A stretch of 64,000 bases of DNA from Gordonia sp. SID5947 (lineage in GTDB: Bacteria; Actinomycetota; Actinomycetes; Mycobacteriales; Mycobacteriaceae), in contig NZ_WWHU01000001.1 in the NCBI RefSeq assembly GCF_009862785.1, positions 558,001 through 622,000 on the forward strand, given 5' to 3'. Positions 1 to 64,000 of the stretch are shown here, in pieces (the first letter of the stretch is position 1; every line of letters begins with the position of its first letter). A model generated the notes under the pieces. That model did no database searches, was not told the origin of the DNA, and saw only the letters and a list, made by a program, of their open reading frames with translations. The position numbers and the translations under genes were made by a program.

Positions 1-512
1 ATGGTCCCGACCACCCTCAGTTCCGGCCAACTCCCCGAGCGATGTGCAGCGACGGTGGCCGCGATCATGGCCGTGAAGATCGAGAACACCGCCAGGGTGC
101 TCGTCAGCGCATGAATGTGGTGCAGCTGTGGGAGAAAGCCGCTCGGTTCCTCGGGGCAGCCGGCGTCCACCCCGGGGATGCATTCGATGGGCATGAGAGC
201 GTCGGCGAGCGTCGACATCCCGAAGGCGCCCAATGCCACCACCGCGGTGATCGCCGGAAAGCCACGGAACGCGGGCCGCGGTACGAGCAGGGCGACCGAG
301 GCGAACAGTGCACAACACGACGTCGTGATGTCACCCGCGACGTAGACCTCGCGATGTGGACGATGGGCGGCGTCGAGCTCGCTCAGGAAGGTACGAAGCG
401 GATCAAGCGGACTGGGCCACAGGAACTCCAGAACCCATGACGAGTAGCAGACCCCGGCGAGTGCCACCGCGATACCCGCCACGACGACACGCCCCGACCG
501 GTTGCGGGGCAT
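1..512 (-). CDS. DUF998 family membrane protein (3' end off window)
   Basis: Reading the minus strand from 512 to the window edge gives about 170 open residues with no stop, so the C-terminus lies outside. The N-terminus is basic (MPRNRSGR), followed by a hydrophobic segment, a loop with the DUF998-like pattern SPLDPLRTFLSELDAAHRPHR, then more hydrophobic segments and a short loop with two cysteines (ECIPGVDAGC). DUF998 proteins are small multi-pass membrane proteins of unknown function. A GTG four codons upstream (524) is an alternative start. It diverges from the DUF6325 gene at 712; the 200 bp between them shows no clear further gene. Confidence 0.75.
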   Translation of the reverse strand, partial: MPRNRSGRVVVAGIAVALAGVCYSSWVLEFLWPSPLDPLRTFLSELDAAHRPHREVYVAGDITTSCCALFASVALLVPRPAFRGFPAITAVVALGAFGMSTLADALMPIECIPGVDAGCPEEPSGFLPQLHHIHALTSTLAVFSIFTAMIAATVAAHRSGSWPELRVVGT

Positions 513-711
513 GTCGGGCGTCACCCCGCCAGCGTAGCGACGACCAGCCCCGATCCGGAGGTCGAGTCGCGTCTCACCCGACCGGGATGAAAATGAGGTC
601 GAACCCGGCAGGGGAACGGCAACTTCACACTAGGATCGATCGGAGGGTCGTCGTTCCCGCGGTGCGGGAAGGTCGATCACCACCTGTCAATCGCGATGCA
701 GCGAGGTTTTC

Positions 712-1139
712 ATGACCGAAGAAGCCGCCCAAGAACTTGGACCCATCGACTACGTGGTGCTGGAGTGGCCCGACAAACAGCCGAACGGCGAGGCCATTCC
801 GTACCTCATCGAACTGGTTGATCGCGGTGTCATCCGCATCATCGACCTCGCCTTCGTGATGAAGGACGAGGGGGTGAGATCACCCAGATCGAACTCGATC
901 AGCTCGGCGCCGACTTCGAGGTTTTCGACGGCGTCTCCACCGATCTGATCTCGACCGATGACGTCTCGGAGGCAGCGTCGGTTCTGCAGCCGGGAACCGC
1001 CGCGGCGATCATCGTGTACGAGAATGCCTGGGCCGCGGGATTTGCTGCGGCGCTACGTCGAAACGGTGGCCAGCTGGTGGCCGCCGGTCGTATCCCGATG
1101 GACGACTTCCTCGAAACCCTGGACGCCGCGGAGGCCTGA
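712..1139 (+). pseudogene. DUF6325 family protein, frameshifted
   Basis: Residues 1-53 (GPIDYVVLEWPDKQPNGE through IIDLAFVMKDEG) match the start of the actinobacterial DUF6325 family. The frame then breaks in a run of five G at 870-874. The following frame carries the family's second half without interruption: GEITQIELDQLGADFEVFDG, then a segment ending AAGRIPMDDFLETLDAAEA and a stop at 1137-1139. One restored base would give 142 residues, a normal family length. Function is unknown; the family is small, soluble and often found next to SHOCT-domain genes, as here. Whether this is real decay or a homopolymer read error cannot be told from the sequence. Confidence 0.8.
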
Positions 1140-1180
1140 GGCCTTCGCTCGATCACGTCCGACCCGCAAAGGAGAACAAC

Positions 1181-1489
1181 ATGCCCGGACTCATTCGCGC
1201 AGCTGCGCGCACTGCCGTCATCGCCGGAACCGCGACGTCGGTGAGCAACCGCGTGTCCCGTCGTCAGTCGAACAGGTGGGCGCAGCAGGAATACGAGAAT
1301 CAACAGCGCTATGCGCAGCCCCAGCCCACACAGCAGTACGTGGCCCCCGCGCCCGCGCCGGCGGCTGCGCCCGCTGCCCCGTCCGGCGACACCATCGAGC
1401 AACTGAAGGAGCTCGGCGCGCTGTATCAGCAGGGCATCCTCACCGAACAGGAATTCGCCGTGCAGAAGGCGAAGATCCTCGGCAGCTGA
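1181..1489 (+). CDS. SHOCT domain-containing protein
   Basis: This 102-residue protein has a basic N-terminus, a low-complexity Ala/Pro middle (about residues 48-68, rich in PAPA/PAAAP) and a C-terminal SHOCT module, IEQLKELGALYQQGILTEQE, ending in AKILGS. SHOCT is a short C-terminal helical pair thought to mediate oligomerisation or membrane association. It follows the DUF6325 gene by 41 bp with an RBS-like aaaggag before the ATG, so the two probably form one small operon. The next 218 bp to the convergent oxidoreductase show no gene. Confidence 0.85.
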   Translation: MPGLIRAAARTAVIAGTATSVSNRVSRRQSNRWAQQEYENQQRYAQPQPTQQYVAPAPAPAAAPAAPSGDTIEQLKELGALYQQGILTEQEFAVQKAKILGS

Positions 1490-1707
1490 GGTCCGATCCG
1501 GGCGTCCAGGGGGCCGAAACCGAGGAGGCTTCGTCGCCGACGGGCGGCCCTGTTGTCGGTGCCCGAACAGTACGAGTTTCGTTGTGAGAAACAGGTTGCA
1601 GGACCTGAGACGCACGGGAACCGACGGGCGTAACCTGCCGTCTGGCAACGCTGTTCACGCGGGAGACCGCCACCGAAGAGTCTGATCTGCGCAGTGGTCG
1701 CTGTCGG

Positions 1708-2625
1708 TCATGGCTTGAGTACGTAGCGACCGCGCGTCCCGCCTTCGGCCATGGCCCGATGGGCGTCCGCGGCCCGGTCCAACGGCATGACGGCATGCAC
1801 GCGAGTCGGCAACCGGCCGGACGCCGCGTAGGCCAGTAGTTGCTCCAACCGCGAAGCGTCCGACCGCGCCATCAGTGTGTGCACTGTGATCCCTCGCTCG
1901 GCCGCGGGCACGATATTGGGTCGTACGCCGACGAAAGTTCCGCTGTCGCGGACCAGGGTCAGGCCCCAGGCCTGCCGGGGCGTGGCGTCGACCACCGCGT
2001 CCCATCCCATCCCGGTACTCGTGACGAAGTCGGCGCCGAGACTTCGCACGAACTGTTCGTCCGATGCTCGGGCCAGGCCGGTCACCTGCCAACCGCGGTC
2101 GGGGGCGAGCGCGGCAACGTTGGCGCCGATCGCGCCGGCGGCGCCGGTCACCAGCAGTTGGTTTCCGTCTGTGGGCGCTTCGCCGAGCTGATCGACGATC
2201 TGCGCTGCACTCAGACCGCTGAGCGGCACTGTCGATGCCGAGACCAGGTCGAGTCCTTCGGGTACGACGGCGAGGTCGGCGGCGGGAACGACGAGTTGTT
2301 CGGCGTAGGTGCCGAAGTCGCGGTCGAAACCGAGCACGACACCGGCGACCCGGGTACCGGCAGCCACGTCCACGCCCGGACCGGCGGCGCGCACGGTGCC
2401 GGCGAAGTCCCAGCCCAGGCCGGTGTGCGACGGCTGTTCGATCATGCCCATCTCGTGGAAGAACCCGCCCGCGACTCCCAGGTCGGTGGGGTTGACCGGC
2501 GCGGCCGCGACCGCGACCGCGACCTCACCGGCGCCTGGCTCGGTGAGCGGGACGTCAATGATCTCGATCGAGTCGGGTCCGCTCGGAGTGCGGACGACGG
2601 CGGCGTGGAAAGTGGGTGTACTCAT
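1708..2625 (-). CDS. Zinc-independent NADPH:quinone oxidoreductase / alcohol dehydrogenase-like
   Basis: This 305-residue medium-chain dehydrogenase/reductase has a GroES-like N-terminal domain (about 1-125, with PVNPTDLGVAGG and GWDFAGTV) and a Rossmann cofactor domain with GAAGAIGANVAALA near residue 165. The catalytic-zinc Cys/His residues of true alcohol dehydrogenases are absent, which points to the quinone-reductase (QOR) branch using NADPH. It lies downstream of the SARP gene on the same strand. Its upstream region carries three 11-bp-spaced heptamers matching those in front of the hemerythrin gene, so control by that regulator is likely. The electron acceptor is unknown. Confidence 0.88.
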   Translation of the reverse strand: MSTPTFHAAVVRTPSGPDSIEIIDVPLTEPGAGEVAVAVAAAPVNPTDLGVAGGFFHEMGMIEQPSHTGLGWDFAGTVRAAGPGVDVAAGTRVAGVVLGFDRDFGTYAEQLVVPAADLAVVPEGLDLVSASTVPLSGLSAAQIVDQLGEAPTDGNQLLVTGAAGAIGANVAALAPDRGWQVTGLARASDEQFVRSLGADFVTSTGMGWDAVVDATPRQAWGLTLVRDSGTFVGVRPNIVPAAERGITVHTLMARSDASRLEQLLAYAASGRLPTRVHAVMPLDRAADAHRAMAEGGTRGRYVLKP

Positions 2626-2677
2626 GCTTCGCTCCTCGATGGTTCGATTCCGATGAGCTCCACAATGGTCCCGGGGT

Positions 2678-2706
2678 TTTGGAAGGTGGTTGGAGCTGAC
2701 TTGGAA
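2678..2706 (-). promoter_or_regulatory. Triple heptamer direct repeat, putative SARP operator of the oxidoreductase gene
   Basis: On the plus strand TTTGGAA (2678), GTTGGAG (2689) and CTTGGAA (2700) start exactly 11 bp apart with 4-bp spacers. This is the arrangement known for SARP-family regulators, which bind direct heptamer repeats on one face of the helix. The array ends about 52 bp before the oxidoreductase start at 2625 and has the same order of variants and the same orientation towards its gene as the array at 6173-6201. Confidence 0.75.
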
Positions 2707-2793
2707 GGCTCAACCGGTACCTGGAGCGCCCGCAGTCGAACGCTGTTCCGGCTTGCCGCGAGGCGAAACATGTTGGTCGAGAGCACGTTCGGC

Positions 2794-5700
2794 CTATGCC
2801 CTGGCGTCGGCGGACCAGTGGGGGGCGTGCCACCGGTCGGCGATGTCCGCGGCCCGGGTGAAGTGGGCGGCGGCGTCGTTGTGGCGGCCGAGGAAGAGGG
2901 CGAGTTCGCCGAGTGTGTGGGCCACCGGGCGCAGCGCCAGGGACACGGTCTCCGCGCCCGCCGGGGGCCGTCTCGGTGTGGGAGCAGGTTCGCGTAGGCC
3001 TGCTCAGCGCCGGCGCGGTCGTTCGACGCGATACTCGCCAGGGCGCGCAGGCTGGTCAGGAAGGTGAAGAAGAAGTCGGGCCGGATGGCGGCCGGTGCTG
3101 CATCGGCGCGGAGTGCCTCGTCGCTGTGGCCGGCAGTGTGGAGAGCGAGCGTGAGCAGGTCGGCGACCATGGGGCCCAGTGCCTCGTGGAAAGCGCGCAC
3201 GTCGTCCAGGTGGTCGCCGAGCGTGCCGTCGCTGATCCAGATCGCTGCCCGCGTCAGGCGGAGGAAGCCGGCGGCGTGCACCGATCCGGCGCGTTCCATA
3301 CGTTCGGTGGCCTCGGCGTAGCGGCGCTCGGCCTCGGCGAACCGGCCCTCGATGAGTACCAGCGTCGCCAGTGCGATCTCGGCGGCGCCGATCGCTTCGG
3401 GCATTCGGTAGGTGCGGGCGAGATCGAGAGCCTTGTCGGAGACGCGGCGCATGGTCGCCGGATCGTTGGCCCCCGCGGCGTTGGCGGCCTGGTTCAGCAG
3501 CCCGGTCACGTGATAGACGGGCAGGTCGTGCTCGACACCGATCTTCACCATCTCACGGGAGTACTCCTCCCGTCCGGAAGCGCGTGCCAGGACCAGCAAA
3601 GCCGCGGCGCGGAGGCGGGGATCGGCCGTGAGGTCGAGGGCTTGTTCGCCCGCCGCGACGACTGCTGGATCGTCCTCGCCGACCAGCTCGTGGGCGTAGG
3701 CGATGAGAAGGTGGGATCGCGTGCCTGGGGGGAGGCCGGGCCGTTCGAGCAGGCGGCGGAGGCGCTCGACGATGGGGTGGTCGATCGTGCCATAGGGGCG
3801 GGCTTGCCAGGGGGTGGGTTCGGTCCAGGCGGTGAACGCGGCGATCATCAGGTCCTCGCGCCCGATCGAGTCGGCGACCTCCACGGCCCGTTCGCGGGTG
3901 TCCCTGGCCGCGGCGAAGGAGCCGGACCGGACCTGTGCGCGCAGCAGCCTGCCGAGCAGGTCCATGCGTTCGTCCGGGTCGCGGGAGTTGGTGACGGCAT
4001 CGGTGAGGAGCGCGACAGCTACGTCGTGGGCATAGCGTGCTTCGGCCAGCTCGGCGGCGCGCACGCAATAGCTGACGGCCTTGGGTGACCCCGCCCGCGA
4101 GTAATGATGGGCGAGGGCCGTGATATCGCCCGAACCTTCCAGTGCAGCGGCAATCCGGGCGTGCATTCTCGTGGTCCGGACCCGGCTGACATCGGTGATC
4201 AACGTGTCCCGGACCAGCGCGTGCACGAACCGTACGCGCCCGGGCCCCGGTTCGTCGAGCAATCCGGCGAGGACGCCTGCGTCCAGCGCGTCCAGCACGC
4301 CGTCCTCGTCCGTATCGGCGGCCCGGACGAGCAGGTCCACCGAACTCTCCCGTCCGGCCACCGCCGCCAATCGCAGGACGGAGACACCGCCCTCCGGGAG
4401 CCGGGCGAGCCTGCGCCGCAGCACATCCCGGACACCGCCGGGGACCTCGGATAGCGCGACCAGCGCGCCCTCGCCGCGAAGCAGCCGCGCGCTCTCCCGC
4501 ACATAGAAGGGGTTGCCGCCGGTCCGCTCGGCGATCCCTTCCACAGTCGTGTCGTCGGCCGCGCATTCGGCGCGCACGAGATCGGCAACAGCGTGGACGG
4601 GCAGTCCGGGCAGGTCCAGCCGCAACGGCGCGGACCGGGCGAGTGATCCGAGGGTGGCGGTGAGGCGTTCGCTCTCGTCCAACCGATATGCCGTGACGAT
4701 CAGGATCGGGGCCCGCACACCCACGCCACCGCCGACCAGATCCAAGGTTGTGCCGTCCGCGCAGTGCAGATCGTCGAGGATCAGCGCTACGGGACGCGCG
4801 TCGGCAGCCGCGGTGAGCCACTTCCACAGGGCTCGGCGCAGCCGGAACCGCCCGGCCGTCGCATCGTCGGTACCGGGCGCGGAATCGCTGAGCAGTGGCG
4901 CCAGATCGACGTCCGACTCGGCGGGCGGGAATGCCGCCGCCACCGTCCGTAGTGCCTCGACCCATGCCCACGCCGGCGGGGCGCTGTCCAGCTCTGGGCA
5001 GCGCCCGGCGGCCACGAGCCATCCGTCCTGCCCGAGGCGTGCGCCGAGGTGCTCCAGCAATGTCGACTTGCCGAGCCCGGCCTCCCCGGTGACGAGAGCG
5101 ACGCGAACCCCGTCGGCGGTGGCCTCCTCTGCGGCGGCCAGCAGCGTCGCGAGTTCGCGATCGCGGCCCACGAATGTGCCGGCGCGGGGCCCGCCGCTCG
5201 GCGGTGGAGCGGATCCACCCTCTGTCGGTATCGAATCCGGTTGTTCCCCAGGCAATCGTGTGACGTCCCGCATCTGATCCGCGATAGCTTTCGCCCGGGT
5301 GGAATCGAACGTCGGAGCATTGTGGCCGGGCGTACCCTGCGCACGCGGGGGTGCCACGGGCGTCGGCGGAACGGCAGCGCGCAGGATGTCTGTGCGCTGG
5401 GCGAGGATCGCTGCCTCCAGTTCCACCAGATCCGGCCCTGGATCGAGCCCCAGCTCGTCGGCGAACGTCGCGCTCGCCCGACGCAGCACCGCCAGCGAGT
5501 CGGCTCGGCGACCGCTGCCCCACAGGGCGAGAGCGAGCATCCGCCAGCCTTCTTCGCGCAGCGGCTCGTCACGGGTCAGGTCCTCGGCCTCGGGAACCAC
5601 CGCGGCAGGGTCGCCCGACCGCAGTCCCGCCGCGACGCGCAGTTCACGGGCGACCACGTGCAAATTGTCGAGCCGCGTGATCTCGGCCCTGGCCCATGGC

Positions 5701-6137
5701 TCGTCGACGAACTCAGCGAACGCCGACCCTTGCCACAGCGCCAACGCCGTACCCAGCCGGGTGTGGGCGGCGCGGGGGTCGGCGAGCGCTCGAGCCTCGT
5801 CGAGTAGATCCTCGAAAGTCCACGCGTCCACCGCTTCTGACGGCAATCGCAGCGCGTAACCGGGCGCGGCGCTCACCAGCAGCCGAGCCGGGGTGCGCGG
5901 TGCGCGACCGGGTTCCAGCAGCCGGCGCAGGTTGGACACGTACGCCTGCAACGAGGTGCGGGCGTGGCTTGGCGGTTCGCCCTGCCACAGATCCTCGACC
6001 AGACGGTCGACCGATACGACCTGCCCGCGTGCGGCCACCAGCAAGGCCAGCACGCCGCGCTGCCGCGGTCCGCCGAGTGGAACCGGCCCATCGTTGTCCT
6101 CGGCCGCGAACGAACCCAATACCCGGATCAAGACCAT
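2794..6137 (-). CDS. SARP/AfsR-type transcriptional regulator with BTAD, ATPase and TPR domains; frame break near the 3' end
   Basis: The start chosen is the ATG at 6137 (MVLIRVLGSFAAED), since a longer frame would run into the divergent hemerythrin gene. Domains: OmpR-like winged helix (about 1-95, GGPRQRGVLALLVAARG), bacterial transcriptional activation domain (about 100-245), a linker, an AAA ATPase with Walker A GEAGLGKS near residue 340 and Walker B-like ALILDDLH, then TPR-like helices. Around 2963-2967 a run of five C on the coding strand breaks the frame; the neighbouring frame continues as AETVSLALRPVAHTLGELAL and stops at 2794. With one C restored the protein has 1114 residues. The unshifted frame instead runs to 2622 with a Pro/Thr-rich tail unlike the family. 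Such regulators activate secondary-metabolism or stress operons. Confidence 0.85.
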
Positions 6138-6172
6138 GACCAGGCCGATCGTACGCGCGACCCGCAGTGGTG

Positions 6173-6201
6173 TTCCAAGTTGTCTCCAAGTGCCTTCCAA
6201 A
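6173..6201 (+). promoter_or_regulatory. Triple heptamer direct repeat, putative SARP operator of the hemerythrin gene
   Basis: TTCCAAG (6173), CTCCAAG (6184) and TTCCAAA (6195) lie 11 bp apart with 4-bp spacers in the 120-bp region between the divergent SARP and hemerythrin genes. Read on the other strand they are TTTGGAA, CTTGGAG, CTTGGAA, almost the same series as at 2678-2706. The array ends 56 bp before the hemerythrin ATG. It could serve both activation of hemerythrin and autoregulation of the SARP gene. Confidence 0.78.
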
Positions 6202-6257
6202 AGCCGGGACGCAGTCTCGGGTGCATCGAACCGATGAAACACGAAGGGAACCAGTAG

Positions 6258-6899
6258 ATGAGTATCGACACCCAGGACATGGAAGTAGTCCACCGCGGAC
6301 TCCGCCGCGAGGCGCGCCTGCTGATCGAACTGGTGGCGGCGGTCGCGCCGGGCGACACCCGTCGCGCCGCGATCATCGCCGACCACTTTCGCCTCTATCG
6401 ACTGGGTTTGCACAACCACCACGAAGGCGAGGACGAGTTGCTGTGGCCGCCGCTGTTGGCCCGTGTGGACCTCGGGGCCGACATCGTCCTGCGGATGGAG
6501 AGCCAGCACACGCGCGTAGCCGCCACGCTGACCAGGCTGGATACCGAGGTGTCAGCGTGGGAGGCCACTGCCGGAGCCGACGAACGTGACGCCCTGGTGG
6601 CCTCGCTCACCGACCATCGAGCGGTCCTGCTGGAGCATCTGGACGACGAGGAGGCCACTCTGCTGCCGCTCGCCGCCGACCACCTCACCGAAGCGGAATG
6701 GGCCTCGCAGGGCGAGCACCTGGTCACGCACACTCCCAAGCTCACATTGCTCATGCTCTTCGGCGTAGTCCTCGAGGATGCGAACCCATCCGAACGCGCA
6801 CGCCTGCTGGCCGGCCTTCCCGCCCCGGTCCGCGGCATCTGGCACATCTTCGGCAGTCCCCGCTACGCCCGTCACACCCGACGCGTCCGAGCGGCCTGA
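6258..6899 (+). CDS. Hemerythrin HHE domain protein
   Basis: This 213-residue protein has the HHE cation-binding pattern: His at about position 10 (VVHRGLRREARLL), HNHHEGEDELLWPPL near residue 53 and HLDDEEATLLPLAADHL near residue 120. These would supply the His, Glu and Asp ligands of a di-iron centre. A C-terminal extension (residues about 140-213) is typical of actinobacterial members. HHE proteins sense or bind O2, NO or peroxide. The gene diverges from the SARP regulator and carries the SARP-type repeat array upstream, so the oxidoreductase, regulator and hemerythrin probably respond to one redox signal. Confidence 0.9.
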   Translation: MSIDTQDMEVVHRGLRREARLLIELVAAVAPGDTRRAAIIADHFRLYRLGLHNHHEGEDELLWPPLLARVDLGADIVLRMESQHTRVAATLTRLDTEVSAWEATAGADERDALVASLTDHRAVLLEHLDDEEATLLPLAADHLTEAEWASQGEHLVTHTPKLTLLMLFGVVLEDANPSERARLLAGLPAPVRGIWHIFGSPRYARHTRRVRAA

Positions 6900-6944
6900 C
6901 CCACCTTGACTTTTGCCACTTTCTCAAACGCCGAGGAGTTCATT

Positions 6945-7010
6945 GTGCAGTCGACCATCGGTAGCTGCCTCGCCGCACTCATCGGAATCGCAGTGCTGCT
7001 GACCGCCTGA
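6945..7010 (+). CDS. Possible 21-residue membrane peptide
   Basis: GTG-initiated frame MQSTIGSCLAALIGIAVLLTA with a ribosome binding site (gaggag) seven bases upstream and an immediate stop. The peptide is one hydrophobic segment. It lies 45 bp after the hemerythrin gene and could be co-transcribed. Very short frames arise by chance, and only the RBS spacing and hydrophobic composition support it. Confidence 0.4.
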   Translation: MQSTIGSCLAALIGIAVLLTA

Positions 7011-7134
7011 ACCTGCGGCGACACAACCATTCGCGAATCAACGGGCCGCTCGGTTGCCCGAGCCGTCTCGAAGACCTCAACGTCGTCCGGCTCTGACGGG
7101 CCGAGGGGGACGGCGGCCGCTTCGCGGCTGCACG

Positions 7135-7194
7135 GACCTCACCTCTCGCAGCAGACCTCGGGAGCGCGCAAGATCGCTGACGGGAGGTGAGGTC
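7135..7194. terminator. Inverted repeat between convergent genes
   Basis: GACCTCACCTC at 7135-7145 is exactly complementary to GAGGTGAGGTC at 7184-7194, separated by 38 bases. It lies just past the convergent exporter stop (7204) and after the hemerythrin unit, where a bidirectional terminator is expected. The loop is long and there is no strong T tract (only tctttg), so efficiency is uncertain. Confidence 0.5.
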
Positions 7195-7203
7195 TTTGCG
7201 ATT

Positions 7204-8904
7204 TCAGGGCGTCTCCGGGGTGGCATCGGCCACGGGCGCCGCGCCGAGTTCCGCGCCGGGCTGTCGCGGGAGTCGCCGGGCGATGACGAATCCCAGCGCG
7301 GCCAACAGGATCGCGAGCAGGATCGCGTCCTTGATCGACTGGATCTGGGCGTCCTCGTAGTGCTCGGCTAGTTGTTCGACGTCCTGTGTCGACAGGCCGC
7401 TCGCCTCGGCCGCCTCGGTGAGCTGGTCCCTGGTCACGATCTCGACGCCGTTGGCAGACAGTTCCGCGACACGGGTCTTGCTCTGCTCGGACAGGTTCGG
7501 ATCCACCTGTGCGGCATTGTTGAAGCCCGCACCGAGTGATGCGACGAGCAGCGCACCGAGCAGTGCGACGCCGACCGACGTACCGATGTTCTGTGCGGTG
7601 CCCTGGAGGCCTCCGGCCTCACCGCGATCGCGGTCACCCACCGACGACATGATGACGTTGCCGAGTTGCGAGGCGATGAAGCCGAATCCGGCTCCGAAGA
7701 TCGCCATCCCCACCGCGAACCACACACCGTCGAGCTGGGGCTCGATCGTGGTGACCAACAGCGACGACCCGACGATCACGAGTACCAGCCCGATCCGGAC
7801 CATTCGACGCGGCGATTGTGTCGCAGCGAGTTTCGGGCTCGCGAACGCGGCTATCAGCATCGCCACCGACATGGGGGCCAGCTTCACACCCGTCTCGAAT
7901 GCATTCTTCAACAAGACGTATTGCAGGTAGATCGGGATCACGAAGAAGATTCCACCGATGATCGTCTGCTGCGCGACCATCATCACCAGACCGTTGCGCA
8001 GCTGCAGTTTCCGCAGCAGGTCCGGGTGCATCAACGGTGTGCGACCGCGCGCGATGACATGACGTTCCCAACTGAAGAACCCGATGAGGATGAACACCCC
8101 GGCGGCGATCATGAACGGCACCACCGACAGCCCGAAAGGCGTTATCTCAGTTCCGGCGATCGTCAACGCACCGGATGGCCGGATGAAACCCCAGGTACCG
8201 GACTGCAGGAAGGCCAGCACGATGAGACCCAGACCTGCTGCGGAGAGGAAGGTGCCGCCCCAGTCCATCCGCCGCGAGCCCGATCGCCCGGTATCCGAGA
8301 TCACCCGCACGCAGGCGATCACGGCCAGGCACACAACGGTTTCGGCCGCGAACACGACCCGCCACGTCAATGCCTCGGTGACCCATCCGCCGATCAAGGG
8401 GCCGGCCGCGGCGCCGGCCGCGGCGATCCCGCCCAGTGCGCTGTATGCGGTGGCGCGGTCCCTGCCGTCGTAATTGGTTGCGGTGAGCGAGATGATGGCC
8501 GGCATCACCAGGACCGCGCCCGCTCCTTCCACGAAGGACCAGCCGAACAACAGTACCCCGATGTTCGGGCTGAACGCTGTGATCAGCGAACCGATGCCGT
8601 AGACCATCAGGCCGATCGAGAACACGCGTCGACGGCCGAACATGTCGCCGAGCCGCCCACCGAACAACATGAACGAGCCCATCACCAGGGTGTACAACGT
8701 GATGGCCAGCTGCACCTGGGTGATGGTCGTGTCCAGGTCGACCACGACGCTGGACACCGACACGTTCATGACAGTGGTGTCGAGCACCATGATGAACTGC
8801 GCTGCGCAGAGGATGATCAGAACGCGCCAGTGTTGCACCGCGGTGAGATTACGCCGTGGAACACGGGCCGAAGTCCGTTGCTGCCGCTGGTGAGGGGAAA
8901 TCAT
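7204..8904 (-). CDS. MFS drug/metabolite exporter, DHA2 (EmrB/QacA, 14-TM) family
   Basis: Start chosen at 8904 (MISPHQRQQRT), 17 codons inside the longest frame, giving 566 residues. Many hydrophobic segments, the MFS motif A GGRLGDMFGRRRVF, the motif C-like GAAAGPLIGGWVTEALTWRWVF region (here ending TWRVVF) and the VLDTTVMNVS segment in the first helix are the DHA2 signature. A hydrophilic insert near residues 455-520 precedes the last helix, as in many actinobacterial DHA2 proteins. It acts as a proton-coupled exporter in the inner membrane. It diverges from the repeat-peptide/oxygenase operon with 119 bp between, so it might export that product; this is inference from position only. Confidence 0.88.
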   Translation of the reverse strand: MISPHQRQQRTSARVPRRNLTAVQHWRVLIILCAAQFIMVLDTTVMNVSVSSVVVDLDTTITQVQLAITLYTLVMGSFMLFGGRLGDMFGRRRVFSIGLMVYGIGSLITAFSPNIGVLLFGWSFVEGAGAVLVMPAIISLTATNYDGRDRATAYSALGGIAAAGAAAGPLIGGWVTEALTWRVVFAAETVVCLAVIACVRVISDTGRSGSRRMDWGGTFLSAAGLGLIVLAFLQSGTWGFIRPSGALTIAGTEITPFGLSVVPFMIAAGVFILIGFFSWERHVIARGRTPLMHPDLLRKLQLRNGLVMMVAQQTIIGGIFFVIPIYLQYVLLKNAFETGVKLAPMSVAMLIAAFASPKLAATQSPRRMVRIGLVLVIVGSSLLVTTIEPQLDGVWFAVGMAIFGAGFGFIASQLGNVIMSSVGDRDRGEAGGLQGTAQNIGTSVGVALLGALLVASLGAGFNNAAQVDPNLSEQSKTRVAELSANGVEIVTRDQLTEAAEASGLSTQDVEQLAEHYEDAQIQSIKDAILLAILLAALGFVIARRLPRQPGAELGAAPVADATPETP

Positions 8905-9023
8905 CCGGATCGGATGAGCGACAGTCGCGGATCGATCGCGCGAATGACAGGACATCGCGCGGAGATCTCTTCATAGTGGAAAGAGGAGCCATCACGCAGC
9001 TCCGAACGACGAAAGGAAAGCCG

Positions 9024-9269
9024 ATGGCACTCGACGACGATGACATCACCACTTCCGGCGGCGGCGAAGGCGTTGCCGACGGTGGCTCGAATCCGGAAGG
9101 TCACGATGGCGGTGCCGACGGTACTGCCGGTGGTGAGGGACCGGCCGACGGTGGCTCGAACCCCGACGGTCACGATGGCGGCGCCGACGGTACCGCCGGT
9201 GGTGAGGGACCGGCCGACGGTGGCTCGAACCCCGACGGTCATGACGGAGGTGCCGACGGAACCGCCTGA
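9024..9269 (+). CDS. Repetitive Gly/Asp/His peptide, candidate substrate or precursor of the downstream oxygenase
   Basis: The 81-residue product starts with an acidic leader MALDDDDITTSG, followed by three near-identical 23-residue repeats that each contain ADGGSNP, then GHDGGADGTA. Every repeat has exactly one His and one Asn-Pro pair; there is no Cys, Trp, Tyr or Phe. A good RBS (gaaaggaaa) precedes the ATG. The gene ends 10 bp before a JmjC/cupin_4 oxygenase. A short leader plus repeated cores beside a modifying enzyme resembles multi-core RiPP precursors, and cupin_4 enzymes are known to hydroxylate His or Arg in proteins. I do not recognise a named family for this peptide. Confidence 0.75.
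   Translation: MALDDDDITTSGGGEGVADGGSNPEGHDGGADGTAGGEGPADGGSNPDGHDGGADGTAGGEGPADGGSNPDGHDGGADGTA
9060..9266 (+). repeat. Three 69-bp tandem repeats inside the peptide gene
   Basis: Units at 9060-9128, 9129-9197 and 9198-9266 encode the 23-residue repeat. Units 2 and 3 are nearly identical at DNA level and differ only by a few synonymous changes near the end (ggtcacgatggc against ggtcatgacgga), while unit 1 differs in two amino acids (Val for Pro, Glu for Asp). Conserved protein with synonymous drift suggests the repeats are kept for function. Confidence 0.9.
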
Positions 9270-9279
9270 CCGAAGCCTG

Positions 9280-10509
9280 ATGCTGAGTCGCTGTATCTCG
9301 GTCGATCGCGCGACTTTCGGTCGCGAGAACTGGGGCCGGCTCCCGTTGCTCAGCAGTTCTGAGTCGCTGCCCCGCGGTTTCGACGACCTGCTGTCGGAAT
9401 CGGATGTCGATGAGCTGATCGCGCGACGCGGCCTCCGGACTCCGTTCATCCGGATGGCTAGGGACGGTGGACTCGTCGGTCGTGAGTGCTACACGGGACC
9501 GGCCGGGTTCGGTGCGGAGATGCCCGATCAGGTGGACTCCGCGCAAGTGCTCGCCCAGTTCGCGGCCGGCGCCACGATCGTGTTGCAGGGACTCCACCGC
9601 CTGTGGCCGCCGGTGATCGACTTTGTTCGAGGCATGGTCGACGATCTCGGACACCCGGTGCAGGCCAACGCTTACGTCACCCCGGCCGGCAACCGGGGGT
9701 TCGATCCGCACTACGACGTTCACGATGTGTTCATCCTGCAGACCGCTGGCCACAAGCGCTGGACGGTGCACGAGCCCGTGTACCGCGACCCGCTCGTGTC
9801 GCAGCCATGGACAGATCATCGTGCGGCCATCGAGGCGCGCGTCGGCGACGACCCGGTCATCGACACGGTGCTGGCCCCCGGCGACGCTCTGTACCTCCCT
9901 CGCGGGTGGATTCACTCGGCGCTGGCACAGGGCGACACCTCGATTCATCTCACCATCGGAGTGGCCGCGACCACCGTCGGCGACGTGGTCCGGGCCGTCG
10001 TCGACGAGCTCGCCGGTGTCGAGGAGTTCCGGTCGTCGTTGCCGATGGCAATCGACCTGACCGATCGCGACGAGACAGAGGCGATGGCCACGAAAGCGAT
10101 GGCCGCGCTCGTCGCGGTGCTGCGGGACCGGAGCACCGAGCTCGGTGACGCCACCACCGCCCGACTGCGAGCGCGGTTCGCCGAGCAGACCCGGCCGGCC
10201 GCCGTGTGGCCCCTCCGCACGGCCGCCGTCATCGACGACCTCGATGCCACGGTTGCGGTGCGGTGGCGGCACGGATTGGTGGGAACGGTGCGTCGGGCGG
10301 CGGACCGTGTGGAGCTCCGTCTACGTGATCGGACGATCAGCTTCCCGGGATACTGTGCCGACGCTCTGAACGCGGTGGCACACCGTGAGATCGTGTCCGC
10401 CGGAGCGCTGCCCGGACTCGACGCGGCCGACGGCATGGTGTTGATCAGACGGTTGCTCCGCGAGGCCGTCGTCGTGCCCGCCGAGATGTCGACGGGTTCG
10501 CCGGCGTGA
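9280..10509 (+). CDS. Cupin_4 / JmjC-like 2-oxoglutarate and Fe(II) dependent oxygenase
   Basis: Start at the ATG 9280 (MLSRCISVDRATFGRENW), giving 409 residues. The longer frame would overlap the peptide gene out of phase. The cupin_4 hallmark is present: FDPHYDVHDVFILQTAGHKR supplies the HxD iron ligands (H of HYD) and the strand that follows; LPRGWIHSAL supplies the distal His. The FGRENWGRLPLL start matches the ribosomal-oxygenase (ROX: MINA53, NO66, YcfD) style N-terminus, and a winged-helix-like C-terminal part (about residues 300-400) is also typical. Known relatives hydroxylate His or Arg side chains of proteins. The upstream peptide with His in each repeat is the obvious candidate substrate. 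The stop overlaps the next start. Confidence 0.88.
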   Translation: MLSRCISVDRATFGRENWGRLPLLSSSESLPRGFDDLLSESDVDELIARRGLRTPFIRMARDGGLVGRECYTGPAGFGAEMPDQVDSAQVLAQFAAGATIVLQGLHRLWPPVIDFVRGMVDDLGHPVQANAYVTPAGNRGFDPHYDVHDVFILQTAGHKRWTVHEPVYRDPLVSQPWTDHRAAIEARVGDDPVIDTVLAPGDALYLPRGWIHSALAQGDTSIHLTIGVAATTVGDVVRAVVDELAGVEEFRSSLPMAIDLTDRDETEAMATKAMAALVAVLRDRSTELGDATTARLRARFAEQTRPAAVWPLRTAAVIDDLDATVAVRWRHGLVGTVRRAADRVELRLRDRTISFPGYCADALNAVAHREIVSAGALPGLDAADGMVLIRRLLREAVVVPAEMSTGSPA

Positions 10510-11402
10510 GGGGCAGCACCCCGTGTAGCGATCAGTCGCTGGAGCGTGGCGACCCAATGTATGGCACCGCGTCAGCTGGGTTCTCGTGGCTGCTCCTGGA
10601 ACTGTCGGGCCCGTGGGGACCGTCGGTGTTCCTCAACTCGCCCAAGATCATCGACCCGGCGCTCGGCCGCTCCATCGTCCGGCGGGTCGAGGCGACGGGC
10701 ATGCGTATCGTCGCGATCCGGCGGCCGGGAAAACGTGCACCCACTCCACGGTGGCGCTGGTTTGTCGTGCACTCGCGCCCCGGAGCGGAGTCGGTCCATC
10801 GGGGAGAGGTGGCCGGCCCGGCCGACTACCTCGAACTCGCCTTGGACGGCTCCGACGGTGAATCGTCGTCGGACCCTGTGGTCGCGATCTGCGCACACGG
10901 GAAACATGATCAGTGCTGCGCGGTACGCGGTCGTGCGGCGACCACCGCCATCGCCGCCGGGTTCCCCGAATGGACCTGGGAGTGTTCCCATCTCGGTGGC
11001 GACCGGTTTGCCGCGACGATGCTCATCCTGCCGCACGGCCTGAGCTACGGCAGAGTCGATTCGTCCGACGATCCGGCCGCGTTGGTCCGGCTGTACAACG
11101 CTGGAAGACTTGACGATTCGCACCTGCGAGGCCGGACCTCGTTGCCGCACCCGGTGCAGGCGGCCCAGCATTTCGTGCGGCAGGAGACCGGCATCGACCG
11201 GATCGACGCGTTGGCCCCGCTGGACGTGCAGCGGGGTGATCAACAGATCCGGGTCCTGCTCGACGATCCCGACGGTCCGGTCGAGGTGATCCTGTCCGAA
11301 GAGATGTCTGACCCCCTGCAGTCGACGTGCGGTTCGCAGGCCATCGGACGGGTGCGCCAGTTCGTACTGGTGTCGATGAGCGTCCTCCGGCCCGGTCCCT
11401 GA
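10506..11402 (+). CDS. Sucrase/ferredoxin-like family protein (Apd1-like thioredoxin-fold [2Fe-2S])
   Basis: This 298-residue protein starts at GTG 10506, overlapping the oxygenase stop by 4 bp, so the pair is translationally coupled. N-terminal CSDQSLERGDPMYGTASAG, the block ICAHGKHDQCCAVRGR (about residue 136) and WECSHLGGDRFAATMLILPH (about 161) are the family's conserved blocks. Family members, including yeast Apd1, bind a [2Fe-2S] cluster in a thioredoxin-like fold using Cys and His. Its role here is unknown; it may supply electrons or maintain iron for the oxygenase, or act on the same peptide. Confidence 0.85.
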   Translation: MRGSTPCSDQSLERGDPMYGTASAGFSWLLLELSGPWGPSVFLNSPKIIDPALGRSIVRRVEATGMRIVAIRRPGKRAPTPRWRWFVVHSRPGAESVHRGEVAGPADYLELALDGSDGESSSDPVVAICAHGKHDQCCAVRGRAATTAIAAGFPEWTWECSHLGGDRFAATMLILPHGLSYGRVDSSDDPAALVRLYNAGRLDDSHLRGRTSLPHPVQAAQHFVRQETGIDRIDALAPLDVQRGDQQIRVLLDDPDGPVEVILSEEMSDPLQSTCGSQAIGRVRQFVLVSMSVLRPGP

Positions 11403-11606
11403 GGAGCGAGCGTCACGAAGGGTGGCCACGCCACGAGTGGTCTTCGGTGACGCGGGTGGGCTCGGGTGACGCGGGTAGTCGACGACCCGCGTCTGGCCGT
11501 TCGCCCCGCGTGAGTGGAGACGGCCCGCGTCTCGCGATCATGTCCCGTCCAGGTGGGCGGCCTGCCGATCCGCTGTCGAAGGCTGTCTGGGAATAGGCTG
11601 ACGACG

Positions 11607-12008
11607 ATGAGCAATTCGAAAAGCCTGCAGTCGGAGCGATGCCCGTGTACGTCGGGTCTGGCCTTCGACGACTGCTGTGGACCGGTCCTGTCCGGTGAAC
11701 GAAAGGCCGGTACCGCCGAGGCCCTGATGCGCTCACGATTCACGGCATTCGCGTTGGGCGACCGTGAGCACCTTCTCGCGAGTTGGCATCCACGCACGCG
11801 ACCCCGTGTCCTCGACCTCGACGACACGCAGGAGTGGTATCGGCTGGACATCGAATCCACTTCCGGCGGTACACCGTTCGAGAAGACCGGAGAAGTGGTG
11901 TTCACCGCGTACCACCGGCGTGACGGGATCCGCGGAACACTTCACGAGCGAAGCCGTTTCGAGCGCTTCGACGGACGCTGGGTGTATGTCGACGGCTTTG
12001 TCACCTAG
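11607..12008 (+). CDS. YchJ family protein with SEC-C zinc motif
   Basis: The ATG at 11607 gives a 133-residue protein. The N-terminus has the SEC-C type zinc ligands CPCTSG and CCGP, followed by the YchJ pattern AEALMRSRFTAFALGD and a C-terminal domain with GWVYVDG-like RWVYVDGFV. YchJ proteins are small NTF2-like zinc proteins of unknown role. The gene stands alone, 204 bp after the sucrase/ferredoxin-like gene and before an unrelated gene, so I do not count it as part of the peptide operon. Confidence 0.88.
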   Translation: MSNSKSLQSERCPCTSGLAFDDCCGPVLSGERKAGTAEALMRSRFTAFALGDREHLLASWHPRTRPRVLDLDDTQEWYRLDIESTSGGTPFEKTGEVVFTAYHRRDGIRGTLHERSRFERFDGRWVYVDGFVT

Positions 12009-12095
12009 AGTTCCGCACGCGTGACCTCGCCATCGCTCCAGATTTGAGGCATTTGCCCCACGTGCCGTCCACATGTCCGGTCTCAAACTGAGTTC

Positions 12096-12836
12096 ATGAA
12101 CACTCACACTCCATATGAGGCGGTCACCGCCCTGCGTGCACATCCCGATCTACCTGGCGGGTCCGACGAGCGGTTCGCGGGCTACGGCGTCATGGGGATT
12201 CCGTTCGCCTCGGGCCATTATCTCGCGTTACGCGAGATGCTGGCGAGTTCCCTCGGGGCTCCCTACCGAACGATCTGGCACAGAGACCCACAGGGCCGGT
12301 GGACTATTCATACGACGACGGATCCTGCTGCCAGCTGTCCCCGCTACTTCGGCGCGGGCGCCGATGTGAGACGCGTGCCTGCCATCGACATCTCGTGGAC
12401 CGACGGGTCGCAGGTCGAGGTGGCCCTCGGCGATGAACTGCGGTGGCGACTCGAGTTGGCGTCGTCCCCGGCGACCCGAATCCTGACCGCGATGGGTGCG
12501 GCCATGCCCATGCGGGCATTGACCAGTGCTTCGGTTCTGACCGTCATGGGCCCGATGGCCGGTGCGGTGCTGGGCTCGGGCCGCATGCGATTGTGCGGAC
12601 GGACACCGAATGGTCCTCTGTTCCGCGCGACGCCGCTCCAGGTCTGGCGGGTGGCCTCCGCCGAGGCCACGCATCGGGGGCAGAACCTCGGTGCACCTGC
12701 CCCGCTCGACGTGCAGACCGCGCTGGGGGATTTCTGGCTCCCACAGCGTGGGTTGTTCTTCGTCGGGCAGGCGAGCTTCACTCCGCCGCCGGCACGGGCA
12801 GGTGACGTGGTCGCCGACGATGCGGAGGTGGCGTGA
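12096..12836 (+). CDS. Conserved hypothetical protein
   Basis: A 246-residue protein I do not recognise. It has no signal peptide; it contains mixed alpha/beta-looking sequence with GYGVMGIPFASGHYLALREM near residue 29 and a hydrophobic Met/Ala-rich stretch (about 130-160, ILTAMGAAMPMRALTSASV). It ends 81 bp before the HD-GYP/LuxR gene on the same strand and is likely co-transcribed, so it may be an effector or partner of that regulator. The region before it (12009-12095) has no other gene. Confidence 0.7.
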   Translation: MNTHTPYEAVTALRAHPDLPGGSDERFAGYGVMGIPFASGHYLALREMLASSLGAPYRTIWHRDPQGRWTIHTTTDPAASCPRYFGAGADVRRVPAIDISWTDGSQVEVALGDELRWRLELASSPATRILTAMGAAMPMRALTSASVLTVMGPMAGAVLGSGRMRLCGRTPNGPLFRATPLQVWRVASAEATHRGQNLGAPAPLDVQTALGDFWLPQRGLFFVGQASFTPPPARAGDVVADDAEVA

Positions 12837-12917
12837 GGACGACGCGCCGGACTGTTCGCGCGGTGTGCGGGCGAACCGACGGCTGACATCGCCGGTCATC
12901 GGGATGACAATGGACTC

Positions 12918-14483
12918 ATGACCGGGCAACCTCTGCTCCCGCGGCGTGTCGAGGTGTTGGCGGGTCTCTCGGTCGCCATCGACCTCGGGCTCGGTCAGCC
13001 CGCCGAGCACATGCTGCGTTCGGCCGTCATCGCCTGCCGGTTGGCCGACCGGTTGGGCCTGGACCGCGCCCAGCGTGCCACCACCTATTACGCGACCCTG
13101 CTGATGTGGATCGGTTGTCATGCGGATTCGCACGAGTACGCACGGTGGTTCGGCGACGACATCGCGGTCCGCAGAGACGCGTACCTCGTCGACTGGTCCG
13201 GGATTCCGTACTTGCGGTTTCTGCTGGGCAATGTGGGGCGGGGTGAGCCGCTCGGATACCGGGTGAAGACGATGGCGACGCTGTTCCGTGACGCTCGCGG
13301 CCAACTCGCGACCCTCGTGCACTCCCATTGCATGTCGGCGGCGGCGTTGGCCCGGCACGTCGGCCTCGGCCCTGACGTCGAGCGTGCGATCGCCTTCACC
13401 TACGAGCGTTTCGACGGCGGTGGACTGCCCGCCGGCGCGGCCGGCGACGACATACCAATCGAGATGCGGGTCGCGCAGGTCGCCGACGTGGCAGAGGTCC
13501 ATCACCGGACGTATGGCCTCGACGGGGCGGTCGCGATGGCAGGCAGCCGTCGCGGCGGCCATTTCGATCCGGTGGTCGTCGACGCGTTCGTCGCGGACGC
13601 GGAGAGCATGCTCGCAGTCGCCGGCGATGATCCGTGGAGCGATGCGATCACTCTCGCCCCCGACTGGGAAATGGCACTCGACGATGCCGGACTCGACGCC
13701 CTGGTGACCGCGATCGGCGACTTCGGTGACCTCAAATGCCCTTTTTCGCTGGGACATTCGCGGAATGTGGCCACGCTCGCGGGCGCTGCCGCCGGGCAGA
13801 TGGGGATGTCGTCGGCCGAGGTCGACATTGTCCGTCGGGCCGGGCATCTCCATGACATCGGGCGGATCGGTGTGTCCAGTCAGATCTGGTCGAAACCGGC
13901 AGAGCTGACCGGTGCCGAGTGGGAGCGGGTTCGGATGCATCCGTATCTCACCGATCGAGTTCTCATGCGTATCCCCGGGTTTGGTGCCGTCGCGGCGATC
14001 GCGCGGAGCCATCACGAGCATCTCGACGGCAGTGGCTACCCGCTGGGGGTCGGGGGTGCCGCGCTCGGCCGCAGCCAACGGCTGGTGGCGGCTGCGGTCG
14101 CGTACCAGTCGGCGACTGAGCCGCGGCCGTATCGCGACGCATTCACCGACGAAGATGCCGCGGCCCGGCTTACGAGGCGTGCTGACCGTGGCGCGCTCGA
14201 CGGTGACTGTGTGGAGGCGGTTCTGAGCGCCGCCGGACACAAGGGAGCGCGCGTCCGACGAGAGGACACGCTGACGCCGCGCGAGACCGAGATCCTTGGA
14301 CTCGTGGCGCGCGGCATGTCCAACCGGGAGATCGCGGCACGGCTTGTGTTGAGCGAGAAGACAGTACGCAATCACGTTGAGCACACGTACACCAAGATCG
14401 GCGCTGTCAATCGGGTGGGCGCGAGCCTCTACGCGCTACGGAACGGACTCGCCGCTCCGGACGTCGGTGACGGCTCCCTCTAG
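12918..14483 (+). CDS. HD-GYP-type phosphohydrolase with C-terminal LuxR helix-turn-helix
   Basis: This 521-residue protein has two HD-GYP-like halves. The first (about 20-230) is degenerate, with ERFDGGGLPAG. The second (about 275-420) keeps the metal motif HLHDIGRIGV and the GYP signature HHEHLDGSGYPLG. Residues about 450-510 form a LuxR-type HTH (LTPRETEILGLVARGMSNRE, then SEKTVRNHVEHTYTKIGAVNR). HD-GYP domains hydrolyse cyclic dinucleotides or related phosphodiesters, and the HTH makes this a likely DNA-binding sensor. The 3' end overlaps the convergent DUF2461 fragment by 4 bp. Confidence 0.88.
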   Translation: MTGQPLLPRRVEVLAGLSVAIDLGLGQPAEHMLRSAVIACRLADRLGLDRAQRATTYYATLLMWIGCHADSHEYARWFGDDIAVRRDAYLVDWSGIPYLRFLLGNVGRGEPLGYRVKTMATLFRDARGQLATLVHSHCMSAAALARHVGLGPDVERAIAFTYERFDGGGLPAGAAGDDIPIEMRVAQVADVAEVHHRTYGLDGAVAMAGSRRGGHFDPVVVDAFVADAESMLAVAGDDPWSDAITLAPDWEMALDDAGLDALVTAIGDFGDLKCPFSLGHSRNVATLAGAAAGQMGMSSAEVDIVRRAGHLHDIGRIGVSSQIWSKPAELTGAEWERVRMHPYLTDRVLMRIPGFGAVAAIARSHHEHLDGSGYPLGVGGAALGRSQRLVAAAVAYQSATEPRPYRDAFTDEDAAARLTRRADRGALDGDCVEAVLSAAGHKGARVRREDTLTPRETEILGLVARGMSNREIAARLVLSEKTVRNHVEHTYTKIGAVNRVGASLYALRNGLAAPDVGDGSL

Positions 14484-14912
14484 GGTGACCCGTGCCGCGC
14501 GACCCATTCGACGAGCGGAGTCGCCGCGCGCCAGTCCGTACGGATGCGATCGACGAGGTCGCCTGTGTGGATCACGTCCTCGAAGCCGTAGTCCCGGCCG
14601 ACCGTGAGGGACTTGTGGCGTAACAGGTCGATCCGAGGGTGGTCGGGGTCCCAGCCGCGTGGGGAGGTCTTGAGCTTGTCGCCGCCGACTTCCCACCCGG
14701 CCTTGGCGAGTTTCTTCACCAGCCGTTCGAGCTCCGCACCGTGCCGGTCATGGTCGATCGCCGCCCGCAGTGCGACAAGGCGGTCGGCGGACGCCTCGTA
14801 GAAGCCGGCGCCGACGCGGACGCCCGGTGCGCCGATCTGTACGTAGTACCCGGTCGCCGGAGCCACCCCGACGAAAGCGCCCTGATGGGTCTTGTACGGC
14901 GTCTTGTCCTTG
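14480..14912 (-). pseudogene. DUF2461 family gene, 3' fragment (split by the mobile element)
   Basis: From the core at 14912 down to the stop at 14480 the frame reads KDKTPYKTHQGAFVGVAPAT and continues to VEWVARHGSP, the C-terminal two thirds of a DUF2461 (TIGR02453-like) protein. The N-terminal third lies at 26643-26845 on the same strand. Joining the two at the 3-bp core gives 211 codons including the stop, in frame, with the family's usual length of about 210. The gene is therefore disrupted by insertion. DUF2461 function is not known. Confidence 0.9.
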
Positions 14913-14935
14913 TCAAACACGACACAAGATACAAG
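14895..14935. other. attL junction
   Basis: Left boundary of the element. The shared core is TTG at 14910-14912 (CAA on the gene strand). Left of it is chromosomal DUF2461 sequence (attB half); right of it begins element DNA with tcaaacacgacacaag (attP half). The crossover lies within this trinucleotide, as expected for a serine integrase, which uses a 2-bp core. Reconstructed attP has 7-bp inverted arms tcgtgtt and aacacga with 4 bp between. Confidence 0.85.
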
Positions 14936-14949
14936 AAGGGAATTGAACC

Positions 14950-15213
14950 ATGAACTACGAACACACTTGGAATGAGACCGCTGTCGAACTCGTCGCCGAA
15001 GACGGGTTGTTGTACGCGCACGCGACCGCCGAAGGGTTGCTCGTGCTCCGGAGCGAGCTTGTCCGGACCGACTCGGACCTGTACGCACCGGTAGCCGAAG
15101 AGCTCGCCGGAGGCGCTTACGAGCTATCTGAGAGCGTCGTCGAGGAGTACTCAGACGACTCTCCGGTGATCGGTCGCTCGGTCACCGAGTTCTACACGAA
15201 GGTGGGTGCATGA
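14950..15213 (+). CDS. Hypothetical element protein
   Basis: An acidic 87-residue protein (MNYEHTWNETAVELVAEDG to TEFYTKVGA) with a plausible RBS (gaaggga) eight bases upstream. It is the first gene after attL. Its stop overlaps the next start (ATGA), so it is coupled to the HTH protein at 15210. I recognise no domain. By position it could be an excision or early regulatory factor, but nothing in the sequence shows that. Confidence 0.65.
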   Translation: MNYEHTWNETAVELVAEDGLLYAHATAEGLLVLRSELVRTDSDLYAPVAEELAGGAYELSESVVEEYSDDSPVIGRSVTEFYTKVGA

Positions 15214-16223
15214 CAGAGACCGACTACGTGCTCTCTCCGGAGGAGGATCGACAGCGTAGGGAACAACTCGCGGTTCCGTTGATCCGGTGGCAGCGAGCGT
15301 TCTTCCGGTGCCCGGATAAGGACCTTAGGCCCGTCGCGAAGACGCTCGGTGCGCTGATGACCTACGCCGACAACTACACGCTCGAAGCGTGGCCATCGCT
15401 CGAGACCCTCGTCCGTGAGTCCGGTGTGTCGAGGACTCGGGTCATAGAACACATCAATCTGTGTGTCGACAAAGGTTGGATCGAGCGGATCTCGCGCGGT
15501 GGAAGCGTCCGAGGAACGTCGACCGAGTACCGATTGACGATCCCGACGATCGACAAACCGGGTCCCACTGATGGGACTCACATACCCGACGTTGCCGAAA
15601 CTGGGTCCCGTTCGTGGGAGAACTGGGTCCCATCTGTGGGAGAAGTGGGTCCCGTCAGTGGGACACCAACTACTCAACGGAACTACTCATCGGGGTCGAC
15701 GACCCCTAGGGAGTCGGCCTCGTCGTCTTCGACTCCGTCGTCGTCGGACCCTTCGGTTCCTCCGACTCCTCCGTCTCATCCTCCTCGGGTCACCGGTGAC
15801 GAACCGATGAGTTCGTCATCTCCCTCGGGGTCGATGACTCACAGCACCGGAGTCGAAGCCGACCCCGAGGGAGGCGAAGACGATCGTCAGCCTCCTTTTG
15901 TTCCGGCTGACTCCGGTGTCGGCTCGTCGTCGACTCCTGCGTCGTCGACTCCTGCGTCGTCGACTCCTGCGTCGTCGACTCCTCGTAGTTGGCGTGTCAC
16001 CGATGACGGTGACGTCGTCGAGTACAGCACCGGGGAATACCGACCGTTCGACGGTTGGGAACTAGGCGCAGCGGAGCCGCGCCGTTCAACGGTCGAGCTA
16101 CCGCACGACCTGAGTTCGACACCGAAGAGTCAGAGACCGTCGTCGACTCCCAACAGGTCGTCGACTCCGACGCCTGACGATCCGTGGACAAACCCGTTCA
16201 ACTCCCACCGGACGACGGACTAA
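15210..16223 (+). CDS. Helix-turn-helix protein, probable replication initiator or organiser
   Basis: The 337-residue product has an N-terminal winged helix (about 20-112: LGALMTYADNYTLEAWPSLE, SGVSRTRVIEHINLCVDKGW, then a YRL strand). This matches the HTH_36-type module at the start of many phage and plasmid replication proteins. The rest is Ser/Thr/Pro/Asp-rich and low-complexity, including four SSTPA units around residues 239-259, and shows no ATPase or primase motif. A replication or replisome-loading role is likely but not proven. The 143 bp after the stop, up to the leftward gene at 16367, hold no convincing gene. Confidence 0.6.
   Translation: MTETDYVLSPEEDRQRREQLAVPLIRWQRAFFRCPDKDLRPVAKTLGALMTYADNYTLEAWPSLETLVRESGVSRTRVIEHINLCVDKGWIERISRGGSVRGTSTEYRLTIPTIDKPGPTDGTHIPDVAETGSRSWENWVPSVGEVGPVSGTPTTQRNYSSGSTTPRESASSSSTPSSSDPSVPPTPPSHPPRVTGDEPMSSSSPSGSMTHSTGVEADPEGGEDDRQPPFVPADSGVGSSSTPASSTPASSTPASSTPRSWRVTDDGDVVEYSTGEYRPFDGWELGAAEPRRSTVELPHDLSSTPKSQRPSSTPNRSSTPTPDDPWTNPFNSHRTTD
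15924..15983 (+). repeat. 15-bp tandem repeat, about four copies
   Basis: The unit tcgtcgactcctgcg repeats in tandem and encodes SSTPA units in the low-complexity tail of the HTH protein. The copies are nearly perfect at DNA level, which suggests recent slippage expansion. Variants of the same Ser/Thr/Pro coding pattern continue to about 16180. Confidence 0.8.
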
Positions 16224-16366
16224 CCACCCGAGGGAACCACTCGCGTTCGATACGGCTGATCTCCGAACGAGACCGGCGTGCTGTCCACGCTCACGGTTGG
16301 ACGAGGGCCGAGACCCGACGCCGGCCGAATATGAACCCGACGTCGGGATCGAGGAGGAGTACGTCC

Positions 16367-16558
16367 TCAGCCAGACTTGAGCCCGATCAGCGACTTGACC
16401 GCGTGGAGGATCAAGACGATGCCCGCATACGGAAGCCAGACCGCGGGGACGAGTCCCCATGCGATCAGACCCGTCACGAAGACGATCGGGACCGTCTCGG
16501 GCGGTAGGACTCGGACAAGGGGTTCGAGAAAACCCCCGATAGGCGAAGGATCAGACAT
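16367..16558 (-). CDS. Small membrane protein
   Basis: A 63-residue protein with two hydrophobic segments (about 23-40, VPIVFVTGLIAWGLVPAV, and 43-58, PYAGIVLILHAVKSLIGL). A good RBS (gaggagag) lies just upstream of the ATG on the minus strand. It is transcribed opposite to the structural operon. Small two-helix proteins in this position may be holin-like or exclusion proteins; no family is recognised. Confidence 0.6.
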   Translation of the reverse strand: MSDPSPIGGFLEPLVRVLPPETVPIVFVTGLIAWGLVPAVWLPYAGIVLILHAVKSLIGLKSG

Positions 16559-16954
16559 TTGCTCTCCTCACACGTTGACCTGCTCGGACACACGAGTGAG
16601 AGCCTCTACTAGTCTAGGTAGACGGTGTGTTAGCTTGAGGTAGGTGTATTGACACAAGCTCACGGTGAGACCCTCGAGCAACCCCGGCGGGTGCCGAGGT
16701 TTTCGCTGTTCTCGTGTGGTACTTACGATATCGTTCGGCGCGGTCAAACTGGTGGATGAGACTGGCTTCTTCACCGCGAATCATCAAAGCCCTGCTCAGG
16801 GCTACGTTGTGGATCATCGCGCCGTATTCACCGGCGTGTCCTACACAGGTCCGCTAACAGCTTGTTCTATGCTCCGTCCCCGAGTTCGCTACCGAGCGGG
16901 GCGTCGGGTCAACGAATCCGCGTCATGAAAGCGGAAGACTTCCTTACGACCGAT
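16559..16954. other. Non-coding stretch between leftward genes
   Basis: About 395 bp with AT-richer patches (for example gtgtgttagcttgaggtagg near 16625 and tgtattgacacaag near 16645). Short frames cross it on both strands, but none has a convincing RBS or composition. It probably contains promoters for the small leftward gene at 16558 and termination for the gene at 16955-17257. Confidence 0.4.
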
Positions 16955-17257
16955 CTACCCGCTCTTCGCGATCGCGTCGATGATCCAGATCGGGAGCCAC
17001 AGACCGCAGGTGAGCAACGTCAACACCGCGTGCATCACGTGGGGACACGACTTCCGCGGGACGTAGACCGGTCCGTTGTAGCCGTAGACGACCTGTTGAT
17101 TGACCACCGGAGGGTGGGTGTAGTCGGGTCGGTACTGGGTCACCCACGAACCGGAGACGGGATCGAACATCGACCCGTCGGGGTAGATCCACATGCCGAT
17201 GCCCTGGTCGAAGTAGGGCTCCGGTTGTTGTGGGCCGGCGGGTATCGGCTGGGTCAT
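16955..17257 (-). CDS. Small Pro/Tyr-rich protein with C-terminal membrane helix (superinfection-immunity-like)
   Basis: ATG at 17257 (MTQPIPAGPQQPEP) gives 100 residues; the upstream in-frame extension is Arg-rich and non-homologous. The cytoplasmic part contains a repeated-looking Tyr/Trp/Pro pattern (YFDQGIGMWIYPDGSMFDPV). The C-terminus is one helix, HAVLTLLTCGLWLPIWIIDA. This tail strongly resembles the short membrane domain of the phage superinfection-immunity family (PF14373-like), which is also common in actinobacterial small proteins. In an integrated element it could block related phages; this is inference. Confidence 0.6.
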   Translation of the reverse strand: MTQPIPAGPQQPEPYFDQGIGMWIYPDGSMFDPVSGSWVTQYRPDYTHPPVVNQQVVYGYNGPVYVPRKSCPHVMHAVLTLLTCGLWLPIWIIDAIAKSG

Positions 17258-17551
17258 ACGGGGGACGCTACCGACTGTCACCGACACTCGAGCCGAGAAC
17301 GCGACGCGGGTCGGTGGTTCGCCGCGCTCCCGTTGACGCGCGGGTGGTCGGTGCATCGTCGTGCCGAACGATTGTTCGATCCTCGTTCGTCCTCGACCGT
17401 CTCGTTCGTCGCTCGCGTTCGTGTCGAGTGCAATCGTCGTTGCTGGTCGTCGCAGGGGCACGGGGGGACCCCTCCCGGTGGGGTCTGTCCCGCCTCGTTA
17501 TGCGCCTCCGTCGTCACGCGCAGGTTAGAAGCTCCGACTCCCGTACATCGC

Positions 17552-18283
17552 GTGGGTGTTCCGTCGGTTGACCTGCTCCGAGTCGAGCGCTGGTCGGGAC
17601 GACGGAGTCGGCCCTCTTCGTCGGACTTGGTCCGACTGTGGGCGTTCACCTACGAAGGCCGAAATCAATATGCCTGTAAAGAAATTGACAGGCAGTCGGT
17701 GTCGGAGTTCGCACGTACAGGGGCGATGTCTCGCCCGACGGTCGCCAAATACCGCAAGACGTGGAAGCGCGCCGCGCTGGTGTGGGCGTTCACCACCGAT
17801 GAAGCCAAAGGTGGTAGAGGCAAAACCGGTAAAGAACTTAACCGGTTTACGGTCACTGGTTTCGCACAGACAGGAGCCATGTCCAAGCCGTCGGTCATCA
17901 AGTACCGGAAGGCGTGGAAGCGAGCGATCGACGCGGGGTTCGCGACCGACGTCAAGCCGGGAGACCGGATCGACCTCCCCGACGTCGAGTGGCAGGAGTA
18001 TTTCAACCCGCCGGCTATCGCATTTGTGGTGAGAGCGCTCAGAGCGTCTGTAACCGTCCGGGGGTGTAGGCGTACCGGAGAACGGGTAAAACTCCGTCAG
18101 CGTCGCTCTCAGAGCCAGGAACGAGTGTCTGTGCATCGGCCCGATGTAGGAGACGGATGTTCTCTAGACGCTACCGCTCTACGATCTCGTTCGGATAACG
18201 ATTACTTGACTTTGTACTCCGGGATCGAAGAATCAGACCTTTATACAAGTAGAGGGAGAGAGGGAGTCGAAGGAACGAAGTGA
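17552..18283 (+). CDS. DNA-binding protein with duplicated helix-turn-helix unit
   Basis: Two successive units of about 50 residues can be aligned: WAFTYEGR with FARTGAMSRPTVAKYRKTWK, and WAFTTDEA with FAQTGAMSKPSVIKYRKAWK. Each looks like an HTH (helix, turn GAMS[RK]P, recognition helix). Sequence then reads DVKPGDRIDLPDVEWQEYF. The remaining C-terminal 90 residues have noncoding-like composition and contain one copy of a 25-bp repeat found again in non-coding DNA, so the true end or frame past about 18015 is doubtful. Start (GTG 17552) is a guess; the frame is open far upstream and no strong RBS is visible. Roles such as repressor or origin-binding protein are possible. Confidence 0.5.
   Translation: MGVPSVDLLRVERWSGRRSRPSSSDLVRLWAFTYEGRNQYACKEIDRQSVSEFARTGAMSRPTVAKYRKTWKRAALVWAFTTDEAKGGRGKTGKELNRFTVTGFAQTGAMSKPSVIKYRKAWKRAIDAGFATDVKPGDRIDLPDVEWQEYFNPPAIAFVVRALRASVTVRGCRRTGERVKLRQRRSQSQERVSVHRPDVGDGCSLDATALRSRSDNDYLTLYSGIEESDLYTSRGREGVEGTK
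18237..18261 (+). repeat. 25-bp direct repeat, copy 1
   Basis: Begins acctttatacaagtagagg and ends gagaga; identical to 18634-18658. It contains TATACA, which could be a -10 element, so the repeat may be a duplicated promoter or a protein binding site of the element. Confidence 0.85.
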
Positions 18284-19019
18284 CTGAGACGACCGAACGA
18301 CCGACCCTGACAGCACGACGTAACAACAGCGTCGTCCTCCCTTTCGGGTCGGACTCTCCGAGTCGACGTCGACCCCTAGGGAGACGGAGACATCGACCCT
18401 TCGCCTTAGAGTCTTCGGGTCGTCCGGACCCCTAGGGACGGACGAACCCGGTTAGGTTCTTCCCTTCTCCGAAGCGAAGAATCCTGTCTTCGACTTCCGA
18501 TGCGCGAGCTTCGCTCGCTTTCTCTTCGATCTCCGGTGGTCTAGCTAGGTGGGTACCTCACTTGTGACAGACCCCCGACTATCACGTCTTCGCATCGGCT
18601 CGGTAACAGCCGATAACGAAGCGTGAAATTGGAACCTTTATACAAGTAGAGGGAGAGACCTAGAGCGAGTGACGTCGGTCACGTTCGGTCTCAGAACCTC
18701 GAAAGTTGAACCTTCACTCTAAGTAGGAGCAAGGAGACACTCGGAGGTCTCCTACCCACAGACTTGATCGAGACCGTCCCCCTCCTGGACGACGGTCTCG
18801 GTATCCGAGGACCCGGTCCCTTTGCCCGGAGTCGCTCGGAAGCACCGGTCGAGACGGCCCACATCGCCCGACCGACGTACCCCCTTCCGTCGATCGAGGG
18901 TCCGGCTCCCGGTGCTCAAGACCTCTCTTCTCGACCCACGTAGCGGCAACGCCCGAAGCGTTGACCGCATTTTCTTGTGCCACAAAGAATCACCTGATTC
19001 ACCGAAAGGAGGTGAACCG
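18284..19019. other. Structured non-coding region ahead of the structural operon
   Basis: About 735 bp without a convincing gene. It has recurring gacccctaggg motifs (near 18368 and 18425, also near 15702 in the HTH gene), dyads such as gtgacgtcggtcac near 18670, gcgagcttcgctcgc near 18505 and aggtctcct near 18750, and repeat copy 2. At its end a TTGACC (18961) lies before cacaaagaat, a possible promoter for the operon starting at 19020. Origin, packaging site or regulatory RNA are all possible. Confidence 0.5.
18634..18658 (+). repeat. 25-bp direct repeat, copy 2
   Basis: Perfect copy of 18237-18261, 397 bp further on, inside non-coding DNA. A duplicated TATACA-containing site ahead of the structural operon suggests regulation, replication or packaging rather than coding. 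Confidence 0.85.
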
Positions 19020-19187
19020 ATGGACACCTGCCGACGAGGACATCCGCTAGACGACGTCTACGAAGCTCCCGACGGGGTCCGACGCTGTCAACGTTGCCGC
19101 CGAGAGCGTCAGCGCGAGTACGCGCAGCGAATCCAACGTGACGCGGCGCGGTACCGCGAGATCCGAGAGAGGAAACAACCCGCTTGA
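19020..19187 (+). CDS. Small zinc-finger-like protein, first gene of the structural operon
   Basis: A 55-residue protein with CRRGHPLDD and CQRCRRERQREY: a C-x2-G-H plus C-x2-C pattern resembling a single zinc knuckle, followed by a basic helix. The ATG is preceded by an almost perfect Shine-Dalgarno (aaaggaggtgaa), the strongest RBS in the element. Actinophages often carry such short CxxC-containing HNH-like or connector-associated proteins. Its role is unknown. The stop overlaps the next start. Confidence 0.65.
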   Translation: MDTCRRGHPLDDVYEAPDGVRRCQRCRRERQREYAQRIQRDAARYREIRERKQPA

Positions 19188-19630
19188 TCGACTCCGACGC
19201 CGCGCTCGAGCGGTTCTGCGACCTGTCCGCCATCACCAACCATTTCATCCCGAACTCGCCCGACGCGAAGATCGAGTGGACCTCGCTAGAGCTCTCGTGG
19301 CTCGCCATCGACTGGGAGCAACTCGCGGATATGACTCCGCAGATCCTCCGGACGCATATTCGCCCCTACGGACTCGACGGACCGTCGTACGGACAGATCC
19401 TTTGGGATCGAGCTATCGAGCGCGGTCGAGACCACCGACCGATCGCCGAGCAAGCCGAGACGCTCCGGTACCGCCACCACGTACCGAAGCGTCACGCCGT
19501 CCAGTGGCACGCGAGGCTCACCGCCGGCGAAGACCCCGAAGCCGTCGCAGCGTCGCTCCGGTTGCTCGACGCGTCCGAAGCCGCTGAGACCGCCGTAGCC
19601 GCGGAGAGGCTCGCCGCCGGCGTCGCCTGA
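19184..19630 (+). CDS. Hypothetical element protein
   Basis: A 148-residue protein starting at TTG 19184, overlapping the preceding stop (TTGA). It is helical and acidic with Trp-rich WTSLELSWLAIDWEQLAD and a C-terminal Ala/Glu-rich helix. The position just before a head-tail connector-like gene is where phages encode adaptor proteins, but I recognise no specific family. Confidence 0.6.
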   Translation: MIDSDAALERFCDLSAITNHFIPNSPDAKIEWTSLELSWLAIDWEQLADMTPQILRTHIRPYGLDGPSYGQILWDRAIERGRDHRPIAEQAETLRYRHHVPKRHAVQWHARLTAGEDPEAVAASLRLLDASEAAETAVAAERLAAGVA

Positions 19631-19644
19631 ACAAGGAACAACGA

Positions 19645-19980
19645 ATGCCATCACTTCTCGACCGTCACCGCGACGTCGTCACCGTCTATCCCGAGGAACT
19701 CGTCACCGACGCCGACGGGAACACGCGGACGCGTCCGTCGTCCGTCGGAGTCGTCACCCGGGCGACGATCCAACCCGCCGGAGTCCCCGAAGAGGACACC
19801 GACGTCGGCTTCGACGCCGAGGGCGTCTACCGGATGAAGCTCCCCCGCGGATTCCCGTTGCTGGGTGCTCAATCCGAAATCGTCTGGAAAGACCAGACGT
19901 GGCAGATCGACGGAGATCCCGACTACAACAACGGATCTCGTCGTACCGCTCATCTCACCTACCAGATCCGGAGGAACTGA
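19645..19980 (+). CDS. Phage head-tail connector (stopper)-like protein
   Basis: A 111-residue, beta-rich protein: LLDRHRDVVTVYPEELVTDA at the N-terminus, then ATIQPAG, FPLLGAQSEIVWKDQTWQID, and a C-terminal strand HLTYQIRRN. This layout resembles the small head-completion or stopper proteins of siphophages (gp16/SPP1-like folds), with the typical W-x-G/D-x-TW-x-I-D pattern. Such a protein closes the portal and docks the tail. It sits in the packed rightward operon upstream of the tape-measure gene. Assignment rests on pattern recognition only. Confidence 0.6.
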   Translation: MPSLLDRHRDVVTVYPEELVTDADGNTRTRPSSVGVVTRATIQPAGVPEEDTDVGFDAEGVYRMKLPRGFPLLGAQSEIVWKDQTWQIDGDPDYNNGSRRTAHLTYQIRRN

Positions 19981-19982
19981 AT

Positions 19983-20174
19983 ATGCAAGCCGGTTTGTAT
20001 TCGGCGCGAGAGCTGATCGCGCTCGGTGTCGCCGAACCGTCGACCGTCATCGGTCTGATCGCCCGCGGCGAACTCGAAGTCGCCGGAGCGATCGAGGTCA
20101 ACCGAGGACAGAACGCTCTCGCCGGGTTCCGGCTCGAGGACCTCGAAGAAGCTCTCGACCGACCCGGTCGCTGA
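19983..20174 (+). CDS. Small hypothetical element protein
   Basis: A 63-residue protein (MQAGLYSARELIALGVAEP to EEALDRPGR) starting 3 bp after the connector-like stop. It contains a helix-turn-helix-like run SARELIALGVAEPSTVIGLIARGELEVAG, reminiscent of a MerR/excisionase-type HTH in a short form. It could be an excisionase (directionality factor) or a small structural protein. Neither is shown. Confidence 0.5.
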   Translation: MQAGLYSARELIALGVAEPSTVIGLIARGELEVAGAIEVNRGQNALAGFRLEDLEEALDRPGR

Positions 20175-20200
20175 GCACAACGAAAGGGGAAACCACCAGA

Positions 20201-20389
20201 ATGACCTGTAAACACCACCGAGGCGTCTACGTCGACGCTCGTACCGAGATCGCTCCGATGGAGATCGTCTTGAACGGGAACCGGATAGCGACTGCTGAGC
20301 TTCCGGTCGATCCCGACGACTTCGCCGCGTCGGTCGCCGAAGGGCTCCGCGCGGTCGCCGACGAACTCGACGAGATGGATCTCGACTGA
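20201..20389 (+). CDS. Small hypothetical element protein
   Basis: A 62-residue acidic protein beginning MTCKHHRGVYVDARTEIAPM and ending in an acidic helix VADELDEMDLD. It has a purine-rich RBS (gaaagggga) and its stop overlaps the HNH gene start (TGATG). No domain is recognised. Confidence 0.5.
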   Translation: MTCKHHRGVYVDARTEIAPMEIVLNGNRIATAELPVDPDDFAASVAEGLRAVADELDEMDLD

Positions 20390-21090
20390 TGTCGGTCTGT
20401 CTAGTCGACGTCTGCGAGGACCCGGCGAAGGTTCGCGGGTACTGCCGGCCGCACTACTCGCGACTACGCAGCACCGGGGATCTCGACGTCGTCCAAGAGA
20501 AGAAGCTCGACCACGAAGAGGTCTGCGAAGTCGACGGATGCCGCGGCAAGTACTTCTGCTGCATCGACATCGACGGAGTCGAGACGGATCTCTGCCAGAA
20601 GCATTACCGGCGCGTCCGCCGCACCGGGACGACATCGCCGAGACCGCCGAAGACGTGTTCGGTCGACGGATGCGACCGCAAGCACTCGGGACGCGGGTAC
20701 TGCGCTACCCACCTCCGCCGGTGGAAAGCCCACGGTGACCCGCTGATCGTCGCCGAGACCGCGTCGGAGAAGTTCGGACCCGATCACCCGCGATGGGTCG
20801 GTGATACCGCGTCGTACGACACCGCGCACCAGCGCGTGCGGGCGCAGCGCGGACCGGCGTCGGACTACGCGTGCGACTACTGCGGAGGTCCGGCGTACTC
20901 GTGGGCGTACGACTACGCCGACCCCGACGAGAAGATCGCCGGCCCCGGGAAGGCCGAGGGATCTCCGTATTCGCTCGACGTGAACCACTACATGCCGATG
21001 TGCATCCGCTGCCACAACCGACACGACGTGAACACCCGCCGATTCGCTCCGCTGGTCGTCCTCGTCGACCGAGAGGAACTGAACGTATGA
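20389..21090 (+). CDS. Zinc-finger and HNH endonuclease-like protein
   Basis: The 233-residue protein has three N-terminal zinc-finger-like repeats of the type C-x4-C...C-x2-H-x2-R (CLVDVC with YCRPHYSRL; CEVDGC with LCQKHYRRV; CSVDGC with YCATHLRRW). The C-terminal HNH-type module has CDYCGG, then DVNHYMPMCIRCHNRHD. HNH enzymes in phages are homing endonucleases or assist terminase cleavage at cos ends. It may be a free-standing homing enzyme, or packaging-related in an element without its own terminase. Confidence 0.75.
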   Translation: MSVCLVDVCEDPAKVRGYCRPHYSRLRSTGDLDVVQEKKLDHEEVCEVDGCRGKYFCCIDIDGVETDLCQKHYRRVRRTGTTSPRPPKTCSVDGCDRKHSGRGYCATHLRRWKAHGDPLIVAETASEKFGPDHPRWVGDTASYDTAHQRVRAQRGPASDYACDYCGGPAYSWAYDYADPDEKIAGPGKAEGSPYSLDVNHYMPMCIRCHNRHDVNTRRFAPLVVLVDREELNV

Positions 21091-21395
21091 CCGAACCGAC
21101 CCAGAAGGTATCCGCCGCCGACGCGCTCCGAGGCGCACTCGGGTTGTCGACCGACGCCGATGCCGCCGGATCGTCGGACCCGATCGTCCGAGCCGCTGAG
21201 CTACAGAACGAGTACGGCGCTCAGAGCCGTTCTGAGCCGACGGAATCGGAACCGCTACCGCTGAACGGGAACCGGGTTATCGACGCGGTCTCAGCCGCTC
21301 TCAGGGGCGATACGTCGGCCCCGATGTCGACGTCGACGGCTCAACTCGTCCGGAGCCTCGTCGAGCCGGACCCGACCGTCGGACGCTCCGAATAG
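21087..21395 (+). CDS. Hypothetical element protein
   Basis: A 102-residue Ala/Ser/Glu-rich protein starting with an ATGA overlap. It looks largely disordered with two short helices (VSAADALRGALGL and NRVIDAVSAALRGD). No family is recognised; small tail-assembly or scaffold-like roles cannot be excluded. The 108 bp after it hold a possible hairpin (ccggaggaccctccgg near 21413). Confidence 0.5.
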   Translation: MTEPTQKVSAADALRGALGLSTDADAAGSSDPIVRAAELQNEYGAQSRSEPTESEPLPLNGNRVIDAVSAALRGDTSAPMSTSTAQLVRSLVEPDPTVGRSE

Positions 21396-21503
21396 GTGCA
21401 GCGGAGCCGGGTCCGGAGGACCCTCCGGTAACCCGACCCTGTCCAGTCCCACAACTGAATAGCCACCGCCACCACCACACCCAACGATAAGGGGAATCAC
21501 TAC

Positions 21504-22307
21504 ATGGCACTTGACGCAACCATCACCGCTAACCAGACCTTCGACGCGTGGACCGACGCCGGGGTCAAGCTCTCGAAAGAGCTCGACAAGCTCCGCGCCG
21601 GTCTCGACGCGCTGAAATACGTCGACACCCGTCCGCCGGGACTCGCCGACGTCGAGATCACCGAGAAGAACGCCGAGCACGTCGTCCGCGAACGCGCTGC
21701 TCAACTCGTCCCGTCGATCGACATCGGCAACCAGTCGGCGATGAGTCGTGCGAAGCGCGAGATCCAACAGAACTACGCGGTCCGCGCGTTGCGCGGTCTC
21801 GCCGCGACCGTCGACGACGCCGTCGACCAGTTGACTCCGGCGTTCGACGACGCGGCAGCGCGGTACGTCGACGCGGTCAACCGTCTGCCCGTCGGCGTGA
21901 CGAACGACGACATCGTCCGGATCGGTGATCCCGACGTTCTCGCCGCGCTCAACGACGCGAAGCGAGCCGCCGCCGAACTCGCCGGGTACCAGGCGTTCAT
22001 CGTGTCGTTGTCGGATCTCCCCGGCGTCGGCGGGTTGGCTCCGGTACATTTGCGGATCACCGCACCGTCGGCGGCGAAACAGTTCTGGAAGCTCGCCGAC
22101 GGACGGCTCGCAGCGGGACGCGGGATGTCCGAAGTCGAGAAGAGCTTGAATCCGGTGTGGCTGACCGCGGCACGCGAAGGTATCGGCTTCCGGATGCTGA
22201 CGCCGAAGGCCGCTGGGGATCTCGTCGACGAGCTCGAAGCGAGCCGCGTCCGCGGATACGCCGGCACCGGGACAGAGGCACCGGGGATGCCGATCACTCT
22301 TCGGTGA
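21504..22307 (+). CDS. Hypothetical helical element protein
   Basis: A 267-residue, mostly helical protein (MALDATITANQTFDAWTDAG and following) with an RBS aagggg. It has Ala/Asp-rich helices and no transmembrane segment. It is not obviously a capsid, major tail or protease protein. Its position before the tape-measure gene is where phages place tail-tube and chaperone genes, so it may be a diverged tail or size-control protein. It overlaps the next gene by 4 bp (GTGA). Confidence 0.55.
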   Translation: MALDATITANQTFDAWTDAGVKLSKELDKLRAGLDALKYVDTRPPGLADVEITEKNAEHVVRERAAQLVPSIDIGNQSAMSRAKREIQQNYAVRALRGLAATVDDAVDQLTPAFDDAAARYVDAVNRLPVGVTNDDIVRIGDPDVLAALNDAKRAAAELAGYQAFIVSLSDLPGVGGLAPVHLRITAPSAAKQFWKLADGRLAAGRGMSEVEKSLNPVWLTAAREGIGFRMLTPKAAGDLVDELEASRVRGYAGTGTEAPGMPITLR

Positions 22308-22507
22308 GCACCGGAGATCGGTACCGGGAACATGTGCTGTCTCGGTACGCCGACGCCGATCCCGACGTCCTCGACGAGGCGTGCGACCTACTCGACCGTA
22401 TCGCTCGAGAAGCGCGCGAACACCCCGACGCTCATCCGTTGATCGTCGAGGGTCTCATGACCGACTTCCGGGTCTGCCAGTGGCGACTCGGGATGAAGGT
22501 CGATTAG
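22304..22507 (+). CDS. Small hypothetical protein before the tape-measure gene
   Basis: A GTG-started 67-residue acidic helical protein (MSTGDRYREHVLSRYADADP to CQWRLGMKVD), coupled to the preceding gene. In tailed phages the slot just before the tape measure holds tail-assembly chaperones, often with a programmed frameshift. I see only this short acidic protein and no second chaperone frame, so a chaperone role is only a suggestion. Confidence 0.5.
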   Translation: MSTGDRYREHVLSRYADADPDVLDEACDLLDRIAREAREHPDAHPLIVEGLMTDFRVCQWRLGMKVD

Positions 22508-22579
22508 GAACAACAACCAGACGTGAGCCGGACCTCTTCGGGGGTCCGGCGTCTCGTCGTATCAGATAGGAGCCACCCT

Positions 22580-25075
22580 GTGGCACAAGGTAAAGAGGTC
22601 GGGCGCGTATCCGTACGCGTCATGCCCGACACGAGTCATTTCCGGCGCGACACAGATCGGTCGCTGAAGCGGGCGACCAAGGGACTCAAGGTCAAAGTCC
22701 CGGTGAAACTGAAGACGAAGAATCTTCGAGCCGACATGGAGAAAGCGACCGCCGGTCTCGACGACAAGGTCAAAGTCAAGGTCGGTGTCAGTTCGCAGCA
22801 CACCCGCGCGAGCCTCCGCGCGTTGGCCGCTGAACTCCGGCTTATCGCCCGCCGCGAGAAGGTCGAGATCCCCGTCGAGATCGACCAGAAGACCTCGCGT
22901 GACGCTATCGGCGGTATGTCGCGGATGAGTCAACAGCTCTCGCGGATGCGAGGAGCCGCCGACGGAGCGTCGCGGTCGTTCCGCGGTCTCGGCGGTTCCG
23001 GCGGGTCGATGGGTCTGATCGCGGTCGCCGTCGCGGCGTTGATAGCTCCGCTGACCGGTCTGGTCTCGTCGCTGCTCGCGGGTCTGCCGTCGTTGCTCGG
23101 CGCGGTCGGTGCCGCCGCCGGCGTGACCTACCTCGGTTTCGACGGGATCAAGAAAGCCGCCGAGGCGTTGAATCCTGTTCTCGATCATCTCAAGACGTCG
23201 ATCTCCGGTGTGTTCGAACGCGGTCTGACGAGTCAGTTCGAAGCGTTCTCGAAGACGCTCGGGAAGATGGAACCGTCGCTGTCCAGGATCGCCGAAGGGA
23301 TGCTCGACGTCTCCGGCGCATTCTTCAAGGTCGTCAACTCGCAAGCGGGTATGTCGGCTATGCGCGGGATTCTCGACAACACCGCTACGCTCATGACCCG
23401 TCTCGCTCCCGGCGTCGAGACGCTGACGTCGGGGTTCCTGAAACTCGCCTCCGAAGGGTCCGCGGCGTTCGGCTACCTCGCCGACGCTTTCGGCACGTTC
23501 GCCAACGGGTTTGGTGCGGTCGTCGACCGGCTGGCCTCGTCCGGGGCTCTCGATTCCGCTATGAAGGGACTCTCCGAGGTCGTCACCGGTCTCGGTAACG
23601 CGTTCAACACGTTGTTCGAGTCCGGCGTGAAGGTCATGGGTTCGATGGGTGGCCCGATTCGCTCGACCATCGAAGGGCTCGCGAACTCGCTAGCCGCCGC
23701 GATGCCCGGTCTCGCCGCGTTCTCGAACGCGATCCTCAAGACAGCCGGCTCGTTCCTCAACGCGCTCGCGCCCGCGATCGAGAAGATGCAACCGGCGCTC
23801 GTGAAGTTCTACGACTCGATGGGCAACCTCTGGAGCGGTCTCGCTACGAAGATGGCTCCGGTCCTCACCGAGGTAGCCGGGATTCTCTCCGACTCTCTGC
23901 TGTCTGTGATGAACCAACTTGCTCCGGTGCTTCCGCAGATCGTCGAAGGGTTCGGTCAGATGGCTACCGCGTTCGCGGGAGCTCTCGCCGACAACGCTCC
24001 GAAGATCGCCGACTCGATGGCGAAGCTCGGTATCGCTCTCGGAGATGCCGCGGTGAAGCTCGCTCCGCTGATGCCGCAACTCGTGCAGATGGCGGTCAAT
24101 CTGATCCCGAAGCTCGTAGCCGTCATGCCACAGTTGGTCGACTCGTTCGTCAACTTCTCGACTAACGCGCTACCGCAGATCACGACAGGGATCATCACCC
24201 TCGCACCGTATGTCTTGACGATCCTCAACGGGTTCACTCAGTGGGTCGGCGTCGTCGCACAGGTCACCGGCGTACTCGGTGGTCTCCAGCCGGTCATGTC
24301 CGGAGTGGTCTCGTTGTTCAAGATCATCCTCGGACCGCTAGGTTCTGCGATCAACATCTTCAAGATCACGGCTACTCAGGTCGGGATCCTCAAGGGAGCG
24401 TTCTCGAATGCGGGGAACGTCATCTCGGGTGTGATCGACACCTTGTCGAACGCGTTCGACAAGTTCAAAGAAGCCGTGTCCGTGAGTCTCGATGCGGTGA
24501 AGCAGATCGTCACCGACACAAAGGACAAGATCGTCAGTACGTTCTCGTCCATCGACCTGACGGCTATCGGCGCTCAGATCATGCAAGGGTTGCTCAACGG
24601 CCTGAAGTCTGTTCCGGTACTCGGGACGGTTATCTCTATCGCCGGCGGCATCAAGAACGCGTTCAAGAGCGTTCTCGGTATCCACTCCCCGTCGAAGGTC
24701 TTCCACGGCTACGGCATGAACATCGTCCAAGGTCTCACCAACGGACTATCGAACACGACGCCGGTCGAGAACGCGACGAAGAAGCTCGCCGATTCGGTGA
24801 AAAAGACGTGGGACGACACGATCTCCCAGGATCTCATCGCCTCGGGGAAGTCGATCGCACAGGCACCGTTCCAGACCCTCGCATCCGATCTCGGGTTCTC
24901 GTCGTCGGGTGTCGTCGGTTCGCTTATCTCCCAGTTCATCAACGGATCGGTCACCCCGAACCCGAAGGAGCAGGAGGGGTCCGGAGCGACGTACATCGTC
25001 AAGGACATCGACGAGGCGAAGCGCAAAGAGGATCTCGAGAAGAAGAAGAAGTCACTCCAGTTCAAGAAGAGGTGA
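22580..25075 (+). CDS. Phage tape-measure protein
   Basis: Start chosen at GTG 22580 (RBS aggag 8 bases upstream), giving 831 residues. N-terminal KEVGRVSVRVMPDTSHFRRD is typical of actinophage tape measures. A hydrophobic segment (about residues 135-180, MGLIAVAVAALIAPLTGLV) follows, then long amphipathic helical repeats and a C-terminal block with GIHSPSKVFHGYGMNIVQGL, a near-universal tape-measure signature. Tape measures set the length of siphophage tails at about 0.15 nm per residue, so this one would specify roughly 125 nm. It is the largest gene of the element, last in its operon and intact, which argues it is under selection. Confidence 0.9.
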   Translation: MAQGKEVGRVSVRVMPDTSHFRRDTDRSLKRATKGLKVKVPVKLKTKNLRADMEKATAGLDDKVKVKVGVSSQHTRASLRALAAELRLIARREKVEIPVEIDQKTSRDAIGGMSRMSQQLSRMRGAADGASRSFRGLGGSGGSMGLIAVAVAALIAPLTGLVSSLLAGLPSLLGAVGAAAGVTYLGFDGIKKAAEALNPVLDHLKTSISGVFERGLTSQFEAFSKTLGKMEPSLSRIAEGMLDVSGAFFKVVNSQAGMSAMRGILDNTATLMTRLAPGVETLTSGFLKLASEGSAAFGYLADAFGTFANGFGAVVDRLASSGALDSAMKGLSEVVTGLGNAFNTLFESGVKVMGSMGGPIRSTIEGLANSLAAAMPGLAAFSNAILKTAGSFLNALAPAIEKMQPALVKFYDSMGNLWSGLATKMAPVLTEVAGILSDSLLSVMNQLAPVLPQIVEGFGQMATAFAGALADNAPKIADSMAKLGIALGDAAVKLAPLMPQLVQMAVNLIPKLVAVMPQLVDSFVNFSTNALPQITTGIITLAPYVLTILNGFTQWVGVVAQVTGVLGGLQPVMSGVVSLFKIILGPLGSAINIFKITATQVGILKGAFSNAGNVISGVIDTLSNAFDKFKEAVSVSLDAVKQIVTDTKDKIVSTFSSIDLTAIGAQIMQGLLNGLKSVPVLGTVISIAGGIKNAFKSVLGIHSPSKVFHGYGMNIVQGLTNGLSNTTPVENATKKLADSVKKTWDDTISQDLIASGKSIAQAPFQTLASDLGFSSSGVVGSLISQFINGSVTPNPKEQEGSGATYIVKDIDEAKRKEDLEKKKKSLQFKKR

Positions 25076-25097
25076 CTTTCCGACGGCGTCGTCCGGC

Positions 25098-26612
25098 TCA
25101 ATCGACGAGTCGGGCGGCGTCGCCGGTCCCGTCCCAGTCCAGCGGGACGCGGACGTGTGTCCTCATCGCGTTACTGCGCTCGTACTTGAACACCGACAAG
25201 ACGATGCCGGAGGATAAGAGTAACCTCCGGCGTTGTTCGGTGTCGCGGTCTCGCCATTCGTCGGCGTACGTCCGTCCGGTCGGGATCGTCTCGTACCGCG
25301 CAGCGCGTGCGGGCATCTGTTCTAGCTCCGCGACGCGGTCGTCTACAGCTCGTAGTTGGCTCTCGTAGCGCTCCCGTGCGGCGTTCGACCTCGCGGTCGC
25401 ATACATCCTCGTGAGGTCGTCTAGAGCGCGCTGAGCGTCTGCTAGGTCTCGTTCGTGTGACTCCGCTGGGATGAACCGACGCTCGGTGACCTCGCGGTCG
25501 CCGTGCTGCTCTAGGAACTCGGTTTCGAGTAGCTGCTCTAGTTCCGCCGCTCGTACTTGTCCTCCGTGGTTCTCGGGACAGACGTAGTAGCGGGTGACCG
25601 CGTCGGTTCCGTCGGCTCTCGTCCACCGCTGCGCTTTGTGGTGCATGTTCGCGTCGCATTCGTCGCAGCGGACGACGCCGAGCAACGGGGATTGAGTCCG
25701 TCGGGTCGGGTCGAGCGGCTTCGACCGTTCGGCAAGATGTGCTTGTAGTCGTTCGAACTCGTCGGCGGTGAGAAGCTCCGGACCTTTGCGGACAGGTCGT
25801 CCTGCGTCGTCGCGGACGATCTCGTCCCGGTGCATCGCGAAACCGAGAAGCGATGGAGACGTGAGTATGTCGTGCAGCGTCCCGCGTCGCCACGCCGCAC
25901 CGGTCGGCGGATTCTTCGGGTTGCCGTTGCGGACTCGGACGACGTCGGCGGGTGTCGGGATACCTCGGTCGGTCAGGTCCTCGGCTATCGACCCGACGGA
26001 GTCGCCGGAGACGACGCGGTCGAATACCTCGCGGACGATCCGAGCGGTATCGGCGTCGTGGACAAGGGTCTTGTGTCCGTCGTCCAGTCTGATCGCTTTG
26101 TAACCGTAGGGTGGTCTGCCTCCGGTCCAGTAGCCGTCGTGGCGCAGCTTCCGGCGGGAGTCGATGACGCGCTCTCTGATCGCTTCGAGTTCGCCTTCGG
26201 CGAGTCCGGCGATGACGTTCGCGACCAATCGACCGACCCACGTCGACAGGTCGATATTGTCTGCGACGCACACGAGAGTCTTGTCGTGTTCGCGGCAGAA
26301 GCCGAAGAGCTTGTTGAGCCGGATCGAGTTACGTCCGAGTCTGTCGAGCTTCCACGCGGCGATGACGTCGTACTCGTCGATCTTCTCGGGGTCGGTGAGC
26401 CACGGTCCGAACGCCGGCGAGTCGAACGCGTCGACCGAGCCGGAGACCTCCTCGTCGACGGCCCAACCGACGACTGTGTGGTCGTGGGCGTCTGCCCAGT
26501 TCTGGACTATCTCGCGTTGTCGCTCAATCGAAGTGGACTCTTCGCGGACTCGGGAGATCCGGAGTCGACCGAGGACTCGTAAGCCGGTTTGGTTGCTGTC
26601 GGAGATGGACAT
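25098..26612 (-). CDS. Large serine recombinase (integrase) of the element
   Basis: This 504-residue protein has an N-terminal resolvase domain with the nucleophile region LGRLRISR (Ser20) and the motif AAWKLDRLGRN near residue 85. A recombinase domain (about 165-290, GYWTGGRPPYGY) and a zinc ribbon (VRCDECDANMHH, then YYVCPENH, about 320-355) follow, with a coiled-coil region near 385-440. This is the layout of phiC31/Bxb1-type integrases. The start codon lies 31 bp from the attR core, and the gene points inward. No Shine-Dalgarno is visible before the ATG and a -10-like TACAAT ends 6 bp upstream, so the mRNA may be leaderless. Confidence 0.93.
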   Translation of the reverse strand: MSISDSNQTGLRVLGRLRISRVREESTSIERQREIVQNWADAHDHTVVGWAVDEEVSGSVDAFDSPAFGPWLTDPEKIDEYDVIAAWKLDRLGRNSIRLNKLFGFCREHDKTLVCVADNIDLSTWVGRLVANVIAGLAEGELEAIRERVIDSRRKLRHDGYWTGGRPPYGYKAIRLDDGHKTLVHDADTARIVREVFDRVVSGDSVGSIAEDLTDRGIPTPADVVRVRNGNPKNPPTGAAWRRGTLHDILTSPSLLGFAMHRDEIVRDDAGRPVRKGPELLTADEFERLQAHLAERSKPLDPTRRTQSPLLGVVRCDECDANMHHKAQRWTRADGTDAVTRYYVCPENHGGQVRAAELEQLLETEFLEQHGDREVTERRFIPAESHERDLADAQRALDDLTRMYATARSNAARERYESQLRAVDDRVAELEQMPARAARYETIPTGRTYADEWRDRDTEQRRRLLLSSGIVLSVFKYERSNAMRTHVRVPLDWDGTGDAARLVD

Positions 26613-26650
26613 ATGTAGATTGTAAGTCGCGTCCGGTTCGTGTTGGCGAA
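26613..26650 (-). promoter_or_regulatory. Integrase promoter region, -35 altered by integration
   Basis: On the minus strand TACAAT ends 6 bp before the integrase ATG. In the integrated state the -35 position reads TCGCCA (chromosomal attB half). In the reconstructed circular attP it would read TTGACA, formed across the core, 19 bp from TACAAT. The promoter should thus be stronger in the circle than in the chromosome. Confidence 0.5.
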
Positions 26651-26655
26651 CCGCA
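26635..26655. other. attR junction
   Basis: Right boundary of the element. The core TTG at 26643-26645 is shared with 14910-14912. To its left is element DNA (ggttcgtg), to its right chromosomal DUF2461 sequence (gcgaaccgcacg). Joining the right flank to the left flank at this core restores codons for DVRFAKDKTPYKT. Confidence 0.85.
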
Positions 26656-26845
26656 CGTCTCGGTAGGGGCGGAAGATCTTTGCCGCACCGAACTCGTCGG
26701 CGAGCGCGTCGGTGAGCGCACGCATCGGCTCCGCGACAGCCGTACGGTAGACCTCCTTGTTCGCCTCCCAGAAGGACTTGGTGTTGTCCATCTCGAGGTC
26801 GTCGTAGAAGTCGAGCGCGGCTTCGGGAAAGCCCTCGAAGGTCAT
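26643..26845 (-). pseudogene. DUF2461 family gene, 5' fragment
   Basis: Reads MTFEGFPEAALDFYDDLEMD through KIFRPYRDVRFA, the N-terminal third of DUF2461, and then enters the element, where the frame runs on for 45 foreign residues to a stop at 26507. The remaining two thirds lie at 14480-14912. It keeps its own start and likely promoter, so the fragment is probably still transcribed towards the integrase. Confidence 0.9.
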
Positions 26846-26869
26846 GCGGTGAGTGTATCGACGCCCCGA

Positions 26870-27520
26870 CTACGCGCCTGCCAGCTCCCGATCCTCACCC
26901 ACGGCCAGCACTTCCAGCGGTGTCCCGGTCAGCGAATCTGCGCCGAGGAACATGTCCGTCGTGGCCTTGCCGGTGTCGCTGAGCATGACGTCGTGGATCG
27001 CGATGCTGAGTTGGGGCGCCACGGCCCGCACGAAGTCGATGGCCTGTTCGGTGGAGATCCACGGACCGCTGACCGGGAGCAACAGCGTCTGGATCGGTCG
27101 GCCCGGATTCAGGTAGGCGTCACCCGGATGGAAGACGCTGTGATCGATCAGGAACCCGACGTTGTCGACGAGAGGGATCTCGGGATGGATCACCGCATGG
27201 TCGGCGACGAACGTCTCGACCGAGAAACCCGCGATGTCGAAAGACTCCCCGGTTGAGACGGGGTGAACGCGACTGGCGACCTCCGACAACGAACGGGCGA
27301 TCGAGGCCGGGCCATACAGGTGGAGTTCTTCGCGCTCCTTCATCGCGGCCACGATCTTCTCGGCGTCGAAGTGGTCGAAATGCTCATGCGTGATCAGCAC
27401 AGCGTCGGCGTCGGCCAACAGGTCGGCGGCGTTCGGGGTGAACGCGCCCGGATCGATCAGTAGCGTCTTGTCGTCTTTGGCCAGGGTGACGGTGGCGTGG
27501 GTGTATTTGGTGAGACGCAT
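26870..27520 (-). CDS. MBL-fold metal-dependent hydrolase
   Basis: ATG at 27520 with RBS ggagg gives 216 residues; the longer frame lacks family sequence. Motifs: THEHFDHFDAEKI (the HxHxDH-like metal site, here HEHFDH), FVADHAVIHPEIPLVDN, FHPGDAYLN and a C-terminal His region (AIHDVMLSD). This matches the UlaG/YtnP-like L-ascorbate-lactonase-like branch of small MBL proteins (start MRLTKYTHATVTL). The substrate is unknown. It is encoded next to the split DUF2461 gene, on the same strand. Confidence 0.85.
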   Translation of the reverse strand: MRLTKYTHATVTLAKDDKTLLIDPGAFTPNAADLLADADAVLITHEHFDHFDAEKIVAAMKEREELHLYGPASIARSLSEVASRVHPVSTGESFDIAGFSVETFVADHAVIHPEIPLVDNVGFLIDHSVFHPGDAYLNPGRPIQTLLLPVSGPWISTEQAIDFVRAVAPQLSIAIHDVMLSDTGKATTDMFLGADSLTGTPLEVLAVGEDRELAGA

Positions 27521-27965
27521 GAGACCTCCGGAGCACAATGCGGGCGCAGTTGAGTACCGTCCAACCGTACGCCTCGGGGTGTGGATGTCGATTCGGACAA
27601 TGCCGACGGCGCAAGGGGACTCGACGTTGTCGGGAAGCGGCCACGTGCGTGGGCGAGGTCCCGCGAGCAGCGCCATGTACGCAGGTTCACTACGCGGCTT
27701 CAGTGCCCATGCGATCTGCCGTTCGGCCGACAAGAAAGGCCGGGGCCTCCGTCTCTGGTATCGCCGCCACCCCCGGTGAGATCACGGTCTGGACGAGACT
27801 TCCCGGAGCCACGTCGTCGCCCGCGGAACTACCCTCGAGTGCTCACAAAAATGGTTCTGAACTGCGATTATCGGATCGACGACAGTGCTCTCGAAGACTT
27901 TCGGATGGCTATCGAGGTGTGCGGGCCAGGGTCGACTGGGCACGGGACACGTTCACTCAAAACCG
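27521..27965. other. Intergenic region without a convincing gene
   Basis: About 445 bp between the divergent MBL hydrolase and the Sdh1 operon. Frames open on both strands are Arg/Pro-rich shadows without RBS. It should hold the promoter of the MBL gene; I see no RNA gene, repeat or terminator in it. Confidence 0.5.
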
Positions 27966-28006
27966 TTGACTGAGTGCACCCTGCCAGTAGTGTGGTAGAT
28001 ATCACA
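27966..28006 (+). promoter_or_regulatory. Promoter with CRP-like site ahead of the Sdh1 operon
   Basis: TTGACT at 27966-27971 and TAGTGT at 27988-27993 are 16 bp apart. Overlapping the -10 is TGTGGTAGATATCACA (27991-28006), a 9-of-10 match to the CRP consensus half-sites TGTGA-N6-TCACA. The position suggests repression, or cAMP-responsive control, of respiration genes by a Crp-family protein. The RBS of the first gene (tggaggg) follows at 28014. Confidence 0.55.
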
Positions 28007-28026
28007 CAGGTCTTGGAGGGAGCGCC

Positions 28027-28320
28027 ATGGCAACGGCCGAGATGAAGGAACTCCACCGCAGCATCGGAGTGCTGCGGCATCACATCGTCACGCTGAAGGC
28101 GCAGTACGGGGATGTCGATGCCGTCCGTCGCATGACCAACGACCTCGATCGCCTCGAGATCGACCTGCACGATTTCGAACACGCGCCACCACCGGTGATT
28201 CGACCTCCGGTGAACAAGGACGACGTGATCTATGTACCCGACAGCAAATCAGACGAGTCGGCGTGGCTCGGTGCGCAAGACGAAGGACTGGGCTTCCACT
28301 CGCGTGAGCGTACGAAGTGA
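28027..28320 (+). CDS. Conserved 97-residue protein at head of Sdh1 operon (Rv0250c-like)
   Basis: A 97-residue soluble protein with a helical first half (MKELHRSIGVLRHHIVTLKA) and a Pro-rich, acidic second half ending SRERTK. The length and position directly before the membrane anchor match the small protein leading the Sdh1 operon in mycobacteria (Rv0250c). Function is unknown. Its stop overlaps the next start (GTGA), so it is coupled to the anchor subunit. Confidence 0.75.
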   Translation: MATAEMKELHRSIGVLRHHIVTLKAQYGDVDAVRRMTNDLDRLEIDLHDFEHAPPPVIRPPVNKDDVIYVPDSKSDESAWLGAQDEGLGFHSRERTK

Positions 28321-29141
28321 GCGCCCCCGCGGCTGAGCGGGATGCTACCGGGGTTTCTTCTCCGGGTCGGGCGCGCATCACGGCGCGCACTCTTCGAGTC
28401 GACAGGTGGTGGCTCTCGCCACTCCTGACCGCGCTCGGTCTGCTGGCGTTTGTCGTCTACGCGACGGTGCGCTCCTTTGTCCGCAGCGCATACTGGGTGG
28501 CGGACTATCACTATCTGACACCCTTCTACTCGCCCTGCCTCAGCGATTCGTGTGTACCGGGGTCGAGCCATTTCGGGACTCCGTTCCCGGAACTCCCGAT
28601 GTGGATTCCACTCGGGTTCGTCGTCCTTCCGTTTCTCCTCGGCTTCCGGGTGACGTGCTACTACTACCGCAAGGCCTATTACCGCTCGATCTGGTTTTCT
28701 CCGCCGGCGTGCGCAGTGGCCGAGCCGCACGGTCGGTACACGGGGGAGACCCGCCTCCCGCTGATCATCCAGAATGCGCACCGCTACTTCTTCTATGTGG
28801 CAGTGGTTGTTTCGCTGATCAACACCTACGACGCCGTCATCGCTTTCCATGGCAAGGGCGGGGGATTCGGCTTCGGACTGGGTAACGTGGTCCTGCTGGT
28901 GAACGTGATCCTGCTGTGGACCTACACGGTGTCCTGTCATTCGTGCCGGCATGTCACCGGTGGTCGGCTCAAGCACTTTTCGGCACATCCGGTGAGATAC
29001 CGGATGTGGACCGTGGTCTCGAAGCTGAACACCCGTCACATGCAATTCGCCTGGATCACGCTCGGCACACTGGTGCTCACCGATTTCTACATCATGCTGG
29101 TTGCCAGCAACACGATCTCGGACCTGAGATTTGTGGGCTGA
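28317..29141 (+). CDS. sdhC: Succinate dehydrogenase 1 membrane anchor subunit (Rv0249c-like)
   Basis: A 274-residue protein with about five hydrophobic helices (for example LLTALGLLAFVVYATV, MWIPLGFVVLPFLLGF, YFFYVAVVVSLI, FGLGNVVLLVNVILLWTY). It has His residues in helix contexts that could bind heme (HRYFF, CHSCRHVTGG, STKLNTRHMQF-like). A single large anchor replaces separate SdhC and SdhD in this operon type. It passes electrons from the flavoprotein/iron-sulfur pair to menaquinone in the membrane. Confidence 0.85.
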   Translation: MSAPAAERDATGVSSPGRARITARTLRVDRWWLSPLLTALGLLAFVVYATVRSFVRSAYWVADYHYLTPFYSPCLSDSCVPGSSHFGTPFPELPMWIPLGFVVLPFLLGFRVTCYYYRKAYYRSIWFSPPACAVAEPHGRYTGETRLPLIIQNAHRYFFYVAVVVSLINTYDAVIAFHGKGGGFGFGLGNVVLLVNVILLWTYTVSCHSCRHVTGGRLKHFSAHPVRYRMWTVVSKLNTRHMQFAWITLGTLVLTDFYIMLVASNTISDLRFVG

Positions 29142-29202
29142 TCCACCGTCCTGTGCGCGATGCCTGTTGCACAAACGATTTGACCTTGGGGGTACCCGCT
29201 AG

Positions 29203-31131
29203 ATGACCGAAACCGAACGCCACCAGTACGACGTTGTAGTGATCGGTGCCGGTGGGGCCGGTCTGCGTGCGGTCATCGAGGCGCGTGAGAAGGGCTATTC
29301 CGTCGCCGTCGTGTGCAAGTCGCTGTTCGGCAAGGCGCACACAGTGATGGCCGAGGGTGGTTGTGCCGCGTCGATGGGTAATGCCAACGCCAAGGACAAT
29401 TGGCAGACGCATTTCAAGGACACCATGCGCGGCGGCAAGTTCCTGAACAACTGGCGGATGGCCGAACTGCACGCCAAGGAAGCACCAGACCGGGTCTGGG
29501 AGCTGGAAACCTACGGAGCGCTGTTCGATCGGACCGCGGACGGCCGAATAGCCCAGCGCAACTTCGGTGGTCACACCTACCCGAGACTCGCACACGTCGG
29601 CGACCGGACCGGGCTCGAGCTGATCAGGACCATGCAGCAGAAGATCGTCTCGCTGCAGCAGGAGGACTACGCGGCCACCGGCGATTACGAGGCGCGCATC
29701 AAGGTCTTCGCCGAATGCACCATCACCGAGCTGCTCAAGGACGGTGATGCAATCGCGGGCGCGTTCGGGTACTGGCGTGAGTCCGGCCGCTTCGTTCTGT
29801 TCGAAGCACCTGCGGTGGTGTTGGCGACCGGTGGGATCGGCAAGTCGTTCAAGGTGACGTCCAACTCGTGGGAGTACACCGGGGACGGTCACGCACTTGC
29901 GTTGCGGGCCGGCGCAAGCCTGATCAACATGGAGTTCGTCCAGTTCCATCCGACCGGGATGATCTGGCCCCCAAGCGTCAAGGGCATCCTGGTGACCGAG
30001 GGGGTCCGCGGCGACGGTGGTGTGCTGAAGAACGCCGACGGCAAACGGTTCATGTTCGACTACATCCCGCCGGTGTTCAAGGGCCAATACGCCGAGTCCG
30101 AAGACGAAGCCGACAAGTGGCTCGCCGACAACGACAGTGCCCGGCGGACACCGGATCTGCTGCCGCGCGACGAGGTTGCGCGCGCCATCAACGAGGAGGT
30201 CAAGGCCGGACGCGGCACCGAACACGGTGGCGTCTACCTCGACATCGCCTCGCGGATGCCGGCCGACGAGATCATCCGACGGCTGCCGTCGATGCACCAC
30301 CAGTTCAAAGAACTGGCCGACGTGGACATCACCGCCGAGCCGATGGAGGTCGGCCCGACATGTCATTACGTGATGGGTGGCATCGAAGTGGATCCGGACA
30401 CCGGGGCGGCGCGTGTGCCCGGGTTGTTCGCGGCGGGTGAATGCTCAGGTGGCATGCACGGCTCGAACCGCTTGGGCGGCAACTCGTTGTCCGACCTGTT
30501 GGTGTTCGGGAGGCGCGCCGGACTTGGTGCGGCGTCGTACATCGAATCGCTGAGCAACCGCCCCAGGGTGTCCGCCGACGACGTCGATCGCGCTGCGGCG
30601 TTTGCTTTGGCGCCGTTCGAATCCGCGTCGGGCGGCAAGCCGGAAAACCCGTATACCCTGCACACCGACCTGCAGCAATCCATGAACGACCTCGTTGGCA
30701 TCATCCGGAAAGAAGCGGAGGTGGCCGAGGCGATCAGCGTGCTCGAGGACATCCGTGCCAGACTGCCCGGGATGCAGGTTGAGGGACACCGGCAGTTCAA
30801 CCCGGGCTGGCACCTGGCCGTGGATCTGCGAAACATGCTGCTGGTCTGTGAATGTGTGGCCAAAGCGGCGTTGATGCGCACGGAGAGCCGCGGTGGCCAC
30901 ACGCGTGACGACCACCCCGAAATGGATCCGGACTGGCGAAACACATTGCTGGTCTGCACCGCCGACGTCGGTGACCGGTCGGCGGTGCCGTCGGTGACGG
31001 TGGCGAAAGAAGAGCAGACCCCGATGCGTCCGGATCTGCTGGAGCTTTTCGATTTCGCCGAGATCGAGAAGTACTACACGGCCGGTGAGATCGCCGGGCA
31101 TCCCGATTCCGGGGGCAGCAAGGAGAACTGA
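29203..31131 (+). CDS. sdhA: Succinate dehydrogenase 1 flavoprotein subunit (Rv0248c-like)
   Basis: A 642-residue flavoprotein with the N-terminal dinucleotide-binding motif VVIGAGGAGLRAVIEA and the covalent-FAD and substrate region (EGGCAASMGNANAKDNWQTH, NFGGHTYPR). It also has HPTGMIWPPSVKGILVTEGVRG-type sequence and the C-terminal GGNSLSDLLVFGRRAG block. It oxidises succinate to fumarate (or works in reverse) using FAD. An RBS-like ggggg precedes the ATG; the stop is 1 bp from the iron-sulfur subunit start. Sequence closest to the Sdh1/fumarate reductase-like class rather than classical Sdh2. Confidence 0.93.
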   Translation: MTETERHQYDVVVIGAGGAGLRAVIEAREKGYSVAVVCKSLFGKAHTVMAEGGCAASMGNANAKDNWQTHFKDTMRGGKFLNNWRMAELHAKEAPDRVWELETYGALFDRTADGRIAQRNFGGHTYPRLAHVGDRTGLELIRTMQQKIVSLQQEDYAATGDYEARIKVFAECTITELLKDGDAIAGAFGYWRESGRFVLFEAPAVVLATGGIGKSFKVTSNSWEYTGDGHALALRAGASLINMEFVQFHPTGMIWPPSVKGILVTEGVRGDGGVLKNADGKRFMFDYIPPVFKGQYAESEDEADKWLADNDSARRTPDLLPRDEVARAINEEVKAGRGTEHGGVYLDIASRMPADEIIRRLPSMHHQFKELADVDITAEPMEVGPTCHYVMGGIEVDPDTGAARVPGLFAAGECSGGMHGSNRLGGNSLSDLLVFGRRAGLGAASYIESLSNRPRVSADDVDRAAAFALAPFESASGGKPENPYTLHTDLQQSMNDLVGIIRKEAEVAEAISVLEDIRARLPGMQVEGHRQFNPGWHLAVDLRNMLLVCECVAKAALMRTESRGGHTRDDHPEMDPDWRNTLLVCTADVGDRSAVPSVTVAKEEQTPMRPDLLELFDFAEIEKYYTAGEIAGHPDSGGSKEN

Positions 31132-31132
31132 C

Positions 31133-31879
31133 ATGGGCTACGACGCGAAGTTCCGGGTGTGGCGCGGAGACACCGATGACGGTGACCTTCAGGACTACAC
31201 CGTGCTCGTCAACGAAGGTGAGGTGGTGCTCGACATCATCCACCGCCTACAGGCGACCCAGGCTCCCGACCTGGCGGTTCGCTGGAACTGCAAGGCGGGC
31301 AAATGCGGGTCGTGCTCAGCAGAGGTCAACGGCCGTCCGAAGCTGCTGTGTATGACCCGCATGTCGACGTTCACCGAAGACGAGGTCATCACCGTGACGC
31401 CGATGCGGACGTTCCCGGTGATCCGTGACCTGGTCACCGACGTGTCGTTCAACTATGCGAAAGCCCGTGAGATCCAGTCGTTTACACCCTCAGATGGCCT
31501 GAAGGCCGGCGAGTACCGGATGAAGCAGGTCGACGTGCAGCGGTCGCAGGAGTTCCGCAAGTGCATCGAGTGCTTTCTCTGCCAGGACACCTGTCATGTG
31601 GTCCGCGACCACGAGGAGAACAAGCAGAGCTTCGCCGGTCCTCGTTTCCTGATGCGAGTCGCCGAGCTCGACATGCATCCCCTCGACGTCGCCGAGCGAC
31701 GTGATTCCGCCCAGGCGGACCACGGTTTGGGGCTGTGCAACATCACCAAGTGCTGTACGGACGTGTGCCCCGAGAACATCAAGATCACCGACAACGCACT
31801 GATCCCGATGAAGGAGCGGGTCGTGGATCGCCACTACGACCCCTTGGTGTGGTTGGGGAACAAGCTCTTCCGTCGGTAG
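31133..31879 (+). CDS. sdhB: Succinate dehydrogenase 1 iron-sulfur subunit (Rv0247c-like)
   Basis: ATG at 31133 gives 248 residues, the family length. An N-terminal plant-type [2Fe-2S] domain (CKAGKCGSCSAEVNG, then LLC near residue 77) is followed by a dicluster ferredoxin domain with CIECFLCQDTC and CCTDVCPENI. These bind the [4Fe-4S] and [3Fe-4S] clusters that relay electrons from FAD to the membrane anchor. The next gene starts immediately after the stop. Confidence 0.93.
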   Translation: MGYDAKFRVWRGDTDDGDLQDYTVLVNEGEVVLDIIHRLQATQAPDLAVRWNCKAGKCGSCSAEVNGRPKLLCMTRMSTFTEDEVITVTPMRTFPVIRDLVTDVSFNYAKAREIQSFTPSDGLKAGEYRMKQVDVQRSQEFRKCIECFLCQDTCHVVRDHEENKQSFAGPRFLMRVAELDMHPLDVAERRDSAQADHGLGLCNITKCCTDVCPENIKITDNALIPMKERVVDRHYDPLVWLGNKLFRR

Positions 31880-32635
31880 GTGAACGCGCTCGGCCGGTCT
31901 CGGCCCGCCCCGTTCCTGTTGCTGTCCATCCGCGCCGAGGAGGAGGCGGCCGTGGACGAGTATCGGTCGGTGCTGCGGCTCGGTGGGCTCGCCTGCGACG
32001 AGCTTCGCTCGATCAACGTGACCCGTCGCCGCTTGGGTCCCGTCGACCTCGGTGCGTGGTCGGGCGTCATCCTCGGCGGTGGGCCCTACAACGTCAGCGA
32101 CCCGGCGCATTCCAAGTCCGCGACACAGTTGCGGGCGGAAACGGAGTTGTCGGAGCTGGTGGGCCGGATCGTCTCCGCCGACTACCCGTTTCTCGGCTGT
32201 TGCTACGGCGTGGGAGCGGTCGGGTCGGTGATCGGTGCGGAGATCGACCGCACCCACGGTGAGCCGGTGGGGGCGGTGACCGTCACCTTGACCGCGACCG
32301 GTCGTGTCGATCCGCTCTTCGCGGATCTGCCCGACACGTTCGACGCATACGGTGGCCACAAAGAAGCGGTGCGCCGGCTACCCGGGCACGTCGTGCCCCT
32401 CGCCTCGTCGCCGACGTGCCCGGTTCAGGCCTTCCGGGTCGGAGCAAACGTCTATGCCACCCAGTTCCATCCGGAACTCGACGCCGAGAGCCTCTGTACG
32501 CGCATCGATGTGTACCGGGACTTCGGCTACTTCGATCCGGCGGAGGCGCGATCGCTGCAGGAGGCTGCTCGAGCGACCGATGCGCGGCATCCGGCAGCCA
32601 TCCTGCGGCGCTTCGTGGAGCGCTATCGACGCTGA
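31880..32635 (+). CDS. Class I glutamine amidotransferase domain protein
   Basis: The 251-residue protein starts at GTG 31880, directly after the sdhB stop. It has the GATase1 oxyanion and nucleophile region (FLGCCYGVGAVGSVIG, Cys nucleophile) and the His-Glu pair in ATQFHPELD, completing a triad. The rest resembles stand-alone GMP-synthase-like amidotransferases (guaA-N type), which may act on glutamate or gamma-glutamyl compounds. Its partner is not encoded nearby. It may be co-transcribed with sdh by position. Confidence 0.85.
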   Translation: MNALGRSRPAPFLLLSIRAEEEAAVDEYRSVLRLGGLACDELRSINVTRRRLGPVDLGAWSGVILGGGPYNVSDPAHSKSATQLRAETELSELVGRIVSADYPFLGCCYGVGAVGSVIGAEIDRTHGEPVGAVTVTLTATGRVDPLFADLPDTFDAYGGHKEAVRRLPGHVVPLASSPTCPVQAFRVGANVYATQFHPELDAESLCTRIDVYRDFGYFDPAEARSLQEAARATDARHPAAILRRFVERYRR

Positions 32636-32729
32636 TCGGATGTCGGTGCGGTCTCGGCTCAGCCTGCCCACGACGCGACTGCACAACGGTTAAGTTGGGT
32701 GGGCAGATCGCCCGAAGAAAGAGTTCAGC

Positions 32730-34403
32730 GTGGTGGAACCACACGACTTCGCTCTGATCGCAGCCATTCTGGCCATCGCGGCGGTCGCGGGCCTGGTGGC
32801 GACCAAGCTGCGACAGCCGATGATCGTCGCCTTCATCGGTGTCGGCATCCTGGTGGGCCCGACCGGTACCGGATGGGTGGTCGCCAACGAGACCATCGAG
32901 CTACTGGCCCGACTCGGCATCGCCATCCTGCTGTTCCTGGTGGGCTTGCGCCTCGACATGAACCTGATCCGGACCACTGGCCCGGTGGCTCTCATCACCG
33001 GCATCGGGCAGGTGGTGCTCACCGGGGGTCTCGGCTACCTGCTCGCGATCGCATTCGGCACGAGCGCCGTTGCGGCGTTCTACATCTCACTGGCCGTGAC
33101 GTTCTCCTCCACCATCATCATCGTCAAACTCCTCTCCGACACCCGGGAGATCGAACAACTTCACGGACGGATCGCCGTCGGACTGCTGATCGTGCAGGAC
33201 CTCGTCGTGGTGGTCGTGATGATCGCGATCAATGCGTTCGGTCAGGACACCGATGACGCCATGGCGGTGAGCATGGCGCTGGTGCTGGTCAAGGGCATCG
33301 GCCTGATCGTCGGCGTGGGACTGGTGATGCGCTTCGTCCTGCCGTGGTTGCTGCATCAGGTGGCACGGTCGCAGGAGCTGCTGGTGCTCTTCGGCGTCGC
33401 CTACGCGATCGCGCTGGCCGCGGCCACCGAGGCGTTGGGTTTCAGTTCGGAGGTCGGCGCCTTCCTGGCCGGGGTGTCGTTGGCGGCCACCCCTTACCGC
33501 GACGCGCTCGGCGCGCGGTTGGTGAGTCTGCGCGACTTCATGTTGCTGTTCTTCTTCCTCGACCTCGGAGCGGGACTGAACTTCGCCGATGCCTCGGGAC
33601 ACATCGCGGAAGTGGTGGTGTTGTCGCTGTTCGTCCTCGTCGGGAAACCACTCATCATCATGATCTTGATGGTGATTCAGCGTTATCCGCCGCAGGTGAC
33701 GTTCATGACCGGCCTGCCGCTCGGACAGATATCGGAGTTCTCGCTGATCCTGGCGGCCCTCGGCCTCGGTCTGGGCCACATCTCCGACACCACCTCCAGC
33801 GTCATCACGGTCGTCGCGCTGGTCACCATCGGTGGTTCGACCTATCTGATCCTCTTCTCGCATCAGCTCTACCGGCGGCTGGAACCACTGCTGTCCAGGT
33901 TCGACCGGTCCGCCAGCCGACGCGCGACGGCGTCCGAGGCCGACGAAGTCGCCGTGGACGCGATTCTGTACGGGCTCGGACGCTTCGGCCGGCACATCGC
34001 CGACGAGTTCAGCGCTGCCGGCCACCAGGTGCTCGCCGTCGATTTCGATCCGCAACGTCTGGCGACAAATGCGCGTCCGGGGGTGAGATCGGTCTACGGA
34101 AGTGCCTCGGACCTCCATTTCCTCGAGACGCTGCCGCTGTCACGTTCGCGGTTCATCATCAGCACCATCCCGACGATGGATGCCAATTTCGCGCTGCTGC
34201 ATGCCCTGCGGCATCACAAGTATCACGGACATGTGGTCGTGACTGCGCACCATCCACACGATGCAGAGAGACTCCGCGCCGCCGGGGCCGACATCGTGCT
34301 GGAACCTTTTTCACTTGCGGCGGAGGCAACCATCGACATCCTCGACCACATGATCGCCGGCTCCCGCGACGACGACGGTGACGAGAACTCGACGACCGAG
34401 TGA
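32730..34403 (+). CDS. CPA2-family cation:proton antiporter with TrkA-N (RCK) domain
   Basis: The 557-residue protein (GTG start) has about 12 hydrophobic helices, including the CPA2 landmarks LGIAILLFLVGLRLDMNLIR and the helix-11-like GLPLGQISEFSLILA. A cytosolic Rossmann RCK domain begins near residue 415 (ILYGLGRFGRHIADEFSAAG) and binds NAD(H) or nucleotides for gating. It exchanges K+ or Na+ for H+ at the membrane, in pH or potassium homeostasis. The acidic tail (DDDGDENSTTE) is typical. It is monocistronic; the 240 bp to the tRNA hold no gene. Confidence 0.9.
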   Translation: MVEPHDFALIAAILAIAAVAGLVATKLRQPMIVAFIGVGILVGPTGTGWVVANETIELLARLGIAILLFLVGLRLDMNLIRTTGPVALITGIGQVVLTGGLGYLLAIAFGTSAVAAFYISLAVTFSSTIIIVKLLSDTREIEQLHGRIAVGLLIVQDLVVVVVMIAINAFGQDTDDAMAVSMALVLVKGIGLIVGVGLVMRFVLPWLLHQVARSQELLVLFGVAYAIALAAATEALGFSSEVGAFLAGVSLAATPYRDALGARLVSLRDFMLLFFFLDLGAGLNFADASGHIAEVVVLSLFVLVGKPLIIMILMVIQRYPPQVTFMTGLPLGQISEFSLILAALGLGLGHISDTTSSVITVVALVTIGGSTYLILFSHQLYRRLEPLLSRFDRSASRRATASEADEVAVDAILYGLGRFGRHIADEFSAAGHQVLAVDFDPQRLATNARPGVRSVYGSASDLHFLETLPLSRSRFIISTIPTMDANFALLHALRHHKYHGHVVVTAHHPHDAERLRAAGADIVLEPFSLAAEATIDILDHMIAGSRDDDGDENSTTE

Positions 34404-34641
34404 GGTGGTTCGCCGGCCGGGAACACGCGGGTCACCTCGCCGCGCCCGCCAACCTGCGGGGTGACCTTCGCCCGACGCGCCGATGAGCATGTGCCGCAGC
34501 GGCATAGCCGCACCGATCGTCGGGATCCGGGAGACTCCCCGCGGGCTGAATGTCTTGGGTGACATCCTGGTCGCGTTTGCCCCGGTTTCGAGCGGTGCGA
34601 CTTCGACCCCGCTTGGGGTTTGTGCTGGTAGGCGGTGTTCG

Positions 34642-34718
34642 TGGTGCCCTCGGTGAGACTCGAACTCACACTGGACGGGTTTTGAATCCGTTGCCTCTGC
34701 CAATTGGGCTACGAGGGC
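34642..34718 (-). tRNA. tRNA-Leu (anticodon CAA), CCA encoded
   Basis: The minus strand folds as a cloverleaf. Acceptor GCCCTCG pairs with CGAGGGC, followed by A73 and encoded CCA. The D-arm is GCC...GGC with AATTGGCAGA. The anticodon loop TTCAAAA has U33 and CAA at 34-36. The T-arm is GTGAG-TTCGAGT-CTCAC. The variable region is only CCAGT (5 nt), whereas bacterial tRNA-Leu normally has a long variable arm, so either this is an unusual short form or the identity should be checked. One A-C mismatch closes the anticodon stem. TTG codons are the target. Confidence 0.88.
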
Positions 34719-34858
34719 ATCTGCCGCGAGTCGACGTGGTGCGACTGCCGCGACAATCCACTTTAGATGATCGGCCGAGCGACCGGCCAACCGGTACGCT
34801 GCTCGCATCGGCGCATGCAGGTCAGCGCTGGTAGTGGCTGATTCGAAGCGGAGGAGGG

Positions 34859-35485
34859 ATGGTGACGGTGGCAGACAGGGCTGCGGATCGGACCGGCGAA
34901 CAGATGACAACCCATCGGGTGCTCGTCGCCGAGGACGACTCGTTGATCCGGATGGATCTCATCGAGATGCTCCGTGAAGAGGGCTACGAGGTGGTCGGGG
35001 AGGCCCCGAACGGACAGGTCGCCGTCGAGCTGACCGAGAGCCTGAGGCCGGACCTGGTGATCATGGACGTGAAGATGCCGGTGCGTGATGGCATCGACGC
35101 GGCGTCCGAGATCGCACAGAAGAAGTTGGCGGCGGTGGTGATGCTGACCGCGTTCAGCCAGCGTGAGTTCATCGAAAAGGCGCGTGACGCCGGTGCGATG
35201 GCCTATCTGGTCAAACCGTTCACCAAGGCCGATCTCGTGCCGGCGATCGAGGTGGCGGTGAGCCGCTACAACGAGGTGGCCGCGCTGGAGAAAGAAGTCG
35301 CCACGATCGCCGACCGTCTGGAGACGCGCAAACTGGTCGAACGCGCGAAGGGGCTTCTGATGGAAAAGCAGGCGCTCTCAGAGCCGGAGGCGTTCAAGTG
35401 GATTCAGCGAGCCGCCATGGACCGCCGCACGACGATGAAGGCCGTCGCTCAGGTGGTCGTCGAGACGCTCGGCGCCGACAGCTGA
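34859..35485 (+). CDS. pdtaR: ANTAR-domain response regulator PdtaR (Rv1626-like)
   Basis: The 208-residue protein has a receiver domain (about 18-135; acidic pocket AEDDS, phospho-Asp in LVIMDVKMPVRDG, Lys in YLVKPFTK). The C-terminal ANTAR RNA-binding module (about 145-205; KLVERAKGLLMEKQALSEPE) follows. PdtaR relays signals from the PdtaS sensor kinase and binds hairpins in target mRNAs as an antiterminator. RBS ggaggag precedes the ATG. It is monocistronic. Length matches mycobacterial PdtaR (205). Confidence 0.93.
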   Translation: MVTVADRAADRTGEQMTTHRVLVAEDDSLIRMDLIEMLREEGYEVVGEAPNGQVAVELTESLRPDLVIMDVKMPVRDGIDAASEIAQKKLAAVVMLTAFSQREFIEKARDAGAMAYLVKPFTKADLVPAIEVAVSRYNEVAALEKEVATIADRLETRKLVERAKGLLMEKQALSEPEAFKWIQRAAMDRRTTMKAVAQVVVETLGADS

Positions 35486-35682
35486 CACGTGCAGGACTCG
35501 CGCCGTTAAATCTGTGAAAACACGCCGAGCGCCGTCATGGACGTTTGACCCCAATCCATCGCGGGCGCCGTGGTTTCGGACTATGTTTTCTCAAGGTCTC
35601 CTCAGCAGATCTCTTGGCACCGACGATCGGCCTCGACAGTCGACGTCCACGCCGGGTGGGTGGGAAGTGAAGAGGTAAGAGT

Positions 35683-36915
35683 ATGCATCGTCGTGTGGCG
35701 ACAGGTGCTCTCGCGCTGGCGATGGCGAGTGTGCTCGCCGTGTCAGCGTGTAGCAGCAAATCCAGCGACTCCGGGACCGAATCCGGTTCCAGCGGTTCGG
35801 CCGGCGCGAGTACTGGTCTCGAGATCGCGCCCCTGGCCCAGATCGACACCCAGGGCAATGAGGTCCAGGGCGCCTCGGAGTCGGCAGCACTCAATCCGGC
35901 CGGCGACGGCCAGGCACAGTGTCCCGGGTCGACGATCGCGATGGCGGGCGCTCTGACCGGTGCGGACGCCGCACTCGGCATCAACATCAAGAACGGCGCG
36001 CAACTCGCGGTCGACCAGCACAACAAAGCCAACCCGAATTGCCAGATCGAACTCAAGACCTTCGACACCGAGGGCGATCCCCAGAAGGCCACCCAGGTCG
36101 CACCCCAGATCGTCAACGACGAAGACATCGTCGGACTGATCGGCCCCGCCTTCTCCGGCGAGACGAAGGCGACCGGGGGAATCTTCAACCAGGCGGGTCT
36201 CGTCGCGACGACTGCGTCCGCCACCAACCCGACGCTCACCGACAACGGCTGGAAGACCTTCTTCCGCGGTCTCGCCAACGACGACGTGCAGGGCCCGGCG
36301 GTCGCGAAGTATCTGACCGGCACGATGGGCAAGAAGAAGGTCTGTGTCATCAAGGACGACACCGACTATGGAGTCGGACTGGCCAAGGCGATGACCCAGT
36401 CCTTGGGGTCGGCCGCTGACGCCTCCTGCTCCGGGGACGTGAAGAAGGGTGACCGCGAGTTCTCGGCGATCATCTCGAAGGTCACCGCCGCCAATCCGGA
36501 CGCTGTCTTCTACTCCGGCTACTACGCGGAGGCCGCTCCGCTGGCCCAGCAGCTGAAAACCGCGGGCTCGCAGGCGACCTTCGTCTCCGGTGACGGCGCC
36601 AACGATCCGCAGTTCACCGCCCAGGCGGGTGACAGTGCCAAGGGCGCAGTCCTGTCGTGCCCGTGCGGTCCGGCGCCGTCGCAGTTCAAGAAGGATTATC
36701 AGGCGGCCTTCAACCAGGCGCCCGGCGTCTATTCGGTCGAGGCCTACGACCTCGCGTCGATCCTGATGAAGGGGATCAACGAGGGCAAGCGCACTCGCCC
36801 CCAACTGTTGTCGTTCGTTCGCAGCTACAAGGGCCCGGGCCTGGCGCGCGAGTACCAGTGGAGTCCCACCGGCGAGCTCACGTCTTCGCTCATCTGGGTC
36901 TACGACGTCAAGTAA
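35683..36915 (+). CDS. livK: Branched-chain amino-acid ABC transporter, substrate-binding lipoprotein
   Basis: The 410-residue lipoprotein has signal peptide MHRRVATGALALAMASVLAV and lipobox SAC with Cys23, then a Ser-rich linker. The periplasmic-binding fold (Peripla_BP_6) covers the rest, with conserved ALTGADAALGINIKNGAQLA and DVEGDPQ-type DTEGDPQKA. It captures Leu/Ile/Val or related amides outside the membrane. The 197-bp leader contains no other gene, and a hairpin after its stop separates it from the permease genes, so it is probably made in excess. Confidence 0.92.
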   Translation: MHRRVATGALALAMASVLAVSACSSKSSDSGTESGSSGSAGASTGLEIAPLAQIDTQGNEVQGASESAALNPAGDGQAQCPGSTIAMAGALTGADAALGINIKNGAQLAVDQHNKANPNCQIELKTFDTEGDPQKATQVAPQIVNDEDIVGLIGPAFSGETKATGGIFNQAGLVATTASATNPTLTDNGWKTFFRGLANDDVQGPAVAKYLTGTMGKKKVCVIKDDTDYGVGLAKAMTQSLGSAADASCSGDVKKGDREFSAIISKVTAANPDAVFYSGYYAEAAPLAQQLKTAGSQATFVSGDGANDPQFTAQAGDSAKGAVLSCPCGPAPSQFKKDYQAAFNQAPGVYSVEAYDLASILMKGINEGKRTRPQLLSFVRSYKGPGLAREYQWSPTGELTSSLIWVYDVK

Positions 36916-36926
36916 GGCGCAATCAT

Positions 36927-36964
36927 CACGGTGCGTCCGGGCACACCAGCCCGGACGCACCGTG
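36927..36964 (+). terminator. Hairpin between livK and livH (partial terminator or processing site)
   Basis: Perfect 16-bp stem: cacggtgcgtccgggc pairs with gcccggacgcaccgtg around a 6-nt loop (acacca). It lies 12 bp after livK and 37 bp before livH. No T tract follows. Such hairpins between binding-protein and permease genes usually stabilise the upstream mRNA or limit read-through, giving more binding protein than transporter. Confidence 0.75.
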
Positions 36965-37000
36965 GTCTCTGGGGGATTCTCTCGTGGCTGAAAGGCACGC

Positions 37001-38041
37001 ATGATCGTGTACTCGATGGCCGAGGCGGCGTCGGTGGCAGCGACCATCAACTTCGATCTCGGCGCTCTCCAGAACGGGTTCTGGGGGCTGACGATCGAGG
37101 GGCTCACGTACGGTGCGATCTATGCACTCGTCGCGGTGGGGTACACCCTCGTCTACGGCGTACTGCGCCTGATCAACTTCGCGCACTCCGAAGTCTTCAT
37201 GCTCGGCATGTTCGGCCAATACATCGGCCTGTTGTTGCTCGGTTTCACCCCGTCGGGGAACACCTACTCCGAGGGCACGGTCATGACCGTTCTCTACCTG
37301 CTCCTGGCAGGGCTGTGCGGCATGGCCGTATCGGGTGGTGCGGCAGTCGGTCTGGAGTTCGTGGCCTACCGTCCGCTGCGCAAGCGCAGGGCGAAGCCTC
37401 TCGCCTTCCTGATCACGGCGATCGGTATGTCGTTCGTGCTGCAGGAGTTCGTGCACTACGTGCTGCCGAAGCTGCCGATCGATCCGCCGCTGGGTGGCTC
37501 GAGCGCGCAACCGACGATCAGACTGGTACAGCCTGTCAAGGAATTCAGCATCTTCGGGGCGCCCGTCTACAACCTGACGTTGATCATCATCATCTCGGCT
37601 CTGGTACTGGCTCTCGGTACCGACTACTTGATCAACCGCACGCGCCTCGGCCGCGGAATCCAGTCGGTCGCCCAGGATCCCGACGCCGCGTTGCTGATGG
37701 GTGTGTCGCGCGAGCGCATCATCATGGTCACCTTCCTCATCGGTGGCCTGCTCGCGGGCGCGGCAGCGTTGCTCTACACGCTGCGCGTCCCCACGAACAT
37801 CGTGTACTACGGCGGTTTCATCCTCGGGATCAAGGCGTTCTGCGCCGCGGTCCTCGGCGGCATCGGCAACGTTCGGGGTGCGCTGCTCGGCGGACTTCTG
37901 CTCGGGGTCATGGAAAACTATGGATCGGTGGTGCTCGGCAACCAGTGGCGGGACGTCGTCGCCTTCGTCCTGCTGATCCTGGTGCTGATGTTCCGCCCGA
38001 CGGGCATCCTCGGTGAGAAGCTCGGGAAGGCACGGGTATGA
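37001..38041 (+). CDS. livH: Branched-chain amino-acid ABC transporter permease LivH
   Basis: A 346-residue membrane protein with about eight to nine helices and the LivH block (GLTYGAIYALVAVGYTLVYG, then RLINFAHSEVFMLG) and the later RGIQSVAQDPDAALLMGV cytosolic loop that contacts the ATPases. It pairs with LivM to form the channel. It overlaps livM by 4 bp (ATGA). Confidence 0.92.
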   Translation: MIVYSMAEAASVAATINFDLGALQNGFWGLTIEGLTYGAIYALVAVGYTLVYGVLRLINFAHSEVFMLGMFGQYIGLLLLGFTPSGNTYSEGTVMTVLYLLLAGLCGMAVSGGAAVGLEFVAYRPLRKRRAKPLAFLITAIGMSFVLQEFVHYVLPKLPIDPPLGGSSAQPTIRLVQPVKEFSIFGAPVYNLTLIIIISALVLALGTDYLINRTRLGRGIQSVAQDPDAALLMGVSRERIIMVTFLIGGLLAGAAALLYTLRVPTNIVYYGGFILGIKAFCAAVLGGIGNVRGALLGGLLLGVMENYGSVVLGNQWRDVVAFVLLILVLMFRPTGILGEKLGKARV

Positions 38042-39267
38042 CGACTCAGCAGCCCGCAGGCGCCACGGTGCCCGACGACCCGAACGCGCCCCCACCTCGT
38101 GGTGTCGGCGACGCGATCCGTACGTGGTGGAACGGTTTACCCCGCGTCATGCAATGGCTCGTCGGGGTGCCTGCGATCATCGTGATCGGCCTGCTCCCTG
38201 TGGTGAATCCGCCGCTGATCACCACCACGGCAACCGATTTCGGTGTGGTGATGGCGACCTTCGCGATGACCGCGCTGATCGCGATCGGCCTGAACGTGGT
38301 GGTCGGCCAGACCGGCCTGCTGGATCTCGGGTACGTGGGTTTCTATGCGGTCGGCGCCTACGTCGTCGCGCTGATGACCAGCCCGGCGAGCCCACTGTGG
38401 GACAGTGCCGACCACGGGATCTTCTCGGGTCCGTGGGCGTGGCTGGCCTGTGTGCCGTTGGCGATCGTCATCACCGGTCTCACCGGCGTCATCCTCGGCA
38501 CCCCGACGCTGCGCGTCCGCGGTGACTATCTCGCGATCGTCACCCTCGGGTTCGGTGAGATCGTGCGACTCCTCGCCGACAATCTGGGCGACGTCACCAA
38601 TGGGGCATCGGGCCTGCAGGGAGTGCTGTTCCCCGAACTCGGCACCTCGGACAAACACCCGGCCGGTGTGTTCTCCAGCGCCAACAACGCGGACACGCTC
38701 AACTACGGCGTCTGGTGGTACTGGCTCGGCATCGCCTTGGTCATCCTCGTCCTGATCATCATCGGCAATCTGGAACGCAGCCGCGTCGGCCGGTCGTGGG
38801 TGGCGATCCGGGAAGACGAGGACGCCGCCGAGATCATGGGGGTGCCGACGTTCAAGTACAAACTCTGGGCGTTCGTCATCGGCGCCGGGATCGGCGGACT
38901 CTCGGGTGCGGTGTACGCCGGTCAGGTCCAGTACGTCGACCCCAAGGCCTTCACCGTCATCAACTCGATGTTGTTCCTGTGCGCGGTGGTGCTCGGTGGA
39001 CAGGGCAACAAGCTCGGCGTGATCGCCGGGGCGTTCCTGGTCGTCTATCTGCCCGCGCGAGTTCAGGGCGTCGAGATCGGTGGTCAGTCGCTGAGCGAGT
39101 TCAAGTATCTGTTCTTCGGGGTCGCACTCGTGGTGCTGATGATCTTCCGGCCGCAGGGCCTGTTCCCTGCTCGAGCGCGGTTGATCACGTTCGGTCGGCG
39201 TATCTACGGAGCCGTGAAACGTGCGCCCGGTGGCGGGCCGACCCGTGGTGAGGAGGTGAAGGCGTGA
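38038..39267 (+). CDS. livM: Branched-chain amino-acid ABC transporter permease LivM
   Basis: A 409-residue membrane protein. The first helix follows a Pro-rich 35-residue cytosolic start; the family block AIGLNVVVGQTGLLDLGYVGFYAVGAY (start near residue 83) and the ATPase-contact loop VAIREDEDAAEIMGVPTFKYK are present. It overlaps livG by 4 bp. Confidence 0.92.
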   Translation: MTTQQPAGATVPDDPNAPPPRGVGDAIRTWWNGLPRVMQWLVGVPAIIVIGLLPVVNPPLITTTATDFGVVMATFAMTALIAIGLNVVVGQTGLLDLGYVGFYAVGAYVVALMTSPASPLWDSADHGIFSGPWAWLACVPLAIVITGLTGVILGTPTLRVRGDYLAIVTLGFGEIVRLLADNLGDVTNGASGLQGVLFPELGTSDKHPAGVFSSANNADTLNYGVWWYWLGIALVILVLIIIGNLERSRVGRSWVAIREDEDAAEIMGVPTFKYKLWAFVIGAGIGGLSGAVYAGQVQYVDPKAFTVINSMLFLCAVVLGGQGNKLGVIAGAFLVVYLPARVQGVEIGGQSLSEFKYLFFGVALVVLMIFRPQGLFPARARLITFGRRIYGAVKRAPGGGPTRGEEVKA

Positions 39268-40235
39268 GCAGGGATCACGAGCCGGGCGACAATTCGGGTG
39301 CCGGCAGCGTCCCGGACCATGACGAACAGATAGCGGAGGCCGTCGCCGATCCATCTGCCACCGCCATCGTCGATCCGGCGGCCATCGATCCTGACCTCGC
39401 CGATCCCGAAGCGGTTGCCGAGGCCGTCGCGCCCCAACGAGATATCGCCACCGCGACGGGCGAACCGCTGCTCGAGGTCAGTGGCCTGACCGTCGAGTTC
39501 GGTGGCCTCGCCGCCCTCGACGACGTCACCTTCGACATCAAGCGTGGCGAGATCCTCGGCCTGATCGGCCCGAACGGCGCAGGCAAGACCACCTGCTTCA
39601 ACGCGATCACCGGGGTCTATCGACCGACCCGCGGCACCGTTGTCTTCGATGGTGCGCCGCTCGGGAAGATCAAGCAGCACAAGATCACCCGCCGTGGCAT
39701 CGCCCGCACGTTCCAGAACGTGCGGCTGTGGGGAGAGATGACCGCCCTCGAGAACGTCTGCGTCGGCACCGACGCGCGGCACAAGACCTCGGTGGTCGGT
39801 GGCATCTTCCGAACCCCACGTCACTACCGAGAGGAACGCGACGCGGTCGACCGCGGCATGGCCTTGCTCGAGTTCGTGGGCATCGGGCCCAGAGCAGCAG
39901 AGAAGGCGTCGAACCTGCCCTACGGCGACCAGCGACGACTCGAGATCGCCCGGGCGATGGCGACCGAACCCAAGCTGCTGTGTCTCGACGAGCCGGCCGC
40001 CGGATTCAATCCGAGCGAGAAGACCGCACTGATGGGCCTGATCCAGAAGATCCGCGACGACGGATACACCGTGCTCCTCATCGAGCACGACATGCGCCTT
40101 GTGATGGGGGTGACCGACCGTATCGTCGTCCTGGAGTTCGGTCGCAAGATCGCGGACGGGACGCCGCGAGAAGTCCGCGACAACCCGGCCGTCGTGGCCG
40201 CATACCTGGGAGTTCCCGATGACGAAACCGTCTGA
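39264..40235 (+). CDS. livG: Branched-chain amino-acid ABC transporter ATP-binding protein LivG, with acidic N-terminal extension
   Basis: A 323-residue protein whose ABC domain begins near residue 70 ([20 protein letters not shown]). Walker A is [10 protein letters not shown]; the signature is [18 protein letters not shown]; Walker B is [12 protein letters not shown]; the switch His is IEHDM. Residues 1-68 form an Asp/Ala/Pro-rich extension (many DPA/IDP) not present in ordinary LivG (about 255 residues). It energises transport together with LivF. The 3' end overlaps livF. Confidence 0.9.
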
Positions 40236-40992
40236 CCCCGAGCCGCCGCGGAACACCGCCGACGGATCGTCGACCCCGGTCCTCGAATTGCGCGATGTGG
40301 TGATCCACTACGGACGAATCCGTGCACTGCACGGCATCTCCCTGAATGTCGGTGCCGGGGAACTGGTCACGCTGCTCGGTGCCAACGGCGCAGGGAAGTC
40401 GACCACGATGCGCGGCATCTCGGGACTCAATCGCCTCACCGAGGGGGACATCCTCTTCGACGGCGAGTCCATCGCCGGTCTGGCGGCGCACGAGCGGGTC
40501 AAGCGTGGCATCATCCAGGTGCCCGAGGGGCGCCGGATCTTTCCCGGGATGACCGTGCTCGAGAACCTCGACATGGGTTGTTACGGCCGCAAGTTCGGGT
40601 CAAAGGCGGCCTACCAGGAGTCGCTCGAGCACGTATTCACGCTTTTCCCGAGACTCGGCGAGCGCCGCAAGCAGTTCGGCGGGACCATGTCCGGCGGTGA
40701 GCAGCAGATGCTCGCGATCGGGCGTGCACTGATGGCACGGCCCAAATTGCTGTTGCTCGACGAACCGTCGATGGGGTTGGCGCCCATGGTGATCCAGCAG
40801 ATCTTCCGGATAATCGCGAAGATCAACTCCGAGGGCACAACCATTCTGCTCGTCGAGCAGAATGCGCAGCAGGCTCTGAGCCGGTCGACGCGGGGCTACA
40901 TCCTGGAGACGGGTGCGATCACAAAAGAGGGTGCGGGCAAGGACCTGCTGGTCGACGACGCGGTTCGTGAGGCATACCTGGGTGTCGCCTGA
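40219..40992 (+). CDS. livF: Branched-chain amino-acid ABC transporter ATP-binding protein LivF
   Basis: A 257-residue ABC ATPase. Walker A is LLGANGAGKST; the signature is TMSGGEQQMLAIGRALM; Walker B is LLLLDEPSMGLAP. It ends YLGVA, the usual LivF terminus. It overlaps livG by 17 bp, so the pair is translationally coupled. Confidence 0.93.
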   Translation: MTKPSDPEPPRNTADGSSTPVLELRDVVIHYGRIRALHGISLNVGAGELVTLLGANGAGKSTTMRGISGLNRLTEGDILFDGESIAGLAAHERVKRGIIQVPEGRRIFPGMTVLENLDMGCYGRKFGSKAAYQESLEHVFTLFPRLGERRKQFGGTMSGGEQQMLAIGRALMARPKLLLLDEPSMGLAPMVIQQIFRIIAKINSEGTTILLVEQNAQQALSRSTRGYILETGAITKEGAGKDLLVDDAVREAYLGVA

Positions 40993-41070
40993 CGGTGTCG
41001 CCTGACGATGTCGCGTAGCGCCGGTGTCGCACACTGCCGGTGACCGGTCCAGATCGTCTACGCTCGGCGC

Positions 41071-41640
41071 ATGCCGGCCATCGCAGTGACCTCGAGCCGA
41101 GATCTCGACCTGGTGAGTTCGCTCCTCGCTCAAGCATTCGTCGACGATCCCGTCATCCGCTGGTTGCAGCCGGACTCCCGTCATCACAAGCAGATCTTCC
41201 GCACGCTGGTCCGTTGGGTGCACGGCGAGGATGCATCGATCGATCTGGCCCTGCGGGACGGAGTGCCGATCGGCGCGGCCGTGTGGGATGCACCCGGACA
41301 CAAGATCTCGCCCACCCGGCAGATCGGATCGATGGTGGGGTTCGTCCGAGCCCTGGGCGGCCGGATGCGCTATGGCGCGCTGCTGGAGCAGGAGTTCACC
41401 AAGCTACGGCCCAAGGAACCGCATTGGTACCTGGGGCAGGTGGGGGCGACGGTGAAGGGTGTGGGCATCGGCAGCGCACTGCTCGCCGCGGGTATCGATC
41501 GGGTCGACGCGCCGGCGTATCTGGAGAGTTCCAACGAGGCGAACATCCCACTCTATGAGCGATATGGGTTCGAGGTCACCACCGAGATCACTCTTCCCGA
41601 GGGTGGACCGACGGTGTGGCCGATGTATCGGCGGGGTTGA
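41071..41640 (+). CDS. GNAT family N-acetyltransferase, copy 1
   Basis: The 189-residue protein has the GNAT cofactor-binding motif in diverged form (GATVKGVGIGSALLAAGI) and the terminal NEANIPLYERYGFEV element near residue 152. It is about the same length and order as the next gene. They share the blocks LAQAFVDDPVIRW / LAQAFVEDPVIRW and PLYERYGFEV / PLYERFGFEV, so they are tandem duplicates. The substrate is unknown. Confidence 0.85.
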   Translation: MPAIAVTSSRDLDLVSSLLAQAFVDDPVIRWLQPDSRHHKQIFRTLVRWVHGEDASIDLALRDGVPIGAAVWDAPGHKISPTRQIGSMVGFVRALGGRMRYGALLEQEFTKLRPKEPHWYLGQVGATVKGVGIGSALLAAGIDRVDAPAYLESSNEANIPLYERYGFEVTTEITLPEGGPTVWPMYRRG

Positions 41641-41689
41641 ACCTGGCGAAACGGCCGACACCGGAGGCGGCCGGCCCTAATCTCGTGAG

Positions 41690-42259
41690 ATGGCGGGTAT
41701 CTCGGTCGTCGCGTCCTCGGACAAGAAGCTGATCACCACCCTGCTCGCGCAGGCGTTCGTGGAGGACCCGGTGATCCGGTGGATGCTGCCCGATCGCGGC
41801 AAGGATCATCTGTTCTTCCAGGCGATGCTGACCACCGGCCACGGACGGGACAGTGGACGCGACGTGGCCATGCTCGACGGAACCGCGGTGGGCGCATCGG
41901 TGTGGGATCCGCCGGGATTCGCCGTCCGCAAGGTCGACGAGATGCGTGGCATCGCCGGCTTCATCTGTGCGCTCGGCAAGCGTGCGTCCTACGGCCAGGA
42001 ACTCGACGAGCTGTGCGCCGAGTACCGGCCGAACCAACCGTACTGGTATCTGCCGTTGATCGGCGCAACGGTCCAGGGGCAGGGCGTCGGCACCAGCATG
42101 CTGCACGCCCGGCTCGACGGGATGGCCGGGGCGGTGCATCTCGAAGCGTCCAACGAGGCAAACGTCCCGCTCTATGAACGGTTCGGTTTCGAGGTCATCG
42201 GCGAGATCGACCTGCCGCACGGCGGGCCGAAGCTGTGGCCCATGCGGCGACCGGGCTGA
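41690..42259 (+). CDS. GNAT family N-acetyltransferase, copy 2
   Basis: The 189-residue protein is the same length as copy 1, 50 bp upstream of it on the same strand. It has the acetyl-CoA region GATVQGQGVGTSMLHARLDG and NEANVPLYERFGFEV. Copies have diverged substantially outside these blocks, so the duplication is old and the two may differ in substrate. Confidence 0.85.
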   Translation: MAGISVVASSDKKLITTLLAQAFVEDPVIRWMLPDRGKDHLFFQAMLTTGHGRDSGRDVAMLDGTAVGASVWDPPGFAVRKVDEMRGIAGFICALGKRASYGQELDELCAEYRPNQPYWYLPLIGATVQGQGVGTSMLHARLDGMAGAVHLEASNEANVPLYERFGFEVIGEIDLPHGGPKLWPMRRPG

Positions 42260-42301
42260 CACCTCCTCGAACTGTCGGGTCGGGTCATTAGACTCCCTGG
42301 G

Positions 42302-45046
42302 GTGAGTCCCGCGAAGAGTTCGACAGCGCCCGCGACGAAACCGGCAGGCAAGGACGGGCAGCCGCTCCTGATGCTGCTCGACGGACATTCGTTGGCCTAC
42401 CGCGCCTTCTTCGCGTTACCGGCGGAGAATTTCAAGACCGCGACCGGTCAGACGACCAACGCCGTCTACGGGTTCACGTCGATGCTGATCAATCTGCTGC
42501 GTGACGAGGAGCCCACCCATATCGCCGCGGCCTTCGACGTGTCACGCAAGACGTTCCGGTCGGAGATGTTCCCGGAGTACAAGGCGCAGCGGTCGAAGTC
42601 TCCGGACGAGTTCAACGGCCAGGTCGACCTCACCAAGGAGGTGCTCGATGCGCTCGGGGTCCCGGTGATGGCGATCGAGGGTTACGAGGCCGACGACATC
42701 ATCGCGACCCTGGCGACCCAGGCCGAGGCCCAGGGCTACAAGGTGCTGGTGGTGACCGGTGACCGGGACTCGCTGCAGCTCGTCGACGACAGCGTCACCG
42801 TGCTCTACCCGCGTAAGGGCGTCTCCGACCTGACCCGGTTCACTCCCGAGGAGGTCGAGAAGAAGTATGGTCTGACGCCGGTGCAGTACCCCGACTATGC
42901 GGCGCTCCGCGGCGATCCGAGCGACAACCTGCCCGGCATCCCCGGTGTCGGAGAGAAGACCGCGTCGAAGTGGATTCGCGAATACGGGTCGCTCGCATCC
43001 CTGGTCGACCACGTCGACGAGGTGAAGGGCAAGGTCGGTGACGCGTTGCGTGCCCACCTGGCCTCGGTGCAGACCAACCGGCAGCTCACCGAACTGGTGC
43101 GTGACATGCAGCTCCCCGCCGGGCCGGATGAACTGGCGATGGTCGGTTGGGACCGTGACCGCATCCACCGGCTCTTCGACGACCTCGAGTTCCGGGTTCT
43201 CCGTGACCGTTTGTTCTCGACGTTGAGTTCCGTTGAGCCAGAAGCAGAATCGGGATTCGAACTCGACGGGACCATACTCGGGGCAGGGGAGGTGCGTGCG
43301 TGGCTGGACGAGCACACCGCGACCGGACGTAGCGGTGTGGCGGTCACGTCACCGCGTCAGGTGATCGGCGCGGACGCCACCGGGATCGCGATCGCCGCTG
43401 CCGACGGGACGTCGGCCTACCTGGATGTGACCGGACTCGACGCCGACGACGAGGTGGCGCTGGGTGCCTGGCTCGCGGACACCGATCGGCCCAAGGCGCT
43501 GCACGAGGTGAAGTGGGCGATCCACGCCGTACGGGCCCGTGGCTGGACGTTGACAGGTGTCACCAGCGACACCTCGCTGGCCGCCTATCTCGTTCGTCCC
43601 GGGCAGCGCACGTTCAACCTCGACGACCTCACGCTGCGCTACCTGCGTCGCGAACTCCGCGACGACACCGCACCCGACGACGGACAGATGTCGCTGCTCG
43701 ACGAGGACGCCGGAGATGCGAAGCATGCCGAGCATCAGATGCTGGAGGCGCGGGCGGTCGCCGAACTCGCCGACACCCTGGACACCGAGCTCGAGCGGAT
43801 CGACTCGAAGCCGCTGCTCACCGAGATGGAACTGCCTCTGCTGTTCGTGCTCGCCCAGCTCGAGGCGGCCGGCATCGCGGTAGACGTCGATCACTTCGGG
43901 GAGTTGGAAAGTGACTTCGCCCAGCGCATCCGCACTGCCGCGGATGCCGCATACGACGTGATCGGCGAGCAGATCAATCTCGGTTCGCCGAAGCAGCTGC
44001 AGACGGTGCTGTTCGACAAGCTCGACATGCCGAAGACGAAGAAGACCAAGACCGGCTACACCACCGATGCCGACGCGTTGCAGGGTCTGTACGAGAAGAC
44101 CGAACATCCCTTCCTCGCGCATCTGCTCGAGCACCGGGACGCGACACGCCTGAAGGTCACCGTGGACGGCCTTCTCAAATCCGTGGCCGACGACGGGCGG
44201 GTGCACACGACGTTCAACCAGACCGTCGCGGCGACCGGCAGGTTGTCGTCGACCGAACCCAACCTGCAGAACATCCCGGTTCGCACCGAGGCGGGCCGTC
44301 AGATTCGCAAGGGCTTCATCGTCGGCACCCAGTCCGAGGGACCGGGCTTCGACTGCCTGATGACCGCGGACTACAGCCAGATCGAGATGCGCATCATGGC
44401 CCATCTGTCCGAAGATGCCGGACTGATCGAGGCCTTCAACACGGGCGAGGACCTCCACAATTTCGTGGGGTCCCGCGCATTCGGCGTACCTATCGACGCG
44501 GTCACCACGGAGATGCGCCACCGGGTCAAGGCGATGTCCTACGGACTCGCATACGGACTCAGCGCATTCGGACTCGCAGCGCAGCTGAAGATCAGCCGCG
44601 ACGAGGCGAAAGAGCAGATGGAGGCGTACTTCGCGAGGTTCGGGGGCGTCCGCGACTACCTGCACGACGTGGTCGCCGAGGCACGGCGCAACGAATATAC
44701 CGCGACGCTCTTCGGGCGGCGCCGGTATCTCCCGGATCTCAACAGTGACAACTGGCAGCGACGGCAGTCGGCGGAACGGATGGCACTCAACGCTCCCATC
44801 CAGGGCACCGCCGCCGACATCATCAAGGTTGCGATGATCAACGTCTACGGACGTCTCGAGCGTGAGCAACTCCGGTCCCGCATGCTCCTGCAGGTCCACG
44901 ACGAACTGGTCGTCGAGGTCGCCGCCGGGGAGCGCGACGCTGTCGAGGCCGTGGTCCGTGAGGAGATGGGCAGCGCGATCACCTTGTCCGTCCCGTTGGA
45001 GGTCTCGGTCGGGTTCGGGCGCTCATGGGACGACGCGGCACACTGA
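42302..45046 (+). CDS. polA: DNA polymerase I
   Basis: A GTG-started 914-residue protein. The 5' nuclease domain (about 20-310) has LMLLDGHSLAYRAFFALPAE and GDPSDNLPGIPGVGEKTASK. The 3'-5' exonuclease region (about 330-530) lacks the DxE proofreading carboxylates, as in mycobacterial PolA. The polymerase domain has motif A (DYSQIEMRIMAHLSED), motif B (RHRVKAMSYGLAYGL-like, here HRVKAMSYGLAYGLS) and motif C (QVHDELVVEV). It fills gaps in repair and processes Okazaki fragments. Its stop overlaps the next start (TGATG). Confidence 0.96.
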   Translation: MSPAKSSTAPATKPAGKDGQPLLMLLDGHSLAYRAFFALPAENFKTATGQTTNAVYGFTSMLINLLRDEEPTHIAAAFDVSRKTFRSEMFPEYKAQRSKSPDEFNGQVDLTKEVLDALGVPVMAIEGYEADDIIATLATQAEAQGYKVLVVTGDRDSLQLVDDSVTVLYPRKGVSDLTRFTPEEVEKKYGLTPVQYPDYAALRGDPSDNLPGIPGVGEKTASKWIREYGSLASLVDHVDEVKGKVGDALRAHLASVQTNRQLTELVRDMQLPAGPDELAMVGWDRDRIHRLFDDLEFRVLRDRLFSTLSSVEPEAESGFELDGTILGAGEVRAWLDEHTATGRSGVAVTSPRQVIGADATGIAIAAADGTSAYLDVTGLDADDEVALGAWLADTDRPKALHEVKWAIHAVRARGWTLTGVTSDTSLAAYLVRPGQRTFNLDDLTLRYLRRELRDDTAPDDGQMSLLDEDAGDAKHAEHQMLEARAVAELADTLDTELERIDSKPLLTEMELPLLFVLAQLEAAGIAVDVDHFGELESDFAQRIRTAADAAYDVIGEQINLGSPKQLQTVLFDKLDMPKTKKTKTGYTTDADALQGLYEKTEHPFLAHLLEHRDATRLKVTVDGLLKSVADDGRVHTTFNQTVAATGRLSSTEPNLQNIPVRTEAGRQIRKGFIVGTQSEGPGFDCLMTADYSQIEMRIMAHLSEDAGLIEAFNTGEDLHNFVGSRAFGVPIDAVTTEMRHRVKAMSYGLAYGLSAFGLAAQLKISRDEAKEQMEAYFARFGGVRDYLHDVVAEARRNEYTATLFGRRRYLPDLNSDNWQRRQSAERMALNAPIQGTAADIIKVAMINVYGRLEREQLRSRMLLQVHDELVVEVAAGERDAVEAVVREEMGSAITLSVPLEVSVGFGRSWDDAAH

Positions 45047-46098
45047 TGTTGCGTATCGGGGTGTTGACCGGCGACGGCATCGGACCCGAGATCGTGCCGG
45101 CTGCCATTGCGGTCGCCGGCGCTGCCGCAAGGGCCGAGGACATCGAGGTGGAGTGGGTCGAGCTGCCTTTCGGGCGCAGCGCGATCGACAGTCACGGCGA
45201 TCCTGTTCCCGGTGAGACCTTGTGCGCCCTCGACGATCTCGACGTCTGGGTGATGGGGCCGCACGACTCCGCGAGCTATCCGGCACCGCACTCCGAACGA
45301 ACGCCCGGAGCGGTGATCCGGACCCGGTACGGACTGTTCGCGAACCTTCGCCCGGCCCGTGCCTTTCCCGGCGTCCGCGCCACCGCGCGGGACATCGACG
45401 TGCTGATCGTCCGGGAGAACACCGAGGGTTTGTACGCGGACCGCAACATGTTCGCCGGCACCGGCGAGTTCATGCCGACGCCGGACGTGGCGCTCGCGGT
45501 CGGGATGATCACGCGACAGGCATCCGAGCGGATCGCACGCGTGGCTTTCGAGGCGGCCCGCGAACGATCATCACACGTGACCATCGTGCACAAGGCGAAC
45601 GTTCTGCGGCTCACCACCGGACTGTTCCGTGACGTGTGCCGCGAGGTGGCCGCGGAGTTCCCGGACGTCGTCGCGGACGAACAGCACGTTGACGCGATGG
45701 CGGCGCACCTCGTCCGGCGTCCCTCCGATTTCGACGTGGTCGTCACCGAGAATCTGTTCGGCGACATCCTTTCCGATCTCGCGGGCGAGCTGGCCGGCTC
45801 GCTGGGTCTCGCCGCGTCGGTGAATTGTTCGGAAACCAAGGTGATGGCGCAGGCCACGCACGGCGCCGCTCCCGACATCGCCGGCCGCGGGCTCGCGAAT
45901 CCGGCTGCCATCATCATGTCGACGGCCATGGCGGTGCGTCGACACGGAGAGGCGACATCCGATGGTGGACTGATCGCGACGGCGGGACGGATGGAGGCGG
46001 CGGTCGCCGACACGCTCGCGCAGTCGACGGCAACTGCGGACCTCGGCGGCACCGCGACGACCCGTGGGTTCACCGATGCAGTACTCGAGCGGATCTGA
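45046..46098 (+). CDS. Isopropylmalate/isocitrate dehydrogenase family protein
   Basis: ATG at 45046, overlapping the polA stop (TGATG), gives 350 residues. The beta-decarboxylating dehydrogenase pattern is present: LTGDGIGPEIVPAAIAVAGA at the N-terminus, RENTEGLYAD near residue 122, and the metal/cofactor motif NLFGDILSDLAGELAGSLG near residue 240. LeuB and tartrate dehydrogenase share this fold. No leucine genes surround it, so it may act on another 3-substituted malate. It is not in the usual polA-rpsA interval of mycobacteria. Confidence 0.8.
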   Translation: MLRIGVLTGDGIGPEIVPAAIAVAGAAARAEDIEVEWVELPFGRSAIDSHGDPVPGETLCALDDLDVWVMGPHDSASYPAPHSERTPGAVIRTRYGLFANLRPARAFPGVRATARDIDVLIVRENTEGLYADRNMFAGTGEFMPTPDVALAVGMITRQASERIARVAFEAARERSSHVTIVHKANVLRLTTGLFRDVCREVAAEFPDVVADEQHVDAMAAHLVRRPSDFDVVVTENLFGDILSDLAGELAGSLGLAASVNCSETKVMAQATHGAAPDIAGRGLANPAAIIMSTAMAVRRHGEATSDGGLIATAGRMEAAVADTLAQSTATADLGGTATTRGFTDAVLERI

Positions 46099-46331
46099 CA
46101 GGCGATCGGATGAGGAGGCCTGCCGTTCTGCCGGTCGAGTAGCTCAGGAGTGCGCGGGTGCGCCGTTCTGCGGGTCGTATCGAGACCCCCATCCGGTAAA
46201 TCTCTGGTAACTACCCGGTGGATAGGGTTGGTAGCAATTAAGTTCGTCATGTGCGTCGTCGATGGCCGCCGATGCCGTCGTGCGCCCGACCATGCGGATG
46301 CATGCGAGGTATTGAACAGATGGGGTATGTG

Positions 46332-47246
46332 ATGCGTTTTCTGCGATCGTCCCGGCCCGGTGGAGTGCTGGTCGCGCTCTGTGCGGTCTTGGCTCTCGCC
46401 CTGGCGGGATGTTCCAACAACGAGGATTCCGAGTCGTCCGGCCCGGCGGCGTCGTCGTCGAAGGTGGAGGCGACCAAGGTCCAGGAGATCGCCGATCTGG
46501 TTCCCGACAACATCAAGCAGTCCGGCCAGCTGATCGTCGGGGTGAACGTGCCGTACCAGCCCAACGAGTTCAAGGATCCCAGCGGCCAGATCGTCGGCTA
46601 CGACGTCGATCTGATGAACGCTGTCGCCGGCGTCCTCGGGCTGAAGCCGGTCTACAAGGAAGCCGACTTCGACAAGATCATCCCCGCGGTCCAGCAGGGT
46701 ACGTACAACGTCGGGATGTCGTCGTTCACCGACAGCAAGGAGCGCGAGAAGCAGGTCGACTTCGTGACCTACTACAGCGCGGGGATCCAGTGGGCCAAGC
46801 AGAAGGGTGCATCGATCGACCCGAACAACGCCTGCGGGAAGCGCGTCGCCGTGCAGTCCACCACCGTCGAGGACACTGACGAGGTCCCGGCCAAGAGCAA
46901 GGCATGCACAGACGCGGGCAAGCCCGCCATCCAGAAGGTCAAGTTCGACTCGCAGGACGAAGCGGTCAACGCCCTGGTGCTCGGCAAGGTCGACGCGATG
47001 TCCGCCGATTCGCCGGTGACCGCCTATGCGATCAAGCGATCCGAGGGTGCGATCGAGCCTGCGGGTGGTGTCTTCGAATCGGCTCCGTACGGGTACCCGG
47101 TGGCCAAGGGCTCGCCGCTCGGCGAGGCTCTGCGACAGGCCGTGCAACATCTGATCGACAACGGCCAGTACATGCAGATCGCCGAGAACTGGGGTGTCCA
47201 GTCGGGCACCATCCCGAACGCGGTGATCAACGGCGCGGTCAGCTAG
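46332..47246 (+). CDS. Polar amino-acid ABC transporter, substrate-binding lipoprotein
   Basis: Start at ATG 46332 (MRFLRSSRPGG), 304 residues. The lipobox LALAGC has Cys27. It is a SBP_bac_3 protein with GQLIVGVNVPYQPNEFKDP, GYDVDLMNAVAGVLGLKP and a C-terminal lobe with VAKGSPLGEALRQAVQHL. It binds glutamate or another polar amino acid. It leads a three-gene operon with the permease (3 bp later) and ATPase. Confidence 0.9.
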   Translation: MRFLRSSRPGGVLVALCAVLALALAGCSNNEDSESSGPAASSSKVEATKVQEIADLVPDNIKQSGQLIVGVNVPYQPNEFKDPSGQIVGYDVDLMNAVAGVLGLKPVYKEADFDKIIPAVQQGTYNVGMSSFTDSKEREKQVDFVTYYSAGIQWAKQKGASIDPNNACGKRVAVQSTTVEDTDEVPAKSKACTDAGKPAIQKVKFDSQDEAVNALVLGKVDAMSADSPVTAYAIKRSEGAIEPAGGVFESAPYGYPVAKGSPLGEALRQAVQHLIDNGQYMQIAENWGVQSGTIPNAVINGAVS

Positions 47247-47249
47247 GCA

Positions 47250-48212
47250 GTGAGCTCTCCGTCCACGGGTCCGCAACCGACCGGGGCCGACGCCACCGAT
47301 CCGGATCCGATCAAAGCCGTACCCTTGCGTCATCCCGGCCAATGGGCTGCCGCGACGATCGTCCTGGTGCTGGCCGCGCTCTTCGTCTATGGCGCGGCCA
47401 CCAACGCGGCGTACGCCTGGGATACGTACGCCAAGTACCTCTTCGACACACGCATCTTGTCCGGGGTCTGGTACACGCTCGCCCTGACCGTGCTCGCGAT
47501 GCTCATCGCGATCATCTTGGGTGTCCTGCTCGCGATCATGCGACTGTCGCCGAACCCCGTGTTGCGCTATACCGCGTGGGTCTACCTGTGGGTGTTCCGC
47601 GGAACACCGGTATACGTCCAGTTGGTGTTCTGGGGGCTGTTCCCGTCGATCTACAAGCAGATCGACCTGGGTATCCCATTCGTGTATCAGTTCGCCCACT
47701 TCGACATCCAGTCGCTGAACGCCGCCTTCACGTTCGCGATGATCGGTCTGGCCCTGAACGAGGCGGCCTACATGGCCGAGATCGTCCGGGCCGGTGTCTC
47801 TTCGGTCGGTGAAGGACAGTCCGAGGCCTCGGTGGCGCTGGGCATGTCATGGGCGCAGACGATGCGTCGGACCGTGCTGCCGCAAGCGATGCGGGTCATC
47901 ATCCCGCCGACCGGCAACGAAGTGATCAGCATGCTCAAGACGACAAGCCTCGTTGCTGCGGTGCCGTTCACCGGTGAACTCTACGGACGTGCGCGCGACA
48001 TCTCGGGCGTGAACTTCCAGCCGATCCCACTGCTGATGGTGGCCTCTACCTGGTATCTGGTCATCACGAGTGTGTTGATGGTGGGGCAGTACTACCTCGA
48101 GCGCTACTACTCGAAGGGGGCGAGCAGGCAGATGACCGCACGCCAGCTGAAAGCCATGGCCGCCGTCCAGAATGCGCCGATCGTGGATGGGGAGAGCGAT
48201 GAGCGTCGTTGA
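47250..48212 (+). CDS. Polar amino-acid ABC transporter permease (HisM/GlnP type)
   Basis: A GTG-started 320-residue protein with a cytosolic N-terminal segment of about 35 residues and five or so helices. The EAA motif is [20 protein letters not shown], contacting the ATPase. It forms the channel as a homodimer, since only one permease gene is present. The stop overlaps the ATPase start. Confidence 0.9.
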
Positions 48213-48972
48213 GCAGCCGATGGTCCAGGCCGACCGGGTCTGCAAGAGCTTCGGTTCGCTGGAGGTACTCAAGGGCATCACGCTGGAGGTGGGGCGGGGT
48301 GAGGTCCTTTGCCTCATCGGCCCGTCCGGCTCCGGGAAGTCGACGTTCTTGCGGTGCGTCAACCATCTCGAGGTGGTCAACGCCGGCCGACTCTACGTCG
48401 ACGGAGATCTCATCGGCTACCGGGAGCGGGGCGACAAGCTCTACGAGATGAGTCCCAAGGATGCCGCCCGCCAGCGACGCGACATCGGCATGGTGTTCCA
48501 GCACTTCAACCTGTTTCCGCACCGCACCGCGCTGGAGAACGTCATCGAGGCGCCGACCCAGGTCAAGAAGCAGAGCAAGAAGGATGCGTCGGAACGTGCG
48601 CGTTATCTGCTCGAGCGGGTCGGCCTGTCGGAGAAGGCCGACACCTACCCCGCGCAACTCTCGGGTGGACAGCAGCAACGTGTCGCGATAGCGCGCGCGT
48701 TGGCCATGGAGCCGAAGCTCATGCTGTTCGACGAGCCGACCTCGGCGTTGGATCCGGAGCTCGTCGGCGAGGTCCTCGGCGTTATGCGTGAACTCGCGGC
48801 GTCGGGTATGACGATGGTCGTGGTCACCCATGAGATGGGTTTCGCGCGCGAGGTCGCCGACCAGCTGGTGTTCATGGATGCCGGTGTGGTGGTGGAGAAG
48901 GGCGTACCTCGCGACGTTCTGGCCAGCCCACAGCACCAGCGGACGCAGAGCTTTCTGTCGAAGCTGCTCTGA
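48199..48972 (+). CDS. Polar amino-acid ABC transporter ATP-binding protein
   Basis: ATG at 48199 ([14 protein letters not shown]) gives 257 residues. It has Walker [11 protein letters not shown], the Q-loop [10 protein letters not shown], signature [16 protein letters not shown] and Walker [14 protein letters not shown]. This is the GlnQ/HisP branch. It completes the importer; downstream genes are convergent. Confidence 0.92.
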
Positions 48973-48991
48973 TCGGGGATTCCTCGACGGG

Positions 48992-49864
48992 TCAGCGCGG
49001 CTTGTGACAGACGAAGATCGCGGTCCCCGGAAAGTACTGGCCCCGGAACGGGCTCCACTGGCCCCATTCGTGTTCGAATCCCTCGGGCCACTCCGGCTCC
49101 ACGATGTCGTCGAGAACCAATCCGGCGGAACGGATCTCCCGGACGCGATCACCGACCGTGCGGTGATGTTCGACGTAGGTGATGGCACCGGACTCGTCGA
49201 CCTCTGTGTACGGGGTGCGATCGAAGTAGGGGATGTGCACGACGAGTCCATCTGGTCCGGGGTCGTCGAGGAACATCCATCGCATCGGGTGGTTGACCGC
49301 GAACACCCAACGTCCGCCGGGTCGGAGGACGCGGGCGACCTCGGCCATCACACCTGCCGAATCCGCCACGAACGGGACGGCACCGAAGGCCGAACACACG
49401 ACATCGAAGGCTTCGTCGGCGAACGGCAACGACTCGGCGGTCGCCTGGACGAGGGGAACGTGTGCGCCGTCGGCGGCCATCGCGGCCAGCCCGATGCCGA
49501 GCATCCGGCGGGACAGGTCGACACCGACGACGCGAGCACCCTGCGAACCGAGCCACCGGGAGCAGGGTGCAGAACCGCACCCGACTTCGAGTATGTCGCG
49601 CCCGGCGACCTCGCCGAGCAGCCCGACATCCGCCTCGCGGAGACCTTCCGGACACCACACGAAATCTCCACCGTCGGCAAAGGTGCCGAGAAAATCGCCG
49701 TGTTCGGCGTGATAGTTCTCGGCATCGTGATCCCACCACCACCGATTCGCGCGGTCGCTCGTCGTCGAATCGACCCTGCCCAGCACGCGAGGCGGCCGGA
49801 TGCTGCTCGTCTCGGCCGGATTCGACTCGGCAGAATCCGGGTGGCCGGGTTCGTCCTCGATCAT
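48992..49864 (-). CDS. SAM-dependent methyltransferase
   Basis: The 290-residue protein has class I motif I (DILEVGCGSAPCSRWLGSQG), motif II/III (SFADEAFDVVCSAFGAVPFV) and EVARVLRPGGRWVFAVNHPM. The C-terminal region has FEHEWGQWSPFRGQYFPGTA. The substrate is not apparent. It lies 5 bp from the next methyltransferase gene on the same strand, with which it probably forms an operon convergent to the amino-acid transporter. Confidence 0.88.
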   Translation of the reverse strand: MIEDEPGHPDSAESNPAETSSIRPPRVLGRVDSTTSDRANRWWWDHDAENYHAEHGDFLGTFADGGDFVWCPEGLREADVGLLGEVAGRDILEVGCGSAPCSRWLGSQGARVVGVDLSRRMLGIGLAAMAADGAHVPLVQATAESLPFADEAFDVVCSAFGAVPFVADSAGVMAEVARVLRPGGRWVFAVNHPMRWMFLDDPGPDGLVVHIPYFDRTPYTEVDESGAITYVEHHRTVGDRVREIRSAGLVLDDIVEPEWPEGFEHEWGQWSPFRGQYFPGTAIFVCHKPR

Positions 49865-49869
49865 CGGCC

Positions 49870-50952
49870 TCAGTCTGTCATGAGTTCGTAGAACCTGAAG
49901 AAGCCGAAGTCCTCGATCGGCAGGACGTCGACTCTCGTGAAGCCCGCCGCATGGGCATACGACGTCAGCGTCGACGGGCGCATCACGGTCCCTGTCGCCG
50001 CCGAAGGCGGCGAACTCATGGCATCCGGCAAACAGACGAACAGGGAGAATCCGTACATGATCTTGTCCAGATCACTTGCCGGACCCGAGAATTCATCCGA
50101 CACGGCCTCGTCCATCACCACCATCGACCCGCCCGGTGCCAACGAGGCACGCGCCGCCGAGAGGACCTCGACCGGACGCGGCATGTCATGCAGACATTCG
50201 AAGGCGAAGGCAATGTCGAACGGTCCCCGCGCCGTGGCTTCTGCGCCGTCGACGAGAAGAAACTCCACCCGGTCGGCGACGCCGGCATCGACGGCGGCGC
50301 GGCGCGCCATCTGTACCGATTCCGCATCTACCTCCAGTCCGACGAACGTCGCACCGGGGTAGGCCGTTGCCAGCGCGACGGTCGAGTGCCCGCCCCCGAA
50401 GCCGATGTCGGCGACCCGAGTGCCCGGCCGCGACAGTCTGCCGTGCAGATGATCGACGGCCGCCAGCGACGGAGCGAGACGCCGGTCGAACCATGGGCGG
50501 TTCATCGCCGCCTGAGATTCGCGGGCGTCGGCGCCCAGGCGCTCCCAACTCACGCCGCCACCTGTCCGGTAGGCGTCGAGCAACTCGGGAAGGTGCGCGA
50601 AGGATGCGGCGAACATCTGGGGGAGGGGGCCGAGAAAGGCGAGGCTCGATGGGTCCGTGAGGACTTCGGCCACGCCGGCAGTGATGGCGAACCGGACCGG
50701 TCGGGTGTCCAGGTCGGCGTGGAGGATGCCGAATGCGGCCTGCATCTCCAGCCATTCCCGCGCATATCGTGCGTCGGTCCCGGTGTGTTCGGCGAGTTCG
50801 TCGGAGGTGAGCGGTCCGCGGTCGACGAGAGCGGCATACCAGCCGAGCTTCTCGCCCAGATAGACACTCATCGTCTCGGCGGTCGCGAGGGCCGAGGCGA
50901 AGAGGCGTTCGGAGAACTCGTCGGCGCTGACGTCGTTCGATGATGCGGTCAT
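49870..50952 (-). CDS. Methyltransferase with N-terminal winged helix
   Basis: The 360-residue protein has an N-terminal winged-helix dimerisation-type domain (about 25-80, DRGPLTSDELAEHTGTDARY) and a class I methyltransferase domain (VADIGFGGGHSTVALATAYP, then AFAFECLHDMPRPVEVLSAA). This layout is shared with mycobacterial Rv1403c-like methyltransferases and O-methyltransferases. The substrate is unknown; it is not adjacent to a biosynthetic cluster. Confidence 0.88.
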   Translation of the reverse strand: MTASSNDVSADEFSERLFASALATAETMSVYLGEKLGWYAALVDRGPLTSDELAEHTGTDARYAREWLEMQAAFGILHADLDTRPVRFAITAGVAEVLTDPSSLAFLGPLPQMFAASFAHLPELLDAYRTGGGVSWERLGADARESQAAMNRPWFDRRLAPSLAAVDHLHGRLSRPGTRVADIGFGGGHSTVALATAYPGATFVGLEVDAESVQMARRAAVDAGVADRVEFLLVDGAEATARGPFDIAFAFECLHDMPRPVEVLSAARASLAPGGSMVVMDEAVSDEFSGPASDLDKIMYGFSLFVCLPDAMSSPPSAATGTVMRPSTLTSYAHAAGFTRVDVLPIEDFGFFRFYELMTD

Positions 50953-51089
50953 CTGTCAATGATGCGCGGCGAGTGGTGCACACAGTGCGGTCTCGACGAT
51001 CCTGACGACGTTCCCGCTGCATCCTTCCGCTCCCGCTGCGTCGATCGATGCCGCGGGAACCGAATGATGCAGCGGGGTCGACGGGAAGC

Positions 51090-51632
51090 TCAGCAGTCGC
51101 GGCCCGCGAGGATCGTCTCGGTCGTGGCGTCGCCGTCCCAGTGTCTGATCGCGACGAAAGCTCCTTCGATAGTCGAGCGGGTGTCGATGGTCGCGAGCGC
51201 GTGGGTGAGCTGTCCGGGATCGAGGCGCCGGGCCACTGTGACGTGTGGTGTCCACCGGCCCGGGGTGCTGTGGGGCATCGGTGCGGGCGCGTCACCGAGG
51301 TGCCCCACGGTCGATCTGACCGTCTGGGCGTGTATCGAGAGGAGCTCGGTCGAGGGAACGACGAGGCGGGCCAGTGTCATCCGGGAGCCGTGGGTGAACA
51401 CGATCGGTGCACCGATCGTCATGTGCACCGGGAGTCGCGTGCTCACCGGTGTCAACGCGCCGTCGGCGGAGGTCGCGATATGTTGTGCCGCCAGGAGTGT
51501 GACGTGCGGCCGATTGGTCCCGGACCGGATCGATCCCTGGTTCGGCAGACCGGCCTCGGCGAGCAGTCTCCACTGAGCGCGAATCTCCTGGTCAGACGCA
51601 TCGTCCAGGAGGAGTTCGAGCGAATGGACCAC
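51090..51632 (-). CDS. 2'-5' RNA ligase/cyclic phosphodiesterase family protein (LigT-like)
   Basis: The 180-residue protein has both HxT/V-type catalytic repeats of the 2H phosphoesterase superfamily: RPHVTLLAAQHIA near residue 44 and WTPHVTVARRLDPGQ near residue 133. It probably opens cyclic phosphates or joins 2'-5' RNA ends. Its neighbours are on unrelated strands: the methyltransferase ends upstream by about 140 bp and rpsA diverges downstream. Confidence 0.8.
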   Translation of the reverse strand: MVHSLELLLDDASDQEIRAQWRLLAEAGLPNQGSIRSGTNRPHVTLLAAQHIATSADGALTPVSTRLPVHMTIGAPIVFTHGSRMTLARLVVPSTELLSIHAQTVRSTVGHLGDAPAPMPHSTPGRWTPHVTVARRLDPGQLTHALATIDTRSTIEGAFVAIRHWDGDATTETILAGRDC

Positions 51633-51780
51633 GTGGTCACCCTCCGTCGTGGCAACTATTTGCCCAGTTCAATGCGGCTGGAGTACGCTGGCTCACGCGC
51701 GTGTGCTCGACTACACGCTGTTCGCACGTGCAATCAGAAGAACTTTACCTACTACACACCTGTCCGGAGCAACTCAACAT

Positions 51781-53244
51781 ATGTCGTCCCCCACGATCAC
51801 CTCGCCGCAAGTAGCCGTCAATGACATCGGCTCGGCCGAGGACTTTCTCGCCGCCATCGACTCCACGATCAAGTACTTCAACGATGGCGACATCGTCGAA
51901 GGGACCATCGTCAAGGTCGATCGTGACGAGGTTCTGCTCGACATCGGTTACAAGACCGAAGGCGTCATCCCTTCCCGTGAACTCTCGATCAAGCACGACG
52001 TCGACCCCAACGAGGTCGTCAACGTCGGTGACGAGGTCGAGGCACTGGTCCTCACCAAGGAGGACAAAGAAGGCCGCCTGATCCTGTCCAAGAAGCGCGC
52101 TCAGTACGAGCGTGCCTGGGGCACCATCGAGGAGCTCAAGGAGAAGGACGAGGCCGTCAAGGGCACCGTCATCGAGGTCGTCAAGGGCGGCCTGATCCTG
52201 GACATCGGTCTGCGTGGCTTCCTCCCCGCGTCGCTGGTGGAGATGCGTCGCGTCCGCGACCTCCAGCCGTACATCGGCAAGGAGATCGAGGCCAAGATCA
52301 TCGAGCTCGACAAGAACCGCAACAATGTGGTCCTGTCGCGCCGGGCATGGCTCGAGCAGACCCAGTCCGAGGTCCGCAGCGAGTTCTTGCACCAGCTGCA
52401 GAAGGGGCAGGTCCGCAAGGGCGTCGTGTCCTCGATCGTCAACTTCGGCGCGTTCGTCGATCTCGGCGGGGTCGACGGTCTGGTCCACGTCTCGGAGCTG
52501 TCCTGGAAGCACATCGATCATCCGTCCGAGGTCGTCGCGGTGGGCGACGAGGTCACTGTCGAGGTTCTCGACGTCGACCTGGACCGCGAGCGTGTCTCGC
52601 TGTCGCTCAAGGCGACTCAGGAAGATCCGTGGCGTCAGTTCGCCCGCACCCACGCGATCGGTCAGATCGTGCCGGGCAAGGTCACCAAGCTCGTGCCGTT
52701 CGGTGCGTTCGTCCGCGTCGACGAGGGCATCGAGGGTCTGGTCCACATCTCCGAGCTGGCCGAGCGCCACGTCGAGGTGCCGGATCAGGTTGTCGCAGTC
52801 GGTGACGACGCGATGGTCAAGGTCATCGACATCGATCTGGAGCGTCGCCGGATCTCGCTGAGCCTCAAGCAGGCCAACGAGGACTACACCGAAGAGTTCG
52901 ACCCCTCGAAGTACGGCATGGCCGACAGCTACGACGAGCAGGGCAACTACATCTTCCCGGAGGGCTTCGACGCCGAGACCAACGAATGGCTCGAAGGCTT
53001 CGAGAAGCAGCGTGAGGCATGGGAGGCCCGGTACGCCGAGGCCGAGCGTCGCCACAAGATGCACACCGCCCAGATCGAGAAGTTCGCTGCCGCTGCCGCC
53101 GAGGCCGAGAAGGCCCCGTCGGACTACTCGTCGGCATCGGAGGGCCGCTCGAGCGCGAGCAGCGCTCCCGCTTCGACGGGTGGCTCGCTGGCCAGCGACG
53201 AGCAGCTCGCTGCTCTGCGCGAGAAGCTGTCGGGCAACGCCTGA
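51781..53244 (+). CDS. rpsA: 30S ribosomal protein S1
   Basis: ATG at 51781 (MSSPTITSPQVAVNDIGSAE) gives 487 residues. Four S1 OB-fold domains are visible (starting near 37, 123, 209 and 294; for example VKGTVIEVVKGGLILDIGLR, FVDLGGVDGLVHVSELSWKH and AFVRVDEGIEGLVHISELAE). The C-terminus is an Ala/Ser/Glu-rich flexible tail. It unfolds and delivers mRNA to the ribosome. A strong hairpin follows (53271). Confidence 0.96.
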   Translation: MSSPTITSPQVAVNDIGSAEDFLAAIDSTIKYFNDGDIVEGTIVKVDRDEVLLDIGYKTEGVIPSRELSIKHDVDPNEVVNVGDEVEALVLTKEDKEGRLILSKKRAQYERAWGTIEELKEKDEAVKGTVIEVVKGGLILDIGLRGFLPASLVEMRRVRDLQPYIGKEIEAKIIELDKNRNNVVLSRRAWLEQTQSEVRSEFLHQLQKGQVRKGVVSSIVNFGAFVDLGGVDGLVHVSELSWKHIDHPSEVVAVGDEVTVEVLDVDLDRERVSLSLKATQEDPWRQFARTHAIGQIVPGKVTKLVPFGAFVRVDEGIEGLVHISELAERHVEVPDQVVAVGDDAMVKVIDIDLERRRISLSLKQANEDYTEEFDPSKYGMADSYDEQGNYIFPEGFDAETNEWLEGFEKQREAWEARYAEAERRHKMHTAQIEKFAAAAAEAEKAPSDYSSASEGRSSASSAPASTGGSLASDEQLAALREKLSGNA

Positions 53245-53270
53245 TACGCACCCAGCAGTAACGCTCACCG

Positions 53271-53299
53271 CTCCCCGGTTCGGATACCGAACCGGGGAG
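53271..53299 (+). terminator. Terminator after rpsA
   Basis: Stem of 13 bp: ctccccggttcgg pairs with ccgaaccggggag across a 3-nt loop (ata), followed by ggtgtcttt. It separates rpsA from the zinc-regulated aztD. Confidence 0.88.
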
Positions 53300-53332
53300 T
53301 GGTGTCTTTCCGGCCGACGAAGCATGCGTTGT

Positions 53333-53347
53333 TGACAATAATTGTCA
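53333..53347 (+). promoter_or_regulatory. Zur-type operator upstream of aztD
   Basis: TGACAATAATTGTCA is a perfect 7-1-7 inverted repeat. It matches the actinobacterial Zur (FurB) box form TGAAAATNATTTTCA in symmetry and AT core. It lies 22 bp before the aztD start, where binding would repress transcription in zinc-rich conditions. Confidence 0.75.
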
Positions 53348-53368
53348 TTAGACATTTGACTGTCCCGC

Positions 53369-54616
53369 GTGCAATCACAACGGACAAAACTGACACAGGT
53401 CGCCGCACTGCTGGTCGCGTCGTCCTTTTCCCTCACCGCCTGCGGGTCGGGGAGCGAGACCTCGGCCACCAGTAGTGCTTCCTCGAGCTCGGCGGTCGAC
53501 GGGCAGTCTGTCGAACAACAGAGCGCCACACCGCGCCTGGCGTTGAGCTACGACGGCGGCATCCTCGTTCTCGACGCCGACAGCCTCGACCAGGTCGCCG
53601 ACATCCCGACCGAGGGATTCATCCGGCTCAACAGCGCCGACAACGGTCGAAACGTCTTCGTCTCGGAGACAGGCGGTTTCCGCGTCCTCGACATGGGTAC
53701 GTGGACGCGTCAGCACGGCGATCACGGCCACTACTACACGGTCGCGCCGTCGATGACCGAGATGCGGTTCGGCGGTGCTGAGCCCGGTCACGTGGTCCCA
53801 CACGACTCCCGGATCACGCTGTTCTCCGACGGTACCGGCGAGGTCGACATCGTGGAGCCCGCAGAACTGGAGCGCGGCAACGCGAAGTCGACCGAGTACA
53901 CCGTGCCCGAGCCGCACCACGGTGTTGCGGTCTCGCGCGGTGACGGCAGCCTGGTGGTGACCTCGGGCAACGAGGACACCCGCTCCGGCATCGTGATCCT
54001 CGACCGGGAGCGCAACGAGATCGCCCGCAACGACCAGTGCCCGGGGGTCCACGGTGAGGCCGCGGCCGCCGACGGTGTGCTGACCTTCGGCTGCCAGGAC
54101 GGCATCCTGATCGTGCGCGGCAACGAGATCCGGAAGGTGCAGAGTCCTGACGGGTATGGACGCATCGGCAATCAGGCCGGCGCGGAGGATTCACCGATCG
54201 TGTTGGGTGACTACAAGACCGACGAGGACGCCGAGCTCGAGCGGCCGAACCGGTTCACCTTGACCGACACCCGTACCGGGCAGTTGCGGATCGTGCCGTT
54301 CCCGACGAGCTACAGCTTCCGTTCGATCGAGCGCGGGCCCAACGGCTCCGCGGTCATTCTCGGAACCGACGGTGCCCTCTACGTGTACGACCCCGTCACC
54401 GCCGAGCAGATCCGCAAGGTCCCGGTCATCCCCGCGTGGACCGAACCGGACGAGTGGCAGTCTGCGATGCCCAATGTGCACGTCCAGGAAGAGGTCGCCT
54501 ACGTCTCCGATCCGGCGGCGAAGACGATCACCGCGGTCGATCTGAACACGGGGGAGCAGAAGGCTCAGGCCGAGGTGGGCGAGCAGACGATCGAACTGAC
54601 GGGCGTCACCGGCTGA
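53369..54616 (+). CDS. aztD: Zinc metallochaperone AztD-like lipoprotein
   Basis: A GTG-started 415-residue protein. A signal peptide with Cys25 (LTACGSGS) gives a lipoprotein anchor. Blades of a beta-propeller carry a His-rich site QHGDHGHYYTV near residue 112 and PGHVVPHDSRITLFSDGTGE near residue 136, the AztD zinc-site pattern. AztD hands zinc to the AztC binding protein in the periplasm or cell envelope. A Zur-type box lies just upstream. The partner aztABC genes are not in this window. Confidence 0.8.
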   Translation: MQSQRTKLTQVAALLVASSFSLTACGSGSETSATSSASSSSAVDGQSVEQQSATPRLALSYDGGILVLDADSLDQVADIPTEGFIRLNSADNGRNVFVSETGGFRVLDMGTWTRQHGDHGHYYTVAPSMTEMRFGGAEPGHVVPHDSRITLFSDGTGEVDIVEPAELERGNAKSTEYTVPEPHHGVAVSRGDGSLVVTSGNEDTRSGIVILDRERNEIARNDQCPGVHGEAAAADGVLTFGCQDGILIVRGNEIRKVQSPDGYGRIGNQAGAEDSPIVLGDYKTDEDAELERPNRFTLTDTRTGQLRIVPFPTSYSFRSIERGPNGSAVILGTDGALYVYDPVTAEQIRKVPVIPAWTEPDEWQSAMPNVHVQEEVAYVSDPAAKTITAVDLNTGEQKAQAEVGEQTIELTGVTG

Positions 54617-54636
54617 TCCGATACCTTGCGTCCGAC

Positions 54637-54672
54637 CGTTCCCGCGACCTCCACCGTGAGGTCGCGGGAACG
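54637..54672 (+). terminator. Terminator between aztD and coaE
   Basis: A 15-bp stem: cgttcccgcgacctc pairs with gaggtcgcgggaacg around a 6-nt loop; no T tract follows. It ends 31 bp before the coaE start. Confidence 0.85.
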
Positions 54673-54702
54673 TCTGCCACCGGGTTTGCAAGACTGGTCG
54701 GT

Positions 54703-55896
54703 GTGATCAGACTGGGGCTCTCCGGCGGCATCGGTGCCGGCAAATCGACCGTGGCGACGACCTTCATCGAACGCGGCGGCTACCACATCGACGCCGACAA
54801 GATCGCGCGCGAGGTGGTGGAGCCCGGTACCGAGGGGCTGGCCGCCCTGGTCGAGGCGTTCGGACCGGACATCCTTGCCGGCGACGGCAGCCTCGATCGT
54901 CCGGCACTGGCGGCCAAGGCCTTCGTCGACGAAGAACAGCGCACGAAGCTCAATTCGATCACTCACCCGCTCGTCGGGAAGCGCACCCAGGAACTGCTCG
55001 ACGCCGCTCCCGACGATGCGATCGTCGTGCAGGACATCCCACTGCTCGTCGAAGGGAACATGGCCCCGTTCTTCCACCTCGTCGTGATCGTCCATGCGGA
55101 CGCCGAGGTGCGGATCCAGCGGTTGACCACGGCGCGGGGCATGCCGGAAGCCGATGCCCGCGCCCGCATCGCCGCGCAGGCCACCGATGAGCAACGACGC
55201 GCGGTCGCCGACGTGTGGCTCGACAACTCGGGTTCGCCCGAGGATCTCGCCGCGGCGGCCGCTGCGTTGTGGGACGAACGTCTCATACCTTTCGACCAGA
55301 ATGTGCGGTCACGGACCGCGGTGCGGGGTGCATTGACGCTGGTCGATCCGGATCCTTCATGGGCTGCCCAGGGGGCTCGGATCGTGAACCGATTGTGGGC
55401 GGTGGTAGGGGACAAGGCCACCGCCATCGATCACATCGGCTCGACGGCGGTTCCCGGTCTGCCCGCGAAACCTACGATCGACGTGCAGATCACCGTCGCC
55501 GATCTGAAGGTTGCCGACGCCCTCGTCGACGTCCTCGCCGACGGCGGATTTCCGCGGGTTCCCGGTATCGAGGCCGACCGTCCCAAACCAGATCCTGCGA
55601 CGGGGTCGGTCGACGAAGGGCTGTGGGGGAAGCGCTTTCATGGCTCGGCGGACCCGGGCCGCCCGGTCAACGTGCACGTGCGGCCTGCCGCATCTCCGGG
55701 CCGCGCCTTCGCGATCGACTTCCGCGACTGGTTGCGGGCCGATGAGGTTGCGCGTCGCGAATATGCCGAGATGAAGGACAAGGCTCTGGCCGGGGCGGGC
55801 GGGGATCTGACCCGCTACATCGCGGCCAAAGAGCCGTGGTTCGACGACGCCTATCGCCGCATCGCCGAGTGGAAGCGCGCCCGCTCCGACAGTTGA
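54703..55896 (+). CDS. coaE: Dephospho-CoA kinase fused to GrpB/UPF0157 domain
   Basis: GTG at 54703 (MIRLGLSGGIGAGKST) gives 397 residues. The N-terminal half (about 1-195) is dephospho-CoA kinase, with P-loop GGIGAGKS, phosphorylating dephospho-CoA in the last step of CoA synthesis. The C-terminal half (about 205-397) is the GrpB/UPF0157 nucleotidyltransferase-like domain (VDPDPSWAAQGARIVNRLWA, IDHIGSTAVPGLPAKPTID). This fusion is known in mycobacteria and relatives, where the C-terminal part aids stability and regulation. Confidence 0.95.
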   Translation: MIRLGLSGGIGAGKSTVATTFIERGGYHIDADKIAREVVEPGTEGLAALVEAFGPDILAGDGSLDRPALAAKAFVDEEQRTKLNSITHPLVGKRTQELLDAAPDDAIVVQDIPLLVEGNMAPFFHLVVIVHADAEVRIQRLTTARGMPEADARARIAAQATDEQRRAVADVWLDNSGSPEDLAAAAAALWDERLIPFDQNVRSRTAVRGALTLVDPDPSWAAQGARIVNRLWAVVGDKATAIDHIGSTAVPGLPAKPTIDVQITVADLKVADALVDVLADGGFPRVPGIEADRPKPDPATGSVDEGLWGKRFHGSADPGRPVNVHVRPAASPGRAFAIDFRDWLRADEVARREYAEMKDKALAGAGGDLTRYIAAKEPWFDDAYRRIAEWKRARSDS

Positions 55897-56040
55897 CTGT
55901 CCCGTGTTCAGATGAACTCTGAATACGTCCGTCTCCAGATTCAGCGCTTCGCCCGGCCGCCGACGTCGGGCTTTGCTAGCGTGAAGCGCGCACCTGTAGG
56001 TGCGACCTACGTCACTGCTCTGAGTCGAGGGAGAACAGCC

Positions 56041-56451
56041 ATGGGTGTACACACGAGGGTCCGGACGGCGTCGACGGCCATCGCATTCGCGAGTGTCGTC
56101 GCGGCGGGAGCCGTACTGGCCGCGCCGGCGAACGCTGCGCTGACCGAGGATCTGCAGATCGACAACTCGGCGTTACTGGGATCGGTGGGCGAGAACCGAT
56201 ATGGCGCGGGTTGCGGGTACGGCGTCATCGCGACGGTGAACACCGATGAACCTGTGCAGTTCACCGTCACCGGAACAGTGCCGGGATCCCAGACGGTCAC
56301 CCCGAACGACAACAAGGCCGTCTTCAGCTGGATTCCACTGCTGCCGGGCAAGTACACGATCACCGCAAAGCAGGGCAGCTCGACCAAGACGACCGGCGAA
56401 CTCACGGTGGTGCAGGCGGTCTACACCGGAAGTTCGTGCATCATTCTGTGA
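56041..56451 (+). CDS. Small secreted protein, paralogue 1
   Basis: ATG at 56041 gives 136 residues: a signal peptide (VVAAGAVLAAPANA, cleavage likely after ANA near residue 32) and a predicted beta-rich secreted domain. Conserved with its neighbour: RYGAGCGYGVIATVN near residue 60 and a C-terminal TGSSCIIL. The two Cys probably form a disulfide bond. The upstream region has a TTCAGA/TCTGAA inverted repeat (near 55907) and hairpin gcacctgtaggtgc (near 56000). Function is unknown. Confidence 0.78.
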   Translation: MGVHTRVRTASTAIAFASVVAAGAVLAAPANAALTEDLQIDNSALLGSVGENRYGAGCGYGVIATVNTDEPVQFTVTGTVPGSQTVTPNDNKAVFSWIPLLPGKYTITAKQGSSTKTTGELTVVQAVYTGSSCIIL

Positions 56452-56622
56452 TCGCTCGCGTGGATGTCACGTGAACCCGGGCAGCGGATGAACTGTGCGC
56501 GTCGAGGACGCGATCGAGAGCTGTCCCGGGTTGCCGGACTGCGACATCTGTGAAATACCTGAGACGGCCGCAGTCGATGGACTGTGGCCGAGAAGCCACC
56601 AAACCTCAAGGGAGATCAACAC

Positions 56623-57069
56623 ATGGCTGTAGGCAAGAGTCGTCGGATCGTCGGAGCCGCCACGGCGCTCCTCGGCGCCGGAGCCGCATGCGCCGTCATG
56701 GCCGCGCCGGCGAGTGCTTCGGTGTCGAAGATCGAAATCACCACACCTTCCGGATACGGTTCGACGGCGGGTCTGTACGGCGCGGGCTGTTCCTATGACG
56801 TCGAGGCGACGGTGACAGGTAGCGAAACTGTTGCGTTCACTGTCGCCAAGGACGGCACAAACATTGGTTCGAAATCGGTACAGCCTTCGAACTCGAAGGC
56901 TGCTTACACCTTCGAGCCTGAATCGCCGGGAACTTATACGATCAAGGCCTTCCAAAAAGGCAACCCGATGTCCCAGTCGGTCGAGGCCAAAGTGGGCACC
57001 GGTATCCAGCTCCCGAGCACCGGGTCGGTGGAACTTCCGCTGAGTGGCTCCTGCATCGTTCTCGGCTGA
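56623..57069 (+). CDS. Small secreted protein, paralogue 2
   Basis: ATG at 56623 (MAVGKSRRIVGAATALLGAG) gives 148 residues with a signal peptide ending APASA near residue 32. It shares YGAGCSYDVEATVTG and the final SGSCIVLG with paralogue 1. The sequence alternates polar and hydrophobic residues as in beta-sandwich (Ig-like) proteins. RBS aagggagatc. It is followed by a strong hairpin at 57101. Confidence 0.78.
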   Translation: MAVGKSRRIVGAATALLGAGAACAVMAAPASASVSKIEITTPSGYGSTAGLYGAGCSYDVEATVTGSETVAFTVAKDGTNIGSKSVQPSNSKAAYTFEPESPGTYTIKAFQKGNPMSQSVEAKVGTGIQLPSTGSVELPLSGSCIVLG

Positions 57070-57100
57070 TGAGATGACGATGTGAGCTTTCCGAACTGAT

Positions 57101-57143
57101 CGATCGGGGGCGCTGCGGACACTGTTCGCAACGCCCCCGATCG
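57101..57143 (+). terminator. Terminator after paralogue 2
   Basis: A 12-bp stem: cgatcgggggcg pairs with cgcccccgatcg. The 19-nt interior contains a further short stem tgcg/cgca. The next gene has its own RBS further on. Confidence 0.75.
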
Positions 57144-57279
57144 TGTTCTGTCCGTGGTCTTTCCGTTCTCGGCGCGTCTGTCCCGCCAACCTGGGATTCC
57201 GCGGCGAGTGACGGCATGGTTGGCGGGTCCCGTCCGTCGGATCGGGGCATCGGCACGAATCAGCAATGGAGAGAACACA

Positions 57280-57768
57280 ATGGCAAGTAGCGCAAGTGGT
57301 TCTGTGGTCGGCGGCAGCGATCGCGAGCGTCGGTGCGGCCGGTGTCGTGATGGCGGTGCCCGCGAACGCCGTGGCGGCGAAGGTGGAGGTCACCACCCCC
57401 GTTGGGATACGGACTGGTCATGAACCGCTGCGGGACGGGTTGCCCGTACGAGATGGCCGCGACCGTCGACGACTACTCGGACACCGCAGACATGGTCACC
57501 ATTACTGCCACGCGTAACAGCGGATCTTCGGAGAAGCTCATCGAGGTGAAGCCAACGGCCGGGACGGTGACCGTCACCGGGAAGCTCGCGGCACGCGGCA
57601 AGCTACACGATCACTGCAACGCAGCGCGGCGTATGGAAGACCACCACGGCCCAGGTCGGAACAGGCATCCAGTTGCCCTCGTTCATTCTCGGCGGGGGTC
57701 TCATCGCGAATCCCCGGCCCGGGACCCGTCCGGCCCCGAATCGTCAAGGTCCGGCATTTTCCCCGTGA
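57280..57768 (+). pseudogene. Small secreted protein, paralogue 3, broken by three frame changes
   Basis: RBS-like ggagag precedes ATG 57280 (MASSASGSVV). A secreted paralogue can be followed only by changing frame three times: AAAIASVGAAGVVMAVPANA then KVEVTTPVG in frame 2, YGLVMNRCGTGCPYEMAATV in frame 3, and YTITATQRGVWKTTTAQVGT to GPAFSP back in frame 1. Each change fits one extra base (near 57311, 57409 and 57605). The GTGCPYEMAATV and VGTGIQLPS blocks match paralogue 2. Real decay is likely, but clustered read errors are possible. Confidence 0.75.
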
Positions 57769-57866
57769 GCTCACTCCGAGGGGGATAATCCCTCAGCTCC
57801 AACTCACAGGGACGGATCTCGTCCTGCGGTCGCCGGCCCTGCCCGCGTCCGCCGGGTACCGATGGG

Positions 57867-58400
57867 TCAGCTCGCGCGGTGATCCCGGAAGAACACCGGC
57901 CCACCCGCGGCATCGTCGAGCCATCCCTGTACGTCATGACCGTGCTCAGCAGCACCCACCAGGGCTCGGGTGGCGATCGCGACCGCCTCCTCGCACTGCG
58001 CCGTGTCGAGCAGACCTGCGCTGTGAGCCTCGAAGAGTTCGTCGACGTCGATCAGTTCGAGAGACAGTCCCGGTACATCCACCAGATCCAAGTACCAGTC
58101 CTCGGCATGCCATCGACCGTCGCCATCCGGCCAACCGAACCTGCCCACGTCCAGATAGAGGCGCTGACCGTCGTGGTGGCCCGCGGTGAAGTGGAAGATG
58201 TTCGCCCGGAGCCCGAGGTCGGGGAGCAGCCACGACTCGAGGTGGAAGAACCGCGGATGATCGGCCGGGCGTGACATGTAGAGGCCATGGTCGGTGACCT
58301 CGTAGCGCTCCACCGGCCGCACGAACCCCTTGTTGTCGGTGTTGGTCATCGCCGGCACGTCGAAGATCTCCCGCTTGGGTGGATGCGGAGCTACCGTCAT
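57867..58400 (-). CDS. DUF402 domain protein (Rv1632c-like)
   Basis: ATG at 58400 (MTVAPHPPKREIFDVPAMTN) gives 177 residues. It has the DUF402 pattern: FHFTAGHHDGQRLYLDVGRF, then a YLDLVDVPGLSLELIDVDEL strand-helix region with the Asp/Glu residues that bind metal in this family. The family includes nucleoside di/triphosphate phosphatases and is adjacent to uvrB in mycobacteria, as here. A role in nucleotide cleanup is plausible but inferred. Confidence 0.85.
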   Translation of the reverse strand: MTVAPHPPKREIFDVPAMTNTDNKGFVRPVERYEVTDHGLYMSRPADHPRFFHLESWLLPDLGLRANIFHFTAGHHDGQRLYLDVGRFGWPDGDGRWHAEDWYLDLVDVPGLSLELIDVDELFEAHSAGLLDTAQCEEAVAIATRALVGAAEHGHDVQGWLDDAAGGPVFFRDHRAS

Positions 58401-58476
58401 GGCCGTGACCTTATGTGGTGACGGCCGACGTCGCTGACGGAACACATCTGTCGTACCGCGCGTTTACCCTGGCACT

Positions 58477-60639
58477 ATGGCTTTTGCAGCAGAACACCCC
58501 GTACTCGCGCATTCCGAGTTCCGGCCGATCGGGGAGATCGAACGCACCGAAGGCCGGTTCGCGGTGGTCAGCGAGTACGAACCGGCCGGCGACCAGCCCA
58601 CCGCCATCGACGACCTCGAACGACGGATCGCGGCAGGCGAGAAGGACATCGTCCTGCTCGGCGCAACCGGTACCGGTAAGTCGGCCACCACGGCGTGGCT
58701 GATCGAACGTGTCCAGCGTCCGACGCTGGTGATGGCGCCGAACAAGACGCTCGCCGCCCAGCTCGCCAACGAACTGCGCGAAATGCTGCCCAACAACGCC
58801 GTCGAGTACTTCGTGTCGTACTACGACTACTACCAACCCGAGGCGTACATCGCGCAGACCGACACCTACATCGAGAAGGACTCGTCGATCAACGACGATG
58901 TCGAGCGCCTGCGGCACTCGGCGACCTCCAATCTGCTGTCGCGGCGGGACGTGGTCGTGGTGGCCTCGGTGTCCTGCATCTACGGCCTCGGTACGCCGCA
59001 GTCGTACATGGACCGATCGGTCGAGATGTCCGTCGGTGACGAGATCGACCGCGATGCCCTGCTGCGGCTCCTCGTCGATGTGCAGTACACCCGCAACGAC
59101 ACCGCCTTCACCCGTGGCAGCTTCCGCGTACGCGGCGACACCGTCGAGATCATTCCCTCGTACGAGGAACTGGCGGTCCGCATCGAGTTCTTCGGCGACG
59201 AGGTCGAGTCGCTCTACTATCTGCACCCGTTGACCGGAGACGTTGTGCGTCAGGTCGACTCGCTGCGGATCTTCCCCGCCACCCACTATGTCGCCGGACC
59301 GGAGCGCATGGAGAAGGCGATGAAGGGAATCGAGGAGGAGCTCGAAGCCAGGCTGGCGGAACTGGAGTCGAAGGGCAAACTGCTGGAGGCGCAACGACTC
59401 CGGATGCGTACCTCTTATGACCTCGAGATGATGCGTCAGGTCGGCTTCTGTTCCGGTATCGAGAACTATTCGCGACATATCGACGGTCGCGCCGCGGGCA
59501 GCGCGCCTGCGACCCTCATCGACTACTTCCCGGACGATTTCCTCATGGTCATCGACGAGTCCCATGTGACCGTGCCGCAGATCGGCGGCATGTACGAGGG
59601 TGACATGTCGCGCAAACGCAACCTCGTCGACTACGGATTCCGACTGCCGTCGGCGGTCGACAACCGGCCACTCACGTGGGATGAGTTCGTCGACCGGATC
59701 GGACAGACGGTGTACCTGTCCGCGACGCCCGGTCCGTACGAACTCGGTCAGGCCAACGGCGAATTCGTGGAACAGGTGATCCGTCCGACCGGGCTGATCG
59801 ACCCGGAGGTGGTGGTCAAGCCGACCAAGGGGCAGATCGACGACCTCGTGCACGAGATCCGGGAGCGCACCGACCGTGATGAGCGTGTCCTGGTGACCAC
59901 GCTGACGAAGAAGATGGCCGAAGACCTCACCGATTATCTGCTCGAACTCGGCATCCGGGTGCGCTACCTGCATTCGGAGGTCGACACCCTGCGTCGCGTC
60001 GAACTCCTTCGCCAGCTGCGATCCGGCGAATACGACGTGCTGGTCGGCATCAACCTGCTCCGAGAGGGCCTCGACCTCCCAGAGGTGTCGCTTGTCGCCA
60101 TTCTCGATGCCGACAAGGAGGGCTTCCTGCGGTCCACGACGTCGCTGATCCAGACCATCGGACGTGCTGCCCGCAACGTGTCCGGCGAGGTTCACATGTA
60201 CGCCGACAAGATCACCGATTCGATGCGCAACGCGATCGACGAGACCGAACGTCGTCGGGAGAAGCAGGTGGCCTACAACACCGAGATGGGCATCGACCCG
60301 AAACCGTTGCGCAAGAAGATCGCCGACATCCTCGACCAGGTCTATCGAGAAGCCGAGGATGAGGCTGTCGCTGTCGGGGGCTCGGGGCGCAACGCCAGCC
60401 GCGGCCGTCGGGCACAGGGTGAGGTCTCCAAGGCGAGGGGTGGCAGCGCCGGGGTCATCGAGAAGCGCGACACGTCGTCGATGCCACGGGCCGAACTCGC
60501 CGACCTGGTCGCACAGCTCACCGACCAGATGATGAGTGCCGCGCGCGACCTGCAGTTCGAACTCGCGGGCCGGTTGCGTGACGAGATCGCGGACCTGAAG
60601 AAGGAACTGCGTGGAATGGACGCCGCAGGCATCAAGTGA
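58477..60639 (+). CDS. uvrB: Excinuclease ABC subunit B
   Basis: The 720-residue protein has Walker [19 protein letters not shown], the damage-wedging beta-hairpin around [20 protein letters not shown] and helicase motif [14 protein letters not shown]. Motif VI is QTIGRAARN and the C-terminal UVR domain (about 685-715, [20 protein letters not shown]) interacts with UvrC. It verifies DNA damage in nucleotide-excision repair. Divergent from the DUF402 gene. Confidence 0.97.
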
Positions 60640-60814
60640 GCCGGCCAGAGGGACGGGGGCGTAGCAGATCGCACATCATCGGGAAATGTGCCGATAACCA
60701 CGAAGTGCGGACAAACCGGCACGCTGCCAACTACTCTGCCGGGTCAGGGGTTCTACAGTGTGGGGATGACACCTGTCTCGTGACCGCGAGGCAGACTGAC
60801 TCGTGGAGGTTGGG

Positions 60815-61258
60815 ATGAGCGCATACAAGACGGTCGTCGTGGGCACCGATGGCTCTGAGTCGTCGTTGCGGGCTGTCGATCGTGCGGGGGCGACCGCAGG
60901 CGAATCAGCCTCGCTGGTCATCGCGTGCGCCTACTTTCCGAACGATCGCGGCGCGGGCGGCGCGGCCGATGTGCTGAAGGACGAGGCATACCAGATCACC
61001 GGATCGTCTCCGACCGAAGAGATTCTGCGTACCGCCAAGGAGCGCGCAACCAAGGCGGGCGCGGCCAACATCGACGCTCGTTCGATCAAGGGTGCGCCGG
61101 TCGACGCGTTGCTGCAATTGGTCGCGGACGTCAACGCGGATCTACTGGTCGTCGGTAACCGAGGGCTGAACTCGATCGCCGGACGCCTTCTCGGTTCGGT
61201 CCCGGCAGACGTCGCACGCAAATCCGCCTGCGACGTGCTGATCGTGCACACGACGTAG
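60815..61258 (+). CDS. Universal stress protein (UspA family, Rv1636-like)
   Basis: ATG at 60815 (MSAYKTVVVGTDGSESSLRA) with RBS tggagg gives 147 residues. A single Usp domain contains the nucleotide-binding pattern VVGNRGLNSIAGRLLGSVPA near the end. The order uvrB-usp and the length (Rv1636, 146) match mycobacteria, where this protein binds cAMP or ATP. Its gene ends before a bidirectional hairpin. Confidence 0.9.
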   Translation: MSAYKTVVVGTDGSESSLRAVDRAGATAGESASLVIACAYFPNDRGAGGAADVLKDEAYQITGSSPTEEILRTAKERATKAGAANIDARSIKGAPVDALLQLVADVNADLLVVGNRGLNSIAGRLLGSVPADVARKSACDVLIVHTT

Positions 61259-61283
61259 TCACCCTCGTACCCAGGGACTACCA

Positions 61284-61321
61284 CGGTCCGCCTCCCGGCC
61301 AGTCGGCCGGCAGGCGGACCG
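61284..61321. terminator. Bidirectional terminator
   Basis: Outer stem cggtccgcct (61284-61293) pairs with aggcggaccg (61312-61321), and an inner stem ccggcc/ggccgg extends it. It lies between the convergent usp and HMG-CoA lyase genes. Confidence 0.8.
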
Positions 61322-61328
61322 AGTGCAT

Positions 61329-62231
61329 TCAGGCGGACGGGGGAAACGAACCGGCGCGACCCAACAGGGCCGGCACGTCCTTGCCGAGCGCCCGTGACAG
61401 CCAGTCGGCGGCGTCGACGAGCTGATGCAGGTCGATACCGGTCGAGACGCCTGATCGGTCGAGTGCGTAGACGAGATCTTCGGAGGCGATGTTGCCCGTC
61501 GCAGCCGGCGCGAACGGGCAGCCGCCGTAGCCTCCGATACTCGAATCGAGTGCGGCCGCACCGAGTTCGAGCGCGGTGAGCGCGTTCGCATACCCGGTGT
61601 TGCGTGTGTTGTGGAAATGCCACCGCAGCGGAGTCGAAGGCGCGACCTGGGCGGCACCGGCCGCCAGCGCCCGCACCTGCGCGGGTACCCCGACGCCGAT
61701 GGTGTCGGCCAGTGCGATCTCATCCGGTGCGGCCTCAGACAGCTGCCGCATGATGTCGACCACGGTATCCGCGGTGACCTCACCCGAGAACGGGCAGCCG
61801 AACGACGCGGCGATGGTCACGGTACTCGGAACGCCGGCCGCGCGGGCGTCACGCACGATGTCGAGTGCGGCAGCGATCCCCTCGGAGACGGTGCATCCTT
61901 GGTTCCGGGTGCTGAACTCGTCGGTGGCCACCACCACACAGTTCACTTCGTCCACACCCGCGGCGAGCGCTCGGTCGAGACCGCGGCGATTGAGGACGAG
62001 GCCGATGTAGGAGACACCGGCGTCGCGAGGTACCGCGGCCATCACATCTTCGGCGCCGGCCATCTGCGGAACCCGCTTGGGATTGACGAAGCTCACGGCT
62101 TCGATCCGGCGCATGCCGGCTCCGATGCTGCGAGTGATCAATTCGACCTTGTCGTCGACCGACAACAGCGCCTTCTCATTTTGCAGCCCATCACGCGGCC
62201 CGACTTCGACGACGGTGAACGAGTTCATCAC
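61329..62231 (-). CDS. mvaB: Hydroxymethylglutaryl-CoA lyase
   Basis: The 300-residue TIM-barrel protein has the family start VEVGPRDGLQNEKALLSVDD and SFVNPKRVPQMAGAEDVM. Its C-terminal block is SIGGYGGCPFAPAATGNIAS, which includes the active-site Cys of GGCPFAP. It cleaves HMG-CoA to acetoacetate and acetyl-CoA in leucine degradation. It diverges from a GntR regulator gene and a CaiB-type CoA transferase, forming a likely acyl-CoA catabolic locus. Confidence 0.92.
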   Translation of the reverse strand: MMNSFTVVEVGPRDGLQNEKALLSVDDKVELITRSIGAGMRRIEAVSFVNPKRVPQMAGAEDVMAAVPRDAGVSYIGLVLNRRGLDRALAAGVDEVNCVVVATDEFSTRNQGCTVSEGIAAALDIVRDARAAGVPSTVTIAASFGCPFSGEVTADTVVDIMRQLSEAAPDEIALADTIGVGVPAQVRALAAGAAQVAPSTPLRWHFHNTRNTGYANALTALELGAAALDSSIGGYGGCPFAPAATGNIASEDLVYALDRSGVSTGIDLHQLVDAADWLSRALGKDVPALLGRAGSFPPSA

Positions 62232-62253
62232 CCCATCCTGCCGTGTCGGGCAA

Positions 62254-62338
62254 TTGTATGCAACGAGGTCATTGGAAACGCAGATTTAACCGAAACGGAC
62301 AGCGCAAAGGAGCCCAGTCGCTTAGATTGTGAACAATC
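62254..62338. promoter_or_regulatory. Two GntR/FadR-type operators in divergent promoter
   Basis: TTGTATGCAA at 62254-62263 and TTGTGAACAA at 62327-62336 (inside the perfect inverted repeat GATTGT-GA-ACAATC at 62325-62338) are 73 bp apart. Both fit the FCD-type GntR consensus TNGTNNNACNA core. They flank the divergent starts at 62231 and 62355. Confidence 0.65.
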
Positions 62339-62354
62339 GAGCGAGGAGGTGGGG

Positions 62355-63053
62355 ATGGCCAGAGCTGTCGACCGCGTCTACGCGCATATCCGTGACGGGA
62401 TCGTGGACGGCGATTACGCCCCGGGCGCGCGCCTCGGCGAGGTGGAGATCGCCGAACTGACCGACACCAGTCGCACTCCGGTTCGCGAGGCGCTACGGCA
62501 ACTGGAGATGGAAGGGCTCGTCGAGGTGCTGCCGCATCGCGGTGCACGGGTGTGCTCGTGGTCGTCGGAGGATCTCGAGGAGATCTACGACCTGCGGATG
62601 ACCTTGGAGGCCATGGCCGCCGGTCGTGCCGCGACCCGCATCGAGGACAAGGATGTCGATCGGATGGCGGAACTGTGTCAGCTCATGGAGGCCGCGGCCT
62701 CCGGGCCGGAACGCCAGCTCGACCTCGTCGCCCAGCTCAACGACGAGTTCCATGCCATCGTCCGTTCCGCGTCCGCCAGTACGCGCCTCGTGACGATGCT
62801 CGGCGCCGTGATCCAGCTACCGCTCGTCATGCGCACCTTCCATCGTTACTCGGCAGATGACCTGGTACGGAGTTGCGCCCACCACCGTGATCTGGTGGCC
62901 GCCTTGCGGGCCCGAGACGAGGTGTGGGCGGACTCGGTCATGCGGGCGCATGTCCGGGCGGCAAAACATGTGCTCTTACAGGCACTTTCGTCCGACCAGG
63001 CCACTCGTCCGAATGCGTCGACCGCCAAACCTGAAAGGCAAGAGCTGACATGA
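62355..63053 (+). CDS. GntR family (FCD) transcriptional regulator
   Basis: ATG at 62355 with RBS gaggaggt gives 232 residues. N-terminal winged helix: YAHIRDGIVDGDYAPGARLG, then TSRTPVREALRQLEMEGLVE. The FCD ligand domain (about 80-210) has the three His/Asp-type ligands (for example NDEFHAIVR and CAHHRDLVAA and MRAHVRAAKH). Such regulators sense organic acids or acyl-CoAs. It overlaps the CaiB gene by 4 bp (ATGA) and diverges from HMG-CoA lyase. Confidence 0.9.
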   Translation: MARAVDRVYAHIRDGIVDGDYAPGARLGEVEIAELTDTSRTPVREALRQLEMEGLVEVLPHRGARVCSWSSEDLEEIYDLRMTLEAMAAGRAATRIEDKDVDRMAELCQLMEAAASGPERQLDLVAQLNDEFHAIVRSASASTRLVTMLGAVIQLPLVMRTFHRYSADDLVRSCAHHRDLVAALRARDEVWADSVMRAHVRAAKHVLLQALSSDQATRPNASTAKPERQELT

Positions 63054-64000
63054 CCGACAAGGGGCCACTGGCAGACCTCCGGGTGGTGGAGATGGGCCAG
63101 TTGCTGGCCGGACCGTTCTGCGGTCAGTTACTCGCGGATTTCGGCGCGGAGGTGATCAAACTCGAGGCACCCGGTGTGGGTGATCCGATGCGACAGTGGG
63201 GTCGTGAAAAGCCCCACGGGAAGTCGTTGTGGTGGCCGGTGGTGGCACGTAACAAGAAGTCCGTCACCTGCAATCTGCGCAGCGTGGAAGGCCAGGAACT
63301 CGCCCGCACCCTCATCACCGAGTCCGACGTGGTGATCGAGAACTTCCGGCCCGGAACGCTGGAGAGGTGGGGATTGGGATTCGATGCACTGCGCGATCTG
63401 CATCCGGGCCTCATCATGGCGAGGGTGACCGGGTACGGGCAGGACGGGCCGTACGCACCTCGGGCAGGATTCGGTTCCATCGGTGAGGCGATGGGTGGGA
63501 TACGTTATGTCACAGGAGATCCCGACAGTACCCCGTCGCGCGCCGGTATCTCGCTGGGTGACTCGCTCGCTGCTGTCTTCGCGACCATCGGAATCCTCAT
63601 CGCCGTCCACCACCGGGAGAACACCGGACGCGGGCAACTCGTGGATTCGGCGATCTACGAAGCCGTGCTGGCGATGATGGAGTCCCTGCTTCCGGAATGG
63701 TCGATCGGTGGATATCAACGCGAACGCACCGGATCGGTTCTCCCGAACATCGCGCCGAGCAACGTGTACCCGACGAAGGGTGGCGAGATGGTGCTCGTCG
63801 CAGCGAACCAGGACTCCGTGTTCGGACGTCTCGCAACCGCGATGAATCGACCGGAACTCATCGAGGACCCGAGGTACGCCGACCACGCCGCGCGCGGTGT
63901 GAACATGGACGCTCTCGATGATCTGATCGGTGCCTGGACTGCCGATCACGGGACCGACGAGGTCCTCGACATCCTGCACGTCGCCGGAGTGCCTGCCGGC
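63050..64000 (+). CDS. CaiB/BaiF CoA-transferase family III protein (3' end off window)
   Basis: Begins MTDKGPLADLRVVEMGQLLA and continues 317 residues to the window edge. It has the family blocks LLADFGAEVIKLEAPGVGDP, YGQDGPYAPRAGFGSIGEAM and the Asp nucleophile region IYEAVLAMMESL (usually after the VDSAIYEA element). Family III enzymes move CoA between carboxylates. Coupled to the GntR gene. The C-terminal part is missing only because of the window edge. Confidence 0.9.
   Translation, partial: MTDKGPLADLRVVEMGQLLAGPFCGQLLADFGAEVIKLEAPGVGDPMRQWGREKPHGKSLWWPVVARNKKSVTCNLRSVEGQELARTLITESDVVIENFRPGTLERWGLGFDALRDLHPGLIMARVTGYGQDGPYAPRAGFGSIGEAMGGIRYVTGDPDSTPSRAGISLGDSLAAVFATIGILIAVHHRENTGRGQLVDSAIYEAVLAMMESLLPEWSIGGYQRERTGSVLPNIAPSNVYPTKGGEMVLVAANQDSVFGRLATAMNRPELIEDPRYADHAARGVNMDALDDLIGAWTADHGTDEVLDILHVAGVPAG

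Follow-up and report, generated by a model that had tools for sequence, protein, structure and literature searches.

The chromosome of Gordonia sp. SID5947 carries a segment of about 11.7 kb that had been predicted to be a phage satellite with its own tape measure protein and no capsid or terminase or, alternatively, a shrunken prophage. The question is which of the two it is, and what a tape measure would do in such an element. All positions refer to the window, the 64,000-nucleotide stretch of chromosome that was analysed.

Comparison of the left and right attachment junctions with intact genes places the mobile element at 14910-26642. Its length of 11,733 bp agrees with the predicted size. 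The element interrupts a host gene of the TIGR02453/DUF2461 family, having been inserted by a serine integrase at a 3-bp core, CAA (Table 1). This gene is uninterrupted in other Gordonia and is present in 18 of 21 genomes of the genus, the split copy itself counted. The TIGR02453 cut-off of 105.4 bits applies to the whole gene, whereas the C-terminal piece represents only half of it. As is usual for a satellite, the element is integrated and has an integrase and defined att sites. No Rfam match lies within it.

Table 1. Features of the SID5947 element and of its integration site (positions in the window).
Feature	Position	Strand	Evidence
C-terminal half of split host gene (TIGR02453/DUF2461)	14480..14912	-	NCBIfam TIGR02453 6.1e-23, positions 75-214 of 218, 81.7 bits
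attL core, CAA on gene strand	14910..14912	.	junction compared with intact genes and attR
p01, 87 aa, phage gp70-like	14950..15213	+	PF17429 7.4e-6 (26 bits, cut-off 27); phrog_4421 4.3e-9; 62% in G. tangerina
p02, replication initiator with HTH_36	15210..16223	+	PF13730 3.5e-8; phrog_270 (replication initiation) 6.5e-13
p03, 63 aa	16367..16558	-	no PHROG match
p04, 100 aa	16955..17257	-	phrog_35826 3.1e-11, phrog_2697 1.5e-8, both function-unknown families
p05, 243 aa, internal repeats, HTH-like by eye	17552..18283	+	conserved in G. tangerina
p06, 55 aa, zinc-ribbon-like by eye	19020..19187	+	parts of phrog_826/1492 (HNH families), ~6e-6
p07, 148 aa	19184..19630	+	C-terminal domain recurs in p13 element L100, which has no tape measure
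p08, head closure Hc1 (head-to-tail stopper)	19645..19980	+	phrog_320 2.3e-31
p09, 63 aa	19983..20174	+	56% in G. tangerina; no PHROG or NCBIfam family
p10, 62 aa	20201..20389	+	57% over 42 aa in G. tangerina; no PHROG match
p11, HNH endonuclease, three zinc-finger-like motifs	20389..21090	+	phrog_5351 7.7e-20, phrog_1271 3.7e-16
p12, 102 aa, conserved p13 partner	21087..21395	+	60% in G. tangerina
p13, 267 aa, hallmark of satellite family	21504..22307	+	phage, plasmid and genome searches
p14, 66 aa, possible miniature TerS-like protein (weak)	22307..22507	+	hhalign against TerS set
p15, tail length tape measure protein, 831 aa	22580..25075	+	phrog_305 1.7e-140; GTG start, AGGAG upstream
p16, large serine integrase	25098..26612	-	PF00239 8.7e-22, PF07508 6e-13, phrog_95 1.8e-123
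attR core	26643..26645	.	junction compared with intact genes and attL
N-terminal half of split host gene	26643..26845	-	71% to N-terminal half flanking G. tangerina element

The region 19020-25075 is the intact, tightly packed operon that had been described. It consists of ten plus-strand genes, with gaps of -4, +14, +2, +26, -1, -4, +108, -1 and +72 bp. The three proteins singled out in the original prediction are all recognised by their PHROG matches: the 831-residue tape measure, a connector-like protein that is the head closure protein Hc1, and an HNH protein whose three zinc-finger-like motifs have the pattern C..C..C..H. The best phage match of Hc1 (51%) is in Mycolicibacterium phage Alyssa1. 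The tape measure was searched as 22556-25072, which includes eight extra upstream codons, and matched 34 PHROG families, of which 18 of the 25 listed are named tape measure; these are actinophage families.

The 16 proteins of the element were compared with PHROGs, ten of them also with Pfam and nine with NCBIfam. Besides Hc1, the tape measure and the HNH protein, no portal, terminase, protease, capsid, major tail, holin or lysin family was found among the 16 at E≤0.1 in PHROGs. With no portal, TerL, capsid, major tail or lysis family recognised, the virion gene set is incomplete, as is typical of a satellite, and the element has its own replication gene, p02. It lacks the portal, capsid, TerL and lysis genes of an intact prophage. 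One weak match links p13 to the "tail protein" family phrog_1204 (E 0.017, 14 bits), and p05 has no match in PHROG, Pfam or NCBIfam. Alignment of p14 with a set of small terminase subunits (TerS) by hhalign gave 69.4%, whereas none of 50 column shuffles exceeded 1.45%, suggesting a weak but specific similarity to these subunits. The predicted absence of a terminase is therefore safe for the large subunit only, while the other absences stood.

A diverged copy of the element is present in Gordonia tangerina GW1C4-4, the sole match in a scan of genome contigs. It is situated in the same host gene with the same CAA core, and holds p01, p05, p07-p10, p12-p15 and the integrase in unchanged order. 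No counterparts of p02, p06 and p11 were found in it by tblastn. In the nine genes compared, the frames are open and the proteins are 42-79% identical, with pN/pS between 0.29 and 0.80; with pS near saturation, these ratios only indicate purifying selection. The two tape measures are 78% identical in their N-terminal 50 residues and 77% in their C-terminal 80, and 34% identical in the middle.

Searches with p13 show that both elements belong to a wider family. There was no match in 50,697 phage records, in 72,556 plasmids or in viral contigs, and the protein database gave four matches, the SID5947 protein included, among 8,000 candidates scored. In 401 genomes of the host family, p13 has nine full-length matches, which mark small integrated elements. 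These nine come from 33 rows, the other 24 being too short or too weak to count; at the locus of one of the latter (L101, in G245) the SID5947 p13 has no tblastn match. An integrase is found at eight of the nine p13 loci, that of SID5947 counted, the exception being L013. The tape measure occurs in two of the nine elements, those of SID5947 and G. tangerina, and four of the other seven have a TerS, located directly 3' of p13 in L014 and L100. Residues 81-125 of p07, a protein without matches among the 50,697 phages, recur in L100 with 51% identity. A small PLNG-containing ORF that resembles p12 by eye adjoins p13 at other loci.

Analogues of similar size have been deposited as phages. GenBank holds 12 Mycolicibacterium (M. 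aichiense) "phage" records of 10.9-11.1 kb, a lineage distinct from the SID5947 element. Alyssa1 (OR387110) and SarahF (OR387119) carry a terminase gene, an adaptor, Hc1, a capsid and a 651-aa tape measure, and their annotation lists no large terminase, portal, major tail or lysis gene. The size of about 11 kb, a serine integrase, Hc1, an HTH/replication-like protein and a homologous tape measure are common to these elements and that of SID5947. The M. aichiense elements differ in having an adaptor, a capsid gene of about 274 aa and, in SarahF, a scaffold. They have no match to p13, and the capsid, adaptor and scaffold of Alyssa1 find nothing better than E 0.06 in the window. The SID5947 element is not of this type: the integrase, Hc1 and tape measure are homologous, but capsid and adaptor are matched no better than this. 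The two families matched by p04 also match a SarahF protein at 10433-10819. Isolates of the M. aichiense elements have been deposited, and a related full phage comes from the same town. No paper devoted to the elements was found in the accessible literature; the species is named in a prophage table in the accessible part of PMC10654092.

The check for a prophage in the same genome that had been proposed gave no match to two portal families or to the large terminase of G300, a Gordonia prophage whose tape measure is the nearest of phage type among those found. The same large terminase has matches elsewhere (43% in G323 and 25% in G090). A large-terminase search with phrog_2 was uninformative, because the known large terminase of G300 (phrog_9) escaped it and 11 of 14 control genomes gave a match. 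No full prophage was recognised in the SID5947 genome, which also contains an unrelated third element with a capsid and a tape measure. Tape measure matches with open frames of at least 973 aa occur in nine of 59 Gordonia genomes besides SID5947 and G090, that of G300 alone being confirmed within a prophage. In the search for a helper, the C-terminal 124 residues of p15 matched no phage at E≤1, and DNA matches among the 20 of 124 records listed extend over about 80 bp inside Hc1. The integrase matches that of SWU2 at 53%, Hc1 those of full phages at about 49%, and the HNH protein that of Abrogate at 36%. For these three proteins and the tape measure, the best matches among full phages are all mycobacteriophages (cluster A).

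The diverged copy at the same site, the wider p13 family, the deposited analogues of about 11 kb and the failure to recognise a full prophage in the host argue well for the satellite reading of the original prediction. The element is probably an integrated Gordonia phage satellite that has its own tape measure and Hc1 and would obtain the remaining virion parts from a siphophage helper. Points against this reading are the helper searches without a match, the lack of p13 in viral contigs, the presence of the tape measure in only two of nine p13 elements, and p02, p06 and p11, for which the G. tangerina element has no counterpart. The other possibility originally named was a cluster-A-like temperate phage in which deletions have removed most genes for structure and lysis, leaving the tape measure and Hc1 as functionless relics. 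The mycobacteriophage affinities of the integrase, Hc1, HNH protein and tape measure would fit such an origin, as would the position of Hc1 ahead of the tape measure, which is the order in phages. However, the frames are open throughout, p07 and p13 match no phage record, and the G300 prophage has neither p12 nor p13 in two 20-kb stretches. Since a second species retains the same reduced gene set in the same arrangement, tape measure included, and at the same integration site despite the sequence divergence, a shrunken prophage is unlikely as the sole account and is set behind the satellite.

Assuming that the element is a satellite, the likely helper would be a siphophage with a cluster-A-like tail module. 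Upon induction or helper infection, the serine integrase would excise the element and the element's own initiator would replicate it. The element would supply the tape measure, the Hc1 stopper and the HNH protein, and the helper the capsid, portal, large terminase, tail tube, tail tip and lysis proteins. p14, perhaps a miniature small terminase, might mark the element DNA for the helper's large terminase. The satellite tape measure would be built into tails made of the helper's tube, resulting in chimeric tails governed in length and assembly by the satellite, and Hc1 would join these tails to heads filled with satellite DNA. Control of tail length by p15 is plausible. Related tape measures in three complete phages have 734, 807 and 1005 aa, and p15 falls inside this range; the idea that p15 is shorter than the helper's tape measure was dropped. 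Tape measures shorter than those of candidate relatives are seen only in two other elements (651 vs 807 aa and 1355 vs 1469 aa).

Tape measures in chimeric tails were shown experimentally in 2026 for Vibrio PLEs (PMC12987554, accessible part, here and below unless another source is given). The PLE tape measures enter PLE virions, and deletion of tmp cuts transduction by 96% in PLE1, 99% in PLE4 and about 99.9% in PLE11. The tail lengths of PLE11 and its helper ICP1 differ, according to the legend of Fig. 4. These three Vibrio cholerae satellites have their own tmp and tac genes and take the tail tube and other tail parts from the helper. A tape measure gene is common to the PLEs and the SID5947 element, where it is conserved and its product may likewise enter satellite tails. 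ICP1 is lytic and contractile-tailed, whereas the SID5947 tape measure belongs to siphophage families. The PLE clusters include a gene for a tail assembly chaperone and, in some cases, one for a baseplate hub, whereas no chaperone was recognised in the SID5947 element, which, unlike the PLEs, has an Hc1 stopper and a serine integrase and resides in a different bacterial phylum. Satellites also attack tail assembly, as PLE11 Rta blocks ICP1 tails, and the SID5947 tape measure and Hc1 might likewise be weapons that derail helper tails and stay out of satellite particles. This is improbable, because the precedent for PLE tape measures is incorporation, and because the two Gordonia tape measures have conserved N- and C-terminal ends, as expected if these must fit partners at both ends of the tail.

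That the element makes its own head, with p13 as a capsid that escaped recognition and in parallel to the M. aichiense elements, is very improbable: p13 fits the Alyssa1 capsid slot in position and size (a 274-aa gene just upstream of the tape measure), but the profile of its family gave a probability of 0.09% against five capsids, compared to 86% in a control split of those capsids, and it adjoins TerS in L100, an element without a tape measure. As a scaffold, p13 gave 0.03% (control 49%).

The accessible part of PMC12987554 states that the well-characterised satellites of dsDNA phages all hijack the tails of phages, and that a tape measure had been reported from no satellite other than the PLEs. 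The cf-PICIs are, like the SID5947 element, integrated satellites with a tape measure, and they depend on helper tails, as the element may. They encode a capsid, a portal and both terminase subunits (PMC10690885, accessible part), whereas the SID5947 element has only the weakly TerS-like p14 and a p13 whose profile is not capsid-like. The candidate Mycobacterium PICIs of PMC10654092 are also small and integrated, some with a serine integrase, terminase and replication genes. They are defined by an integrase and a capsid gene, a definition that the SID5947 element would fail, and the term "tape measure" is absent from the accessible text. Streptomyces MulchRoom and MiniFlayer are likewise actinobacterial satellites depending on helpers, but encode both terminase subunits, portal, capsid and scaffold (PMC10690885; the word "tape" is absent from its accessible text).

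More tentatively, and as a possibility rather than an expectation, tape-measure piracy may be a recurrent strategy of Mycobacteriales satellites. It would have arisen in at least three lineages that differ in integrases, capsids or markers: the p13 elements, the capsid-carrying M. aichiense elements of about 11 kb and a 10.3-kb element with a tyrosine integrase in the SID5947 genome. The p13 lineage would have gone furthest, having no head genes, a tail ruled by its tape measure and head-tail joining gated by its own Hc1, so that heads packed with satellite DNA would be fitted with tails measured by the satellite. Satellite searches keyed to capsids miss elements of this kind. Satellite tape measures are already known from the PLEs, and the SID5947 element adds a capsid-less variant from another phylum. 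Given the combination of a tape measure and a head closure protein in such an element, the remodelling of tails would become a strategy of satellites in general, and one that is tractable, as tail length can be counted by microscopy.

The element is an integrated, conserved unit that carries a tape measure and a head-closure protein (Hc1) and lacks the rest of a virion. It extends over 11,733 bp (14910-26642) of a 5.01-Mb contig and, in the stretch read (10-32 kb of the window), is flanked on both sides by ordinary bacterial genes. Its 16 called genes, p01 to p16, span 84% of its length. The interrupted TIGR02453/DUF2461 host gene is present in 18 of 21 genus genomes, counting the split copy itself. 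The uninterrupted site was read by a motif scan in four of ten such loci, and comparison of the junctions gives an insertion core of 3 bp, CAA. Upstream of the operon, an exact 25-bp direct repeat, ACCTTTATACAAGTAGAGGGAGAGA, occurs at 18237-18261 and 18634-18658, 397 bp apart, which may reflect duplication of a promoter or regulator site. By eye, p05 (17552-18283) has a tandem pair of HTH-like stretches of about 45 residues.

Features of the element, its insertion site and a further mini-element of the same genome
Feature	Position	Remark
Host gene, C-terminal half	14480-14912	TIGR02453 6.1e-23
Hc1 (p08)	19645-19980	phrog_320 2.3e-31
Large serine integrase (p16)	25098-26612	splits TIGR02453/DUF2461 host gene
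Host gene, N-terminal half	26643-26845	other part of split TIGR02453/DUF2461 gene
Mini-element, third kind	G000:C1:3149022-3159314 (~10.3 kb)	bounded by 26-bp repeats at tRNA-Ser

The tape measure starts with GTG at 22580, has the 831 residues originally noted and matches phrog_305 (1.7e-140). It has matches in 2,063 of 50,697 phage records, each below 60% identity (tblastn); Hc1 has matches in 1,023. The HNH protein p11 contains three zinc-finger-like motifs. None of the other proteins among the 16 convincingly matches a named family of structural, packaging or lysis function (PHROGs), the nearest case being p13 with a 'tail protein' family (E 0.017). Family profile scans of all 16 proteins agree with the original observation that capsid, portal and large terminase are absent, while the wider claim of no terminase requires qualification. 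The 66-residue p14, which lacks a PHROG or Pfam match, aligns as a two-sequence profile with five small terminase (TerS) proteins at 69.4% probability, compared with at most 1.45% for 50 column shuffles. In two related loci (L014 and L100) TerS lies directly downstream of p13, the slot held here by p14, which may be a miniature TerS.

A sister element of 12.2 kb in G. tangerina GW1C4-4 uses the same host gene and an identical core. Its gene order is p01, an AAA_25 protein, p05, an additional HNH_3 protein, p07, Hc1, p09, p10, another HNH gene in the p11 slot, p12, p13, p14, tape measure and integrase; p02 and p06 have no counterpart there (tblastn). The HNH genes between p10 and p12 differ (20389-21090 in the window, L009:13038-13574 in the sister, where p11 has no tblastn match), as if this were a swapped position. 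Among nine genes compared, identity is lowest for the tape measure (42%) and highest for the integrase (79%). Their pN/pS values of 0.29-0.80 are indicative only, because pS (0.39-0.53) is near saturation in this GC-rich DNA. The two tape measures are 78% identical over the 50 N-terminal and 77% over the 80 C-terminal positions, and 34% in the middle. Conserved ends and a free middle would fit a ruler contacting fixed partners at each end.

The 267-residue p13 has no match in the 50,697 phage records or in 72,556 plasmids. A single-sequence search found it in seven of 301 family genomes, and a seven-row profile gave nine full-length places in 401 genomes, after 24 short or weak rows of 33 had been left out. 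One p13-like match (G498, E 5.5e-31) lies in another family of the same order. The seven loci other than the window and G. tangerina carry p12-like and p13 genes and are, by eye, mostly small elements. The window integrase or a relative occurs in eight of the nine loci, window counted (L013 is the exception). In L099 the match is some 6 kb away from p13 and could be part of a different element. Four of the seven gave a TerS match (L010, L011 and L100 by PHROGs, L014 by tblastn). The seven show no tblastn match (E<=1e-3, a test of similarity only) to the tape measures of the window, Alyssa1, Herbertwm or the tRNA-Ser element, nor to the capsids of the query panel. Besides three TerS, nine of their proteins were scanned against PHROGs, with no match of structural kind; L012 holds a 45-residue stretch similar to a phage head-tail adaptor. 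The p12-p13 elements (L010, L011, L014, L100 and others) are a candidate new satellite family of the Mycobacteriales.

The closest Hc1 match among phage records is in Mycolicibacterium phage Alyssa1 (11,078 bp), one of 12 such records of 10.9-11.1 kb (OR387110-OR387121). The annotations of Alyssa1 and SarahF, the two of the 12 that were read, list a terminase gene, an adaptor, Hc1, a capsid gene, a serine integrase (in two pieces in Alyssa1) and a 651-residue tape measure, and no large terminase, portal, major tail protein or lysis gene. The terminase is small-subunit-like by size, and that of Alyssa1 also matches the TerS of L010, L011 and L014 (tblastn); nine other proteins of the two have no structural family (PHROGs). 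The 1,188 phage records matched by a full-phage major tail protein include none with a Mycolicibacterium label, whereas Hc1 matches 12 so labelled. The full phage Herbertwm was isolated on M. aichiense and comes from the same town as Alyssa1. Among the matches listed, the final ~190 bp of the Alyssa1 tape-measure gene are ~84-88% identical to DNA of full mycobacteriophages, including Herbertwm. Compared with Herbertwm's tape measure (807 residues), the shorter Alyssa1 protein has 62% identity over the N-terminal 50 residues and 78% over the C-terminal 80, against 47% between them. These M. aichiense records have the appearance of satellites that carry a capsid gene and a tape measure of their own, and their deposition as phage genomes suggests packaged DNA. 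No literature on them was found; one paper mentions the species in a table of prophages.

Elsewhere in the SID5947 genome, the tRNA-Ser mini-element, unrelated to the window element, encodes a tyrosine integrase, an excisionase, a replication protein, a 390-residue capsid and a 1355-residue tape measure (phrog_9228, 1.2e-221); the scan of its proteins showed neither portal nor terminase. Gordonia phage SoilAssassin has a tape measure (1469 residues) to which this one is 50% identical over 91%. Matches to the capsid (E<=1e-3) occur in 25 of 59 genus genomes, its own genome counted; the tape measure has none in nine other capsid loci fetched, two of which end at contig ends (tblastn).

A prophage in the same genome had been proposed as something to look for, and portal, large-terminase and capsid searches recognised no complete one. 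Portal families PF05133 and PF04860 have no match there; in controls, PF05133 found two portals in G300, a Gordonia genome with a prophage, and PF04860 matched in four of 14 genomes. The only phrog_2 match, partial and of 27 bits, lies in an 890-residue frame; phrog_2 is a poor test of large terminases, having missed the known one of the G300 prophage. That protein as query has no match in the SID5947 genome; besides itself in G300, it finds relatives at 43% identity in G323 and 25% in G. tangerina. The one PF05065 capsid is part of the tRNA-Ser element. A helper would need to be supplied from outside, or be of a kind that escapes these searches. In G. tangerina, a portal-like match (19.6 bits) adjoins the large-terminase-like match (25% identity) at a contig start (C7:806-2963). 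This pair may be a piece of a prophage, which would make it a candidate remnant of a helper.

The element would excise and then replicate by its own initiator, and the helper's large terminase would package it into helper heads. Its tape measure would direct tail assembly, and Hc1 would close the heads, joining them to tails ruled by that tape measure. A phage whose tail module resembles that of cluster A is the likely helper, since the best full-phage matches of integrase, Hc1, HNH protein and tape measure lie among mycobacteriophages of that kind. Tail length is about 0.15 nm per tape-measure residue, and from the residue count the tail would be near 125 nm. The suggested remodelling of the helper's tail finds no evidence as shortening: full phages with related tape measures have 734, 807 and 1005 residues, a span that takes in 831. 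The other Gordonia tape-measure matches lie in longer open frames (973 to 1800 residues), of which only that of G300 is confirmed as part of a prophage.

The PLEs of Vibrio cholerae are a strong precedent for the use of an own tape measure. In the report of March 2026 that made satellite tape measures known, all PLEs carry tmp and tac, PLE11 virions contain the PLE tape measure, and tmp deletion cuts transduction by 96% (PLE1), 99% (PLE4) and about 99.9% (PLE11); PLE-like elements and certain cf-PICIs are also predicted to have tape measures (PMC12987554). The window element differs from the PLEs in coming from another phylum. No actinobacterial satellite with a tape measure appeared among the papers listed from the literature covered, which excluded preprints and most subscription papers. 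New in the window element are the siphophage-type tape measure, its pairing with a head-closure protein and the absence of an own capsid. The family marked by p13 would escape capsid-based searches.
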